Shown: one piece after another, positions 1 to 64,000 of the stretch | How positions within the stretch are numbered: position 1 is the first letter of the stretch | Layout: each line of letters begins with the position of its first letter | From: Isoetes taiwanensis | Taxonomy: Eukaryota; Streptophyta; Lycopodiopsida; Isoetales; Isoetaceae | Length of the DNA stretch: 64,000 nucleotides | Direction of reading: 5' to 3' | NCBI GenBank assembly: GCA_021234155.1 | Contig: JAJEKV010000035.1 | Span: 7,127,891-7,191,890 of the forward strand | Notes under the pieces: generated by a model | The model's input: only the letters and a program-made list of their open reading frames with translations | What the model was told of the DNA's origin: nothing | Database searches by the model: none | Translations under genes and position numbers: made by a program

Positions 1-1477
1 GCATGGGCGCCTCGCACCTATTATGGCCATTTCAGTTTAGAGTTGTGGAGTGATGGTCCAGATTTTCACATTGGGAGTATCATGAGGTGTTTAAGAAACT
101 ATGAGAAGGGTTACAATGGTCACCTACAGATCCTACAGCTAGCCGTGCACTACATAGTGCATTGTTGGATGGAACCCCTAATAGTATTGAAAAGTTTAGC
201 AAGGCAAGATTTAGGAGGAATGGACCTAATGAACATGTTGGAGCTTCAACATCTCGCGGCTAAACCCTCGAGATCCGCCCAAAAGTTCCTCTTGCAACTA
301 GATAATTGTGCCGGTCAAAATAAGAACAGTGGATGTTTTCTTTCCTATCCTACTTAACAGTACCGTGGGTGTTTTTGAAAGAGTCAATTTGGGGTTCCTA
401 ATGCCCTGACATACTCATGAGGATGTGGATGCATTGTTTGGAAAATATAGTCATGTATTGAGACAAAGCAGACAGCTACCAACTTTCCCGTGCTATTGGA
501 AATATTTCATGGATGTACAAATCCATCTCCTATAGGATCTATCATAGAAGAAGTGCCCGATTGGAAGAGTTTTGTGGATGGTTATGCTCTCGACATGGAA
601 GGTCATTCTAGACCTCTTCAATTCACTTTTTGGGTGAGAGAAGGGATTCCAATCATGCAATGGAAAATGAGACCTTCAGAGGAGAAGAAGGAGAGGTGGG
701 GCAGAAATTTGGCGCAGGGATGCAAATGGCAAGCCTATGATACCTCCTGGTCAACCAAAAGCTCTAAAACCAACTGAAGAAGTCAAGCAATTGGGATTGA
801 CTAAGGATGGCATCAATGACTACATCAAGCATTGGCAAACTAATTCGATGACACAAATCGTGCATTGATAGATTATTGGAAGAAGGTGATCAACTTGTTG
901 GATGAGGTAGACACATCCTCCTCAAGAGCTGAAAAGAAGGGTGGTTCCCTAAAAAGTAAGTGGAAAACATTAGCTGGTGCTGACGAAGATGATGGTACCA
1001 TTAGTAGCATTGTGAAGGCATATGCTCCTCCTCAATCTGATAAACACTATGTTGGTCCTAAGAAGGATAGGCCAAAATATCTAGGCATGGATTCTTATGA
1101 ACCTTCTACTGACGTGGAGTGCAACCAATTTGTAGTAGTAAAACCAGCAGATCTAGAGACCTATCCAGTGTGGTTGGGATGGACTATCTCGGATATTTGC
1201 AAAGAAGAAGGTGATGTTAACTTCAATAAGGTGCGGCGTGGAATGGTGGTGTCCAAAGACATCGGTTGAGTAATGTCACCGATAAAGAAAGATATTCCAT
1301 TGTTGGACAAAGAGGTGGAGGAGAAATCCAAGTGATCCCGATCTTTGGCTAGACATTGAAACCGTATTGTACTGGTGGACTCCAAAAACTATTCCTAGTA
1401 AAACAGCGAGAGTTACAATACCTCAGGATGTAAGGAATAAGGTTCTCATATCCTTGGGGATGCTAGTGGAAAAATGA
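1..1477 (+). pseudogene. Decayed DUF7869-type protein gene (5' end outside window)
   Basis: Readable stretches in changing frames give one protein. Around 280-330 comes LLQLDNCAGQNKN, and at about 400-440 MP-stop-HTHEDVDALFGKYS. The family motif is normally GHTHEDxDxxF, so the glycine codon before the motif has become TGA. The frame then stays open through 490-777. Further blocks at 865-1269 include a domain ending in PVWLGWTISDI, typical of the C-terminal part of these proteins, and the reading ends at TGA 1475-1477. DUF7869 proteins are large, poorly understood and often multicopy with transposon-like distribution; the DNC...GHTHED pattern suggests a nuclease-like fold, which I infer rather than see. 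Frameshifts near 350 and 780-860 plus the internal stop make this copy a pseudogene. Its start lies left of the window. Confidence 0.68.
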
Positions 1478-3300
1478 AAAACAATTACTATGTATCTTTT
1501 CTACAGTTAATAAAAGTTGTGTACTACTTGAGTTCCATGATATATGATTTTGTAATTTGAAGTTAAGGTGTGAGTTTATATTCCCGTGTGTGATTATATG
1601 TTAACGTCTATTCTAGTCTAAGGGCAACAAAGTTACTAAAAAAGTGAATTTAACAAAGTTACTAAAAAAGTGCAATATAAAATTTATCCCAAAATTAAGA
1701 CATAATCCCAATTTAATTGAATGATGGTTAATAGAACATGCATGAGCATATTTTACTCACCTCTCTAGCAGTGGTTATTTAGAAAAGTTGTAAAACAATT
1801 CGAGATGGAGCCACTTGACAAAGACCTTGCTGCACCCGTCTTAAAGAGCATATCATATCAGATTTGAGCACATAAGCCAATGCTACATTGAAAATACTTA
1901 CAAAATAGGGTGAAGCAACTAAATGACAACTCATGTCGAATGTAAATGGCATGTGGAGCTTTCCATGAGAAATGCTCGTCCGCATAATATTCACAACATT
2001 GGCATGATTATAAATGATATTTGATCCAAACCAAAGACGAAATCAATGATTAATCTGCAACAAACTTTTGTAATAAGATAGCTTCCACAAATTAGCCGAT
2101 AAATTTAACAAAAGGATGCAACAACAAAACCAACAGGGAATACTTACAACTTAACCAGATGTAGCTTTTTCCCTATTCACAGAATGATCTTTGCTGTAAT
2201 AAAATAGCTTCTACAAATTAGTGATAAATTTTATAAAAGGAGGCGAAAACAGAACCAGCATGGAATACTTACAACTTAATCAGATGTAGCTTTTTCCCTT
2301 GCAACATTCATAAAATGATCTTTGTGTGATAAAAACTGGATGTACCCTTTCAACTTCAATACCAAGAGCCTTCCAACATATCCAAGATTTTCTTTTTCGA
2401 CATGAAGAGACTCTGATACTAATCTAACATATACAACTTGTTTTTGGCAGATGTAATCCGCAACCAGCACTTACCTTGTTCTTTGTTAGAGGAGATTTAC
2501 AACCAACACTTTTAGCATCCTTGGCATGTAGCATGAAGCATCATAGAAGTGGTTACTGCACATAAAATTGCGACCAGTATAATCAGTAGGGTTCTGGCGC
2601 TTCAGAAGTTCTCAATAGCAGAACAATGAATAGCTTATCAGACAATATTAGAAATGATCCAAGCTCGTTATTGAAAATATTCCTCTGCACTTAATTACAA
2701 AATCCTAGGTTTTGCCATTTCGTGCTTTCCTGCACTCAATGGCAAGTCAATCAAAGAGAAACTGGTGTAACTTGCTCTTGCATAGCCTAGTTAGAACCTT
2801 GAAACCTGCATAGTGTAAGGGAACAATGCTCGTTTTGAAGCTCAAGATTGAGCCCTGCACCAGCTTCTTAGCTACTTCAAAACGAAATATGAATGCTTGA
2901 TCCTCTACCTCAGTACTAAATTTCAACTTCAATTCAAGTCCAAATTTGAGAAAGATGGACTTGGTCCAGCTTATGAAAAGCAAAGTTGTAGCAACTATTG
3001 ATCGGCTAACATAATGAACTGCCAATTTTTAGTCTGTCGTGCAAAGAATTGCCTTTGGTGAAGGTATTCTTGCGAACTGCTATGGAGAAAATTCTGCTAT
3101 CAAATATTCTGCGTGATGATCCTGCAAACAACCATCAAAGTATCTGCTAAAGATGGAAAAATACAACATATATTCCATGGTAAAAGCACTTCTGGGATAA
3201 GAAAAAATGGAAGTGCAAAAAGGGAAACATCATCTACAATCTACTAAGCATAACTTGAAAATTCAAGTTGCATTAAGTTATAAAGGTAAAAGCATCTAGC
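1478..3300. other. AT-rich stretch without a recognisable gene
   Basis: I recognise no conserved protein here. A direct duplication is visible at about 2068-2180 and 2196-2300 (AGCTTCYACAAATTAG...CAGATGTAGCTTTTTCCC, about 128 bp apart). The minus-strand frame 2276-2470 ends near a donor-like GTAAG and could be an exon remnant belonging with the CDC27 pieces further right, but nothing in its residues proves this. Confidence 0.4.
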
Positions 3301-3319
3301 TTGACCTGCAACATCAATT

Positions 3320-4175
3320 TCATCACCCTATTCGTAAGCTATTGCAAAAAAAGGGTCTATTGCAAGTACTTGTGTGTAATTTCGTCTAGCTGCCTGTACA
3401 CAACAGAATAAAAATATCAGGACAGAATAGAAAAGCATGTCTAACACAATCAGGAGTCTTATCGTCAACCATTATAGAAACACGTTGAAATGAATACAAA
3501 TCAACCAAGAAGAGAGCTCATATTTCAAATAACGTTTAAATGTGTCCCAAACAATGGATTATATAGATTCAATCCCCTCAAAAATAACCCAATCATGTTA
3601 TTTCATTCATGATACTACGGCGGAGTTTACCTTTCTTGTTTAAATAAGTTCCATCTTCGCTGCCTATTATGTGTTTCATTGCTCTCATTATGTGCATTGT
3701 ATTACTACTATTATTGTCCATTATTATATGCATGGAAAGAAGTAGCATACCTACAAATTAATTGCAGCATATAATGTCCTGCAGCTCCATTGAGCACCTG
3801 TCCAAAAAGTAAGTTTTTACCCTTTCAAAATATCCTCACATTTGAAATGACAGAGCCACATATACCTCCCCTGCTAGGTCATTGGATGGAAGAAGTGCTT
3901 CAGCCATACTTCCCATTTGGAAACATGCCAATGCAAAGGGGTAACGGCATGTACAGATTTTGATCTTGGGTAATAAACAACAAACACTTCAATCATAGAT
4001 ATTCACTGTTATAGAGGACTACGAACATTTTCTGGGCAACATTCCTTGCTCAATGCTACTTATCAGGCATGCAAAACTTTGTTTGAGATACATATCTAAC
4101 CTTTTAAAAGTAGATATTCTCGTAGGCTTGATCCTCGCAAACATAGCACATAGTGAACATGTTGCAAGTGCATTG
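3320..4175 (-). pseudogene. CDC27: Remnants of APC3/CDC27 (HOBBIT-like) anaphase-promoting-complex subunit
   Basis: Three to four minus-strand pieces lie in the right order for the N-terminal TPR half of CDC27, a scaffold TPR subunit of the anaphase-promoting complex (nuclear ubiquitin ligase). Near 4080-4175 there is a frame-broken LATC...QAY...K block. Near 3885-3970 it reads YPFALACFQMGSMAEALLPSND, as in the family pattern YLFALSCFQM...EAE.AL.P.NE. At 3765-3820 it reads VLNGAAGHYMLQLICR, as in PNGAAGHYLLGLIYR. At 3320-3410 it reads AARRNYTQVLAIDPFFAIAYE then a stop, as in ALxxDPLLWAAYEELC. AG/GT-like junctions between the pieces show introns were retained, so the copy arose at DNA level. 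The stop and frame changes make it a pseudogene. I could not confirm the first exon, which might lie at 4925-5130, or the C-terminal TPRs. Confidence 0.6.
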
Positions 4176-4199
4176 ATCTGCAAGGAAAACCTTAATTGC

Positions 4200-6160
4200 A
4201 TGAGAATTCAATAAAGATAAACTCATTAACAGGTCACTACTTCCACTGAATGAAGAAGCCACAATGCCAGACTACACGTTGCATCCGACATCATAACGTA
4301 TACATCAGAATGAATTTTCAAAAGAAACAGGTGCACTTAGTCTCGAAGACTTGATCAAGTGCAGGGTTTTACCTCTACTGCAAATTGGCATAGAGATGCT
4401 CGCTGGCTCCATTAAGGTGTTAATGAACACAAAAGAGCATATTACGGATGGAAATGAAAGCACCGAATGCCTGCTGGTGGAAATCTCTTCTCCATTTTTT
4501 AATAGCTTCACAGTTTTGCGAATCCATATTATCTGAGCTGTTCTATTGACGTCAAACCACCATACGTCTGCAACAGATTGTATGAGATTGGGAGGAGCAT
4601 CAAATACTCGTAATGTGCTAGGGTTCTACATTAGTTTGTTTCTGTGCTTCATAGCTCTTTCAGAGCCTGCAACCATATTTTCTTCATGGATTTGAAAGCC
4701 ATAGCTAAACCCAGCATTCTAAAGGTTGGAAATGTAGTTTAAACTCTTCCTTTCTCTGAAGAAGCCATATGAGACAGATGTATAGTTTAATGCTCATACA
4801 TGTGCCTAAGCAAACAAAGACATCCAGCATACATATACCCAGCTATGGAGGCCGAAGCTTACCATGTTACCATCTCTCAACATGACAAAAATAAGAAGAA
4901 AGCATTAGAGGAGATGACCTACAGAACTATTGCCCGATTGGTTTCATGATTGTGCAGAAGCTCGCCAACGTCCAAATCGCTCAAATATATGAAGCGTTGA
5001 AGACTGACCTTATATTTTATGCAGGAATTGCAGATGGCTTTCCATTGATGCAATGAGTCATGCAACCTCCTCTTCTGCTATGGAGCTCCAATAACGCCAA
5101 TGCTTCTTTCAAAGACGGCACTTGGGCAGTAAAGCTACTGTTTTCATTCAACATTTTTCTACTTGAATAAAGATCCTAGTTGAATGCAGATGGAGACGAA
5201 AAGGAAGAAAAGGTTCCTCTAATGGGGACGAAGGAAAAAATAATGGCTCAGCAATGTAAAGAGATCATTTCCGGCAGAGAAGCACGAGCCAGGCCATCAC
5301 CGCCCGCTCTATGCTGCTCTTTTCGCTCTGGAATTTGAAATACGGAAAGGAATGCCAGACGCAGACTTGAAAAGGTCCCGCAGGGGGAAGGGAACGCCGC
5401 ATGCGGCATTACATGTGGCGTTCCTGGCACAAAAACCAACACCATCTCAAAATAAAAGAGAAGATATTGTTAGATAATGAATATTTCAAATAAGAAAGAA
5501 AAGAAGGAAGTTCAACTAGTTAGGGTCTTTACCTGTATAATACTAGAAGAGTGATATATGTCCCTTGTCCTAAGTAGATGAATCTTTAAAGGAATATTAT
5601 GCCCTTGTACTATATAATTAGATTTGAAGACTTTTAAGCAAAATCAGTGCTATGCACCAAACATGTGTAACCCTGTTGAAGATCGTGTTCTATTCGCAGA
5701 ACATCTGAAGTGAGTATTCAATTTCAATGTGATGTATGTATCTTTCAATCCCAGAATCTTCATAGAAATAAATAGTCCTGAATGATAAAGGGCTTCAAGC
5801 TCTGAATGATAAAGATATGCATTTCACATGTTCAACTGCAAAGAGAGATGTGGAATCCCAGAAATTTCATAACAATAAATAGTTGTTAGACAAGAAACTT
5901 GATTGTTTATGACAATGGCTTCATACTTATCAACAAATAAGAAAGCAAATCGTCACTAATCTGTCGCCCTAGCCCTAGCTTCAACCCTGGCCAATATAGC
6001 TTCATCAGACGTCACATAACCTGGTGAAGATGGATAGGTAGGATGAGGGCAAAGGAACCAAAGGAGCATTCATCATGCATTAGAAGATAGAAAAAGAGGA
6101 AGGAAGGAGGAAACAGAACCATTGAATCCTAGGAACTTAGAAATAAAGTTGTTGATGAGC
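4200..6160. other. No supported gene
   Basis: Mixed AT-rich sequence with several short frames on both strands that match nothing I know. A minus-strand frame near 4925-5040 (SLQRFIYL) faintly resembles the start of CDC27 but is too weak to call. Confidence 0.35.
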
Positions 6161-6165
6161 TTCTG

Positions 6166-7900
6166 CTAGAGACTTGTCATCATGCTTGGTCTCTGATGTC
6201 CATATCTTGCAAGCATTATCTTGTCTAATGCTCGTTTCAAATAGTGCAAATCATTAACATAAGGAAGCAAAAGGAACAGTTCAAACTCCACCCTAGGATG
6301 TCCAGGAAGATAGGCAGCCAAGGCTTCAATTATTGCTTCAGGAGAAGGAAGCCCTTCAGATGTTGCTATCTCAATTACAAAACTAGCTTTGTAAGCATAC
6401 AAGAAGGTTGTGAGCACCCATTGCAACTCCTGGAACTCAAACTTCATGCTCTCAATTCTATGTTCTAACATAGAAGCAACATTTGCCAACTTGAATGCAC
6501 TTATTGAATCACTGATGGCGTGTACCTATTTTTTGTATTCAGAAGAATAGGCTGCAGAAATTCCTTCAAGATTGCGAGAACCTGAGGCTTCTGGTCTGCA
6601 TCTGAAGCACAAACACTCAAAGCCTTCTAACGCATCTCTTCGATCTGCCAAGGGGATTATTGCACCTGCATAGCATATAATAAGCTCCTCTCCTACAACA
6701 ATGTCTTTAGCAGCAATATAATACACAACTTCACTTTTGCCACCCATTTCAATGTTTATTAGGTTAGGACAGCATGAGTGGTTCAGAAATGCAGGCAGCA
6801 ACCAAATGCTATGTACACACATGTTTCCTTAGCTTGTCCATCCTTGGAATAACTTACACTTAATAGATGATAAATAGTATTTAGCATTGCATCATATATT
6901 GAAGCAAGATCAATATTTTCCATCTGACCCTCTTCGTCTTCTCCTTGATGTAATAAGATTTCCTCCTCGGAACTTGCATTTGGAACAAATAAAAACTTTG
7001 GTGGAACATTTGATCTTCATTTGGATGCTGAGATTTCCAGACTGTTTATCTGATGGCGCTCCCTTGCAGAAGCCATCACTTTCTCAAGCACCTTAACCAT
7101 GGTATCTGCATACCTGGATTCTGTTCCTAGCTTTACAAAAGTATGTGCATTGCTTACCATAACCAAATCCCCAACCTTAATGTGCAAATAAACCTCTGCC
7201 TTTACCAGAACTGGTTTTCATCTCTACTGGACCTGAAAAATCTGCATATGCTGGGATGGAAGAACCCTCATCCATAAAACAATGGGACAGATCATGAGTA
7301 CCTCCTTAGCTCTACTCAAGGAATAATCTGCTCTTTTGAAGGGCAGAATTGATGATTTTTGCAGCTCCCAAGCCTGTCCAAGAATCAACAGGCCATATTG
7401 TGTTGTTGAAGCTCATGCTGAGCTCTTCCCTTTCGAAACAAGCTCTTAAACATGCTGAGAATTAAGAGAAAGGGCTCTGTTGGAGTCCCTTAAGGCAGAT
7501 TCAAATTTGTCTTGCTGAAGGTATACTTCTGATCTATTGTTGTAAGCCAGGGCAGAGCATTGTCATCCCCATCTAAGACAGCCTTGTTGCTCTGCTGCAG
7601 CCTCAAGTTTTCCTTGCTTAAAGAATGAGTTTCCATGCACTCCATTAAAACTAGCTTTGCCATCTTTTCTTCTGAGAAACTGGAAATAATATGAATAGAA
7701 GCAGGGTTTTCAACTTCTAAAACACGAATATCATCCCTATTAATGATCGAAGGCTCCTTGATTGCTACTCTAGCTCCCTTGACAAACTTGCGAATGCACA
7801 AATCAACACTGATATTGCAGATGCTTAGAAATATTGTAGTGCTCGATTCGTCCACAAACACGAGACAATAACATTGAAGTAGAAGGGATCTTTTCGTGGA
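6166..7900 (-). pseudogene. Broken SET-domain/TPR protein lysine methyltransferase
   Basis: Read on the minus strand, the pieces follow the order of the plant SET-TPR (SMYD-like) methyltransferases, which transfer methyl groups from S-adenosylmethionine to lysines. The N-terminal part (7490-7880) has GARVAIKEPSI. The start of the SET domain (7190-7290) reads ADFSGPVEM...SGKGRGLFA, then a stop, then GDLVMVSNA. The SET core (6526-6822) has the substrate/cofactor motif FLNHSCCPN and GEELIICYAG, then the cysteine-rich post-SET CLCFRC. The tail (6166-6489) is mostly helical. Stops near 7190 and 7330-7440 and the frame change near 6830 prevent one continuous protein. A GTAAGT donor-like site at about 6860 and an AG just before IWLLPAFLNHSC could mark a very short (about 50 nt) intron instead of a frameshift there. 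The family is clear; the gene appears inactive. Confidence 0.72.
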
Positions 7901-8224
7901 TCTACAGCCAAAAACCCACAAACTACACGACCTATTTAGGGTATGTTAAATTCCATATCAGACAAATGAAGTAGGTTCAGTCCAAAAAGAGCTGCTCGAC
8001 AATGCTCGAAAGGCTCATCTACTGATCTAGGAAGGACCAACAGAGGAGGTATATCTCTTGTATGCTTCAAAGGCATTGGAAAATAATGCCATAGCCACAA
8101 TCTGTGAAAAGCTCCAACCATCAACACTCTCTGTTCTGTTCTACCTTGTCCAGAGCCATATAATCCAAAGACCCTGCCCCCCAAGAACGGTCCAGAGCCA
8201 TAGCCAGATGCTCTATCTATATTG

Positions 8225-8396
8225 CTGCCAGTTATTTGGTTCAAACATCAGCGGCCCACAATGCAGGTGACCGCCAGTTTACAGGGAACAATAGGTTTGG
8301 AGCAGTCACCAGCATATCCTAGGTATATTTCAGCATATACCTAGGATATGCCACAAACCCACATAAACGAGGGTTTGCCCTTTTAGGGACAACCCA
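8225..8396 (-). repeat. Dispersed repeat, inverted partner of 42659-42830
   Basis: The reverse complement of this segment matches 42659-42830. Both hold GGTTGYCCCT...GGGCAAACCCTCGTT, then a block of CATATTC/GAATATGCCTAG repeats, then TGGCGGTCxCC and GGCCGCTG. No coding capacity or clear terminal duplication is seen. Confidence 0.7.
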
Positions 8397-8399
8397 AAA

Positions 8400-9455
8400 A
8401 TCAGTGTTTGATCCCTTTATCATTTGTTCATGCTTCATAGGATGATATTGTTGATCACGGGTCTGCATTATGATTATCTTTTTAAAGGCCCCTATGTTAT
8501 TATTTTAAGTGAGGTTTCTGGCAATTGTTTGACTGACCCATGATATGAGGGTATAGTCGCTCATATTTTAAGCCCACTTACATTACTTATGGCCCATCTA
8601 CTTCGACACTATTTGGGCATTTTACGCGCTCACGATCATCTTTCGGCAACAAAACCCAAACATTACCATTGTATATTCCCCTAATATTTTGGCACCATAT
8701 TGTAAATGTTAGACTTCTCTTACAAAAGCCTGTACATATTTTCGTGCTTTTTTTTTTGGGGGGGGGCAATGTTAACCACCTAGTAGTTAACATTGTGTGC
8801 ATGTCAGGTATCGGTGGTGGCAAACTACACTTGGCATGTTTAGGTTAGCGTAAGTGTACGACTTAGATTTAGCTAGATGTAGGGCTCAAATTTGCGGTCT
8901 ACACTATATTAGACCAGAATCTCTCTTCAGGTGTATTCAGGTTTGATCTTAAATTTGGAGAGCCTCATTTGGCGCACATTTCCATATTTTGTGTACATAT
9001 TTGTCCCTTTTTGTTCTTGTTTCATGATCTTGAGCATGACAAGCTCGTAGCATCTGGCAGTCATGGACTGCTGCTGCAAGATGTATGCCAAGAACTCGAG
9101 ACTAACATCTACTAAATAGGTATACAAAAGATACCAGCGTAATATTAATACTTCTTGTGCAGTTCTGGTTATCTTAGTTGTAGGTGTCTATAGTAGACTT
9201 ATATCTTATTTTCGGTTGTAAGCATCTAGACAATCTTTTTCTGGTCATCATATCCTATTATAGGTGTCTCTAGTAAGCTTAAATTTTACTTCTAGTAAGT
9301 CTTTGAATAGAGGATTGTTAAATACCATTTGCAAGATGCAAGATGATATCACGATATCAAGATGTTCGAGAGGGATATCAAGTACCCTTCACATTGAGTT
9401 TGCGAGGCATTGTTTTATTGAACAACAACAATAATGGAACTTGTAAAAGGATTGT
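8400..9455. other. Intergenic, no gene recognised
   Basis: A homopolymer pair at about 8750-8766 (T run then G run) is the only notable simple sequence. No recognisable exon is seen on either strand. Confidence 0.4.
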
Positions 9456-9457
9456 CA

Positions 9458-11180
9458 GGTTATTTTTAGCCTTATCAGCCAATATAACACCGACACGTAT
9501 CCACTATTCTTTAAGCGAATGTGTGTTGTCGGTCATCATTCTGAATATTTTGGTCTCCATTCTGCAATCTATTCTGCCAATAATCCACATTCTGCGACAA
9601 TATCATCTTGATCGTCCATGTGTCAAATAAGGATGGCTGAAAATTGTCTGGCAGCACTTCAGATTGGGCGAATGGCCCTCTATACAAAAAGCAAATCAAC
9701 TATACAAAAGCCCTTGTTTTTACTTTCTTTCAAATTCGACAATAATAGTGGATGGTTCGCCAATAAATAAACACAAATATTTTTTATGGCGTAACTTAGC
9801 TGTGCGGGACTTGGTATGAACCAATACTAAAGCCAAAACCTCCTCTTTTCCTGATAAGCTCATGCCAACACTAAACTTGGCGGCTTCTGAGGTAAGTTTT
9901 CAGATCTATTCTTGCTCGTAGGTTTTGCAATGTGCCAAAAGAAATGAAGCTCTAAATGCCTGTTAGCTCAGAGATCTGTTCATCACTAGCTGAATGCCTG
10001 CGTTTTTTCCATGTTTATGTATTTTGCTGTTGCCTTTTGACTCACATTGGTGTTTATATGCCATGGACTTAAAAAATATGTAGATTTCTTATGGCATGTG
10101 TATAGAATGTCGATTAAGTTGTTTAATGGTGCTTTTCAAAGCAGGTAAAACCATGACAGTGGCAATTGACAGTTTCGATGATGAATCAGAAGTTAATGGA
10201 GCTAATGCTCTTCAGATGAGAACCATCACTTCTAAGGAGCTTGCTAAACATAATACCAGTCAGGATCTATGGATTTCCATCCAGGGAAAAGTGTATGATG
10301 TGACAGAATGGGTTAAGTTCCACCCAGGTGGAGATCTCCCTTTAATCAGTCTAGCTGGTCAGGATGTTACAGATTCTTTTCTTGCATTCCATCCTGGAGA
10401 GACCTGGCATCTTCTTCCAAAGTATTTGGTGGGAACACTAACAGATTACAGTGTAACACCTCTTGCAGCAGAGCATAGAAAACTTTTGGGAGACCTAAAG
10501 AAAGCTGGACTATTTAAGGTGCCTGTGCACACCTATTGCTTTATCATGATTGCCATGCTTGTGTTGCTTTTGTTTTGCATCTTTGGTGTTGTTTTCTCCA
10601 GCAATGTCTGGGTACATGTAGCTTGTGCTATTTCACTTGGGACAGTATGGTCACAGGCAGGATGGATAGGTCATGACACTGGACATTGTGGCATGCTTGG
10701 AAATTATAAAATAGATACTTCTATTGGCATACTAGTAGGAAATTGTTTGGCAGGAATTGATATTGGATGGTGGAAGAGGAACCATAATGCTCACCATTTT
10801 TCTTGCAATAGTGTGGAGTATGACCCTGATCTGCAATACATACCACTCTTTGCAGTGTCTTCAAAATTCTTTTCTTCTTTGCATTCCTACTTCTATGAGA
10901 GGACAATGCAATTTGATGGTTTAGCTCGAACTCTGGTAAGCTATCAGCATTGGACATTCTACTTTGTGATGGCAGTTGCCAGAATTAATCTGTACTGTCA
11001 AACTGTGCTTTTTTTACTATCAAAGAAGCGAATATCAAACCGCGTGCTCCAGATCATGGCACTTGGTTTTTATTGGACGTGGTTTCTATCTCTCCTTTCC
11101 TACTTACCTTCAACATGGGAAAGGCTCCTTTTTGTGATCATTAGCTTTGCAGTGACTGGTATTCAGCATGTACAATTCTG
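9458..11180 (+). repeat. Direct duplication, copy 1 (desaturase promoter, leader, intron and most of the CDS)
   Basis: This stretch is nearly identical to 14575-16300. The match starts at GGTTATTTTTAGCC and runs through the 5' flank, the leader intron and the desaturase frame as far as the codons for IQH. The spacing is about 5.12 kb. The mannanase fragment and about 2 kb of other sequence lie between the copies. Confidence 0.85.
9892..10144 (+). other. Probable 5' UTR intron of the desaturase gene
   Basis: The leader ends GCTTCTGAG, followed by a consensus donor GTAAGTTTTCAG at 9892. A 3' splice site TTTTCAAAGCAG ends at 10144, eight bases before the chosen ATG. The same two sites are kept in the duplicate (about 15032 and 15298). 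A leader intron explains why the start at 10153 is preferred over the in-frame ATGs at 10096 and 10126, which would lie inside the intron. Confidence 0.7.
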
Positions 11181-11544
11181 TCTGAACCACTTTTCATCTC
11201 CAGTATATCAAGGCCAACCAGTCAGTAAAGAGTGGTTTCAGGCACAGGTGAGGGGGACATTAAACATATCCTCCCCTAGCTGGATGGACTGGTTTCATGG
11301 AGGTCTCCAATTCCAAATTGAACATCACCTCTTTCCTCGTCTCCCTCGACACAATCTGAGAAAGATTTCTAAGGTTGTCAGGCCACTTTGTGAGAAATAT
11401 GATCTGCCCTACAAATCAGTCAGCTTTTGGGAAGCCAATGTAATGATCATCAGCACATTAAGAAGCTCAGCTCTACAAGCACGTGATCTATCCAAACCAG
11501 CTCCCAAGAACCTTTTGTGGGAAGCTATGAATGCCATTGGCTGA
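10153..11544 (+). CDS. SLD: Delta-8 sphingolipid long-chain-base desaturase (cytochrome b5 fusion)
   Basis: 463 residues, uninterrupted. An N-terminal cytochrome b5 domain (about 22-100) has the haem motif HPGGD (57-61) and the second haem histidine in FHPGETW (80). Hydrophobic segments lie at about 129-165 and 300-340. The three histidine boxes of membrane front-end desaturases are present: HDTGH (174-178), HNAHH (211-215) and QIEHH (388-392, with the family's Q for H). EYDPDLQYIPLFAVSSKFF and VSYQHWTFY fit plant sphingolipid delta-8 desaturases, which introduce a double bond in the phytosphingosine base of glucosylceramides in the ER using electrons from the fused b5. Usual family length is about 450 residues. 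A delta-5/6 acyl front-end desaturase is the alternative, less likely from these motifs. The start is chosen as the first ATG after the leader intron. The coding part is intronless, as is usual for the family. It is the only intact known gene in the window. Confidence 0.9.
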   Translation: MTVAIDSFDDESEVNGANALQMRTITSKELAKHNTSQDLWISIQGKVYDVTEWVKFHPGGDLPLISLAGQDVTDSFLAFHPGETWHLLPKYLVGTLTDYSVTPLAAEHRKLLGDLKKAGLFKVPVHTYCFIMIAMLVLLLFCIFGVVFSSNVWVHVACAISLGTVWSQAGWIGHDTGHCGMLGNYKIDTSIGILVGNCLAGIDIGWWKRNHNAHHFSCNSVEYDPDLQYIPLFAVSSKFFSSLHSYFYERTMQFDGLARTLVSYQHWTFYFVMAVARINLYCQTVLFLLSKKRISNRVLQIMALGFYWTWFLSLLSYLPSTWERLLFVIISFAVTGIQHVQFCLNHFSSPVYQGQPVSKEWFQAQVRGTLNISSPSWMDWFHGGLQFQIEHHLFPRLPRHNLRKISKVVRPLCEKYDLPYKSVSFWEANVMIISTLRSSALQARDLSKPAPKNLLWEAMNAIG

Positions 11545-11766
11545 TTCTGCTGCGAAATCTAATTAGGAACTGTATGAAAATTTTCAGTGATTCTTTCAGT
11601 TTTGTGTAGCAATAAGTTTGAACATTGCAATTCTTTCTGGATTGAAAAAATCAATTAAGAAGGTTAAACGGTCAGCATGTTAAGTATTCTTGTAGAAATA
11701 TTACCAAAGAAATATGAAGATTGACAGGGCTGTAAATATTACTTCAACATAGACTCAGAAATCTAT

Positions 11767-12609
11767 ATGTTTATCTTTCGTATCGTTGATCATATGGAAG
11801 GCCTTGATTTTGTCATCTCAGAGGCCAAAAGACTTGGTCTTAAGGTTCTCATCCCTTTTGGTAACAATTGGCCAGCTTATGGTGGCAAGCTTGTGTATGT
11901 TCAATGGGCTATGAACTCATCTACACCTGTCGACTCTAAACTTGAAGACTTGTTCTGTACGAATGAGAAGGCAAAGACCTTCTTCAAGAATGATATACAG
12001 ATGATCTTAAATAGAACCAATCGTTTCACTGGCATAAAGTATAGCGAAGAGCCCGCTATTTTCTCTTTGGAACTCTTGAACGAACCACGCTGTCATAATG
12101 ACACTTCCGGGAATACATTGGAGGCATGGACCAATGAGATGTCATCTTTTATAAAATCTGGGGCAGAAGGTTTCTACATTGCTAATTCACGGCTTAGAGT
12201 GAATGGAGAGGATCCACATCCTGGAATTGATTTCATTAGACGCCCCCACATTGATTACGCTTCAGCCCATTTTTATCCAAAATGGTTTAATTGGATACGA
12301 ACTTTGCAAGGCCAACTTGAATATGCACAAGATTGGGTTAGGGAGCATCAACATGATGCCCATGTTATATTGCGCAAGCCTGTATTATTTGGGGAATTTG
12401 GACTTGGACATTCCAACCTCCCACAAAAGCTTATCTTTTTCAATAATGTGTTCCGTTACATATTTGAGCGTCCTACTCCGGCCACTGGAGGATTGATATG
12501 GGTGCTATATGGCAACACCATACCGCCTCGAAGTTGGGAGTCAGATGGCATTGTTGTTCGAATTGGTGAACTCGAGCGTAGTGGTTACTTTGTTCAAGAT
12601 GGACCATAA
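11767..12609 (+). pseudogene. Incomplete GH5 endo-beta-1,4-mannanase (C-terminal two thirds)
   Basis: An open frame of 280 residues matches plant mannan endo-1,4-beta-mannosidases, secreted (alpha/beta)8-barrel enzymes that cut mannan in cell walls. Residues visible: MEGLDFVISEAKRLGLK (10-26), the acid/base glutamate E106 in LLNEPRC, HPGIDFIR (151-158), the nucleophile E210 in FGEFG, and a barrel-end tryptophan in GGLIW. The signal peptide and the first barrel strands are missing: the frame starts in mid-domain and nothing upstream, within 220 bases of the desaturase stop, supplies them. Between SSFIK and GAEGFY about eight residues normally present (pattern DxNHLLxxG) are absent at DNA level. 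Both catalytic residues are intact, but the lost N-terminus and internal deletion argue for a decayed copy. A remote upstream exon cannot be excluded. Confidence 0.75.
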
Positions 12610-14572
12610 ATAGAATTGACTTGTCGTTTATCGTCCACGGAGACCATATTAGAGTAATTATCATTATCTTGTTTGCATGGACTAGAGCCGTTAATAAAAT
12701 TTTATTTATTCCTTTATATCAACTTTCTATATTGTTCTAGTTTGAGCGCACTCTTTGTTCCTATACTCAAAGTGGTTATGTTATTTTTGAGTCTCTAATA
12801 GTTTAAGAAAGTTTACAATAGCTATGGACCATCCAATCATCAATAATTGTACTTGTTTCATGGTTGTAATCACATAATTGCTTCCCCAAACCCTTATACT
12901 AATCACCATAAAAGAGAAGAACAAGATGCCAAGGATCTAAACGCATGGATTGATTGGAGATTGTTAGTGACATGTTAGTTATGCCTTGTAACTTGTTATG
13001 CATTTATTCCCGCCCATTGTATGCACTATGAATAGGTCATTTGCCAGCTCTATAGCATGTAAACCCATCTACAAAATTCATTGAAATCCTAGACCTGGCT
13101 CATGCCTTTAATTACCATTCCTTATCTGAAACCTATTTTTACCTTTAGACTCTCAGTTGTGGTCAAATTCATGTCAGAGAATCATACCTTGAGCCACAGT
13201 CCATATACGCTTATTAGATGTCAAGCATATATTCAACTTTCTGTATGTTGCTTAATTAGATTTAAGAGCCGTGGACCTAACCGGCTCGTGTAGAGCATCC
13301 TGCTCATCTGACTGCCAGTACCCAGAGCCTTGGCCTTTGATGTGGAGTTGAAAAATCATGCTATCTTTTAGTTAAAGGAAATACACGAAAGACATATTTT
13401 CAGTTAAGCATATTCCATTAGTATTAACCAGATCTATGCTAGTGCATGTCTTTTTTTTTATTATTTTTTTAATATACTTAGACCCATTATTATGAATCAT
13501 AAATGCCAGTTTTTCCAAGTGGAGATCCTATTTTCAAAGGTCCCTAAGTGTAATTCTTACACCATTAGCAACTTACCATGCAATCTGGAAGATACTCTCT
13601 AACCAATGTATGTCCAAGTTAGTTTTTATGATTTTCAATGCCAACTACCAAAGAGCATTTACATATAAATATAAAAAAAAAGCCTACCTTCAACCGTAGG
13701 ATAAGTATGGCCCGATCCATTTATTGTGTTTGCAGGGGGGAGTTTTTTTACTTTGGACCCCCTACCAACACAGTTGGGTCCAAGCCTTACCCTATCAATA
13801 ATATTTTTCTTAAAACATAGAGAAAACAATGCATTATAGAATGGTTTAAACTCGTTGTACCTTAAGAGAATGTTGCTATTTCCTGCACCAGGATAGACTT
13901 GTCGAATTTGAGCCCTGGAAAATTGTTGTTTCAAATGTAACTTGTGATCTTCCTCTTTAAGCCTCGGAGATCAAATCCATTATTAGTGAAGCACTTAACT
14001 AATTCCTTAATGTCTGTAGCTGCCATGAAAGGGCATGAATTGACATACATATAGGGAAGTATTTGTGAGACAATCACATTTCTGGCCTGTAGGTATGGTC
14101 TACAACTATCCGCATGTACAAATTTTAGTGCATGGAAGGGCAGAATATCCCTTTTATCATATCTTGTAGTCCGATACACACCACTGACATTGTTAGCTAT
14201 TTCAATTGATAGGTTCAAAAAGTTCCCTTTGTGGCTGCATGGTTTATCAGCTTAAATAAATTCCTATTTTCATTCTTTTTAGGATAATAGCATGATATGT
14301 AAAAAGACCATGTTTAATTGAATTGAACAACATACAATGCAAACTATATGATTATAATTGTAGGTGGTATATCATTATAATTGTAGATGGCTGTGGATGC
14401 ATCAATGGGCTATCCAAAGGGCAACCCATTGATGCATTAGCATCTTGTTTTATCAGCTCAGATGCAGTTTCAAAATAAAACAGGGGCTTATTCGACCTGC
14501 AGATCAAAACATGGGCGTATTCGGCCTAGGGTTTTCTGGAATCCAAGTCCAATTCCGGAGCCAATATTCCCT
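12610..14572. other. AT-rich stretch without recognised gene
   Basis: Only short frames of unknown kind. It separates the mannanase fragment from the second desaturase copy. A tract of T-rich simple sequence lies at about 13450-13470. Confidence 0.4.
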
Positions 14573-14574
14573 TC

Positions 14575-16300
14575 GGTTATTTTTAGCCTTATCAGCCAAT
14601 ATAACACCGACACGTGCCCACTATTCTTTAAGCGAATGTGTGTTGTCGGTCATCATTCTGAATATTTTGGTCTCCATTCTGCAATCTATTCTGCTAATAA
14701 TCCACATTCTGCGACAATATCATCTTGATCGTCCATATGTCAAATATGGATGGCTGAAAATTGTCTGGCAGCCCTTCACATTGGGCGAATGGCCCTCTAT
14801 ACAAAAAGCAAATCAAATATTTTACATCCCTCATTGTTTTTACTTTCTTTCAAATTCGATAATAATAATCAGAGGGGATAATAATATACGGAGTGGATGG
14901 TTCGCGTGTAAATAAACACAAAATATATTTTTTATTGCATAGCTGTGCGGGACTTGGTATGAACCAATACTAAAGCCAAAACCTCCTCTTTTCCTGATAA
15001 GCTCATGCCAACGCTAAACTTGGCGGCTTCTGAGGTAAGTTTTCAGATCTATTCTTGCTCGTAGGTTTTGCAATGTGCCAAAAGAAATGAAGCTCTAAAT
15101 GCCTGTTAGCTCAGAGATCTGTTCATCACTTGCTGAATGCCTGCGTTTTCTCCATGTTTACGTATTTTGATCTTTGCCTTTTGACCCACATTGGTGTTTA
15201 TATACCATGGACTTTAAAAATATGTAGATTTTTTGTGGCATAGGTATAGAATGTCTATCAAGTTGTTTAATTCTCAATAATGGTGCTTTTCAAAGCAGGT
15301 GAAACCATGACTGCGGCAATTGACAGTTTCGATGATGAATCAGAAGTTAATGGAGCTAATGCTCTTCAGCTGAGAACCATCACTTCTAAGGAGCTTGCTA
15401 AACATAATACTAGTCGGGATCTATGGATTTCCATCCAGGGAAAAGTGTACGATGTGACAGAATGGGTTAAGTTCCACCCAGGTGGAGATCTCCCTTTAAT
15501 CAGTCTAGCTGGTCAGGATGTTACAGATTCTTTTCTTGCATTCCATCCTGGAGAGACCTGGCATCTTCTTCCAAAGTATTTGGTGGGGACACTAACAGAT
15601 TACAGTGTAACACCTCTTGCAGCAGAGCATAGAAAACTTTTGGGAGACCTAAAGAAGGCTGGACTATTTAAGGTTATCATGATTGCCATGCTTGTGTTGC
15701 TTTTGTTTTGCATCTTTGGTGTTGTTTTCTCCAGCAATGTCTGGGTACATACATGTAGCTTGTGCTATTTCACTTGGGACAGTATGGTCACAGGCAGGAT
15801 GGATAGGTCATAACACTGGATGCTTGGAAATTATAAAATAGATACTTCTATTGGCATACTAGTAGGAAATTGTTTGGCAGGAATTGATATTGGATGGTGG
15901 AAGAGGAACCATAATGCTCATCATTTTTCTTGCAATATTGTGGAGTATGACCCTGATCTGCAATACATACCACTCTTTGCAGTGTCTTCGAAATTCTTTT
16001 CTTCTTTGCATTCCTACTTCTATGAGAGGACAAGGCAATTTGATGGTTTAGCTCGAACTATGGTAAGCTATCAGCATTGGACATTCTACTTTGTGATGGC
16101 AGTTGCCAGAATTAATCTGTACTATCAAACTGTGCTTTTTTTACTATCAAAGAAGCGAATATCAAACCGCGTGCTCCAGATCATGGCATTTGGTTTTTAT
16201 TGGACGTGGTTCCTATCTCTTCTTTCCTACTTACCTTCAACATGGGAAAGGCTCCTTTTTGTGATCATTAGCTTTGCAGTGACCGGTATTCAGCATGTAA
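14575..16300 (+). repeat. Direct duplication, copy 2 (promoter and broken desaturase)
   Basis: Second copy of 9458-11180, with a few substitutions and small insertions in the 5' flank (for example an added run near 14862-14890). Similarity stops abruptly just after the codons for IQH at about 16300. Confidence 0.85.
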
Positions 16301-16308
16301 GGGCATAG
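15307..16308 (+). pseudogene. Broken duplicate of the delta-8 sphingolipid desaturase
   Basis: Starts like the intact copy (MTAAIDSFDD) and keeps the b5 domain with HPGGD. It then has three lesions. A 21-nt in-frame loss removes seven residues after GLFK. A 4-nt ACAT duplication near 15750 shifts the frame. A 10-nt deletion near 15813, with an additional G-to-A change, destroys the first histidine box. The frame resumes at 15820, with HNAHH intact, until GIQHVRA-stop. The third histidine box QIEHH and the last quarter are absent; I found no trace of them in the next kilobases. It cannot encode an active desaturase. Confidence 0.9.
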
Positions 16309-16309
16309 G

Positions 16310-17289
16310 TATTGTCACTACATATGGCATTGTAATATATGATTGATTCCGCATGTTTATTTTCCTTTTCCTTTCTCCATTTCCAGTACTAACATTATGA
16401 TCCATATAGATTGCATACCCTCTCCGATTTTTGCTTTAAACAAAAGCAACTGGAATGTTTGGGCAATGCTAAAGTAAGGAGAAGTCAAGCCTTAGTTGCC
16501 AGTGTTATTCTCTTAAAGTTAGGTAGGTATGGTGGTTTAGAGTTTGACTTTGTATTGCCAGAAAGTAATTGAAAAGTTTTCTATAATACTGCTTTGGTTA
16601 ATAAAATTTGAAACTCTTGTAAGAACCACATGCATTGCCACATACTTGGGTCCACTTTCTGATTCATGAATGGACATGTTTCCCATCCTTGATATGGCAG
16701 AATCTTTCATGCTAAGAAACACAGGGGAGGTAGTTTGAATGTATTTTTTCCCTTTAAATTTATTTCTGATGCGTTTGGAAAAATATTAGTTGATGGTAAT
16801 TGTATTCAACCCAATTTGCACTCATGTGAGGTATCCTATTCTATTCATGTAAGACATGCTATTCCGTTTGTTGGGAGATTATAGGTTTGATAATATGCGA
16901 TAGTTTTTTGTTTTGAGTTTTGACAATCTGTGATTTTTTTTTTTTTGGCAGGTAACAATATTCTATAGATCTTGGCAATGAAACCTTTTTCCAAGAGTTT
17001 CATTTGGAAATATAGATATATGTACGTTGTTATCTCATCTATATAGTTGGGCAAGGCAGGATATTCTAGATATATACCTTTACATGTTCTCGCATAAACA
17101 TAAATGTGACCTTGAAATTGTAACTCGCCTTGAAATTGTAACTGCATACAATTAGATTCCTATATGCATGTCCTTATCATCGAAATGGAAATAATAATCT
17201 TGAGGATGTTTGAGAGTTTCTGTTTTGGATTAATATTCCATGACCATTAGATTCATAAATTGTGTACAAATTCTTGGTCTCTTTCAAAC

Positions 17290-17320
<31 letters not shown>

Positions 17321-17546
17321 TGGTTCCCATCGGTGGATATTTGCAACTCCAGGATTTGCATATTTGCAACTTCAAAAATTTGCAAATTTCTTTCTTGCCT
17401 TTGTAATCACCATCTACACATGATGTTTCACCTATAGCGTAGTGGTTCTATCTATTTGATTGAACATTTGGGAAAAGAAATGTTCGCGGCGGCGGCTGAC
17501 ACGATAAATTTCTTGTATTACATTAACGTGAACATACGTTTGAATA
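16310..17546. other. AT-rich intergenic stretch with poly-A tract
   Basis: No gene recognised. A run of about 28 A lies at 17294-17321. Another T run is at about 16938-16947. Confidence 0.4.
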
Positions 17547-18315
17547 TATCTATGATATCATTACAAATATTTTCTATTATGTTCATCCGAGTTACCAATG
17601 TTTGCTTTTTGTTAGGGCCCGGAGGGCCCAAATTTTTTTTCGATATAACAACCAACACATAGCTATCATTAACATTATTAACACAAACCACTGCATCCAA
17701 TGCATTTAAATTAAAATCCCCCTCAAACCCCCTTTGGTTTGGGTGCATATTCATACGGGGGGGGTACATAGGGCAGCGAGAGCCCATAAAAACTTACAAT
17801 ACATGTACAAAATTAACACCATTAGGTACATTCCCTCAAACCTTATAGTATTTTGCAAACCTCAATATACAGTATACAAAAACTTGATCGCTATGTACGG
17901 TCTAGATCGAGGAATAAAGGGCAAATATGCCCAAACTTACAATACATGTACAAAATTAACACCATTAAGTACATTCCCTCGAACCTTATAGTATTTTGCA
18001 AACCTCAATATACAGTATACCCCCACAAACGAGGATCGCTATGTACGGTCCAGATCGAGGAATAAAGGGCAAATATGCCCATCCAACAGCTCTCGCTGCC
18101 CTACGTAACCCCCCGTGTGAATATGCACCCAAACCAAAGGGGGTTTGAGGGGGATTTTAATTTAAATGCATTGGATGCAGTGGTTTGTGTTAATAATAGC
18201 TATGTGTTGGTTGTTATATCGAAAAAAAATTTTGGGCCCTTCGGGCCCTAACAAAAGCAAACATTGGTAACTTAGATGAACATAATAGAAAATATTTGTA
18301 ATGATATCATAGATA
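17547..18315. mobile_element. Foldback (long inverted repeat) element
   Basis: The left arm 17547-17783 and right arm 18089-18315 are reverse complements over about 230 bases with few mismatches. Both hold GGGCCC pairs, the AAATTTTTTTTCGATATAAC stretch and GGGTGCATATTCA. The loop 17784-18088 is made of two direct copies, about 143 bp apart (17790-17932 and 17933-18081), each ending GGGCAAATATGCCC. There is no transposase-like frame. This architecture fits foldback or long-TIR MITE elements moved in trans. I could not identify a target-site duplication. Confidence 0.75.
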
Positions 18316-20181
18316 CTAGAAAAAGTGCCCAGCGTTGCTGGGCTTTTCGTCGGGTATAAATTCAAAAGCTAATAAAAATGATGGATAAAAAGTAAAGAAC
18401 ATGTTAAAATTTGATATGTTTAATGGTAATTTTAATGCAGCTTTTTTAAAACCCTTTATTTATCTCCTAATAAATATGATAGCTTGAACCTTATAAAGTT
18501 TTATATCCAACCATTGACCAGTTGGATTCTACCTTCATTTGTCTTGCACCCTCCATTGTGTGAGATATTTATATTGCTTATAATTATCTAGAAATATTGT
18601 TTTTCTTTACATGCACTATGTGGCAAGTTGTAAGTTGGGTCTCTATTGCCAAGAGTTATGAAAGAGAACTTATAGGGAACTCCAAAATGATTAAGGTCGT
18701 TGTTGTGCCATGGCCTTCCTTTAAAGCATCGAAAAACACTCAAGGCACATAGAGTATCTTATATTATAAGGATGTAACTTGGTCAAATATGCATTTTATG
18801 TCAGTAATTGAATGAACAACATGACCAACCGGAAGGTTTCAAGAAACTGAGAGTCATTATTTGATGTGGTCTGATGTACAATGGTCATTTCTTTTCAAAA
18901 ATATAGTAAAAAATTCTATGACCCATCAAATGTCTTTGAAAATGTGGCTTTGGCAAAGCTTCTTATACAATCTATTGCAAACTCAAAGGAGATGCAACAA
19001 GCAGCTCCCAAACTGGTAGTAGCAGATCATCGTCTTCTGCATAGCAAGCAATTTCAAGATCTCCAATTGATTGTAGGAGCCAATTGAATGCCTCAAGTAA
19101 GTTAAGAGCCTCTATCTTAGTCAGCGCAGTTTAGAATGGTTCCCCAAGTCCCTAGTTGCAACTCTGTGAAAGCAATACGTGTGGCCAACATTAACAAGAT
19201 TGTACAATGCATGTTAACAACAGTAATCGAATTGATAACGAAGAAAACGTGTGCCCGGCGTTTATGGAGCTTGAACAACATCGTGCATAAGTAGAGGCAT
19301 GCATTTATATGTGCCTTGAACTTAAGATTAGGACTGGTCTTATGAAGGGTAACCTTAAGCATTGGACCACATATGAAAAACACCAATCTATTTTGCAACA
19401 TTACATATTGATGTTTAAGGTCGCATGGTGGTAAGTGTTTACGCATTAATCTATGGAATAAGTGAGTTGCCATGAAGGGAATGGAAGAAGGGAGCTCCCA
19501 AAAAAGGAGTTCTAGCTCTTACGCATGTGGTGAAATGGAGTTGTCAAGATGGGGTTGGAAAAAAGTTTAAGCACATATGGGCAAGGTATTTCTCTAAGTA
19601 GTTGCTAGCCTGAACTTTCATTATCTATGTTTTCTACATAGATATAGTTGTGAATTTTTTGTCTATCAAATAATTGCCCTTAATGCATAACATGCGATTC
19701 CAAATCATCCAACCTTCCCAAAATGCGGAAGACTTCAATAATGATACCACTAATGGAATGTGTGATGTCAAATAAAATTGCTTAGGAAGCTATGAAACTT
19801 TTAGAACCTCTAAAAGCCCTAAAACTACTCACCACATATGTGGACTTGCATCTGTAATACATAAGAGTTGGCAGGTGAGTTGGCACTTCACCTGCATTTC
19901 TAATATGGGTCTTCTATAAAAGACATATCCTTCTATGGTTATGATTAAAGGATGTAAATAGGTCATTTTTCACACTAATTAAAAAGATTGTTGTATCATG
20001 TCAAAACATTGTTAGGCCATTTTTCACACTAATTAAAAAGACTGTTGCATCATGTCAAAGCATTGTTAGCAAATAACATTCTGCATTCTTAATAATTTTG
20101 AGATATATTGTCACAATGGTTTGTATTTGAACAATGCTGCTCCATATGCAGAATATTGTTGCCTTGCCTTTTTCCAATTGA
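18316..20181. other. No gene recognised; short duplications
   Basis: Directly right of the foldback lies a perfect stem GCCCAGC-GTT-GCTGGGC at 18327-18343. A 54-bp direct duplication (AGGYCATTTTTCACACTAATT...) lies at 19960-20013 and 20014-20067. Other frames are short and unrecognised. Confidence 0.45.
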
Positions 20182-20189
20182 GATGCTAT
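20182..20189. repeat. Left 8-bp target-site duplication of the hAT element
   Basis: GATGCTAT immediately left of the terminal repeat; repeated exactly at 21083-21090. Confidence 0.85.
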
Positions 20190-21082
20190 CAGGGCTCGAA
20201 TTTGACGGCTTTCATGCCCATTTTTGGGATTTTTACCCGTCAAAACAGGCCGAAAAAAAAATTGCATGGCAAATGAAGGATAGCACTTGGGCAACTGCCC
20301 GTCATAGAGAAGGGCAACTACAAGACATACTCGTCATTTGAAAGGCTAGGAACAGAGAAATGCCCGTCATTTTTCTTACTATATATCTTTATAAGTTTTA
20401 AACATTTATATTATTATTGATTATAATATCTCTATACATTCCATTTTTTAACCGGACTTAAAATATACATTATAGATACCAACAAACCATTGACATTAGA
20501 AATCTTTTATTTCTTATTATTTCATTCCAAGCATTGCATTTGCATTACAAGTACCAAACAACCAACCAAATACCATGAAATTCTTCAATCCATCTGCATA
20601 TGATGTGGATATGTTGTAAGGGATGATGAGACTAAGGAATAGTTGGAAAAATTGCTTGCCAAGTTTGCTTCAAAAGTAGACATGGCTAGATGTTTGCACC
20701 ACAATGCGTGTATCATTGTGGAATGAAACCATTTGAAAGCATAGATTGGCAAGCATGCTACAAGGGTGGTATGAAGCGAAGCAAAGGAGAGGAATGCCAC
20801 TTGAATAAGTTTTTGTGATTGATTTTAAACTTTAAACTACTATTTTGTTTCAGTAGTATCTATATAAGAACTTCATTATGTATTTCATGAACTATAATGG
20901 AAATATGCCTTGTTCTATGTATCTATCTATGTTTTTGAGGAAAAAAACTGGTTTCTGTCATCTTAAATTTTCTAATTGCATTGGAAAGGCTTGAAATTAG
21001 GAACTTCTTGTCACGCGAAAGGTGTAAAATTATTTTGCCCATCCTTGGAAAATTAAGGGTGAACCGTCAAATTCGAGCACTG
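20190..21082. mobile_element. Non-autonomous hAT-type DNA transposon
   Basis: 893 bp bounded by terminal inverted repeats of 19 bases: CAGGGCTCGAATTTGACGG on the left and, read inward on the other strand, CAGTGCTCGAATTTGACGG on the right (18 of 19 match). An exact 8-bp duplication GATGCTAT flanks it. CAGxG ends and 8-bp duplications are hallmarks of the hAT superfamily. Near both ends there are further copies of TTTGACGG/GCCCGTCAT-like motifs, probably transposase binding sites. The interior (about 20600-20810) has broken frames that I cannot match to a transposase, so the element would need transposase supplied in trans. Confidence 0.88.
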
Positions 21083-21090
21083 GATGCTAT
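21083..21090. repeat. Right 8-bp target-site duplication of the hAT element
   Basis: GATGCTAT, identical to 20182-20189. Confidence 0.85.
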
Positions 21091-21670
21091 ACTCTAAATG
21101 TTGTATGCATTGCTACTACATATGTACATATGCAGAGTATTATTTTATCATACCCTACACAAAAATTGCATAAGAATATTATATACCAAAAACTGCTTAC
21201 AGAGAGGCCATACACAACAAAAAACAATTATCTGCTTCTCACTCATTTTTTCCAAGTCTATGCCTGCTCAGTTTCAACTATGAGACCCAAACATCACACA
21301 TATTCATGTCGGGGAACTTTAGAGCTCCTGCTACAGCTTAATAAGCCCATCAGCAAGAGCACTTTCCAAGAGCGCTTTACTTTGAAAAGCAATTTGTACC
21401 GCCTTAGTATTTACAGATAATGGTAGGCAAAGGAGCAAAATCTTTATGTGCAACTATTCAGGGAAGAAGCTGCATGTTAAATGTTTGGTTAAGGCTTCAA
21501 AACGCCCAATCAACTAAAATGCAGCCTTTCCAACTGCTGGGAATCAGAGGCAAGTTTGCTAAATTTTGCACTGAAGTTGCTGCAAACTTCACTTTGAAAT
21601 TTTCACTATTGTTCATGTAGCTGCAAAAATGTAAAAGAAAGAGAACAAACCAGATCTAGAATTCATTTAC

Positions 21671-22320
21671 CTGTCAATAAATGAGTGTAACATAATAAGT
21701 TATTCGCATCCAGTCCTTCTATTAATGACCATAGCTGCTCACCATCAAGTACTTGACCCCTCCATGTTGGATAACCTGTGTTTCCAGTTCTCTAGTTAGT
21801 TACAAAATAGAGCACCCATGCTAATAGCAAGTTGTTTACCAGTGTGATTTGAGAATTGTACAGAGTTCAGTGGATCCACATCAAATCCAAGCAACTGTAA
21901 AGGAAAAACAGCAGCTTTGTTTCCAACATATCCCTAGCCATTTTCAAGAAGCAGCTGATTAGCACTTCTGGGTACAAAAAAGCATGGGAATAAATCGTGG
22001 AGAAAAGAATGCAGTTTATATTACAGTTGTGAGACCTTTAAAAACATGCAATCTCAGATAGGCTCAGGAGCTGAAAACCAGATTGCGTGATACCATTTCT
22101 TGATCGAAATAATTTTCTGACACATACTCTAGAACCTCGCAGATTTAACTGCTATTCAAGGCCAGACAACGCCTCATCTTACCTCTATAAACATAAGCAC
22201 GCCCTGTATCTTCATGCAGCATGCACGCATGCACATGAACATAGTTAAATCAATAAGAAGAAGCATCACCTGTACTGTATGTGACTGGATACTCAAGACT
22301 GAAGATAATGGTGGGGCCAT
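21671..22320 (-). CDS. SOS4: Pyridoxal kinase, first three exons (partial gene)
   Basis: Three minus-strand exons read in frame through consensus splice sites. Exon 1, 22270-22320, encodes [17 protein letters not shown], the usual plant N-terminus. Exon 2, 21840-21933, encodes [21 protein letters not shown]...FSNHTG. Exon 3, 21671-21775, encodes [16 protein letters not shown]...LLCYTHLLT. Pyridoxal kinase phosphorylates vitamin B6 vitamers to pyridoxal phosphate in the cytosol; the ribokinase-like N-terminal half with its substrate loop is represented. The spliced frame has no lesion that I can see. The next exon (family GYIGSVSF...) and the ATP-binding C-terminal half are not found between here and the hAT element or further left, so the copy is truncated or has a very long intron. 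Confidence 0.8.
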
Positions 22321-23825
22321 TTGAAGAGATGCCTGAAGGTCAGTTCTTGAAGAATCTGGCAAATACCGGTAGAAGTGGCCGCCCAATTGTAATTGAGCAA
22401 TCATCTGATATTAGGTTCATGAATCAGAGATATGCCCATATAAAGAAAAAATACTCTGCATGCCGAAGTGACATTCGAATCCATCCATGAAGAAATGTAG
22501 GCATCAATAAATGTAAACTTGGAATGGATCAGAGGAGAAAAATAAGCATACCTGATTGCAAGTCCTTGTGATCAATGAGCCAGCTTCATGGCCTCAAAAA
22601 TGCTAAGAAGGTATTCTTATATTCAAATCGCTGGTTGCAGCTTGCTGCTGCAACTTACTTGCTAAGAAATTCAAAAATAGCATTGCCTGCATCATGCTTT
22701 CAATACTTAAATACTTTAACTTGGAAATTCCAAGCTCTTGTGTAGAATGATTGTGCAAGCTATAACCTGCAAAATAAAGAGCTTCATTATATTATCATCT
22801 TGCTTAAAAACCAGATTCAAAAATGAAAGAGGATGAAGAATGATGATAAAGCTTTAAATTGATAGGAAGGAGGTTGTACAGATATTTCCAAAACAAAGCC
22901 ACAAATTCTACTTCATACTCCAAGGAAGTGGGTGTGCGTATTCAAACCACAAACGAACGCAATAGACAAAAGCTCGAAGACCAAAGCCATAAACTGCATT
23001 TCTAATACGATAAAATACACTCAGGCATCCATCTTCTTTTACTGGGTTAAAGGTGTTACAGCAACACCTAAACCGGGTTCAAGGACCTTGCAAAGGGGAT
23101 TACCTTCAAGCACCTAAAAAATGAAACCTTTCTGATAAAACTCATACAGGGTTATGCTCAACATTCAGAATGAAACTTGTTAAGTTAAGAAGATTGTGAA
23201 AGTCAGAACAGAAAGATTAGTGGATGGTCTATTGGTTGAAGATACCTATAGCAATTTCAGCAACTGAGGAAGGGAGTAACACAGGAGACAAAACCAGGGA
23301 TTCATAACAAACAAAGATACTGCACAGAACCCAGAGCAGGAAAATGTAAAAGCAAATCTACCAAATAAGTTCACACCAACAAGAATCCAGTGGAATGGGA
23401 ATGCAATGCATACAGCAAAGCAATTGTTGCACGGAACTATGACAGGCATAAATACAAATATCTTGCTGAGGCATTAGTTCAAAAAGGTGGAAAGACTCCT
23501 ACCTTAAGCTGTGGCTGCGTGACCTGTACACCCAAAGATTATAATTGTAAATACTTATGACGAATCACCAAAAACAAAATGCCTCAGCTTGTCTGCAACA
23601 GGGATACTGTTCTTATTTTCAATGCCATTCCCAAGCAGCTTATTTCCTATACGCTGTTAGAGATGATCCTCAATATTCTGATCTTTATACATATAATACA
23701 ATTTTTGTCCTGACACTCTGGTCACTTCAAAGATAATATACTATTCCCAAGGGGAAGAAATGAATACATAAATCTGCTTGAAGGTAATAAATAATAGGTT
23801 TAAAGCCATGCAAATACTTGGTAGC
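22321..23825. other. Sequence between pyridoxal kinase start and ZYP1 3' end
   Basis: The part near 22320-22700 would be the minus-strand promoter/leader of the pyridoxal kinase copy. The region 23500-23660 contains splice-like AG/GT boundaries and could hold degraded 3' exons of ZYP1. No motif proves it. Confidence 0.35.
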
Positions 23826-23829
23826 CCTC

Positions 23830-25497
23830 ACCTTTTCCCCTATGGCATTAGCATATCCACCACTAATCGATGAAATCTCCTGTTTCAAAGATGCTATTTC
23901 TTTTCTGGCCTGCACAGCCAAAAATTCTCATGTTAATCAAACTGGCTATGCGCTCATCTATTATAGGCAAGGTTTGTAAGCAGAAAGAATGGACAAAAAG
24001 TTTTTTTCATTGTTTAAAAGTAGAAGCATACTTCTGCTATTTTTTTTTCATGTTCAACCTCCAGCTTCTGTATGTGTAGTTCATGGTCTTTCTCAATTTC
24101 TTCCATTTTTCTTTCAGTTTTCTTAGCCTCGAGCAATGTTTGCTGCAACAAGATAAGATGTCATACATAAGTTAGAGAATAGAGATAACATAAAATGTTA
24201 CATTTAACACTTCACATGCCTCTCTGTGTATAGCTATTTCATGCTTTTCATTGACTTCAGCCTCGAACTTAGAAATTGTCAGTCTTTTATCTTCCTCATG
24301 AGATTCCTGAAGTTCTCTAACCTGTAGCAAAAAATAACTTTAGCGTTGCTTGAGGTTGAGATAATTGAAAGGAAAATGAAGAAATTGAGAAAAACCAATA
24401 ATACATTTAGCAAATCTGGAGACAGAACATAAAACACATATAGCAGAGGTATGCTTCTTTTTACCAGATGTGCATGCTCCTGTTGAAGGCTTTGCAGATT
24501 TTTTGCAAACAGCGAGCTTTGTCTTGACAACTGTTCTTCATAGTGCTGCCTTGTAGATGATAACTCAGAATCTGCCTGGAATCTAAGATGGTAAGCATGA
24601 AGACATACTAACTTAATACTCAGTATGATAATTGACCAAAGAACCTTTTGCAGCTCCCTAGAGATCGCTTCTTTTGTCTCTATTTCGTATTTTCGTCTGA
24701 CATCATTTCCTGCATGAATATCCAGGATAGAGGACATAAACGTGATGGGTTTCCAGCCATGGTTATCCTACATGGGCAGAAATCTATGTATTTTACCTGA
24801 TCATTCCGTTGCGAAATCTCTTTCAAATGCCTTGTAAGTTCTGCTTGCTTTTCTTCGAGCTGATACTCTGATTGCTTCTTGATTTCTAGCACTTTTTTTT
24901 CAGTGGCAACCACCTGCGCTTGTATCTAGAATGGCATAATTTAATGGCATAATTAATTGGAAAAATGGGTTTCGCTAAACTTTTTCCAAAGTTTGTGATG
25001 GAAACCAATGCGCAAGCTTGTGAGCATACCTTGGTTTTCTGTTCCTCCAGCAGTTGTTTCTCCTCCTCAAGTTTCTGATTTGACATAGCTCATGGCATTC
25101 CTGACAAATACGGTTGACATCCGACTGTTGTGATATAATCTGTTGTTCCAATAAAGCAATGCTTTGCAACATTGCTTGCTCCTTTCTTTCCTGTTCAGTG
25201 ATTTTCTCTTGTAGTGCAATTTCAACAGTCTGGCTTGCAGCTTTCGTTTCTGAAACAATCTCCATTAAATCATCCTGCAAAATGAACGAATGTGTCTATT
25301 AAGTCATATTTCTAATCACAAATAACGCAAGAGGTAACTAACTTACCTTCTCTTTCTGTAAATCATTCATATGGGATAAGAATGACTCTGCCCTTTCTTC
25401 AAAAACTTGGACAGATTCCTCAAGTTTGCGTTTTTCAGTCAGCGTTCGAAGCTCATCTATTTGCATTTTGGAATCTGCAAAGCTTTCCTTCTCTTGC
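23830..25497 (-). pseudogene. ZYP1: ZYP1 synaptonemal complex protein, coiled-coil exons (copy A)
   Basis: A series of minus-strand exons with plant splice sites encodes a charged heptad-rich coiled coil. Exon limits in window order: about 25347-25497, 25030-25274, 24797-24925, 24646-24709, 24476-24577, 24213-24322, 24030-24142 and 23830-23910. The exon end KQAELTRHLKEISQRNDQ followed by the next exon NDVRRKYEIE is the distinctive ZYP1 pattern. ZYP1 is the transverse filament that links homologous chromosomes in meiosis. Only the central to C-proximal rod is present; neither the N-terminus nor the basic C-terminal tail was recognised. Exon 25030-25274 has lost four bases relative to copy B (near 25083), shifting its frame. 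Exon 25347-25497 lacks about 90 bases that copy B has, without breaking frame. At about 25497 it runs directly into a PPR gene. Confidence 0.75.
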
Positions 25498-26433
25498 ATA
25501 TGCAGTGATAAGAGATGTCCAGGAAGCCAAATCTGTCCGAGGCGTTTGCTCAAAAAATCTTAGTGCAACATTGAGCTGACCCTTTTGAATAAGTGCTTGG
25601 TTAATTGAGTTCCAAGAGACCACATTTCTGTGTGGCACATGCTCAAAAATTTCAAGTGCTCTTTCTAAAAGACTTGCTTGTGCATAAGTAGCAATCAAGG
25701 AATTTCAAGTGACCACATTGCGTATTGGTGCTTGTTCGAATAGTTGCATAGCTTTCTCAAACTGCCCCAGATGAGCATGGCCAGATATCATGATATTCCA
25801 TGAAACCACATTCCGGGCAGGCATTTGTTCAAACAGCTGGAAAGCCTCTCTGAGACACCCTTTCTGACAATAAGCTGAAATCATGATATTCCAAGCTCTT
25901 GCATCCCTATAAGGCATTTGATGACAAAGTTCCATGGCATCTTGGAGAAGCCCATGTTTGCATGTCTTGAGACCATTGAAGTCCATGAGATTACATCTTT
26001 TTCAGGCATTTGTTCAAAGAGTTGTTTTGCCTCTGTAAGCTTGTCATGTTAATTATAAGCCTCTAGCATAATGGTCCAGGAATAACAATTACGTCTTTCC
26101 ATGCCATCAAAAACTGCCCGGGCATTCTGCAATGCTCCACATTTGCCATACATCTGAATAAGATGATTTGTTAAATAAACATTTTGCCCTAGGTTGCTTG
26201 CCATCTATAAGAGCCTTTTCGTCAGCACATTTTCTTAAGATGGCAGCGAGGCGCCTTGTATCGTTACCGTTCTGTTCTCTTTCTCTAATGTTTGAAAAAG
26301 AATTTGCCACAGGCTTTCCCAAATAAATGGAAGAAGAAAACGATGGACATGACTTACCTGTCGATTCTTCCACCATGCGTAGCATTTTTGCGCTCTTCTT
26401 CAATACAAGAACCAACGAAGATGGTTGCAGCAT
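25497..26433 (-). pseudogene. PPR protein pseudogene fused to ZYP1 (copy A)
   Basis: From ATG 26433 downward the readable blocks are a leader with LAAILRKCADEKALIDGK, then NVYLTNHLIQMYGKCGAL, MERRNCYSWTIMLEAY, FEQMP.KDVISWTSMVS, MPYRDARAWNIMISAYCQKG, RNVVSWNIMISG and HRNVVSWNSINQALIQKG. These are pentatricopeptide repeats of the plant PLS type, which bind organellar RNA. A frameshift just after ALIDGK is shared with the other copies. This copy also has a stop after EAYN and a small deletion after TSMVS. The last repeat (LITAYAREGK) reads through into ZYP1 sequence in another frame. A TATATAAG-like box at 26531-26537 lies about 100 bases upstream of the ATG. Confidence 0.85.
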
Positions 26434-26530
26434 CAGCTCTCATCGAGGCGTTTCAGGAATCTCAGATGAACGTCAACAATAGATTTGCCAGGCATGCATT
26501 TTTTATGCTTGAATCCGAACCCGTTTATTG

Positions 26531-26537
26531 TATATAA
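26531..26537 (-). promoter_or_regulatory. TATA-like box upstream of PPR copy A
   Basis: The same short upstream segment (TATATAAGC on the plus strand followed by CCCCGCCCGCTTC) precedes three PPR copies, at 26531, 33647 and 34963, about 100-140 bases before each ATG. Being part of the duplicated unit, its conservation alone does not prove promoter activity. Confidence 0.35.
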
Positions 26538-26565
26538 GCAACCCCCGCCCGCTTCATTGAATAAC

Positions 26566-27190
26566 TTTTTCCAAAGTTTGTGATGGAAACCAATGCGCAA
26601 GCTTGTGAGCATACCTTGGTTTTCTGTTCCTCCAGCAGTTGTTTCTCCTCCTCAAGTTTCTGATTTGACATGCAAAGCTCATGGCATTCCTGACAAGTAC
26701 GGTTGACATCCGACTGTTGTGATATAATCTGTTGTTCCAATAAAGCAATGCTTTGCAACATTGCTTGCTCCTTTCTTTCTTGTTCAGTGATTTTCTCTTG
26801 TAGTGCAATTTCAACAGTCTGGCTTGCAGCTTTCGTTTCTGAAACAATCTCCATTAAATCATCCTGCAAAATGAACGAATGTGTCTATTAAGTCATATTT
26901 CTAATCACAAATAACGCAAGAGGTAACTAACTTACCTTCTCTTTTTGTAAATCATTCATATGGGATAAGAATGACTCTGCCCTTTCTTCAAAAACTTGGA
27001 CAGATTCCTCAAGTTTGCGTTTTTCAGTCAACGTTCTTTCTAGGGTTTGTTCAAGAGTCTTGAGCTCAATCTGTGCTGCTTGCTCCTTAGTAATGAAATT
27101 ATTTTCTCTAAGTTCTATATGCTTTTAAAGCTCATCTATTTGCATTTTGGAATCTGCAAAGCTTTCCTTCTCTTGCATATGCAGTGATAA
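26566..27190 (-). pseudogene. ZYP1: ZYP1 exons, copy B
   Basis: Tandem repeat of the ZYP1 block of copy A, offset by 1585 bp. The exon matching copy A 25030-25274 is intact here and reads ECHELCMSNQKLEEEKQLLE. The upstream exon (26940-27190) keeps about 90 bases missing from copy A, including KHIELRENNFITKEQAAQ, but a TAA stop follows MQIDEL. The left edge joins the PPR upstream segment of copy A at about 26565. Confidence 0.8.
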
Positions 27191-27447
27191 GAGATGTCCA
27201 GGAAGCCAAATCTGTCCGAGGCGTTTGCTCAAAAAATCTTAGTGCAACATTGAGCTGACCCTTTTGAATAAGTGCTTGGATAATTGAGTTCCAAGAGATC
27301 ACATTTCTGTGTGGCACATGCTCAAAAATTTCAAGTGCTCTTTCTAAAAGACTTACTTGTGCATAAGTAGCAATCAAGGAATTTCAAGTGACCACATTGC
27401 GTATTGGTGCTTGTTCGAACAGTTGCATAGCTTTCTCAAACTGCCCC
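27190..27447 (-). pseudogene. PPR fragment fused to ZYP1, copy B
   Basis: Repeats RNVVTWN...LLERALEIFEHVPHRNVISWNSIIQALIQKG...TDLASWTSLITAYAREGK, near-identical to copy A, with the same PPR/ZYP1 junction. Similarity ends abruptly at about 27447 inside the repeat LGQFEKAMQLFEQ, where unrelated sequence starts. Confidence 0.8.
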
Positions 27448-28165
27448 AGCCAGACTTGGGCCTTCCAGATCAAACAGTTTCGAGAGAGCAAATTCTGAGA
27501 CGCTTCGATATTCCAAGAAAAGTTTTTTTTTTCCCACTTCAAGCCGAGCCCTTCAGGCCCAACCAGATAGATATTGCTGATATCACCAAAGTAGCCCTGA
27601 TAAATCACCAAAAGCTTCTGTCGCTCCTTCTTCCTTCCCTTTCTTTTTCGATCCTTCGTTCCGGCGTTGCATGCCTTCCTCCGTTCCGCATGCCCTAATT
27701 CCACCTGTCGTCCTTTTCCTTAACGCCTCCCCACTCTCTTTCCCACAAGCTCGCTTTTCTTCATTCCAATTCCTTCTTTTTTCGATTTGTGTGATTTCGC
27801 CCCTGATCTTTGTCAGGAAATAAGTTTTCTTTCAATTTAGGGTTAGGGTTTTGATCGAATCATTGAGATCTTGAGTCTTCTTGGCGTTTTCAAGACATTG
27901 AGCTGTGCCCTTTAACTTCCGAATAAGGGGTTATGGTGTAGATAACGCCCTGGCCCGAGGGCATTACCGAAAAAAAAAATTGAGGGGCTATGGTAATTTC
28001 ATATATCGCAGATGGGCGCTCTAGTGAATTCCCAGCCATTAGATAGGGGAATATTCTGCAGGATATGCCCTCTAGTGCGATCCCATGCGTACACGTCATT
28101 GCGCAATGGGGTCAAACGCTGATGTGGCTCTATTTTCAAGGGCCCGTTGACATCCATTAGCAAGA
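27448..28165. other. Pyrimidine-rich leader-like sequence and MITE fragment
   Basis: 27600-27850 is CT-rich and ends with AGGGTTAGGGTTTTGATCG, a composition common in plant 5' leaders. No following plus-strand gene is recognised. The 27942-27994 stretch is a one-ended copy of the small MITE at 29383-29506. 28000-28150 shares diverged motifs with 30330-30400 (GAATATTCT...GATCC/GTCCCATGC...ATGGGGTCAAACG). Confidence 0.45.
27942..27994 (+). repeat. Single-ended MITE copy (ATAACGCCCTGGCCCGAGGGC)
   Basis: Matches the left end of the MITE at 29383, including ATAACGCCCTGGCCCGAGG, TTACCGAAAAAAAA and GAGGGxCATGG. No right-hand partner is visible. Confidence 0.6.
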
Positions 28166-28171
28166 ATTTGC

Positions 28172-29036
28172 ATGTCATTTTGACCTCAACATAGCAGTTT
28201 CCACTACAGGCTGCACTAAACCAGGAGCGGATGAAGCTTCTAAAAAAGGCTTCAACGAGGCTTGTCCCACAAGCTTCCTTGCAAGACTGGCGGCACATCC
28301 CAGCAGTTCGAGCTTCCTGATCACTTGCAAAGAGCAAATTGCATATCCCAATGAAGATAGCTCCTGTAAACTTTTCAGAAGATATGGTTTGCAAATGAAC
28401 CAATACAAACATTCATGCTTCCCTCGAATATTAGCACATTACAATAAGTTGCCCCACTTTTTGCCAAGAACACTTTCCTGTAAGTTGCTACATGTGTTCA
28501 CATTCCAACCCCTTTCAATGAGGAACCGAAACTACCAAGAGTTTGCCAGCCGTGAATGCCGAGGCTTCTTCAGCACCTGCAAAGAGAATGGACAAACAAA
28601 CCGGGGGATTTGAACCCCCTTCTTCCATTTTCAAAGGCTGCTTCACACATACAAAACATTCTGGCTTTCTGTAATGAAACTGAGAAATTAACCTTACGCC
28701 CCTACTTAAGATTTAATTGCCAGGAGTAATCGGCCTGCATTAAGCTATCATCAGATATGAGCCTATCAGAGAACCAACAACACAAATGATTGAAAATGCC
28801 AAGCTTACCCTGAAGCTCAGGATACGCCTGACTTGCTCTGAAAAGCTCCACGCCTCCTTCCTCTGAGGCCAAAACTGCTAGAAACCTAGCTAATTTCTTC
28901 AACCCTCTGATACGCATAAACGAAAACTCGGCCTTGGCATCCCGCAGCCCAGTCCTGATCGCCAATGCAACCTCCCGCTGCTGCCTCCGAAGGATAAGAA
29001 CCCTAACTAGCTCTGTTACTGCAGCAGAGAACTTCC
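28172..29036 (-). pseudogene. Unidentified helical (armadillo-like?) protein fragments
   Basis: Two minus-strand blocks look coding by composition. 28720-29036 reads GRKFSAAVTELVRVLILRRQQREVALAI..., then SFMRIRGLKKLARFLAVLASEEGGVELF. 28172-28408 reads ELSSLGYAICSLQVIRKLELLGCAASLARKL. Leucine-rich helix pairs suggest ARM/HEAT-like repeats, but I cannot name the family. Between them the frame is interrupted (stops near 28440-28540) and an intron may separate them. An ATG at about 29085 opens in another frame (MATSSLWARVD), so the 5' part seems broken. Confidence 0.4.
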
Positions 29037-29382
29037 GCCCTAACCATATCTACCCTAGCCCATAGGCTGCTCGTCGCCATAGCATCGTTAGGCCTTGCAT
29101 CAAACCATGGAGGCGCCACGCCCGACCGATGATGCAGCCGACTTTTTTTTTGCCCCTTTCTTCAGGGCTGATAACATACCCGTTATCAACCCTCCCTTCA
29201 CTTTCTAAAATAAGTTCGCTTGGAACTCGGTGGTGGTGGTCGACCCTAAAAAGAAAAAAACCTTCCCTAAAAACAGGGGTTTTAAATATTCCTTATTGCC
29301 TTATTTTCATACTCTTTTTGATACAATACAGCCCTTAAACCCTTATGTTATAAAAATACGCTTTCATGAACTAGCAAACTAT

Positions 29383-29506
29383 ATAACGCCCTGGCCCGAG
29401 GGCGTTACCGAAAAAAAAATTTGAGGGCCATGGCCAAAATGGCGAGGGTGTGCGCAGCACACCTGAGCTTTTTTTTGAGGTAAACGCCCGAGGGCCAGAG
29501 CGTTAT
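29383..29506. mobile_element. Small MITE with ~28-bp terminal inverted repeats
   Basis: The left end ATAACGCCCTGGCCCGAGGG and the right end, read inward ATAACGCTCTGGCCCTCGGG, are inverted repeats extending to GGCGTTTACC. The centre holds a palindrome GTGTGCGCAGCACAC. Its length is 124 bp. A third, degenerate terminus (TAACACCCTGGTTCGAGGG) follows at 29513-29531. No certain target duplication. Confidence 0.65.
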
Positions 29507-29509
29507 CGC

Positions 29510-31984
29510 CCTTAACACCCTGGTTCGAGGGTTTTCACTGCCCTGTTCTGGCAAACTCACCTCTGCCCTGGTCTAGTTCCTCTTTCATTGTAGATGTTAA
29601 TCTGGTAACGCAAATCCATTTCTCTTTATGTTTTTTTTTCCTTCAGATCCGGCATTCCGGCAATATGCTTCGGCAGGCCCCATTCCGGTGAGTATGACTA
29701 TGACTGTAAAAAAAGTGAAGCATGAATCTGCCACAAGGTTTTTCTTCAGAGATCCAGAGATTCCGGGCTATTCGGATTCATAGAGCTTCTGTAGAGGTTC
29801 AGAGATTCACAGGTTTTCGCTCCAGAGATTCCGAGCTATAAAGCTCCAGAACTGCTTCAGAGCTTGCAAATATTGCGAGCTATGGTGGAGCTTTGTTAAA
29901 ACAGCTTCGCCGGAAAAGGGTTTCCCCGTAACGTTATGCCTTTCTTCTCTTTTTCTGCCTTTCCTCTCTTTTTTTGGGTTTATGCCTTACAGAGCCATCG
30001 ACCTTCTCTGGAGCTTTGCCGGAACAGAGCGAAAAGAAAGCCCTATGGTGTTATGCCATTTTGAATCGATTATCAAAGGGTGTTACAGAAAATCTGCCTA
30101 AATTTTGAGACACGGACTCGTTATTAGCTGGTAACAGCTGTGAAGCCAACGGTCCAGATTAAATCTGACCGTGTAAACCCGAGAACCGGGGCGTCAATAG
30201 GAAATGGAGCCATCTTGGGTTGCGATGACAAAGGATTTTTCTTGCCCGGCATTTAATATCATTTGGGGTGTATTATCATTTGGGGTGTCTCACAATATTT
30301 TGTGACCATTACATCATGCAATATCCTGTGGAATATTCTATGGCGGTCCCTGTGATCCGTCCCATGCAAATTAAGATGGGGTCAAACGGCCCCATGTTGA
30401 CCCGATTTGCAAGGAGGCATTTAAAAACACAAATCCAATGGTTATCATTCACACGTCAAGTGCACAATATAACAAACATACTGAACTTCACCAGTCTGCC
30501 CTGTGCTCCAACAATGGAGCTATGTTTTGTATCTGCTCTAGCTATAGCGATGGCGTTGCACCGCACTAAGGCCAGAACATGGCTTTCCAAATCCGGTGAA
30601 GCATGAAAGTGCTTGACTTAAGATCCAGTGAAGCATGAAGGTTAATTCATGGAGCTTACCTTGTTTCAACCCTATTTCAACCATGGCTACAGCGATGGCA
30701 AATCTGGCAATCAATTGTCTACAACGATGCCAAATCCAGCAGTAGTCCCCTGTGGCTATTTCCAAGATGCCGGCCCAGTGTAACAAACATACTGAACTTT
30801 TCACAGCAAACCCTTGTTGCTTCTTCAGAGGAATTGAACCTCTGTGTTCCATTAGAAGACAGAACATAAAGCAACAACAACAGCCCATCCTTGGCTGCAA
30901 ATTGACCCTAACAAGATTTAACACAATCACAAATCTGCCGGATTAGCTCAATCACAAATCTGCCGGATTTAACAAGATTGTGGCCGAAATCACAAAGCCT
31001 AACTGCTGCGCTTTCCAAATCTAAAACATGTCGCAGGAAAACCGCAAGCCTGGCTATGGCTATGGCCAAACATGCAACTGAAGCTATGGCTTCCGGCAAA
31101 GGCCTGGCCGCCTCCACAAGAGTTGTCGCTGCCTTCCTAATGTGCCCGGCTTCTGGAACAAAAAAAAATAGAAAAAAAAATACAGAAAGAAAGAATAATG
31201 CTCCTATTTGGAATCCACCATGCCATCATCAACAAACTACGTATTTTTATATGAATACAGTAAAATACCTTAGACAATTTTATGTAATAAATGTACGCTT
31301 TGTGATTTTGGCCACATTACCATGTTCAACTACTTTATGATCAAATAAAAAAAGCTTACTCCATTCGCAAAATATAGACATTGGTATGTGTATGCCATGT
31401 GCTATGCTATTATGCTCACGTGCTTGTTGTTTAGCATTAGTTATTTTCACTTGACCATTCTTTGAACAAAGTTCTAGCATGTTATAGGCAAATGTGATTC
31501 TTTGTGACGATTTCAGTAGAAAGCTTTTTTGCTTTGTAATCTCACCAACAGAAAGGCTTGCAAACACCTCCTTAAACAACAAAATAAAGATCTAAAGTCT
31601 ATAATTGCCTTTGCTGTGGTTTTTAATGGCATTTGTGTTGCCTCTTAGTTTCTTTTGGTTTGCATCTGAAGTTCTTTTGTATGGTCTTTGTCGATGTTAT
31701 TTTATTGAAAGAAATGTGGTTTTCGTTTTTTGAAGTGGTGGTGTTTTTAAGGTGGTGTAGTTTTTGAAGGTGTGGTTTATAAGTAAGTGTATTTTTTTAA
31801 GGAGGTGTCTTTTTAGGAAGTATGGTTCTCTAAAGTGGTGTGATCTCTTAAGGTTTTTTAAAGATAATTTTGTAAGCACTACCATACAATCATTGCCCTA
31901 CTCTCATCCATATGACTCACCATGAAGTATCCATGTTGTCATTTCATGCCACATATCAAAATGTTCTTATGCTTATAAAAAGCA
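29510..31984. other. Stretch with local duplications, no gene recognised
   Basis: TAACAAACATACTGAACTT recurs at about 30470 and 30781. A 22-base block (CAATCACAAATCTGCCGGAT) is repeated back to back near 30930-30970. 31720-31860 is a GT-rich imperfect repeat of AAGGTGGTGT/GAAGTGTGG units. No conserved protein was recognised on either strand. Confidence 0.45.
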
Positions 31985-32720
31985 TATGAAGATCCCAAAT
32001 TGAATTGATTTGAATTGAACATTATCATCCATGAGGACTAATAAGTCTATCAGACCGTGCGCGCGCATGCGTGCATGGAAGGGAGGGAGGAAGGGAGGGA
32101 GAGAGAGAGAGACTTTTGGCATTTGGCAGATATCATGATATTCCATGAAACCACATTCGGGGCAGGCATTTGTTCAAACAGCTGGAGAGCCTCTCTGAGA
32201 CACCCTTTCTGACAATAAGCTGAAATCATGATATTCCAAGCTCTTGCATCCCTATAAGGCATTTGATGAAAACGTTCCATGCCATCTTGGAGAAGCCCAT
32301 GTTGTGCATGACTTGAGACCATTGAAGTCCATGAGATTACTTTTTTTTGCAGGCATTTGTTCAAAGAGTTGTTTTACCTCTGTAAGCTTGCCATGTTGAT
32401 TATAAGCCTCTAGCATAATGGTCCAGGAATAACAATTACGTCTTTCCATGCCATCAAAAACTGCCCGGGCATTCTGCAATGCTCCACATTTGCCATACAT
32501 CTGAATAAGATGATTTGTTAAATAAACATTTTGCCCTAGGTTGCTTGCCATCTATAAGAGCCTTTTCGTCAGCACATTTTCTTAAGATGGCAGCGAGGCG
32601 CCTTGTATCGTTACCGTTCTGTTCTCTTTCTCTAATGTTTGAATTTGCCACAGGCTTTCCCAAATAAATGGAAGAAGAAAACGATGGACATGACTTACCT
32701 GTCGATTCTTCCACCATGCG
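31985..32720 (-). pseudogene. PPR pseudogene copy C (first unit of a 736-bp tandem duplication)
   Basis: Minus-strand blocks equal the N-terminal half of the PPR in copy A: leader, LIDGK with the same frameshift, YLTNHLIQMYGKCGAL, EAYNQHGKLTEVKQLFEQMP (no stop here), an A-run frameshift after QMPA, VISWTSMVSSHAQHGLLQDGME, and WNIMISAYCQKG. It is cut at both ends: about 32110 on the C-terminal side, where a GA/GGGA-rich simple repeat starts, and at 32720 before the leader's start codon. Confidence 0.85.
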
Positions 32721-33510
32721 TATGAAGATCCCAAATTGAATTGACTTGAATTGAACATTATCATCCATGAGGACTAATAAGTCTATCAGACCGTGCGCGC
32801 GCATGCGTGCATGGAAGGGAGGGAGGAAGGGAGGGAGAGAGAGAGAGACTTTTGGCATTTGGCAGATATCATGATATTCCATGAAACCACATTCGGGGCA
32901 GGCATTTGTTCAAACAGCTGGAGAGCCTCTCTGAGACACCCTTTCTGACAATAAGCTGAAATCATGATATTCCAAGCTCTTGCATCCCTATAAGGCATTT
33001 GATGAAAAAGTTCCATGCCATCTTGGAGAAGCCCATGTTGTGCATGACTTGAGACCATTGAAGTCCATGAGATTACTTTTTTTTGCAGGCATTTGTTCAA
33101 AGAGTTGTTTTACCTCTGTAAGCTTGCCATGTTGATTATAAGCCTCTAGCATAATGGTCCAGGAATAACAATTCGCCTTTCCATGCCATCAAAAACTGCC
33201 GGGCATTCTCGCAATGCTCCACATTTGCCATACATCCTAATAAGATGATTTGTTAAATAAACATTTTGCCCTAGGTTGCTTGCCATCTATAAGAGCCTTT
33301 TCGTCGAGACATTTTCTTAAGATGGCAAAAGGCGCTTTGTATCGTTACCGTTCTGTTCTCTTTCTCTAATGTTTGAATTTGCCACAGGCTTTCCCAAATA
33401 AATGGAAGAAGAAAACGATGGACATGACTTACCTGTTGATTCTTCCACCATGCGTAGCATTTTTGCGCTCTTCTTCAATACAAGAACCAACGAAGATGGT
33501 TGCAGCATCA
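32721..33510 (-). pseudogene. PPR pseudogene copy D (second 736-bp unit, extended to the start codon)
   Basis: Repeats 31985-32720 with offset 736 and few differences, then continues beyond 33456 to the leader ATG at 33508 and the TATATAAG upstream segment (33647). It has additional small indels around 33170-33330 compared with copy C. Confidence 0.85.
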
Positions 33511-33675
33511 GCTCTCATCGAAGGATTCTTTGAGCCCAAAACTTGGCGTTTCAGGAATCTCAGATGAATGTCAACAATAGATTTGCCAGGCATGCATTTT
33601 TGTTGCTTGAGTTTGAATCCTAGTCCGAATCCGAACCCGTGTATTGTATATAAGCAAGCCCCGCCCGCTTCACCT

Positions 33676-33897
33676 GCAAAATGAATGAATGTGTCTATTA
33701 AGTCATATTTCTAATCACAAATAACGCAAGAGGTAACTAACTTACCTTCTCTTTCTGTAAATCATTCATATGGGATAAGAATGACTCTGCCCTTTCTTCA
33801 AAAACTTGGACAGATTCCTCAAGTTTGCGTTTTTCAGTCAGCGTTCGAAGCTCATCTATTTGCATTTTGGAATCTGCAAAGCTTTCCTTCTCTTGCA
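33676..33897 (-). pseudogene. ZYP1: ZYP1 exon, copy E
   Basis: Same exon as 25347-25497, including the copy-A type internal deletion (ELRTLTEK) and the flanking intron AAATAACGCAAGAGGTAAC. It therefore derives from a copy-A type unit. Its left edge is joined directly to the PPR upstream segment of copy D. Confidence 0.8.
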
Positions 33898-34824
33898 TAT
33901 CAAAGGATAAGAGATGTCCGTGAAGCCAAATGCAATGCGAGGCGTTTGCTCAAAAAATCTTAGTGCAACATTGAGCTGACCCTTTTGAATAAGTGCTTGG
34001 TTAATTGAGTTCCAAGAGACCACATTTACGTGGTGGCACATGCTCAAAAATTTCAAGTGCTCTTTCTAAAAGACTTGCTTGTGCATAAGTAGCAATCAAG
34101 GAATTTCAAGTGACCACATTGCGTATTGGTGCTTGTTCAATAGTTGCATAGCTTTCTCAAACCGCCCCGGATGAGCATGGCCGATATCATGATATTCCAT
34201 GAAACCACATTCCGGGCGGGGCATTTGTTCAAACAAATGGAAAGCCTCTCTCGAGACACCCTTTCGACAATAAGCTGAAATCATGATATTCCAAGCTCTT
34301 GCATCCCTATAAGGCATTTGATGACAAAGTTCCATGGCATCTTGGAGAAGCCCATGTTTGCATGTCTTGAGACCATTGAAGTCCATGAGATTACATCTTT
34401 TTCGGGCATTTGTTCAAAGAGTTGTTTTGCCTCGTAAGCTTGTCATGTTAATTATAAGCCTCTAGCATAATGGTCCGGGAATAACAATTACGTCTTTCCA
34501 TGCCATCAAAAACTGCCGGGCATTCGCAATGCTCCACATTTGCCATACATCCGAATAAGATGATTTGTTAAATAAACATTTTGCCCTAGGTTGCTTGCCA
34601 TCTATAAGAGCCTTTTCGTCAGCACATTTTCTTAAGATGGCAGCGAGGCGCCTTGTATCGTTACCGTTCTGTTCTCTTTCTCTAATGTTTGAATTTGCCA
34701 CAGGCTTTCCCAAATAAATGGAAGAAGAAAACGATGGACATGACTTACCTGTTGATTCTTCCACCATGCGTAGCATTTTTGCGCTCTTCTTCAATACAAG
34801 AACCAACGAAGATGGTTGCAGCAT
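33898..34824 (-). pseudogene. PPR pseudogene copy E
   Basis: Full-length equivalent of copy A with the same PPR/ZYP1 junction and the same LIDGK frameshift. Many extra one-base losses fall in runs (for example GCCGGGC for GCCCGGGC, CGGGA for CAGGA), so hardly any repeat stays in frame. The start ATG is at 34824 and a TATATAAG-like box at 34963. Confidence 0.82.
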
Positions 34825-34989
34825 CAGCTCTCATCGAAGGATTCTTTGAGCCCAAAACTTGGCGTTTCAGGAATCTCAGATGAATGTCAACAATAGATTT
34901 GCCAGGCATGCATTTTTGTTGCTTGAGTCTGAATCCTAGTCCGAATCCGAACCCGTGTATTGTATATAAGCAAGCCCCGCCCGCTTCAT

Positions 34990-35258
34990 TGAATGGTGCA
35001 GTCGAATAGCAAAATTCTTCACTGTGGTATTCAGCTAGCGCAAAAAAAGAAAGGGGTGCAAAATAATAACTAACTATTAAATTATTAAATGGCCCAGAAT
35101 GAAAGTTGTGAAAACAACAAAATCTACGGCCGAGATGCTCTGCACAAACTATCATTTTGCTTTTATTACTATATATATATATATATATACAAGAAATTTA
35201 ACACGTCCTACGATGCAAGTTCCAACAGTGCAAGTTCCAATTTTAGCATTCCTTTTTA
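34990..35258. other. Spacer with (TA)n microsatellite
   Basis: A TA dinucleotide run lies at about 35171-35190. CGATGCAAGTTCCAACAGTGCAAG holds a short direct repeat. No gene. Confidence 0.5.
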
Positions 35259-35259
35259 T

Positions 35260-36340
35260 TCTTCAACATTCTATGTACTATACTTAGCATTCATGAAGAT
35301 TCCCTTGGATTCTCTTAGAATTTTCTATTTTGATTGAGGTGCTCACCCATGAACATTTAAAACCTTCCAAAATAATCTATCTTGGATCTGTGCAACATTT
35401 CTAAAACACTTTCTATTTTTAGACTGAGGTGCTTACCCTAAGCATCTAGAACATTTTTTTTCAAGATTTATATTGTATACCTTTATTATGAAACATTTTA
35501 GAACATTCTATTGTGGCTCTTTTCAAAATCTTAAAAAAACTCTAAGATTTCATCAAGATTTTTTTAGATTCCCTTAGATATTATGAAGATTCCCTTAGAT
35601 TCAACTAGATTTTTAGAGATTCCTCTAGACTTGTAAATATCTTCCTAGATTCTCTTATAATTTATGAGATTTCCTTACATTCCCTTTAATTCTCTTGGAT
35701 TCTCTTACATTCTACAAATTTCTAAAACATTCTAGAACTTTCTGGAACATTCTGAAACTTGCAAAACATCCTAGAACTTTCTGGAAGTATTTTCCTATTT
35801 CCCTACATTCCCGAAGATTCCCTTACATTCTAGAACTTATTTGAACAATTTGGGACTTTCTGGAAGGATTCTCTTAGATTCCCCCCTAGATTCTTTTATA
35901 TTCCAAAACATTTTAGAATTCTAGAACTTTTTAGAACATTCTAGAAGATTTTAGAACTTTCTAGAGCCTCCAGAACTTTCTAGAACTTGCTTGAACTATC
36001 TAAAATGTTATATTATATTTTATCTTAATTAGAACATTGCCTTTAAGTATAATTGAAACATAAATTATTCATAAAATTGATGTCTGGTCTAGTGGTTAGA
36101 ATGGGGGGCTGGGGGTGAATGACCAGGGTTCGAATCCCCCCAATAACATAAAATTTTTTAAAAGTCTTTCCTTAAGATTTGTTGAAAATACCAAGGCCTG
36201 AGCATGCAATGTGAGCCGTAGGATCTTGGACCAAGGATTATGATCAATCTGGACCGTAGGATCATGTAGGATATATCTAAAGCAACGTGAGCCGTAGGAT
36301 CTCGGATCAACGGTCAGATCGAGTGTTACAAACATAAGAA
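35260..36340 (+). mobile_element. AT-rich dispersed repeat with tRNA-like head, copy 1
   Basis: Consists of AGATTCCCTTAGATTC / TTCTAGAACATTTTAG type degenerate repeats, then a tRNA-like RNA polymerase III promoter pair at 36085-36137, then GCCGTAGGATC motifs. It matches 36590-37640 in the same order, so it is one repeat family. Confidence 0.6.
36080..36149 (+). repeat. tRNA-derived (SINE-like) promoter, copy 1
   Basis: A box TGGTCTAGTGG (36085-36095) and exact B box GGTTCGAATCC (36127-36137) at tRNA spacing, with TCTAGTGGTTAGAAT like a D-arm and GGGGG/CCCCC flanking the B box like a T-stem. The would-be anticodon arm is a G-rich run and the acceptor stem does not pair, so this is a tRNA-derived SINE head rather than a working tRNA gene. 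Confidence 0.65.
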
Positions 36341-36470
36341 CATATATATGTTATGATTATGATATATATGAGACAAACATATATCCACCGTACCAAACCT
36401 CCCAAAGCCACGTGAGTCGTAGGATCCCGGATCAACGGTCGGATCGAGTGTTACAAACATAAGAACATAT

Positions 36471-36500
36471 GATATGATATGATATGATATGATATGATAT
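36471..36500. repeat. (GATAT)n microsatellite
   Basis: About six repeats of GATAT in the repeat's GGATC-rich tail. Confidence 0.8.
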
Positions 36501-36589
36501 ACAAGAAAATTAATACGTCCTACGGCGCATTGTTCCAGTTTTAGCATGTTCTTACGATGTAAGGCCCTATAGTGCTCTAGATAACCAAT

Positions 36590-37760
36590 GATTCTACTGA
36601 GATTCTCTTAGATTCTCCTAGATTCTCTTAGAATTTTCTATTTTGATTGAGGTGCTTACCCATGAGCATTTAAAACATTCTAAAATGATCTATTTTGGAT
36701 CTGTGCAACATTTTTAAAACATTTTCTATTTTTAAACTAAGGCGCTTACCTTGAGCATCTAGGATATTTTTTTTTTCAAGATTTATATTGTACACCTTTA
36801 TTATGAAACATTTTAGAACATTCTATTGTCGCTCTTTGCAAAATCTTAAAACCCATGAGCATTTAAAACCTTCTAAAATAATCTATTTTGGATCTATGCA
36901 ACATTTTTAAAACATTTTCTATTTTTAGACTAAAGCGCTTGCCTTGAGCATCTTGAATATTTTTTTTTTCAAGATTAACACTGTATACCTTTATTATGAA
37001 ACATTTTAGAACATTCTATTGTCGCGTTTTGCAAAATCTTAAAAAAACTCTAAGATTTCATCAAGATTTTCTTACATTCCCTTAGATATTATGAAGATTC
37101 CCTTAGATTCAATTAGATTTTAAGAGATTCCGTTAGACTTGTATATTTTCCTAGATTCTCTTACAACTTATGAGATTTCCTTATATTCCCTTTAATTCTT
37201 CTGGATTCCCTTACATTCTAGAAATTTCTAGAACATTTTAGAACTTTCTGGAACATTTTGAAAGTTTCAAAACATCCTAGAATATTATAGTCTATTTTAT
37301 CTTAATTAGAACATTACCCTTAAGTATATTTGAAACATAAATTTTTCATAGAATTAATACTTGGTCTAGTGGTTAGAGTGGGGGGTTTGAGGGGTTGAGG
37401 ACCAGCGTTCAAATCCCCCCAATAACGTAAAAATTTTTAAAAGCCTTTCCTTAAGGAATGAGCATTCAATATGAGCCTTAGGATCTTAAACTCGATCAAC
37501 GATCAAGATCTCACCATATAAAAGCAATATGAGCCGTAGGATCTATTACATATAATTCCCAAAGCCACGTGGACCGTAGGATGTGTCCCCAAGCCACGTG
37601 AGCTGTCGGATCTCGGACCGACGGTCAGGATCAGATCAATCTGAACCGTAGGACCGCGGTACACATATTATATGTAAACTCACAGGCCACCTGGCCGTAG
37701 GATACGTCCCAAACCCACGTGAGCCGTCGGATCTCGAACGGACGGACGGATAAGCGCGAA
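36590..37760 (+). mobile_element. AT-rich dispersed repeat with tRNA-like head, copy 2
   Basis: Second copy of the repeat at 35260-36340. It carries an internal duplication of about 190-200 bp (GAGCATTTAAAAC...TTGCAAAATCTTAAAA at about 36662-36850 and 36856-37040), then the tRNA-like segment at 37362-37420 and a dense GCCGTAGGATC cluster up to 37740. Confidence 0.6.
37358..37425 (+). repeat. tRNA-derived (SINE-like) promoter, copy 2
   Basis: A box TGGTCTAGTGG (37362-37372) and a B box with changes, CGTTCAAATCC (37406-37416). Same position within the repeat as copy 1. Confidence 0.6.
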
Positions 37761-37764
37761 ACAT

Positions 37765-38388
37765 AAGAACAATAATAGAAGATTAGATATAGATAGATAT
37801 AGATATTCAAACGTATGTTTATTTAGGAATTTGAAATAGAAAATAAAGTAAAAGTAGTTATATGCTCCAATAAGGCCAAAAGATAAGATAATATTCTTTG
37901 CACAATCACACTATGGATTTGACTCATTGAGGCATTAACAGAACTTGGAATCTTCTTTCTATTATCAAAAGAATGTGTATCCAAATTAATGAGAATAGAT
38001 GTGTAACTAGTTGAAAGAAATGTATAGTTCTCCATTGTTTGATGAAGAATTGATGTACATGCATGCAAAATTCCATGGCAACATGGCAACTGGACTTTCT
38101 CCTTTCTTCACATATATCCTACAAAACAGCACAAGTGTACATTTAGAGCAGATTATTAATATATAGCACAACGACCACTTGCTTAACAACGACTCAAGTG
38201 GAGTTGTTGACCAATGAGCATTTGTCCATGATAGAAGAGCTGGCTCTCAAATGCAAACAACCATGAGCTAAACACAGAATATATACCTTTGGAAAAGCAT
38301 GTGTCTGGCAAGATTATCATTGCCATACAATCTGAACTGCCATTCAAAGGCCCACAGATTCTAAAAGCCTATGTGCATTCTCCTCACT
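37765..38388. other. No gene recognised
   Basis: GATATAGATAGATATAGATATT simple sequence at about 37786-37807; otherwise unremarkable AT-rich sequence. Confidence 0.4.
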
Positions 38389-38390
38389 AG

Positions 38391-39200
38391 AACAGAGAGC
38401 AGAGAGCAGCGGTAGAAAACATGGATTCATCATTTTTTCCCATGCCCTTGATACAAAAGGACATCAACAGAGGCAAGCTGAAAAAGTAGAAGAATGCGAT
38501 AGCTTTTGAACTAAGATACGCTTATTCCACAAAGTTTTCCAATGTAATATCCTACTGTGGCATAAGACTATACTGGTTTTAGGAAAAACTTATGAACAAT
38601 AAATCAAATTCTTACTTTACCTTTCATCATTGAGGAATGTCTGAGCTTCTACGCCTATCCAGGAATGTGAATTTGGATAGCACCAACACAATCATAAAAA
38701 TATTCTACTTACTTGCATATTTCATGTGCAGATCCTACGCAAGATACCTGGTGCGTTGTTTTACCTAAAATAGGGCAAGATATTGAAGCCAACAGAATAG
38801 AGAGCAGAGAGCAACGATAGAAAACATGGATCCATCATTTTTTCCCATGCCCTTGATACAAAAGGACGTCAACAGAGGCCAGCTCGAAAAGTAGAAGAAC
38901 GTGATAGCTTTTGAACTAAGAAACCCTTGTTCCACAAAGTTTTCCAATGTAATATCCTGCTGTGGCATAAGGCTACACTGGTTTTAGGAAAAACTTATCA
39001 ACAATAAATCAAATTCTTACTTTACCTTTCATCAATGAGGAATGTCTGAGCTTCTACGCCTGTCCAGGAATGTGAATTCGGATAGCACCAACACAATCAT
39101 AAAAATATTTTGCTTGCATATTTCATGTGCAGATCCTACGCAAGATACCTGGTGCATTGTTTTAACAACTAAAATAGGGCAACATACTAAAGCCAACAAA
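38391..39200. repeat. 405-bp direct tandem duplication
   Basis: AACAGAGAGCAGAGAGCAGCGGTAG at 38391 recurs as AATAGAGAGCAGAGAGCAACGATAG at 38796. The two units stay aligned over about 400 bases with around 5 percent differences. No coding sequence is evident. Confidence 0.85.
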
Positions 39201-39243
39201 TAGGCCAGAATAGCTTTTCTCTGACAAATTCTGCTTGCTTTGG

Positions 39244-39560
39244 CAGAGAGACGTTTAAACGGGCAGAAGAATGAAGCAAGAACTGAAAGACTTAAAAATA
39301 CTGGAAACAAAATTTGCACATGTGCATCTTCAACTGTATAGTTTCAAGAGACATTTAAACGGGCAGAAGAATGAAGCAAGAACTGAAAGACTTGAAAATA
39401 CCGGAAACATAATTTGCAACTGCGCATCTTCAAATGTATGATTTCAACACTGCCCGATTTGTACAAGATCACTACAAATCAAGCAAGCCCAGATGCCTTC
39501 AAAATACCGGAAACAAAATTTGCAGCTGCACATCTTCAAATGTATGATTTCCGCAACAAA
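39244..39560. repeat. ~105-bp tandem repeat, two full units and a partial third
   Basis: The units start at GAGACRTTTAAACGGGCAG (39247 and 39348). The tail CCGGAAACAAAATTTGCA...CATCTTCAAATGTATGATTTC occurs a third time at about 39501-39552. Confidence 0.8.
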
Positions 39561-41400
39561 TGGAATGGGTCTCTTTCAATAAATATCAAACGGAAATATG
39601 AATCTGCCTGATCATCTGAAAAATATGGCCTCGAGAAATAAGAGATAAAATTTGCCTTGGTCATCTCAACCAAGCAGACAACAACGCTTTCCACTTCTCA
39701 GGTTGCAGGGCACAGAAAAGTTTTCTCTGTCCTCTTTCAGGATCAAGCTTTCGTGTTCCTGCTGTGCAGAGGAAATCAATATGCTTGGAGCATGCCTGGG
39801 AAAATGGCAGCTTTGATTCTTCCTCTTCTGGGCGGAAACTTACATGTGTTTCTGCTTTTCTTCGGAAGGGCTCGATGAGCTTCTCCTCTGGAACCCTGTT
39901 TGGAAAGCATCTGGAAGCATCTGGGCATGCACACGACTACCAGACCAGATGAAACCCTAAAGTCTCTCTGAAACCCTAGAGTGCATATGCACGATGGTTG
40001 CATGTTCTCTCTCTCTCTCTCTTCCTTATTTCCTTTTTTTTTTCTTTTTTCTTTTTTCTTTTTTCCAAAAGTGGGCTTTTGTTGTAAGCCCTTCGATCTT
40101 GTGTTTTTAAAGCGGGCTTTTGTTGTAAGCCCTTTGATCTTGACCATTAAGGAGGGCCAAATAAAAAAAGGCGCAAGTTGCATGCAAATACTTGGTGCGC
40201 TCTAGATGTACCAATTAGTACACCTTATGCAATACGCCCACCAAATCATATGAAAACCTTAAAGAAAACTGTATAAAAGTACAAAAAAAAACCCCCTGTT
40301 ATTGTGCTATATATTCATCTATATGACCATCTATATGATTATAGATAAATCTCTAATATATAATATGAGTTTGAAAAAGTTAATAATCAGATATTATTAG
40401 AGTACTTGTATTATATGATAGGATCTTAAAGATTCTCCTTTTATTGGCGACGATCTTTTTGTTTTTACACATGAATAAATATATAAATATTTTTAATAGG
40501 CTTACCTTTTTTGAGGTATAAGCTTTTCTTCAATTCTAGCTGTTGGCCATCATCCATCGGATCCCATATTTCTTGATAGACTTTTTTTTTATTGAAGATA
40601 CTGTATTCTATTTATACTTTTTAACAAAAGAAACAAAACACTCTTTGAAGGGGAGTTATGACCCTGGTAGCCTAGAAAAGATATAGAGCTTTAAAGGCTT
40701 AAACATGAATGAAAGAATTGCTTAAACATTTCTGAATGAAAGGCCTATCTAATTTTGTATGATGCATGATTGTTTCTGTATTTCTCTAAAATAACATGAT
40801 TTTATTTCAGTATGAACCTTAAGATATTCATGTTCCAGCCGGAATGCCAGAGATAAGGGATTTTTAAATAAATCTTATGGAAAAGCATGCTTGGAGAATT
40901 TGTTTCTTTCTCGTCTGTAAATAGAGTTTGTAGGTGATTTTCAAGATGATTTTGCATGTGGATTTTTATAATTTTGCAAGTACTTTAAGGTAAACTTTCA
41001 AGATAATTTAAGTTATTTCTTCCCTTTACAAATAATGCTAGAGCCAGATATGCATACTTGCCTTGTTTTTGGAACATTTGCTTGTCACGTTAAATTCTTA
41101 CTTGAAATTAATATTCTCTTCTGAAATATTTACTAATATAGCAGTTGGATCATCAATTACAGCTTCTAACACTTTGTTTAGGCAGTTCATTTCTTCCAAT
41201 GCATCCAGGTTTTCCAGGCCCTTTTGCAAACTTTTGCATGTTGGTCCATACACGTATGAAGAAGGTTGAGATGAATTCTTATTTGACAATTTAAATTGCA
41301 TTTGGATTATGCTTCACTGCTTGAATCCCTAGAATTTGGGATCAACAGGCTTTATATTCTTAAGTGACAACCTAACAAGTCTAGACAGCCTAACATAAGT
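39561..41400. other. No gene recognised; simple sequence and a small hairpin repeat
   Basis: A pyrimidine-rich tract (CT)n then T/C runs lies at 40008-40065. Two copies of GGGCTTTTGTTGTAAGCCC follow at 40073 and 40114 (41 bases apart), each able to form a stem GGGCTT/AAGCCC. Otherwise AT-rich. Confidence 0.5.
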
Positions 41401-41439
41401 GAGAATGCTTTGTTTAGACAGAGACAAACAAAAAAGCTT

Positions 41440-41805
41440 TTGCCTATGCGTGTATAGACATTGACAAACAATTAAAACTTTTGCCTATGCACGCATAGAC
41501 ACAAAAATTTGGAAAATACTTTTTTTGCCTTGAGCATAGGAAAAGAAAGCCTTTAATATCGAGAACATTTAGTTATACGAAAACTGTAGTTGAGCCTGTA
41601 GTTCATTCCTCTTGAAGACCTTCAAAAGACTGAATAATAATAAAACAATAAAAACTTTTGCCTATGCGCGCATAGACACAGAAATTTGGAAAATACCTTT
41701 TTGTCTTGAGCATAGGCAAAGAAAGCCTCTAATAACAAGAAAATTTGATTATACGAAAACTGTAGTTGTGCCTATAGTTCAATTCTCTTAAAGACCTACA
41801 AAAGC
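41440..41805. repeat. 177-bp tandem duplication with TATGCGCGCATA-type palindromes
   Basis: CTTTTGCCTATGCACGCATAGACAC at 41478 recurs at 41655 with the following TTTGGAAAATAC...GCATAGGxAAAGAAAGCC...ACGAAAACTGTAG. Related TTGCCTATGCGTG motifs lie at about 41440 and 42283. Confidence 0.8.
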
Positions 41806-42114
41806 TTGAAGAGGAGAAGAATCTCCCAATTTGGGACATTTCAAATTACACTATCTCTGTACTTAAAACGAGAAAGTGTTGGCACATTGAAGGTTGATAA
41901 CAGGCTACACGCGACAACAGTTAACTTGTTGAAGCCCTTCTGCAAGGATAGCTCTGACGAAGCTTTCCAAGAAGAGGACAGTGCTCCAACGGTTAGCTCT
42001 TCGACTATTTCAAGTGACAATGAGGGGAGTGGCAATGAAGAGAGTTGTGACGAGTATAAGGACATTCCTAATCCTGCTCTTCTCAAAGTCCGTAGAATGT
42101 TTGTACATCTGTAA
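41806..42114 (+). other. Short unidentified open frame
   Basis: 102 codons with an acidic serine-rich C-terminal part (SSDEAFQEEDSAPTVSSSTISSDNEGSGNEE). Composition looks protein-like, but no family is recognised, the upstream part overlaps the 177-bp repeat, and no splice context supports it. It may be a gene or transposon fragment. Confidence 0.25.
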
Positions 42115-42658
42115 ATGACGAGTTTTGACTAGTGTTTGTCGTACATAATAAAGATCATTATGCGCGCATAACTTTTTCCAAGTTTTTTTGTTTTTTCCTT
42201 TCGACAGGTTGTGCGCATGAAATATTTTGATAAGCGCGAAATGCAATCGAATATGTTAGTTATGCCTTGTAACTATATCGCTTGCCTATGCGTGCATAGC
42301 ATCTTGTGGTATCGTTGTAGTAATGACAAACAGATACGCCAAGATTTTCACATTCTAACCTTTATTTTCGGTCAAGATTCTAGTGGTTCTTCAATTTTTC
42401 CAATTTTTGGATGTGTCCCAAATCCGCCTAAATGTGATTCTAATTTTACACCTAGTTTGGGGGTGTAAAACTAATAAAACTAAAATTTTCCTATAATTTT
42501 GGGCCCTAAAATGGGTCATGCAATTGTAAATTAAGGGTCTTTTTTTAATTGATCCCTCCAAAAGTGGCAAAATTTAAGTTTTTTTAGGGAATCTTTAAAA
42601 GATTTTTTTTTGCGGCACAAACACAGGTCATTAGTATATGTCACCTTGTTTTGTTTTT

Positions 42659-42830
42659 TTTTGGGTTGCCCCTAGGGGGCAAACCCTCGTTCATGTGAGT
42701 TTTCGGCATATTCTGAGCATATGTTGGAATATGCCTAGATTATGCCTGAAACTGCTTCAAACTGGCGGTTTCCTGTAAATTGGCGGTCGCCAGTGTTGCT
42801 GGACGGCCGCTGTGCAAACCGGCTAACTGG
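42659..42830 (+). repeat. Dispersed repeat, inverted partner of 8225-8396
   Basis: Same element as at 8.2 kb in opposite orientation (GGTTGCCCCTAGGGGGCAAA...CGTT...GGCATATTC...TGGCGGTCGCC...GGCCGCTG...AACTGGCA). Confidence 0.7.
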
Positions 42831-43567
42831 CACCGCCAAAATCGATGCATTCTTGCTGTTTCTACTGAATCTGAGGGCCAACGTTTCAAAGAAGAGATTA
42901 GCTCAATAAGATGTTTTTCTGTGCCTCTGAAAAAAGCCCAGTAGTTTTCAGCTCAAATCCGGCGACGGTGTTTTTGGTGCAAAGGTTAGCTGATGCAATT
43001 GCATAGGACTGGAGTACAACATATGAGAATCATCATAGAATACATGACTCTATTATGGTAGAGTCTGGGGAGGATCTGAACAAGAAGAGAAATGAAGATC
43101 AAGATCAGATTAGACGGAGCAGTAGCATCAAGGACTTGCACGCATATATTTGTAAGTTTCATCGACTTTATTTACAGTCATAGAGTAGCTTTGATTTTCT
43201 AGATAGTTAAAGTGAACAGGACTATCACCATTGCCATCTTATCAAGATTTCTCGTGTAAAGAAAGGGAACTAGAGAAAAAGAAAGAAAATTTTAAGTTTG
43301 TGGCTTCTAACGTAATATTAGTAACATGCATTGCACTATGTAGGCCAAAAAATGGGGGCATGTTCATGCAGAAGCTGCAATTGTTACAAGCATTGGCTTG
43401 TGAAGCTTCATCTGCCCTTCCAAGGGAGGCACCTGAGGTGCTTGAAAAATTGGCAAGCACAATACAGACAAGCTTACATCCTATTGTAATATACAGGTTC
43501 AAAGGTTTTTATTTATCCTTCATAGAAAGATGTGTTAGCATGACTAAAAAGTAGTATTGAAATGTAG
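42831..43567. other. Possible exon remnants of unknown origin
   Basis: The plus-strand frame 43355-43497 reads LLQALACEASSALPREAPEVLEKLASTIQTSL, which has a helical protein-like composition. 43050-43150 reads VESGEDLNKKRNEDQDQIRRSSSIKDLHAYI followed by a donor-like GTAAGT. I cannot assign either to a family. Their place before the ProRS exons is suggestive only. Confidence 0.3.
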
Positions 43568-45353
<1,786 letters not shown>

Positions 45354-45808
45354 GTACTAACACCAACCACATAGCCTTTGCAATGGTGTTACTGCAAATC
45401 ATGCCTTTGCATTCTTTGCTGGTGTACTGTTTATCTTTTGAGTCCTAGCCTATGTTTTATGTTTAGTTCTCTTGTTAATGCAACCTCCTTTGATACCTCA
45501 TCTGACAAGAATAATCTAATATGATGGCAGTCTAGAAAGAAAGAGAATGCCAAGTCACGAAACTGTTGTAAAATGATATACAAATAAAAATGTCCTATGT
45601 CCCAAGAAATTATAGTTCATTATCCACAATCTATTTTGAAAGCAGTTAATTGAAGCACCTCAAGCATCATAATTGCAATTGCAAATTGTCTAGGTAAATG
45701 CTTTAAGACATCTCTGCATCTTTAAATATCTGAATGAGTGCATTGAAAAGTTTTCTTTCCTAGAACAGTCTACGTTAATATAATCTTTCTTTGTTTCTTT
45801 CTTTCCTA
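45354..45808. other. Spacer between ProRS and Mediator fragments
   Basis: No exon recognised. A pyrimidine tract ending in CCTAG just before 45810 resembles a 3' splice site for the next fragment. Confidence 0.4.
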
Positions 45809-45809
45809 G

Positions 45810-46105
45810 CCTTTGTTGAAGTGTGGCTATTCTATGATGCGTACAGTGGCAAACATGCGGCATTTGATTGTGGAGGTACGCATTGCAAGAGGATTACTGG
45901 ACACATCGGCATATCTTTGGCCAGGCTATGCTATGCCAATGTCCAGTTTTTTGCTTTCTACTTCATCACAAGCTTCTCGTTGGTCAGCATTTATGGAAGA
46001 TGCACCGGTTACTGGACCATTTACAATGTCTTGATGTCTTACTATTACATTCAAATTGGATAAACCCTCAGATATTGTTCTTGGTGTTGTTGGACCAGCA
46101 ACAAG
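45810..46105 (+). pseudogene. MED33: Mediator subunit 33 (REF4/RFR1-like) fragment
   Basis: In one frame 45813-46034 reads MRHLIVEVRIARGLLDTSAYLWPGYAM, then WSAFMEDAPVTGPF. This fits the MED33 pattern LLDTSAYxWPGYV...PWxxFMEGAPLTGPL. After a frame change near 46030 comes LTITFKLDKPSDIVLGVVGPA (about 46040-46104), fitting the family's ITFKLDK...LGVVGPALE. The sequence between these two blocks in normal MED33 is missing. MED33 is a large helical-repeat Mediator tail subunit that represses phenylpropanoid genes. Similarity stops exactly where a CACTA-like terminus begins. Confidence 0.6.
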
Positions 46106-46350
46106 AAAATGGGCATTTAACGACGTGGGGTCGCGACGTCTGGGTCATGCGACGTCACATTTGACGTGACTAGGTCACGTCAACGTCGCTAGTAGCGACG
46201 TCGCGGCGTACGCCGCATGCGACGTCTACTGCGACACCTCACGTGACATAGGCGACGTCTGCCACCACGTCGCTATGACAAGGTCGTGTATGTCACGCCA
46301 GCTGCGCTGTCAACGTGCGCGACGTATACGCGACATCTTGTGTACTTTGC
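46105..46350. mobile_element. CACTA-like terminal and subterminal sequence at the left edge of the satellite array
   Basis: ACAAGAAAATGGGCATTTAACGACG starts right after the MED33 GGACCAGC and equals a typical plant CACTA end (CACTACAAGAAAA...) lacking its first four bases. It is followed by about 230 bp packed with CGACGTC/GACGTC motifs, the composition of CACTA subterminal regions. No TSD can be tested because the partner end is not in the window. Confidence 0.5.
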
Positions 46351-46354
46351 TCTC

Positions 46355-48132
46355 CTTCGAGAACATGGGTGATCTTCTGGCCACGAAACTTGGTCCCCAA
46401 GGTACAAGAGCCAAATCAAGGTTTTGGAGAGGCAAGATTGCCCGTCCGTCCCCAGGGCCTTGGAGAGAGGATTTTTGGGGCAAGCAGCTTCCGAGGGGAT
46501 TTTATGGTCCATGCTCTGGTGTCAACACACCCCCTCCACGTCAAGACACGACGCACGGTCCCGGCCGAATCTGACAAGGAGAGGACCTCTGAAACGTAAA
46601 CCCTGTGGGTTGCTAGGTTCTAGAAGGGTTTACATTTTGGGGGCCGAGTTTTAGTCTGTTGCAGTTGGGACGTGGCCGAGAAGCTGCAGTTGAGAACACG
46701 GAGCAAGGGGAACTGACAGAACGGAATTTGGGCCTGTCCTCCTCCCGATGTGACAATTAGAAGTCAGGGGCCAATTTTGTAGTGGCAAGACATTCATAAA
46801 TTCGTAATTAATGCATTGTACGAAATTAAATTTTGATTTTTTGCCAGCTGAATTCTTAATTCATCACCAGCACACAACCCAGTTTTCGGAATTTTCAGAG
46901 AAGGTCTAGATCAAAGGGTTAGCATTAGAACGGTCGGGGCAGACCATTGTGGGGCAACCGAGTTGGCACCCTTCCCCAAGTCAAACAAGGCCAGGACCTT
47001 GCAAGGCTGCCTCACAAGAGGGGAGAGTCTGGACCCCAGGAGGCGGGATCCAAAAAACTTCCCGAGGCAGCCTTTCCTGGCAGCGATCCCACAGTGGGAT
47101 GTACGCTAATGACCATCCTCCCGGAGCACGGTTCCCCTATCCGACCGTTGAATCCTCTATTCAAGGGTCCTTCTTTGGGAAGGTCGCCAAACCACGGAGC
47201 GTCCTGAGGGCGACCGTGTAGAAACCGGAGTGTTTTGTCGTTCGGGCACCACGGAAGCTCCGGAATGGCGATTCGACTTCGCCAAGTCGTCCAGAATGGC
47301 GAAATTACCCTAGGAAGCAAGTTACAAGGTCAGTTTTGCAAAAGAAAGAAACAGTCACGCCCCACACGGCAGTATCGGCATCCACATCCTAGGCCAATTG
47401 ACTACGAGTGTGCTGGACATGAGCTACTTTGGCAATTCTTGGATGAGGGGTGGTCTTCTAGCCACGAAACTTGGTCCCCAAGGTAATGTCGACGTTCTGA
47501 GCCCATTGGCAGAGCCAAATCACGATTCCGGAGAGGGGAGATGGCCCGTACATCCCCGGGGCCTTGGAGAGAGGATTTTTTGGGGCAAGCAGCTTCCCGG
47601 GGGGATTTTATGGTCCGTGCTCTGGCGTCAACACCCCCCCTCCACATCAAGACACGGCGCACGGTCCCGGCCGAATCTGACAAGGAGAGGGCCTCCAAAA
47701 CGTAAACCCTGTGGGTTGCCAGGTTCTAGAAGGGTTTCCATTTTGAGGGCCGAGTTTTAGTCTGTTGCAGTTGGGACATGGCCAGAAGCTGCAGTTGAGA
47801 ACGCGGAGCAAGGGGAACTGACAGAACGTAGTTTGGGCATGTCCTCCTCCCGATGTGACAATTAGAAGTCGGGGGCCAGTTTTGCAGTGGCAAGACATTC
47901 ATAAATTCGTAATTAATGCATTGTACGAAATGAAATTCTGATTTTTTGCCAGCTGAATTCCTAATTCATCGTCAGCACACAGCCCAGTTTTCGGAATTTT
48001 CAGAGAAGGTCTAGATTAAAGGGTTAGCATTAGAACGGTCGGGCAGCCCGTTGTGGGGCAACCGAGCTGGCACCCTTCCCCAAGTCAAACAAGGCCAGGA
48101 CCTTGCAAGGCTACCTCACAAGAGGGAAGAGT
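46355..48132. repeat. Satellite array, left block (~1.13-kb units)
   Basis: About 1.6 units of the long-unit tandem repeat. The landmark CATTCATAAATTCGTAATTA lies at 46791 and 47896 (1105 apart). The block starts in mid-unit next to the CACTA-like sequence and is interrupted at 48132 by the CACTA insertion. Frames inside units are open for up to about 120 codons in several phases on both strands, but differ between units, so I see no support for coding. Confidence 0.88.
48130..48132. repeat. Left 3-bp target duplication (AGT) of the CACTA element
   Basis: GGGAAGAGT precedes CACTACAAGGG; AGT recurs at 54720-54722. The uninterrupted unit reads GGGAAGAGTCTGG. Confidence 0.8.
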
Positions 48133-48144
48133 CACTACAAGGGA

Positions 48145-48680
48145 TAGTCGACGTCCAACGACGTCGCGACGTCGAAGAACGACGGGTCGCCGTCGAACAT
48201 CGACAACATCGTCGTTCAACGACGACAACGTCGTTTCGACGTCGTTCAACGACGCTTTCCGTGGTATCGACGTGTCCGGATTGGCTGCGTGACATTGTAT
48301 GCTAGCGCCGCTGGCGGGCAGTTCGTGCCAAAACACGTCAGCTGAACGTCGTTGAACGACGTCTTACAGAGCTGACGTGTCGGATTGGCCTGCGTGGCTT
48401 GCTGACATGCCAGGCTGGCACGCCACCGTGTTCTGCCATGTCGACATGACGTCGTTGAACGACGACTAAAAATCGACGTGACCCGGTCCGCAAATTTGCG
48501 TGGTTTGCCGACATGCCAGTCGGGTAGCACGCCAAAGTGTCCCGCCCGTCGTCGACATGGCGTCGTTAAACGACGCTGGAATATCGGCGTGGCGGCGGTT
48601 TTTGCCAGCGTGGCCGGCATCGTCCGCGCCACGCTATTGTCAGCAGAGCGCCACGTAAGCAACGTCGTTTAACGACGTCA
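48145..48680. repeat. Left subterminal palindrome cluster of the CACTA element
   Basis: CGTCGTTGAACGACG-type motifs at about 48206-48255, 48346, 48451, 48561 and 48664, separated by GC-rich sequence; ends in a T/A homopolymer hairpin (48686-48726). Confidence 0.75.
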
Positions 48681-48744
48681 CTATTTTTTTTTTTTTTTTT
48701 TTTGGAAAAAAAAAAAAAAAAAAAAAATCTTATCTAACGGCGTA

Positions 48745-51700
48745 AACTATCGTTTGGAATGCCAAAATTACCCTATGGACTAAGTTACACGGTCAGTTTT
48801 GCAAAAAAACGACACACACTTACGCCCTACATTGCAGTATTCAACAGCCACCTCCTAGGCCAATTGACTACGAGTGTGTTGGACATAAGATAGTTTGGCG
48901 CTTCTTCGAGAAGGGGTGGCCTTCTGGCCACAAAACTTGGTCCCTAGGGCAATGTCGACGTTCTGAGTCCATTGGCAGAGCCGAATCACGGTTCCGGAGA
49001 GGGAAAGTTGCCCGTCCGTCGCCAGGGCCTTCGGGAGAGGACTTTTGGGGCAAGCCGCCTCGGGTGGTTTTAGGGTCCGTGCTCTCAAGTCCAACACCCC
49101 CCTCTCTCGTCAAGACACGGCGCAAGGTCCTAGTCGAATCGACAAGGATAGAGCCTCTCGGCGTAAACCCTATGAGTTGCCGGTTCTAGCGGGGTTTGCG
49201 TTTTGGGTGCCGAAGTTTTGGTCTTTTGCACTTGGGGCGTGGCGATCACATGCGATTGAGAACGCAAAGCAAGGGGAACCGGCGGAATGTAGTTTGGACT
49301 GTACTCCTCCGTTGTGGCGGTTAGAAGTCAAGGCCCACTTTTGCGGTATCAAGACATTCAGTAAATTCGTAATTAATGCATAATCTGGACTTAAATTCTG
49401 ATTTTTTGTCGTGAGATTCCAAAGTCATCGCCAACATACAGAGCCAACTTTCAAAAATTTTGGATAAGGTTTAGATCAAATAGTTTGCACTAGAACAACC
49501 CGGGCGACTGTTGTTGGGCAGTAGAAGTAACACACTTGCCCAAGTCAAACAAGGCCAGGGGACCTTGCAAGGCCTCCTCATTAGAGGGGAGAGTCCAAAC
49601 CCGTGAGGCGAGCCCCAAAAGCTTCCCGAGGCGACCTTTCTGGCGGCTCCCGCACGGGGCGACGCTAAAGACCACACTCCCGGATCTCGGTTCTCGTATC
49701 CGACCGTTGAATCCTTTGTTCCGGGAACCTGGTCCGAGAAGGTCCAAAAATCCAACATCCGTCCGGAGAACATATCAAACCGAAGCGTCTAGCTGGCGGC
49801 AGTAGAGAAACCAAAGTGTTTTGTCGTTCGGACATTGCGGAGGTTCAAAATGCCGATCCGACTTCGCCAAATCGTCCCTAATGCCAAAATTACCCTACGG
49901 ACCAAGTTATACGGTCGGTTTTGCAAAAGAAACAAACACTTATGCCCTACATTGCGGTTATTCAAAGCCACCACCTCCTAGGCCAATTGACTACGAGTGT
50001 GTTTGCACATGATATAGTTTGGCTTCTTCGAGAAGGGGTGGGCTTCGCCACAAAACTTGGTCCCTAGGGCAATGTCGGCGTTTTGAGTCCATTGGCGAGA
50101 GCGGATCACGGTTCCCGAGAGGGAAGTTGCCCGTCCGTCGCCCGGGGCCTTCGGAGAGGAATTTTGGGGCAAGCCGCTTCCGGGTGGTTTTAGGGTCCGT
50201 GTTTCTCGGCGTCAACACCCCCTCTACATCAAGACACGGCGCAAGGTCCTAGTCAAATCGACAAGGATAGAGCCTCCGCGTAAACCCTATGAGTTGCCGT
50301 GGTTCTAGCGGGGGTTTGCATTTTGGGTGCCGAGTTTTGGTCTTTTGCACTTGGGACGTGGCCGATCACATGCAGTTGAGAACGCGAAGCAAGGGGAACT
50401 GACGGAATGGAGTTTGGACCTGTACTCCTCCCGTTGTGGCAGTTAGAAGTCAAGGGCCGCTTTTGCAGTAGCAAGACATTCGTAAATTCGTAATTAATGC
50501 ATAGTACGGACTTAAATTCTGATTTTTTGTCAGCTAGCTTCCTAAGTCATCGCCAACATACAGGCCAACTTTCAAAAATTTTGGATAAGGTTTAGATCAA
50601 ACAGTTTGCACTAGAACAGTCCGGGCAGCCTGTTGTTGGGCGTACCGAAACACACTTGCCCAAGTCAAACAAGGCCAGGACCTTGCAAGGCCTCCTCATT
50701 AGAGGGGAGAGTCCGAACCCCAGGAGGCGAGCCCCAAAAAGCTTCCCGAGGCAGCCTTTTCTGGCAGCGCTCCGCCGGGGGGGTGTACGCTAAAGACCAC
50801 ACTCCCGGATCTCGGTTCCCGTATCCGACCGTTGAATCCTTTGTTCCAGGAACCTGGTCCGAGAAGGTCCAAAAAAATCCATTCTCCGTCCGGGAGAACA
50901 TATCAAACCGCGAAGCGTCCTGCGGGCGACAGTGTAGAAACTAAAGTGTTTTGTCATTCGGACATTGCGGAGGCTCCGAAATGCCGATCCGACTTCGCCA
51001 CATCGTCCGGAATGCCAAAATTACCCTAGGGACCAAGTTACACGGTCAGTTTTGCAAAAGAAAGAAACACTTACGCCCTACATTGCAGTATTCAGCAGCC
51101 ACCTCCTAGGCCAATTGACTACGAGTGCGTTGCACATGAGATAGTTTGGCGCTTCTTCGAGAAGGGGTGGGCTTCTGGCCACAAAACTTGGTCCCTAGGG
51201 CAATGTCGACGTTCTGAGTCCATTGGCAGAGACAGATCACGGTTCCGGAGAGGGGAAGTTGCCCGTCCGTCGCCAGGGCCTTCGGGAGAGGAATTTTGGG
51301 GCAAGCTGCTTCCGGGTGGTTTTTAGGGTCCGTGCTCTGGCGTCAACACCCCCCCTCTACATCAAGACACGACGCAAGGTCCTAGTCAAATCTGACAAGG
51401 ATAGAGCCTCCGAAACGTAAACCCTATGAGTTGCCAGGTTCTAGCAGGGTTTGCGTTTTGGGTGCCGAGTTTTGGTCTTTTGCACTTGGGACATGGCCGA
51501 TCACATGCAGTTGAGAACGCGAAGCAAGGGGAACTGACGGAATGGAGTTTGGACCTGTACTCCTCCCGTTGTGGCAGTTAGAAGTCAAGGGCCGCTTTTG
51601 CAGTAGCAAGACATTCGTAAATTCGTAATTAATGCATAGTACGGACTTAAATTCTGATTTTTTGTCAGCTAGCTTCCTAAGTCATCGCCAACATACATGC

Positions 51701-52828
51701 CAACTTTCAAAAATTTTGGATAAGGTTTAGATCAAATAGTTTGCACTAGAACAACCAGGGGCCTTTGTTGTTGGGCAGCCGAAATGGCACACTTGCCCAA
51801 GTCAAACAAGGCCAGGACCTTGCAAGGCCTCCTCATTAGAGGGGAGAGTCCGAACCCCAGGAGGCGAGCCCCAAAAAGCTTCCCGGCAGCCTTTTCTGGC
51901 AGCGCTCATGCCCAGGGGGCGTACGCTAAAGACCACACTCCCGGATCTCGGTTCCGTGATCCGGCCGTTGAATCCTTTGTTCCAAGAACCTGGTCCGAGA
52001 AGGTCCAAAAAATCCAACATCCGTCCCGGAGAACATATCAAACCGCTGAAGCGTCCGCTGGGCGGCGATGTAGAAACCAAAGTGTTTTGGTATTCGGACA
52101 TTGCGGAGGCTCAGAAATGCCGATCCGACTTTGCCACATCGTCCGGAATGCCAAAATTACCCTAGGGACCAAGTTACACGGTCAGTTTTGCAAAAGAAAC
52201 AAACACTTACGCCCTACATTGCAGTATTCAGCAGCCACCTCCTAGGCCAATTGACTACGAGTGTGTTGCACATGAGATAGTTTGGCGCTTCTTCGAGAAG
52301 GGGTGGGCTTCTGGCCACAAAACTTGGTCCCTAGGGCAATGTCGACGCTCGAGTCCATTGGCGAGAGATGCATCACTTGCCCGGAGAGGGAAGTTGCCCG
52401 TCCGTCGCCGGGGCCTTTGGGAGAGGACTTTTGGGCAAGCCGCCCGGTGGTTTTAGGGTCCGTGCTCAAGGCCAACACCCCCCTCTACGTCAAGACACGG
52501 CGCAAGGTCCTAGTCAAATCTGACAAGCATAGAGCCTCCGAAACGTAAACCCTATGAGTTGCCAGGTTCTAGCAGGGTTTGCGTTTTGGGTGCCGAGTTT
52601 TGGTCTTTTGCACTTGGGACGTGGCCAATGACATGCGATTGAGAACGCCGAAGCAAGAGGAACCCGACGGAATGGAGTTTGGACCAGACTCCTCCCGTTG
52701 TGGCAGTTAGAAGTCAAGGCCCGCTTTTGCAGTAGCAAGACATTCGTAAATTCGTAATTAATGCATAGTACGGACTTAAATTCTGATTTTTTGTCAGCTA
52801 GCATCCTAAGTCATCGCCAACATACAGG
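48745..52828. repeat. Diverged satellite subfamily inside the CACTA element
   Basis: About 3.6 units with the landmark (CATTCGTAAATTCGTAATTA) at 49355, 50477, 51612 and 52741; spacings are 1122, 1135 and 1129. Compared with the outer array, many fixed differences mark a separate subfamily: TTGCACTTGGGACGTGGCCGATCACATG in place of TTGCAGTTGGGAC...GAAGCTG, CTCATTAGAGGGG for CTCACAAGAGGGG, and GCATAGTACGGACTT for GCATTGTACGAAAT. Orientation is the same as the outer array. Confidence 0.85.
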
Positions 52829-52829
52829 C

Positions 52830-53117
52830 ATGTTGAGATAAACTACATCTTCGCATGTTGGTAGGGTATTAGTTCTCATAGCAGGGGACAAAATTAAAAA
52901 AATATATATATATATGTCGTCGTAACAAGCGAACACGTAGCTATTGGTAAGGTATTAGTTATCGTAGCAGGTAAGGTATTACTAGTTATCATCATCGTAT
53001 TATATACCTCATAGCGGTATATTTCATAACTTTAACGGGTGTAGCAAGTCAAATAAAGCCCTATCCATGTTAAATAAACCCATGTATCAAGTGTACATGC
53101 ATTCTATACTATTTAAA

Positions 53118-53154
<37 letters not shown>

Positions 53155-53250
53155 TCGTAAAAAAAAAAACGTCGTTAAAACGCCGTCAACGACGTTTTTG
53201 TCGCCGTTTAACGATGTCACGCACGTCGTTAAACGACGACCCAGGATTTA
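52830..53250. other. AT-rich CACTA interior with (TA)n and poly-T tract
   Basis: (TA)n lies at about 52902-52913. GGTAAGGTATTA/TAGGGTATTAGTT repeats occur near 52860-52985. A run of about 33 T is at 53120-53152. Confidence 0.6.
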
Positions 53251-54391
53251 AATCGAAAACAAAGCGCAAATCCCGCCGCTTATTTTCGAAAGCAAGCAAA
53301 GCTTATGGAGGAGCGTTTTTTGAGGCGATTTTCGGCGCGGATCTACTTTGGGGTCTATTCTAAGTGTAAGACAAGCTTCATAAGGTATGTGCACGGATCA
53401 ACCAACTCGTTTTTTGAATCTAAACTTGTTTTTGGGTAGATTTAGGGCTTTTTGTATTTGTTGTTTGTTCTTCCTTCAACCTTCATTCTTCTTCTTCCAT
53501 TCTTGCATCCTTCTTCCATACATATTCTTCCATTCCCTTTGTCATCTTCTTCTTCGATTCTTCCTCCTCTTATACTACTTCTTCCTCCTCTTATTCAAAT
53601 TCTTACTCTTAATCCTCCTCTTTAGCTTCATCTTCTTCAGATTCTTCCTCCCCATTTTCGGGTTCCTCCTCTTCTTCTTAGCCTTTTCTTCTTGAATTCT
53701 TCCATTCTTCTTCTAATTGTTTTCCCATCTAAGAAGACGTCGTTAAAAGACGAGACCCTTCTTCTTTCCAAAATTTTTCCTTATTAGTTGTTTTATACTA
53801 TTTCTTTCTAATCATTGAATTTTTTGTTTTGCATGTACACTCCTAGCAAAATGTGTTGTTCTTGCAAAACAAGTTGGCACCTCTTCCAGGTAAGGATTTA
53901 ATTTTTTCAATACGCTAATAAAATACTAATGCTTTATTTAGGTTAAATTGTTATCCAAGAAGGGGCGCCATTGAAACCACCCTCCCCCATTGATTTTCCA
54001 TATTTTTTTTTTTTCCTTTAAGTTGTTTATTTATACTAATATTTTACTAATCATTGAATTTATTGTTTTGCATGTACACTCCTAGCAAATGCGTTGTTTG
54101 TGCAAAACAACTTTGCCACCTTGTACCAGGTAAGCATTTAATTTTCAATATGCTTAATGTATTGATTAATGTATTTAGCTTAATTTATTGATTAATGTAT
54201 TTAGCTAAAAAAATTGGGGCTTCATTTATTTTTGTATTTTTTTTAATATATTTAAGCGACATCATTTAATGACGTTAAAATCTTATATTTCTTTATTGGT
54301 TAAATTCATTTTATAGGCTTTAAATTAAATGTATTAACTTCATTAATAATAAATGTATTATTATTATTTTTTTCAATTTATTAAAAAAAAA

Positions 54392-54426
<35 letters not shown>

Positions 54427-54719
54427 TTTTAATACACGTAAGCAACGTCGTTAAACGATGTTGCTTACGCGGTACGCTACCGCGTCGACAACCGCGCTGC
54501 CGACGCCATACCGGCCGCCCGGCCATTAAGGCGACCCACGCGCGCGGGCGTCGTTGAACGACGCCACGCGTCGCGAAGCGCTTTAAAGGCGCCAGCGATT
54601 GCGGCAGATATAGCGACGCGTCCACGTCGTAAAACGACGTGCAGACGTCGTTATAGGCGTCGTTCATCGACGTTTTGGCGTCGTAATGGACGTCGTAACA
54701 GGGCAATTTTTTTGTAGTG
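53160..54719. repeat. Right interior and subterminal zone of the CACTA element
   Basis: CGTCGTTAAACGACG-type motifs lie at 53170-53235, 53738, 54446, 54549, 54626 and on to 54700. Between them, 53450-53720 is a CTTCTTC-rich tract. A direct duplication of about 238 bp (TCATTGAATTTxTTGTTTTGCATGTACACTCCTAGCAAA...CCAGGTAAG) starts at 53813 and 54051, each ending in a splice-donor-like CCAGGTAAG. An A/T homopolymer stretch lies at 54378-54430. Confidence 0.7.
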
Positions 54720-54722
54720 AGT
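54720..54722. repeat. Right 3-bp target duplication (AGT) of the CACTA element
   Basis: AGT directly after TTTGTAGTG, continuing as CTAGACCCCAGGAGGCGGG of the interrupted satellite unit. Confidence 0.8.
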
Positions 54723-57700
54723 CTAGACCCCAGGAGGCGGGATCCAAAAAAGTTCCCGAGGCAGCCTTTCCTGGCAGCGATCCCACGGTGGGATGTACGC
54801 TAATTACCACCCTCCCGGAGCCCAGTTCCCCAATCTGACCGTTGAATCCTCCATTCAAGGGCCCTTCTTCGGGAAGGCAAAAGATTCCAAGATCGGTCTG
54901 GGGGAACTTGTAAAACCGTGGAGCGTCCTGAGGGCAACCGTGTAGAAATCGGAGTGTTTTGTCGTTCGGGCACTACGAAGGCTCCGGAATGGCGATTCGA
55001 CTTCGCCAAGTCGTCCAGAATGGTGAAATTACCCTAGGAAGCAAGTTACAAGGTCAGTTTTGCAAAAGAAAGAAATGATCCACGCCCCACACGGCGAAGA
55101 CGGCATCCACATCCTAGGCCATTTGACTACGAGTGTGTTGGACATAAGCTACTTTGGCAATTCTTGGATGAGGGGAGGTCTTCTAGCCACGAAAAATGGT
55201 CCCCAAGGCATTGTCATCGTTCTGAGTCCATTGGCAGAGCCAAATCACGATTCCGGAGAGGGGAGAGTGCCCGTCCGTCCCCAGGGCCTTGGAGAGAGGA
55301 TTTTTGGGGAGAGCGACTTTTAATGGGGATTTTATGGTCCATGCTCTGGCATCCACACCCCCCCTCCACGTCAAGACACGGCGCATGATCCCGGTCGAAT
55401 CGGACAAGGAGAGGGCCTCCGAAACGTAAACCCTGTGGGTTGCCAGGTTCTATAAGTGTTTGCATTTTGGGGGCCGAGTTTTGGTCTGTTGCAGTTGGGA
55501 CGTGGCCGAGAAGCTGCAGTTGAGAACTCGGAGCAAGGGAAACTGACAGAACGGAGTTTGGGCCTGTCCTCCTCCCGATGTGACAATTAGAAGTCGGGGG
55601 CCAGTTTTGCAGGGGCAAGACATTCATAAATTCGTAATTAATGCATTGTATGAAATTAAATTCTGATTTTTTGCCAACTGAATTCCTAATTCATCACCAG
55701 CACACAGCCCAGTTTTTGGAATTTTCAGAGAAGGTCTAGATCAAAGGGTTAGCATTAGAACGGTCGGGGCGGCCCGTTGTGGGGCAACCGAGTTGGCACC
55801 CTTCCCCAAGTCAAACAAGGCCAGGACCTTGCAAGGCTACCTCACAAGAGGGGAGAGTCTGGACCCTAGGAGGCGGGATCCAAAAAAGTTCCCGAGGCAG
55901 CCTTTCCTGACAGCGATCCCACAGTGGGATGTACGCTAATGACCATCCTCCCAGAGCCTGGTTTCCCTATCCGACCGTTGAATCCTCTATTCAAGGGTCC
56001 TTCTTTGGGAAGGTCCAAAAGCTTCCAAGATCGGTCTGGGGGAACTTGTCAAACTGCGGAGCGTCCTGAGGGCGACCGTGTAGAAACCGGAGTGTTTTGT
56101 CATTCGGGCACCACGGGGCTCTGGAATGGCGATTCGACTTCGCCAAGTCGTCCAGAATGGCGAAATTACCCTAGGAAGCAAGTTACAACGTCAGTTTTGC
56201 AAAAGAAAGAAACAGTCACGCCTCACACGGCAGTATCGGCATCCACATCCTAGGCCAATTGACTACGAGTGTGTTAGACATGAGCTACTTTGGCAATTTT
56301 TGGATGAGGGGTGGTCTTCTAGCCAAGAAACTTGGTCTCCAAGGCAATGTCAACGTTTTGAGTCCATTGGCAGAGCCAAATCACGGTTCCAGAGAGGAGA
56401 GATTGCCCGTCCGTCCCCGGGACCTTGGAGAGAGGATTTTTGGGGCAAGTAGCTTCCAGGAGGATTTTATGGTTCGTGCTCTGGCATCAACACCCCCCCT
56501 CCACGTCAAGACAGGGCGCACGGTCCCGACCAAATCTGACAAGGAGAGGGTCTCCAAAACGTAAACCCTGTGGGTTGCCAGGTTCTAGAAGGGTTTGCGT
56601 TTTGAGGGTCGAGTTTTAGTCTGTTGCAGTTGGGACATGGCCAGAAGCTGCAGTTGAGAACGGAGAGCAAGGGGAGCTGACAGAACGGAGTTTGGGCCTG
56701 TCCTCCTCCCGATGTGACAATTAGAAGTCGGGGGCCAGTTTTGCAGTGGCAAGACATTCATAAATTCGTAATTAATGCATTGTACGAAATGAAATTCTGA
56801 TTTTTTGCCAGCTGAATTCCTAATTCATCGTCAGCACACAGCCCAGTTTTTGGAATTTTCAGAGAAGGTCTAGATTAAAGGGTTAGCATTAGAACGGTCG
56901 GGCAGCCCGTTGTGGGGCAACCGAGCTGGCACCCTTCCCCAAGTCAAACAAGGCCAGGACCTTGCAAGGCTACCTCACAAGAGGGAAGAGTCTGGACCCC
57001 AGGAGGCGGGATCCAAAAAAGTTCCCGAGGCAGCCTTTCCTGGCAGCGATCCCACGGTGGGATGTACGCTAATTACCACCCTCCCGGAGCCCGATTCCCC
57101 AATCTGACCGTTGAATCCTCCATTCAAGGGCCCTTCTTCGGGAAGGCAAAAGATTCCAAGATCGGTCTGGGGGAACTTGTAAAACCGTGGAGCGTCCTGA
57201 GGGCAACCGTGTAGAAATCGGAGTGTTTTGTCGTTCGGGCACTACGAAGGCTCCGGAATGGCGATTCGACTTCGCCAAGTCGTCCAGAATGGCGAAATTA
57301 CCCTAGGAAGCAAGTTACAAGGTCAGTTTTGCAAAAGAAAGAAACAGTCACACCCCACACGGCAGTATCAGCATCCACATCCTAGGCCATTTGACTACGA
57401 GTGTGTTGGACATAAGCTACTTTGGCAATTCTTGGATGAGGGGAGGTCTTCTAGCCACGAAAAATGGTCCCCAAGGCAATGTCAACGTTCTGAGTCCATT
57501 GGCAGAGCCAAATCACGATTCCGGAGAGGGGAGAGTGCTCGTCCGTCCCCAGGGCCTTGGAGAGAGGATTTTTGGGGAGAGCAGCTTTCGTGGGGATTTT
57601 ATGGTCCATGCTCTGGCATCCACACCCCCCCTCCACGTCAAGACACGGCGCACGATCCCGGTCGAATCGGACAAGGAGAGGGCCTCCGAAACGTAAACCC

Positions 57701-60700
57701 TGTGGGTTGCCAGGTTCTATAAGTGTTTGCATTTTGGGGGCCGAGTTTTGATCTGTTGCAGTTGGGACGTGGCCGAGAAGCTGCAGTTGAGAACTCGGAG
57801 CAAGGGAAACTGACAGAACGGAGTTTGGGCCTGTCCTCCTCCCGACGTGACAATTAGAAGTCGGGGGCCAGTTTTGCAGGGGCAAGACATTCATAAATTC
57901 GTAATTAATGCATTGTATGAAATTAAATTCTGATTTTTTGCCAACTGAATTCCTAATTCATCACCAGCACACAGCCCAGTTTTTGGAATTTTCAGAGAAG
58001 GTCTAGATCAAAGGGTTAGCATTAGAACGGTCGGGGCGGCCCGTTGTGGGGCAACCGAGTTGGCACCCTTCCCCAAGTCAAACAAGGCCAGGACCTTGCA
58101 AGGCTACCTCACAAGAGGGGAGAGTCTGGACCCTAGGAGGCGGGATCCAAAAAAGTTCCCGAGGCAGCCTTTCCTGACAGCGATCCCACAGTGGGATGTA
58201 CGCTAATGACCATCCTCCCAGAGCCTGGTTTCCCTATCCGACCGTTGAATCCTCTATTCAAGGGTCCTTCTTTGGGAAGGTCCAAAAGCTTCCAAGATCG
58301 GTCTGGGGGAACTTGTCAAACTGCGGAGCGTCCTGAGGGCGACCGTGTAGAAACCGGATTGTTTTGTCGTTCGGGCACCATGGGGCTCCGGAATGGCGAT
58401 TCGACTTCGCCAAGTCGTCCAGAATGGCAAAATTACCCTAGGAAGCAAGTTACAACGTCAGTTTTGCAAAGAAAAAATGATCCGCCTCACCAAGGCGTGT
58501 CGGCATCCACATCCTAGGCCAATTGACTACGAGTGTGTTAGACATGAGCTACTTTGGCAATTTTTGGATAAAGGTGGTCTTCTAGCCAAGAAACTTGGTC
58601 CCCAAGGCAATGTCAACGTTCTGAGTCCATTGGCAGAGCCAAATCACGGTTCCAGAGAGGAGAGATTGCCCGTCCGTCCCCGGGACCTTGGAGAGAGGAT
58701 TTTTGGGGCAAGTAGCTTCCAGGAGGATTTTATGGTTCGTGCTCTGGCATCAACACCCCCCCTCCACGTCAAGACAGGGCGCACGGTCCGGCCAAATCTG
58801 ACAAGGAGAGGGTCTCCAAAACGTAAACCCTGTGGGTTGCCAGGTTCTAGAAGGGTTTGCGTTTTGAGGGCCGAGTTTTAGTCTGTTGCAGTTGGGACAT
58901 GGCCAGAAGCTGCAGTTGAGAACAGAGAGCAAGGGGAGCTGACAGAACGGAGTTTGGGCCTGTCCTCCTCCCGATGTGACAATTAGAAGTCGGGGGCCAG
59001 TTTTGCAATGGCAAGACATTCATAAATTCGTAATTAATGCATTGTACGAAATGAAATTCTGATTTTTTGCCAGCTGAATTCCTAATTCATCGTCAGCACA
59101 AAGCCCAGTTTTCGGAATTTTCAGAGAAGGTCTAGATTAAAGGGTTAGCATTAGAACGGTCGGGCAGCCCGTTGTGGGGCAACCGAGCTGGCACCCTTCC
59201 CCAAGTCAAACAAGGCCAGGACCTTGCAAGGCTACCTCACAAGAGGGAAGAGTCTGGACCCCAGGAGGCGGGATCCAAAAAAGTTCCCGAGGCAGCCTTT
59301 CCTGGCAGCGATCCCACGGTGGGATGTACGCTAATTACCACCCTCCTGGAGCCCGGTTCCCCAATCTGACCGTTGAATCCTCCATTCAAGGGCCCTTCTT
59401 CGGGAAGGCAAAAGATTCCAAGATCGGTCTGGGGGAACTTGTAAAACCGTGGAGCGTCCTGAGGGCAACCGTGTAGAAATCGGAGTGTTTTGTCGTTCGG
59501 GCACTACGAAGGCTCTGGAATGGCGATTCGACTTCGCCAAGTCGTCCAGAATGGCGAAATTACCCTAGGAAGCAAGTTACAAGGTCAGTTTTGCAAAAGA
59601 AAGAAACAGTCACGCCCCACACGGCAGTATCAGCATCCACATCCTAGGCCATTTGACTACGAGTGTGTTGGACATAAGCTACTTTGGCAATTCTTGGATG
59701 AGGGGAGGTCTTCTAGCCACGAAAAATGGTCCCCAAGGCAATGTCAACGTTCTGAGTCCATTGGCAGAGCCAAATCACGATTCCGGAGAGGGGAGAGTGC
59801 CCGTCCGTCCCCAGGGCCTTGGAGAGAGGATTTTTGGGGAGAGCAGCTTTCGTGGGGATTTTATGGTCCATGCTCTGGCATCCACACCCCCACGTCAAGA
59901 CCGCGGCGCGCATCCGGCCGACCGGACAAGGAGAGGGGCTCAAACGTAAACCACGTGGGTTGCGGTGTTCTATAAGTGTTTGCATTTTGGGGGCCGAGTT
60001 TTAGTCTGTTGCAGTTGGGACGTGGCCGAGAAGCTGCAGTTGAGAACTCGGAGCAAGGGAAACTGACAGAACGGAGTTTGGGCCTGTCCTCCTCTCGATG
60101 TGACAATTAGAAGTCGGGGGCCAGTTTTGCAGGGGCAAGACATTCATAAATTTGTAATTAATGCATTGTATGAAATTAAATTCTGATTTTTTGCCAACTG
60201 AATTCCTAATTCATCACCAGCACACAGCCCAGTTTTTGGAATTTTCAGAGAAGGTCTAGATCAAAGGGTTAGCATTAGAACGGTCGGGGCGGCCCGTTGT
60301 GGGGCAACCGAGTTGGCACCCTTCCCCAAGTCAAACAAGGCCAGGACCTTGCAAGGCTACCTCACAAGAGGGGAGAGTCTGGACCCTAGGAGGCGGGATC
60401 CAAAAAAGTTCCCGAGGCAGCCTTTCCTGACAGCGATCCCACAGTGGGATGTACGCTAATGACCATCCTCCCAGAGCCTGGTTTCCCTATCCGACCGTTG
60501 AATCCTCTATTCAAGGGTCCTTCTTTGGGAAGGTCCAAAAGCTTCCAAGATCGGTCTGGGGGAACTTGTCAAACTGCGGAGCGTCCTGAGGGAGACCGTG
60601 TAGAAACCGGAGTGTTTTGTCGTTCGGGCACCACGGGGCTCCGGAATGGCGATTCGACTTTGCCAAGTCGTCCAGAATGGCGAAATTACCCTAGGAAGCA

Positions 60701-63530
60701 AGTTACAACATCAGTTTTGCAAAAGAAAGAAACAGTCACGCCTCACACGGCAGTATCGGCATCCACATCCTAGGCCAATTGACTACGAGTGTGTTAGACA
60801 TGAGCTACTTTGGCAATTTTTGGATGAGGGGTGGTCTTCTAGCCAAGAAACTTGGTCCCCAAGGCAATGTCAACGTTCTGAGTCCATTGGCAGAGCCAAA
60901 GCACGGTTCCAGAGAGGAGAGATTGCCCGTCCGTCCCCGGGACCTTGGAGAGAGGATTTTTGGGGCAAGTAGTTTCTAGGAGGATTTTATGGTTCGTGCT
61001 CTGGCATCAACACCCCCCCTCTACGTCAAGACAGGGCGCACGGTCCCGGCCAAATCTGACAAGGAGAGGGTCTCCAAAACGTAAACCCTGTGGGTTGCCA
61101 AGTTCTAGAAGGGTTTGCGTTTTGAGGGCCGAGTTTTAGTCTGTTGCAGTTGGGACATGGCCAGAAGCTGCAGTTGAGAACGGAGAGCAAGGGGAGCTGA
61201 CAGAATGGAGTTTGGGCCTGTCCTCCTCCCGATGTGACAATTAGAAGTCGGGGGCCAGTTTTGCAGTGGCAAGACATTCATAAATTCGTAATTAATGCAT
61301 TGTACGAAATGAAATTCTGATTTTTTGCCAGCTGAATTCCTAATTCATCGCCAGCACACAGCCCAATTTTTGGAATTTTCAGAGAAGGTCTAGATTAAAG
61401 GGTTAGCATTAGAACGGTCGGGGCAGCCCGTTGTGGGGCAACCGAGCTGACACCCTTCCCCAAGTCAAACAAGGCCAGGACCTTGCAAGGCTACCTCACA
61501 AGAGGGAAGAGTCTGGACCCCAGGAGGCGGGATCCAAAAAAGTTCCCGAGGCAGCCTTTCCTGGCAGCGATCCCACGGTGGGATGTACGCTAACTACCAC
61601 CCTCCCGGAGCCCGGTTGCCCAATCCGACCGTTGAATCCTCCATTCAAGGGCCCTTCTTCGGGAAGGCAAAAGATTCCAAGATCGGTCCGGGGGAACTTG
61701 TCAAACCGCAGAGCGTCCTGAGGGCGACCGTGTAGAAACTGGAGTCTTTTGTCGTTCGGGCACTGCGAAGGCTCCGGAATGGCAATTCGACTTCGCCAAG
61801 TCGTCTAGAATGGCGAAATTACCCTAGGATGCAAGTTACAAGGTCAGTTTTGCAAAAGAAAGAAACAATCATGCCCCACACGTCAGTATCAGCATCCACA
61901 TCCTAGGCCAATTGACTACGAGTGTGCTGGACATGAGCTACTTTGGCAATTCTTGGATGAGGGGTGGTCTTCTAGCCACAAAAATTGGTCCCCAAGGCAA
62001 TGTCGACGTTCTGAGTCCATTGGCAGAGCCAAATCATGGTTCCGGAGAGGGGAGAGTGCCCATCCGTCCCCAGGGCGTTGGAGAGAGGATTTTTGGGGCA
62101 AGCAGCTTCCGGGGGGTTTTATTTTCTGCTCAAGGCGTCAACGCCCCCCTCCACGTCAAAACACGGCGCACGGTCCCGGCCGAATCTGACAAGGAGAGGG
62201 CCTCCGAAACGTAAACCATGTGGGTTGCCAGGTTCTAGAAGGGTTTGCATTTTGGGGGCCGAGTTTTGGTCTGTTGCAGTTGGGACGTGGCCAAGAAGCT
62301 GCAGTTGAGAACCGGAGCAAGGGGAACTGACAGAACGGAGTTTGGGCCTGTCCTGCTCCCGATGTGAGAATTAGAAGTTGGGGGCCAGTTTTGCAGGGGC
62401 AAGACATTCAGAAATTCGTAATTAATGCATTGTATGAAATTAAATTCTGGTTTTTTGCCAGCTGAATTCCTAATTCATCACTAGCACATAGACCAGTTTT
62501 CGGAATTTTCAGAGAAGGTCTAGATCAAAGGGTTAGCATTAGAACGGTCCGGGCAGCCCGTTGTGGGGCAACCGAGCTGGCACCCTTCCCCAAGTCAAAC
62601 AAGGCTAGGACCTTGCAAGGCTGCCTCACAAGAGGGGAGAGTCTGACCCCAGGAAGCGGGATCCAAAAAAGTTCCCGAGGCAGCCTTTCCTGGCAGCGAT
62701 CCCACAGTGGGATGTACGCTAATGACCACCCTCCCAGAGCCCGGTTCGCCTATCCGACCGTTGAATCCTCCGTTCAAGGGCCCTTCTTCGGGAAGGTCCA
62801 AAAGATTCCAAGATCGGTCCGGGGGAACTTGTCAAACCGCGGAGCGTCCTGAGGGCGACCGTGTAGAAACCAGAGTGTTTTGTCGTTCGGGCACCACGGA
62901 GGCTTCGGAATGGTGATTCGACTTCGACAAGTCGTCCAGAATGGTGAAATTACCCTGGGAAGCAAGTTACAAAGTCAGTTTTGCAAAATAAAGAAACAGT
63001 CACGCCCACACGACAGTATCCGACATCCACATCCTAGGCCATTGACTACGAGTGTGCTAGAAATGAGCTATATTGGCAATTCTTGGATGAGGGGTGGTCT
63101 TCTAGCCACGAAACTTGGTCCCCAAGGCAATGTTGACGTTTTGAGTCCATTGGCAGAGCCAAATCACGGTTCCGAAGAGGGGAGATTGCCCGTCCGTCCC
63201 CAGGGCCTTGGAGAGAGGATTTTTGGGGCATGCAGCTTCCGGGGTGATTTTATGGTCCGTGCTCTGGCGTCAACACCCCTCCTTTACGTCAGGATATTGC
63301 ACAAGGTTTTGGTCGAATCTGACAATGATAGGGCCTCCAAAACATAAACCCTGTGAGTTGCCTAGTTCTTGAAGGGTTTACATTTCAGGGGTCGAGTTTT
63401 CATCTATTGCACTTGGGACGTGGCCGAGATGTTGCAGTTGAGAATGCGAAGCAATGGGAACTGACGAAGCGGAGTTTGGATATGCCCTCCTCCCGAAGTG
63501 GCAATTGGAAGCCAAGCGCTGCTTTTACAG
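54720..63530. repeat. Satellite array, right block with dimeric higher-order structure
   Basis: Landmark positions are 55621, 56755, 57888, 59027, 60141, 61275 and 62405; spacings are 1134, 1133, 1139, 1114, 1134 and 1130. Two unit types alternate. Type 1 has TGTACGAAATGAAATTCTG, GATTAAAGGG, CGAGCTGGCA and GAGGGAAGAGTC. Type 2 has TGTATGAAATTAAATTC, CCAACTGAATTC, GATCAAAGGG, CGAGTTGGCA and GACCCTAGGAGG. Same-type units about 2.26 kb apart are more alike than neighbours, a true higher-order repeat. Towards the right end (62.4 kb on) units are more diverged. No rRNA, tRNA or conserved protein was recognised inside. Confidence 0.9.
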
Positions 63531-63650
63531 TAGCAGGACACGATTTGCGATCATTCTGTATTGCAGATAGATCTGAACCCCAGTTTTTTGGTTGCCATGG
63601 CCATGCATGCATACTTAGAGACGGTCCACCGAGTTATCCATGAAATCAAT
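63531..63650. other. Break in the satellite array
   Basis: Similarity to the satellite stops after GCAGGACA and about 110 unrelated bases follow. Confidence 0.6.
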
Positions 63651-63875
63651 CATGTTTCGGCCTCCGAAACATAAACCCTTTGGGTTGCCAGGTTCTCGTA
63701 GGGTTTACGTTTTGGGGGGTGAGTTTTAGTCTTCTTCGCTTGGGACATAGCCAAAATACTGTAGTTAAGAACAGAAGCAATAGGAACCTGACGGAATGGA
63801 GTTCGGATCCGTCCTCCTCCCAATGTGGCAATTAGAAGTCATCAAGTGCTGCTTTTGCAGTAGCAAGACATTGTG
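63651..63875. repeat. Truncated, diverged terminal satellite segment
   Basis: GGCCTCCGAAACATAAACCC...GTTGCCAGGTTC to GCAGTAGCAAGACATTG repeats the 63328-63540 part of the previous unit, then similarity ends: the array's right edge. Its variant bases resemble the subfamily inside the CACTA element at several places (for example GCAGTAGCAAGACATT). Confidence 0.65.
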
Positions 63876-64000
63876 AGAATTTCTCATGCACCAATACTGC
63901 ATATCCTAGTGAGAATTTTTTCATGTGTCTGCACCACCATTTGGCTTCCTCTGTCAAAGACTCGCATTTTTTCGATGTATACTCTTTTAGTTATGCATTT
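63876..64000. other. Non-satellite sequence at window end
   Basis: No feature recognised. Confidence 0.4.

Follow-up and report, generated by a model that had tools for sequence, protein, structure and literature searches.

How do satellites reach new places on the chromosomes? The question is an old one, and the evidence, as far as the accessible parts of the literature present it, consists in good part of homology of monomers to transposons. A stretch of 64,000 nucleotides from Isoetes taiwanensis (hereafter, the window) raises this question directly, as it contains a transposon that carries units of a tandem repeat and lies among related units of the same repeat. Did the element bring its satellite with it, and what is the array in which it landed? 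We conclude, with a probability of about 0.9, that an array of 1.13-kb units is the usual interior of one family of elements (family A), acquired before the family dispersed, and that the window shows an A element nested in the array of a second family (family B).

A CACTA element with satellite cargo

The segment 48133-54719 is a non-autonomous member of family A, a CACTA (En/Spm) family (Table 1). Its termini, CACTACAA...TTGTAGTG, are also found in five copies with both ends, and it combines CACTA...TAGTG terminal inverted repeats with a 3-bp target site duplication (TSD) and subterminal direct and inverted repeats, as is characteristic of the superfamily. The boundaries read ...gggaagAGT/CACTACAAGGG on the left and TTTTTTTGTAGTG/AGTctagac on the right. 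Variants of ACGTCGTTnAACGACG form a 19-nt motif present eight times in the left subterminal region and a 17-nt motif present four times in the right one; the combined ACGTC and GACGT counts are 21 and 8, whereas simple base shuffles average 1.2 and 0.6, and neither value was matched in 2000 shuffles. All the hallmarks named in the original prediction, namely CACTA ends, an AGT duplication and palindromic subterminal arrays, are present. The copy is called non-autonomous because the larger element ORFs scanned gave no Pfam hit, to tnp2 or otherwise; these include ORF 52986-53360, which overlaps the left part of the AT/CT-rich region, and the minus-strand ORF 54323-54799 at the right end of that region.

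Table 1. Features of the nested elements in the window
Feature	Position	Strand	Remarks
Family B left end and GCGACGTC-rich subterminal region	46099..46345	+	
Outer array, left part	46346..48132	+	begins at unit position ~137-147
TSD AGT, left copy	48130..48132		
Family A element	48133..54719	+	6587 bp; non-autonomous CACTA transposon within an outer A-type satellite unit; termini, TSD, exact empty site
Left end (CACTACAAGGGATAGTCGACG...); left subterminal palindrome array (ACGTCGTTnAACGACG type)	48133..48680	+	
Poly-T/poly-A spacer and short pre-array stretch	48681..48748	.	window junction ATCGTTTGGAATGCCA/AAATTACCCTATGG
Cargo, inner satellite subfamily	48749..52829	+	3.61 head-to-tail units (~1.13 kb)
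First full cargo unit	48765..49886	+	edge type common to several loci; 14 diagnostic columns
Right internal region "mid"	52830..53160	+	directly after array
AT/CT-rich right internal region	53161..54435	+	180-bp direct duplication
Right subterminal repeats and right end TTGTAGTG	54436..54719	+	
TSD AGT, right copy	54720..54722		
Outer array, right part	54723..64000	+	AB dimers 55026-61815; degenerate edge from 62947; continues to L029 ~563

When 47302-48132 and 54723-55025 are joined, they form one 1134-bp outer unit, with neither gap nor overlap at the joint; the rejoined unit is A-like at 18/18 on the right side of the joint, and on the left side the score is 29 A to 18 B. The idea that the inner array is flanked by two independent CACTA fragments was also considered and is ruled out by this exact empty site and the TSD. 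The same evidence bears on the suspicion that the nesting is an artefact of assembly; in its favour, tandem arrays collapse easily, and CAG/CTG-biased variation among the units may hint at imperfect base calls. The exact TSD, the A-type unit restored exactly at the empty site and the recurrence of the same ends and junctions elsewhere make such an artefact very improbable and, to judge from the assembled sequence, a misassembly at 48132/48133 or 54719/54720 in particular appears unlikely.

Inner and outer subfamilies of the satellite

The units are arranged in tandem, head-to-tail, as in a satellite. The cargo runs from unit position ~1115 to ~680 of a 1130-bp unit, in the same orientation as the surrounding array. 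Identity is 89.5-94.7% among inner units (6 pairs) and 76.2-82.6% between inner and outer units (40 pairs from 4 inner and 10 outer units, partial units included), and 108 substitutions are fixed between the three full inner units and eight outer units, so that the prediction of about 3.6 units of a diverged subfamily on the same strand holds. Over units O3-O8, the outer array alternates between unit types A and B, producing a dimer of ~2.26 kb. None of the five ORFs of the unit that were scanned has a Pfam hit above the cut-off, the lone sub-threshold match among satellite and element ORFs being MTA_R1 (19.3 bits vs a cut-off of 25); an Rfam search returned 0 hits and ARAGORN 0 tRNAs, and hence neither points to a function for the unit.

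Private variation of the inner units clusters at CAG/CTG, where 19 of 32 triplets are altered compared with 229 of 2326 "other" triplets. Part of the divergence among inner units may therefore reflect methylation-linked mutation or base-calling error. In a second count, triplets containing CG were altered about as often (1669/4779) as CAG/CTG (216/590), and these like rates favour methylation as a common cause. The middle-base changes in altered triplets are at odds with deamination. Searching the literature for nanopore base-calling errors and CHG methylation gave nothing that would explain the CAG/CTG excess.

Family A copies share their cargo and its junctions

A search with the family A left end produced 614 candidates, of which 40 places, the window included, were scored (46 matches), and 20 of the 39 scored left ends beyond the window were read inward. 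Fifteen of these 20 enter the inner-type satellite at unit position 1 and contain a unit or part of one; four are followed by reverse-oriented units, and one has no satellite units within the stretch read. The left internal junction is common, with small differences, to all 17 aligned rows (window included), and the junction from the array to "mid" is the same in 6 of 8 aligned rows, that is, in the window and 5 of 7 other copies, the two deviating rows being L013 and L021. The family right end was reached in 5 of the 20 stretches, each time with matching 3-bp flanks (TTT, AGG, ATT, AGT and GGG); in the other 15 no family A right end was reached, and L016 has TTGTAGTG at 9214 with a flank that does not match. 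The flanks examined around the five two-ended copies contain no satellite. Array size ranges from ~0.1 unit (L010) to ~8 units where the stretch ends (L014, L023 and L027). Most family A copies read thus hold the array between fixed junctions, at different loci and with unequal array lengths. The suggested genome search for further CACTA ends has therefore turned up the same inner subfamily at the same junction, and this result together with the five two-ended copies removes the possibility, named in advance as fatal to the idea, that this subfamily never occurs between CACTA ends elsewhere.

These recurrences also bear on whether the element could have inserted empty and gained its satellite only later, at its present site, through repair of a gap or a template switch to another array. 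Satellite capture by such mechanisms is a recognised route for DNA transposons, and satellite directly adjoins the element. Yet the sharing of the left junction with 15 other loci, of the right junction with 5 of 7 other copies and of variants among first units calls for one capture before dispersal; capture in place is accordingly hardly credible, and we reject cargo capture after insertion on the strength of the recurring junctions and the edge-unit variants at other loci. That the element arrived with its cargo, as originally proposed, is supported by the recurrence of both junctions and cargo.

The first unit as a marker of the element-borne array

Across loci, the same type of unit adjoins the left junction. 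First units differ from others in 14 diagnostic columns, against a permutation mean of 0.019 and a maximum of 2 in 1000 permutations. The labels were picked after the tree had been seen, and the initial set, which underlies this count as well as the nearest-neighbour and distance tests, was uneven: of three units that all follow a truncated unit, L017_u01 was included, and L014_u01 and L018_u01 were left aside. Two consistent rules were also applied. A strict label, restricted to the 11 full units directly at the left junction, gave 14 columns, with 0 in each of 500 permutations; a looser label for all 14 first full units gave 7 columns, with permutations again at 0. The nearest-neighbour test is weak (8/12, reached in 148 of 2000 permutations), and the test by distance is moderate (17 of 2000). 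Six truncated first units that do not belong to the labelled set (L010, L011, L014, L017, L018 and L028) all carry the two junction-proximal first-unit bases (6/6), and these bases are absent from all seven interior units displayed. Of the 14 first-type states, none occurs in L014_u01 or L018_u01, and nine occur in L025_u01, which falls outside the first-unit clade of the tree. Interior units are barely closer within elements than between them (0.097 vs 0.109). The shared first unit separates the element-borne part of the array from amplification after landing, and with this marker transposition and in-place array change become measurable at the same loci.

The surrounding array is the interior of a second element

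The outer array is not an independent satellite; it is the internal array of family B. The terminus of this family, CACAACAAG, present in 10 of 12 loci with the window copy altered at the first two bases, is not CACTA, and we therefore term the family CACTA-like only. Its left subterminal region holds 16 ACGTC/GACGT motifs in 245 bp, compared with a shuffled mean of 0.5, and such repeats are dense on the right side as well. Among 140 candidates, 40 places were scored, and the start base is identical in 35 of them; the array starts at the same unit position as in the window (Table 1) in 10 of the 12 family B loci read, window included. The right end of the outer element is probably TTGTTGTG at L029:3156 (window position 67156), 3.2 kb beyond the window, which would give a length of ~21 kb with the nested A element counted. 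The window copy has no matching TSD and an altered left terminus, and we infer that the two ends belong together; in three 10-kb stretches (L042-L044), no family B right end was found. The prediction that the element sits inside the same satellite stands as regards the related units, with the change that the host array is itself internal to an element.

It might be argued that this is a conventional satellite residing in large free arrays, of which CACTA elements merely captured pieces, with a minor role in its spread. A first look for outer units gave 8533 candidates, from which 27 arrays were scored, and in 13 of these the scored stretch contains no element edge that could be recognised; moreover, the available part of the quinoa report proposes that CACTA elements captured a satellite that already existed (PMC8978399). 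However, the scored arrays span at most 7.4 kb (a weak point, as the stretches were truncated), 14 of the 27 have a family B edge or left end nearby (12 of 27 without the two C1067 arrays, which have a single weak edge), and three groups of elements hold the unit at fixed junctions. We consider a predominantly free satellite unlikely, though it deserves to be kept in mind. Doubtful to a greater degree is the opposite extreme, a mobile satellite with essentially no life outside CACTA-type elements, kept because it serves them. If true, this would mean that three element groups, with three fixed junctions and both orientations, keep a tandem domain that could space the ends, attract silencing chromatin or offer related elements a safe landing site, and nested insertion into the array of another element would be a route by which subfamilies mix.

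Relatives with transposase pieces and a proposed history

Relatives of the element contain pieces of tnp2 (L026, E=5.7e-42; L016, E=3.4e-14) and carry the satellite in reverse orientation. The tnp2-bearing elements are 93-94% alike over 5-6.5 kb, and L019, L020 and L026 have a reverse-orientation satellite junction in common. At least three groups of CACTA-type elements therefore distribute the satellite as their cargo.

Given the same junctions and first-unit variants at many loci, a single acquisition followed by spread through transposition, with copy number altered in place, is the most likely history of the family A array. An ancestor of family A would have acquired the array once, before dispersal; similar ends suggest that its descendants may have been moved in trans by the tnp2 transposase of related elements. 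Unequal recombination could then have lengthened, shortened and homogenised arrays in place. In the window, an A element has inserted into the internal array of a B element, with its other subfamily and different fixed junction. Of the initial suggestion that CACTA elements seed or spread the satellite, the spread is borne out by 15 of 20 left ends, and the seeding of free-standing arrays is not.

Comparison with known systems

What appears to be a satellite array in the window is transposon cargo, a warning that the interior of a transposon may be what lies behind an array with a satellite annotation. A single assembly shows the vehicle, the edges of the cargo, the landing scars and relatives with pieces of transposase. 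CACTA-borne satellites already have published precedents, which we compare here as described in the available portions of the respective reports. In wheat and barley, several satDNA monomers have partial or full-length matches to EnSpm/CACTA elements (PMC10827815, PMC11447152); as here, satellites are tied to these elements, but the link presented there is RepeatMasker homology of monomers, without element junctions or TSDs. The Tetris foldback transposon of Drosophila virilis, with its TIR-220 satellite, is likewise a non-autonomous DNA transposon with internal tandem repeats that also occur as longer arrays (PMC4079207); unlike in our elements, these repeats lie in the TIRs, and satellite-like arrays of kb size are reported. 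In Chenopodium, a major 40-bp satellite is directly linked to CACTA elements, being derived from tnp2 of Jozin (PMC7320549), whereas the five ORFs of our satellite that were scanned lack a Pfam hit above the cut-off. The closest parallel is the CACTA-like element Jozin in Chenopodium quinoa, which has near-complete ends and, not far from the 3' one, an array of 32.5 monomers that also occurs in CACTA elements on three further scaffolds; capture and spread by CACTA have been proposed (PMC8978399). Both cases involve a CACTA element holding a tandem satellite array that recurs in further elements. The quinoa monomer is 171 bp long and its elements were located by their transposase domain, whereas the unit described here is 1.13 kb and its carriers are mainly non-autonomous; as compared with that account, the Isoetes system stands out by its fixed junctions, an edge unit shared among copies, the presence of three element groups and the nesting of an A element within a B element.

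A CACTA element with satellite cargo lies within a related array

The outer array consists, in units O3–O8, of two alternating unit types, A and B, which are 96.0–97.8% alike within a type and ~90–92% between types. The element inserted in this array, a member of family A, is bounded by the predicted CACTA ends and an AGT target duplication; its left and right subterminal regions both contain short repeated palindromes, as the original prediction held. The expected cargo of about 3.6 units of a diverged subfamily, in the orientation of the surrounding array, was likewise recovered: identity is 89.5–94.7% among inner units and 76.2–82.6% over 40 pairs of inner and outer units, and 108 fixed substitutions set the 3 full inner units apart from 8 outer ones. 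Joining the flanks of the element yields one outer unit, without gap or overlap. In this rebuilt empty-site unit, all 18 informative sites on the right-hand side of the joint are A-like, and those on the left-hand side divide into 29 A and 18 B. Among genes in the window, a cytochrome-b5 fatty acid desaturase suggests a land plant.

Features of the window and of the DNA continuing past its right end (L029)
Feature	Position	Description
Desaturase gene, copy 1	10084-11541	Cytochrome-b5 fatty acid desaturase; Pfam matches
Desaturase gene, nearby copy 2	15271-16308	Cytochrome-b5 fatty acid desaturase; by eye; two adjacent ORFs
Outer array left edge	46346	Preceded by 247-bp GCGACGTC-rich stretch
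Family A element	48133-54719	CACTACAA and TTGTAGTG ends; AGT target duplication
Inner satellite cargo	48749-52829	3.61 head-to-tail units, ~1.13 kb each
Higher-order repeat	55026-61815	Two-unit, ~2.26 kb, types A and B
Outer array right edge	62947-63872; L029:15-563	Unit pieces reordered (1-594, 387-596, 595 onward, 399-460)

Other family A copies carry the inner subfamily

A search of the 1.658-Gb assembly with the family A left end, in which 40 of 614 candidates were scored, gave at least 46 matches at no fewer than 40 places. Twenty of the 39 other places were read, over ~10 kb each (L012, at a contig end, is shorter). In agreement with the expectation that further copies of the CACTA ends would carry the inner subfamily, whole or partial inner-type units follow the left end in the same orientation and phase at 15 of the 20, after a 1.4-kb intervening stretch in L024 and with merely ~0.1 unit in L010. 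The units are reversed in four (L019, L020, L022, and L026), and no satellite unit follows the left end within the ~10 kb read of L016. Array length ranges from ~0.1 unit to at least ~8 units (L014, L023, and L027, where arrays reach the stretch end).

On the left, the junctions of 15 loci, a further one inside L013, and that of the window, 17 in all, align at one place with small differences; six of eight right junctions agree, the other two (L013 and L021) having a different one in common. The family right end is present in five of the 20 stretches, each time with matching 3-bp flanks; no satellite was found flanking these five copies in the ~200 bp to the left and 520–1770 bp to the right that were examined. 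TTGTAGTG at position 9214 of L016 is without a matching flank.

The left ends of L016 and L026 are ~80% alike to that of the window over 335 bp, and both loci contain tnp2 (PF02992) pieces (E=3.4e-14 and E=5.7e-42, respectively); four further ORFs from L016, L020, and L026 gave no match. These three loci are mutually 93–94% alike over 5–6.5 kb, and a reverse-orientation satellite junction is common to L019, L020, and L026, with a different one in L022. Such tnp2-bearing relatives may supply transposase to family A.

In L013 (2481-2960), most of the left subterminal region occurs again inside the array, ahead of a further 'first unit'. This layout would fit inclusion of the left end in tandem amplification, or recombination of two elements via their arrays. 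Left ends of the same family and orientation also occur 7–14 kb apart, for family A at G000 C1019:6005346 and 6012567, and for family B, the outer element family, at C909:448990 and 455948, C921:187313 and 195698, and C948:1335825 and 1350089. Such spacing suggests that elements either became chained when their arrays recombined or inserted in clusters.

A shared edge unit and the history of the array

Among 59 full family A units from 13 loci, 14 alignment columns (state in ≥9/12 first units and ≤15% of the others) separate 12 first full units, labelled after the tree had been inspected, from the other 47. Permutations drawing random units from the same elements gave a mean of 0.019 and a maximum of 2 columns (1000 permutations), and 500 further permutations of this original label set, which is uneven in that L017_u01 is included and L014_u01 and L018_u01 are excluded when all three follow a truncated unit, gave a maximum of 6. 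Under consistent rules, the 11 full units directly at the left junction yield 14 columns and all 14 first full units yield 7, with 0 in each of 500 permutations in either case. L014_u01 and L018_u01 have 0/14 first-type states, as would be the case for former interior units after a deletion. The proposed unit tree across loci contains a first-unit clade, outside which L025_u01 falls; this unit has 9/14 first-type states. Weaker statistics are nearest neighbour (8/12, matched by 148/2000 permutations) and distance difference (matched by 17/2000). Interior units are slightly less distant from units of their own element (0.097 over 88 pairs) than from those of other elements (0.109 over 993 pairs), and neighbouring units cluster in runs in L023 and L027. 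On the simplest reading, family A would have acquired its array once, the array would have dispersed together with its edges, and copy number would later have been altered in place.

CAG/CTG triplets of family A units are altered at roughly three times the rate of GAC/GTC controls (216/590 vs 244/2006), through both C-to-T type and middle-base changes; CG-containing triplets are as variable (1669/4779). The excess is milder in outer units of type A (11/101 vs 103/2755) and type B (6/102 vs 72/2815). Deamination does not explain the middle-base changes, and the CAG/CTG variation may reflect either methylation-linked mutation or long-read base-calling error. Because CAG/CTG and CG triplets are altered in excess, unit divergences may be inflated.

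The outer array is itself the interior of an element

The 247-bp stretch preceding the outer array is repeated in the genome (43 matches, at 40 places scored out of 140 candidates), with the same start base (46099) at 35 of the 40. Of 12 family B loci read, including the window, 10 have the terminus CACAACAAG (exceptions, the window and L041) and 10 a common satellite junction at unit position ~137–147 (exceptions, L032 and L041). The array runs past the window to ~563 of L029, and an ACGTC-rich region is closed at L029:3156 by TTGTTGTG, which is complementary to the family B terminus. Given the repeated left end, common junction, and complementary terminus, the outer array is the interior of an element, probably of ~21 kb including the nested family A element; we infer that its left and right ends belong together. 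Since this element has no matching target duplication and its left terminus is altered, family B is better described as CACTA-like than placed in the CACTA superfamily.

At least some of the rearranged order at the right edge is also present at C948, C919, C635, and C644.

A search with one outer unit gave 8533 first-look candidates, from which 27 arrays were scored over partial stretches of each. The 147 junction is present in seven and an edge at 594–601 in six, of which four also have the compound 387-596 piece known from the window and L029; the family B left end lies upstream in five. Any such edge or left end was found in 14 of the 27 partial stretches, or 12 without two C1067 arrays that have the 596/601 edge alone.

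Comparison with known systems

A text search of the open-licence literature, which is blind to sequence, found no description of a comparable nested arrangement. A CACTA-borne satellite already has clear precedent: in quinoa, a 171-bp satellite is represented by 32.5 monomers within a CACTA element, and the authors proposed that the satellite was captured and spread by CACTA elements (PMC8978399). Related cases include a 40-bp satellite derived from Jozin tnp2 fragments (PMC7320549), internal repeats of Tetris turned satellite in Drosophila (PMC4079207), and wheat and barley satellites that match EnSpm elements (PMC10827815, PMC11447152; for reviews, see PMC9659126, PMC10794571, PMC12692304).
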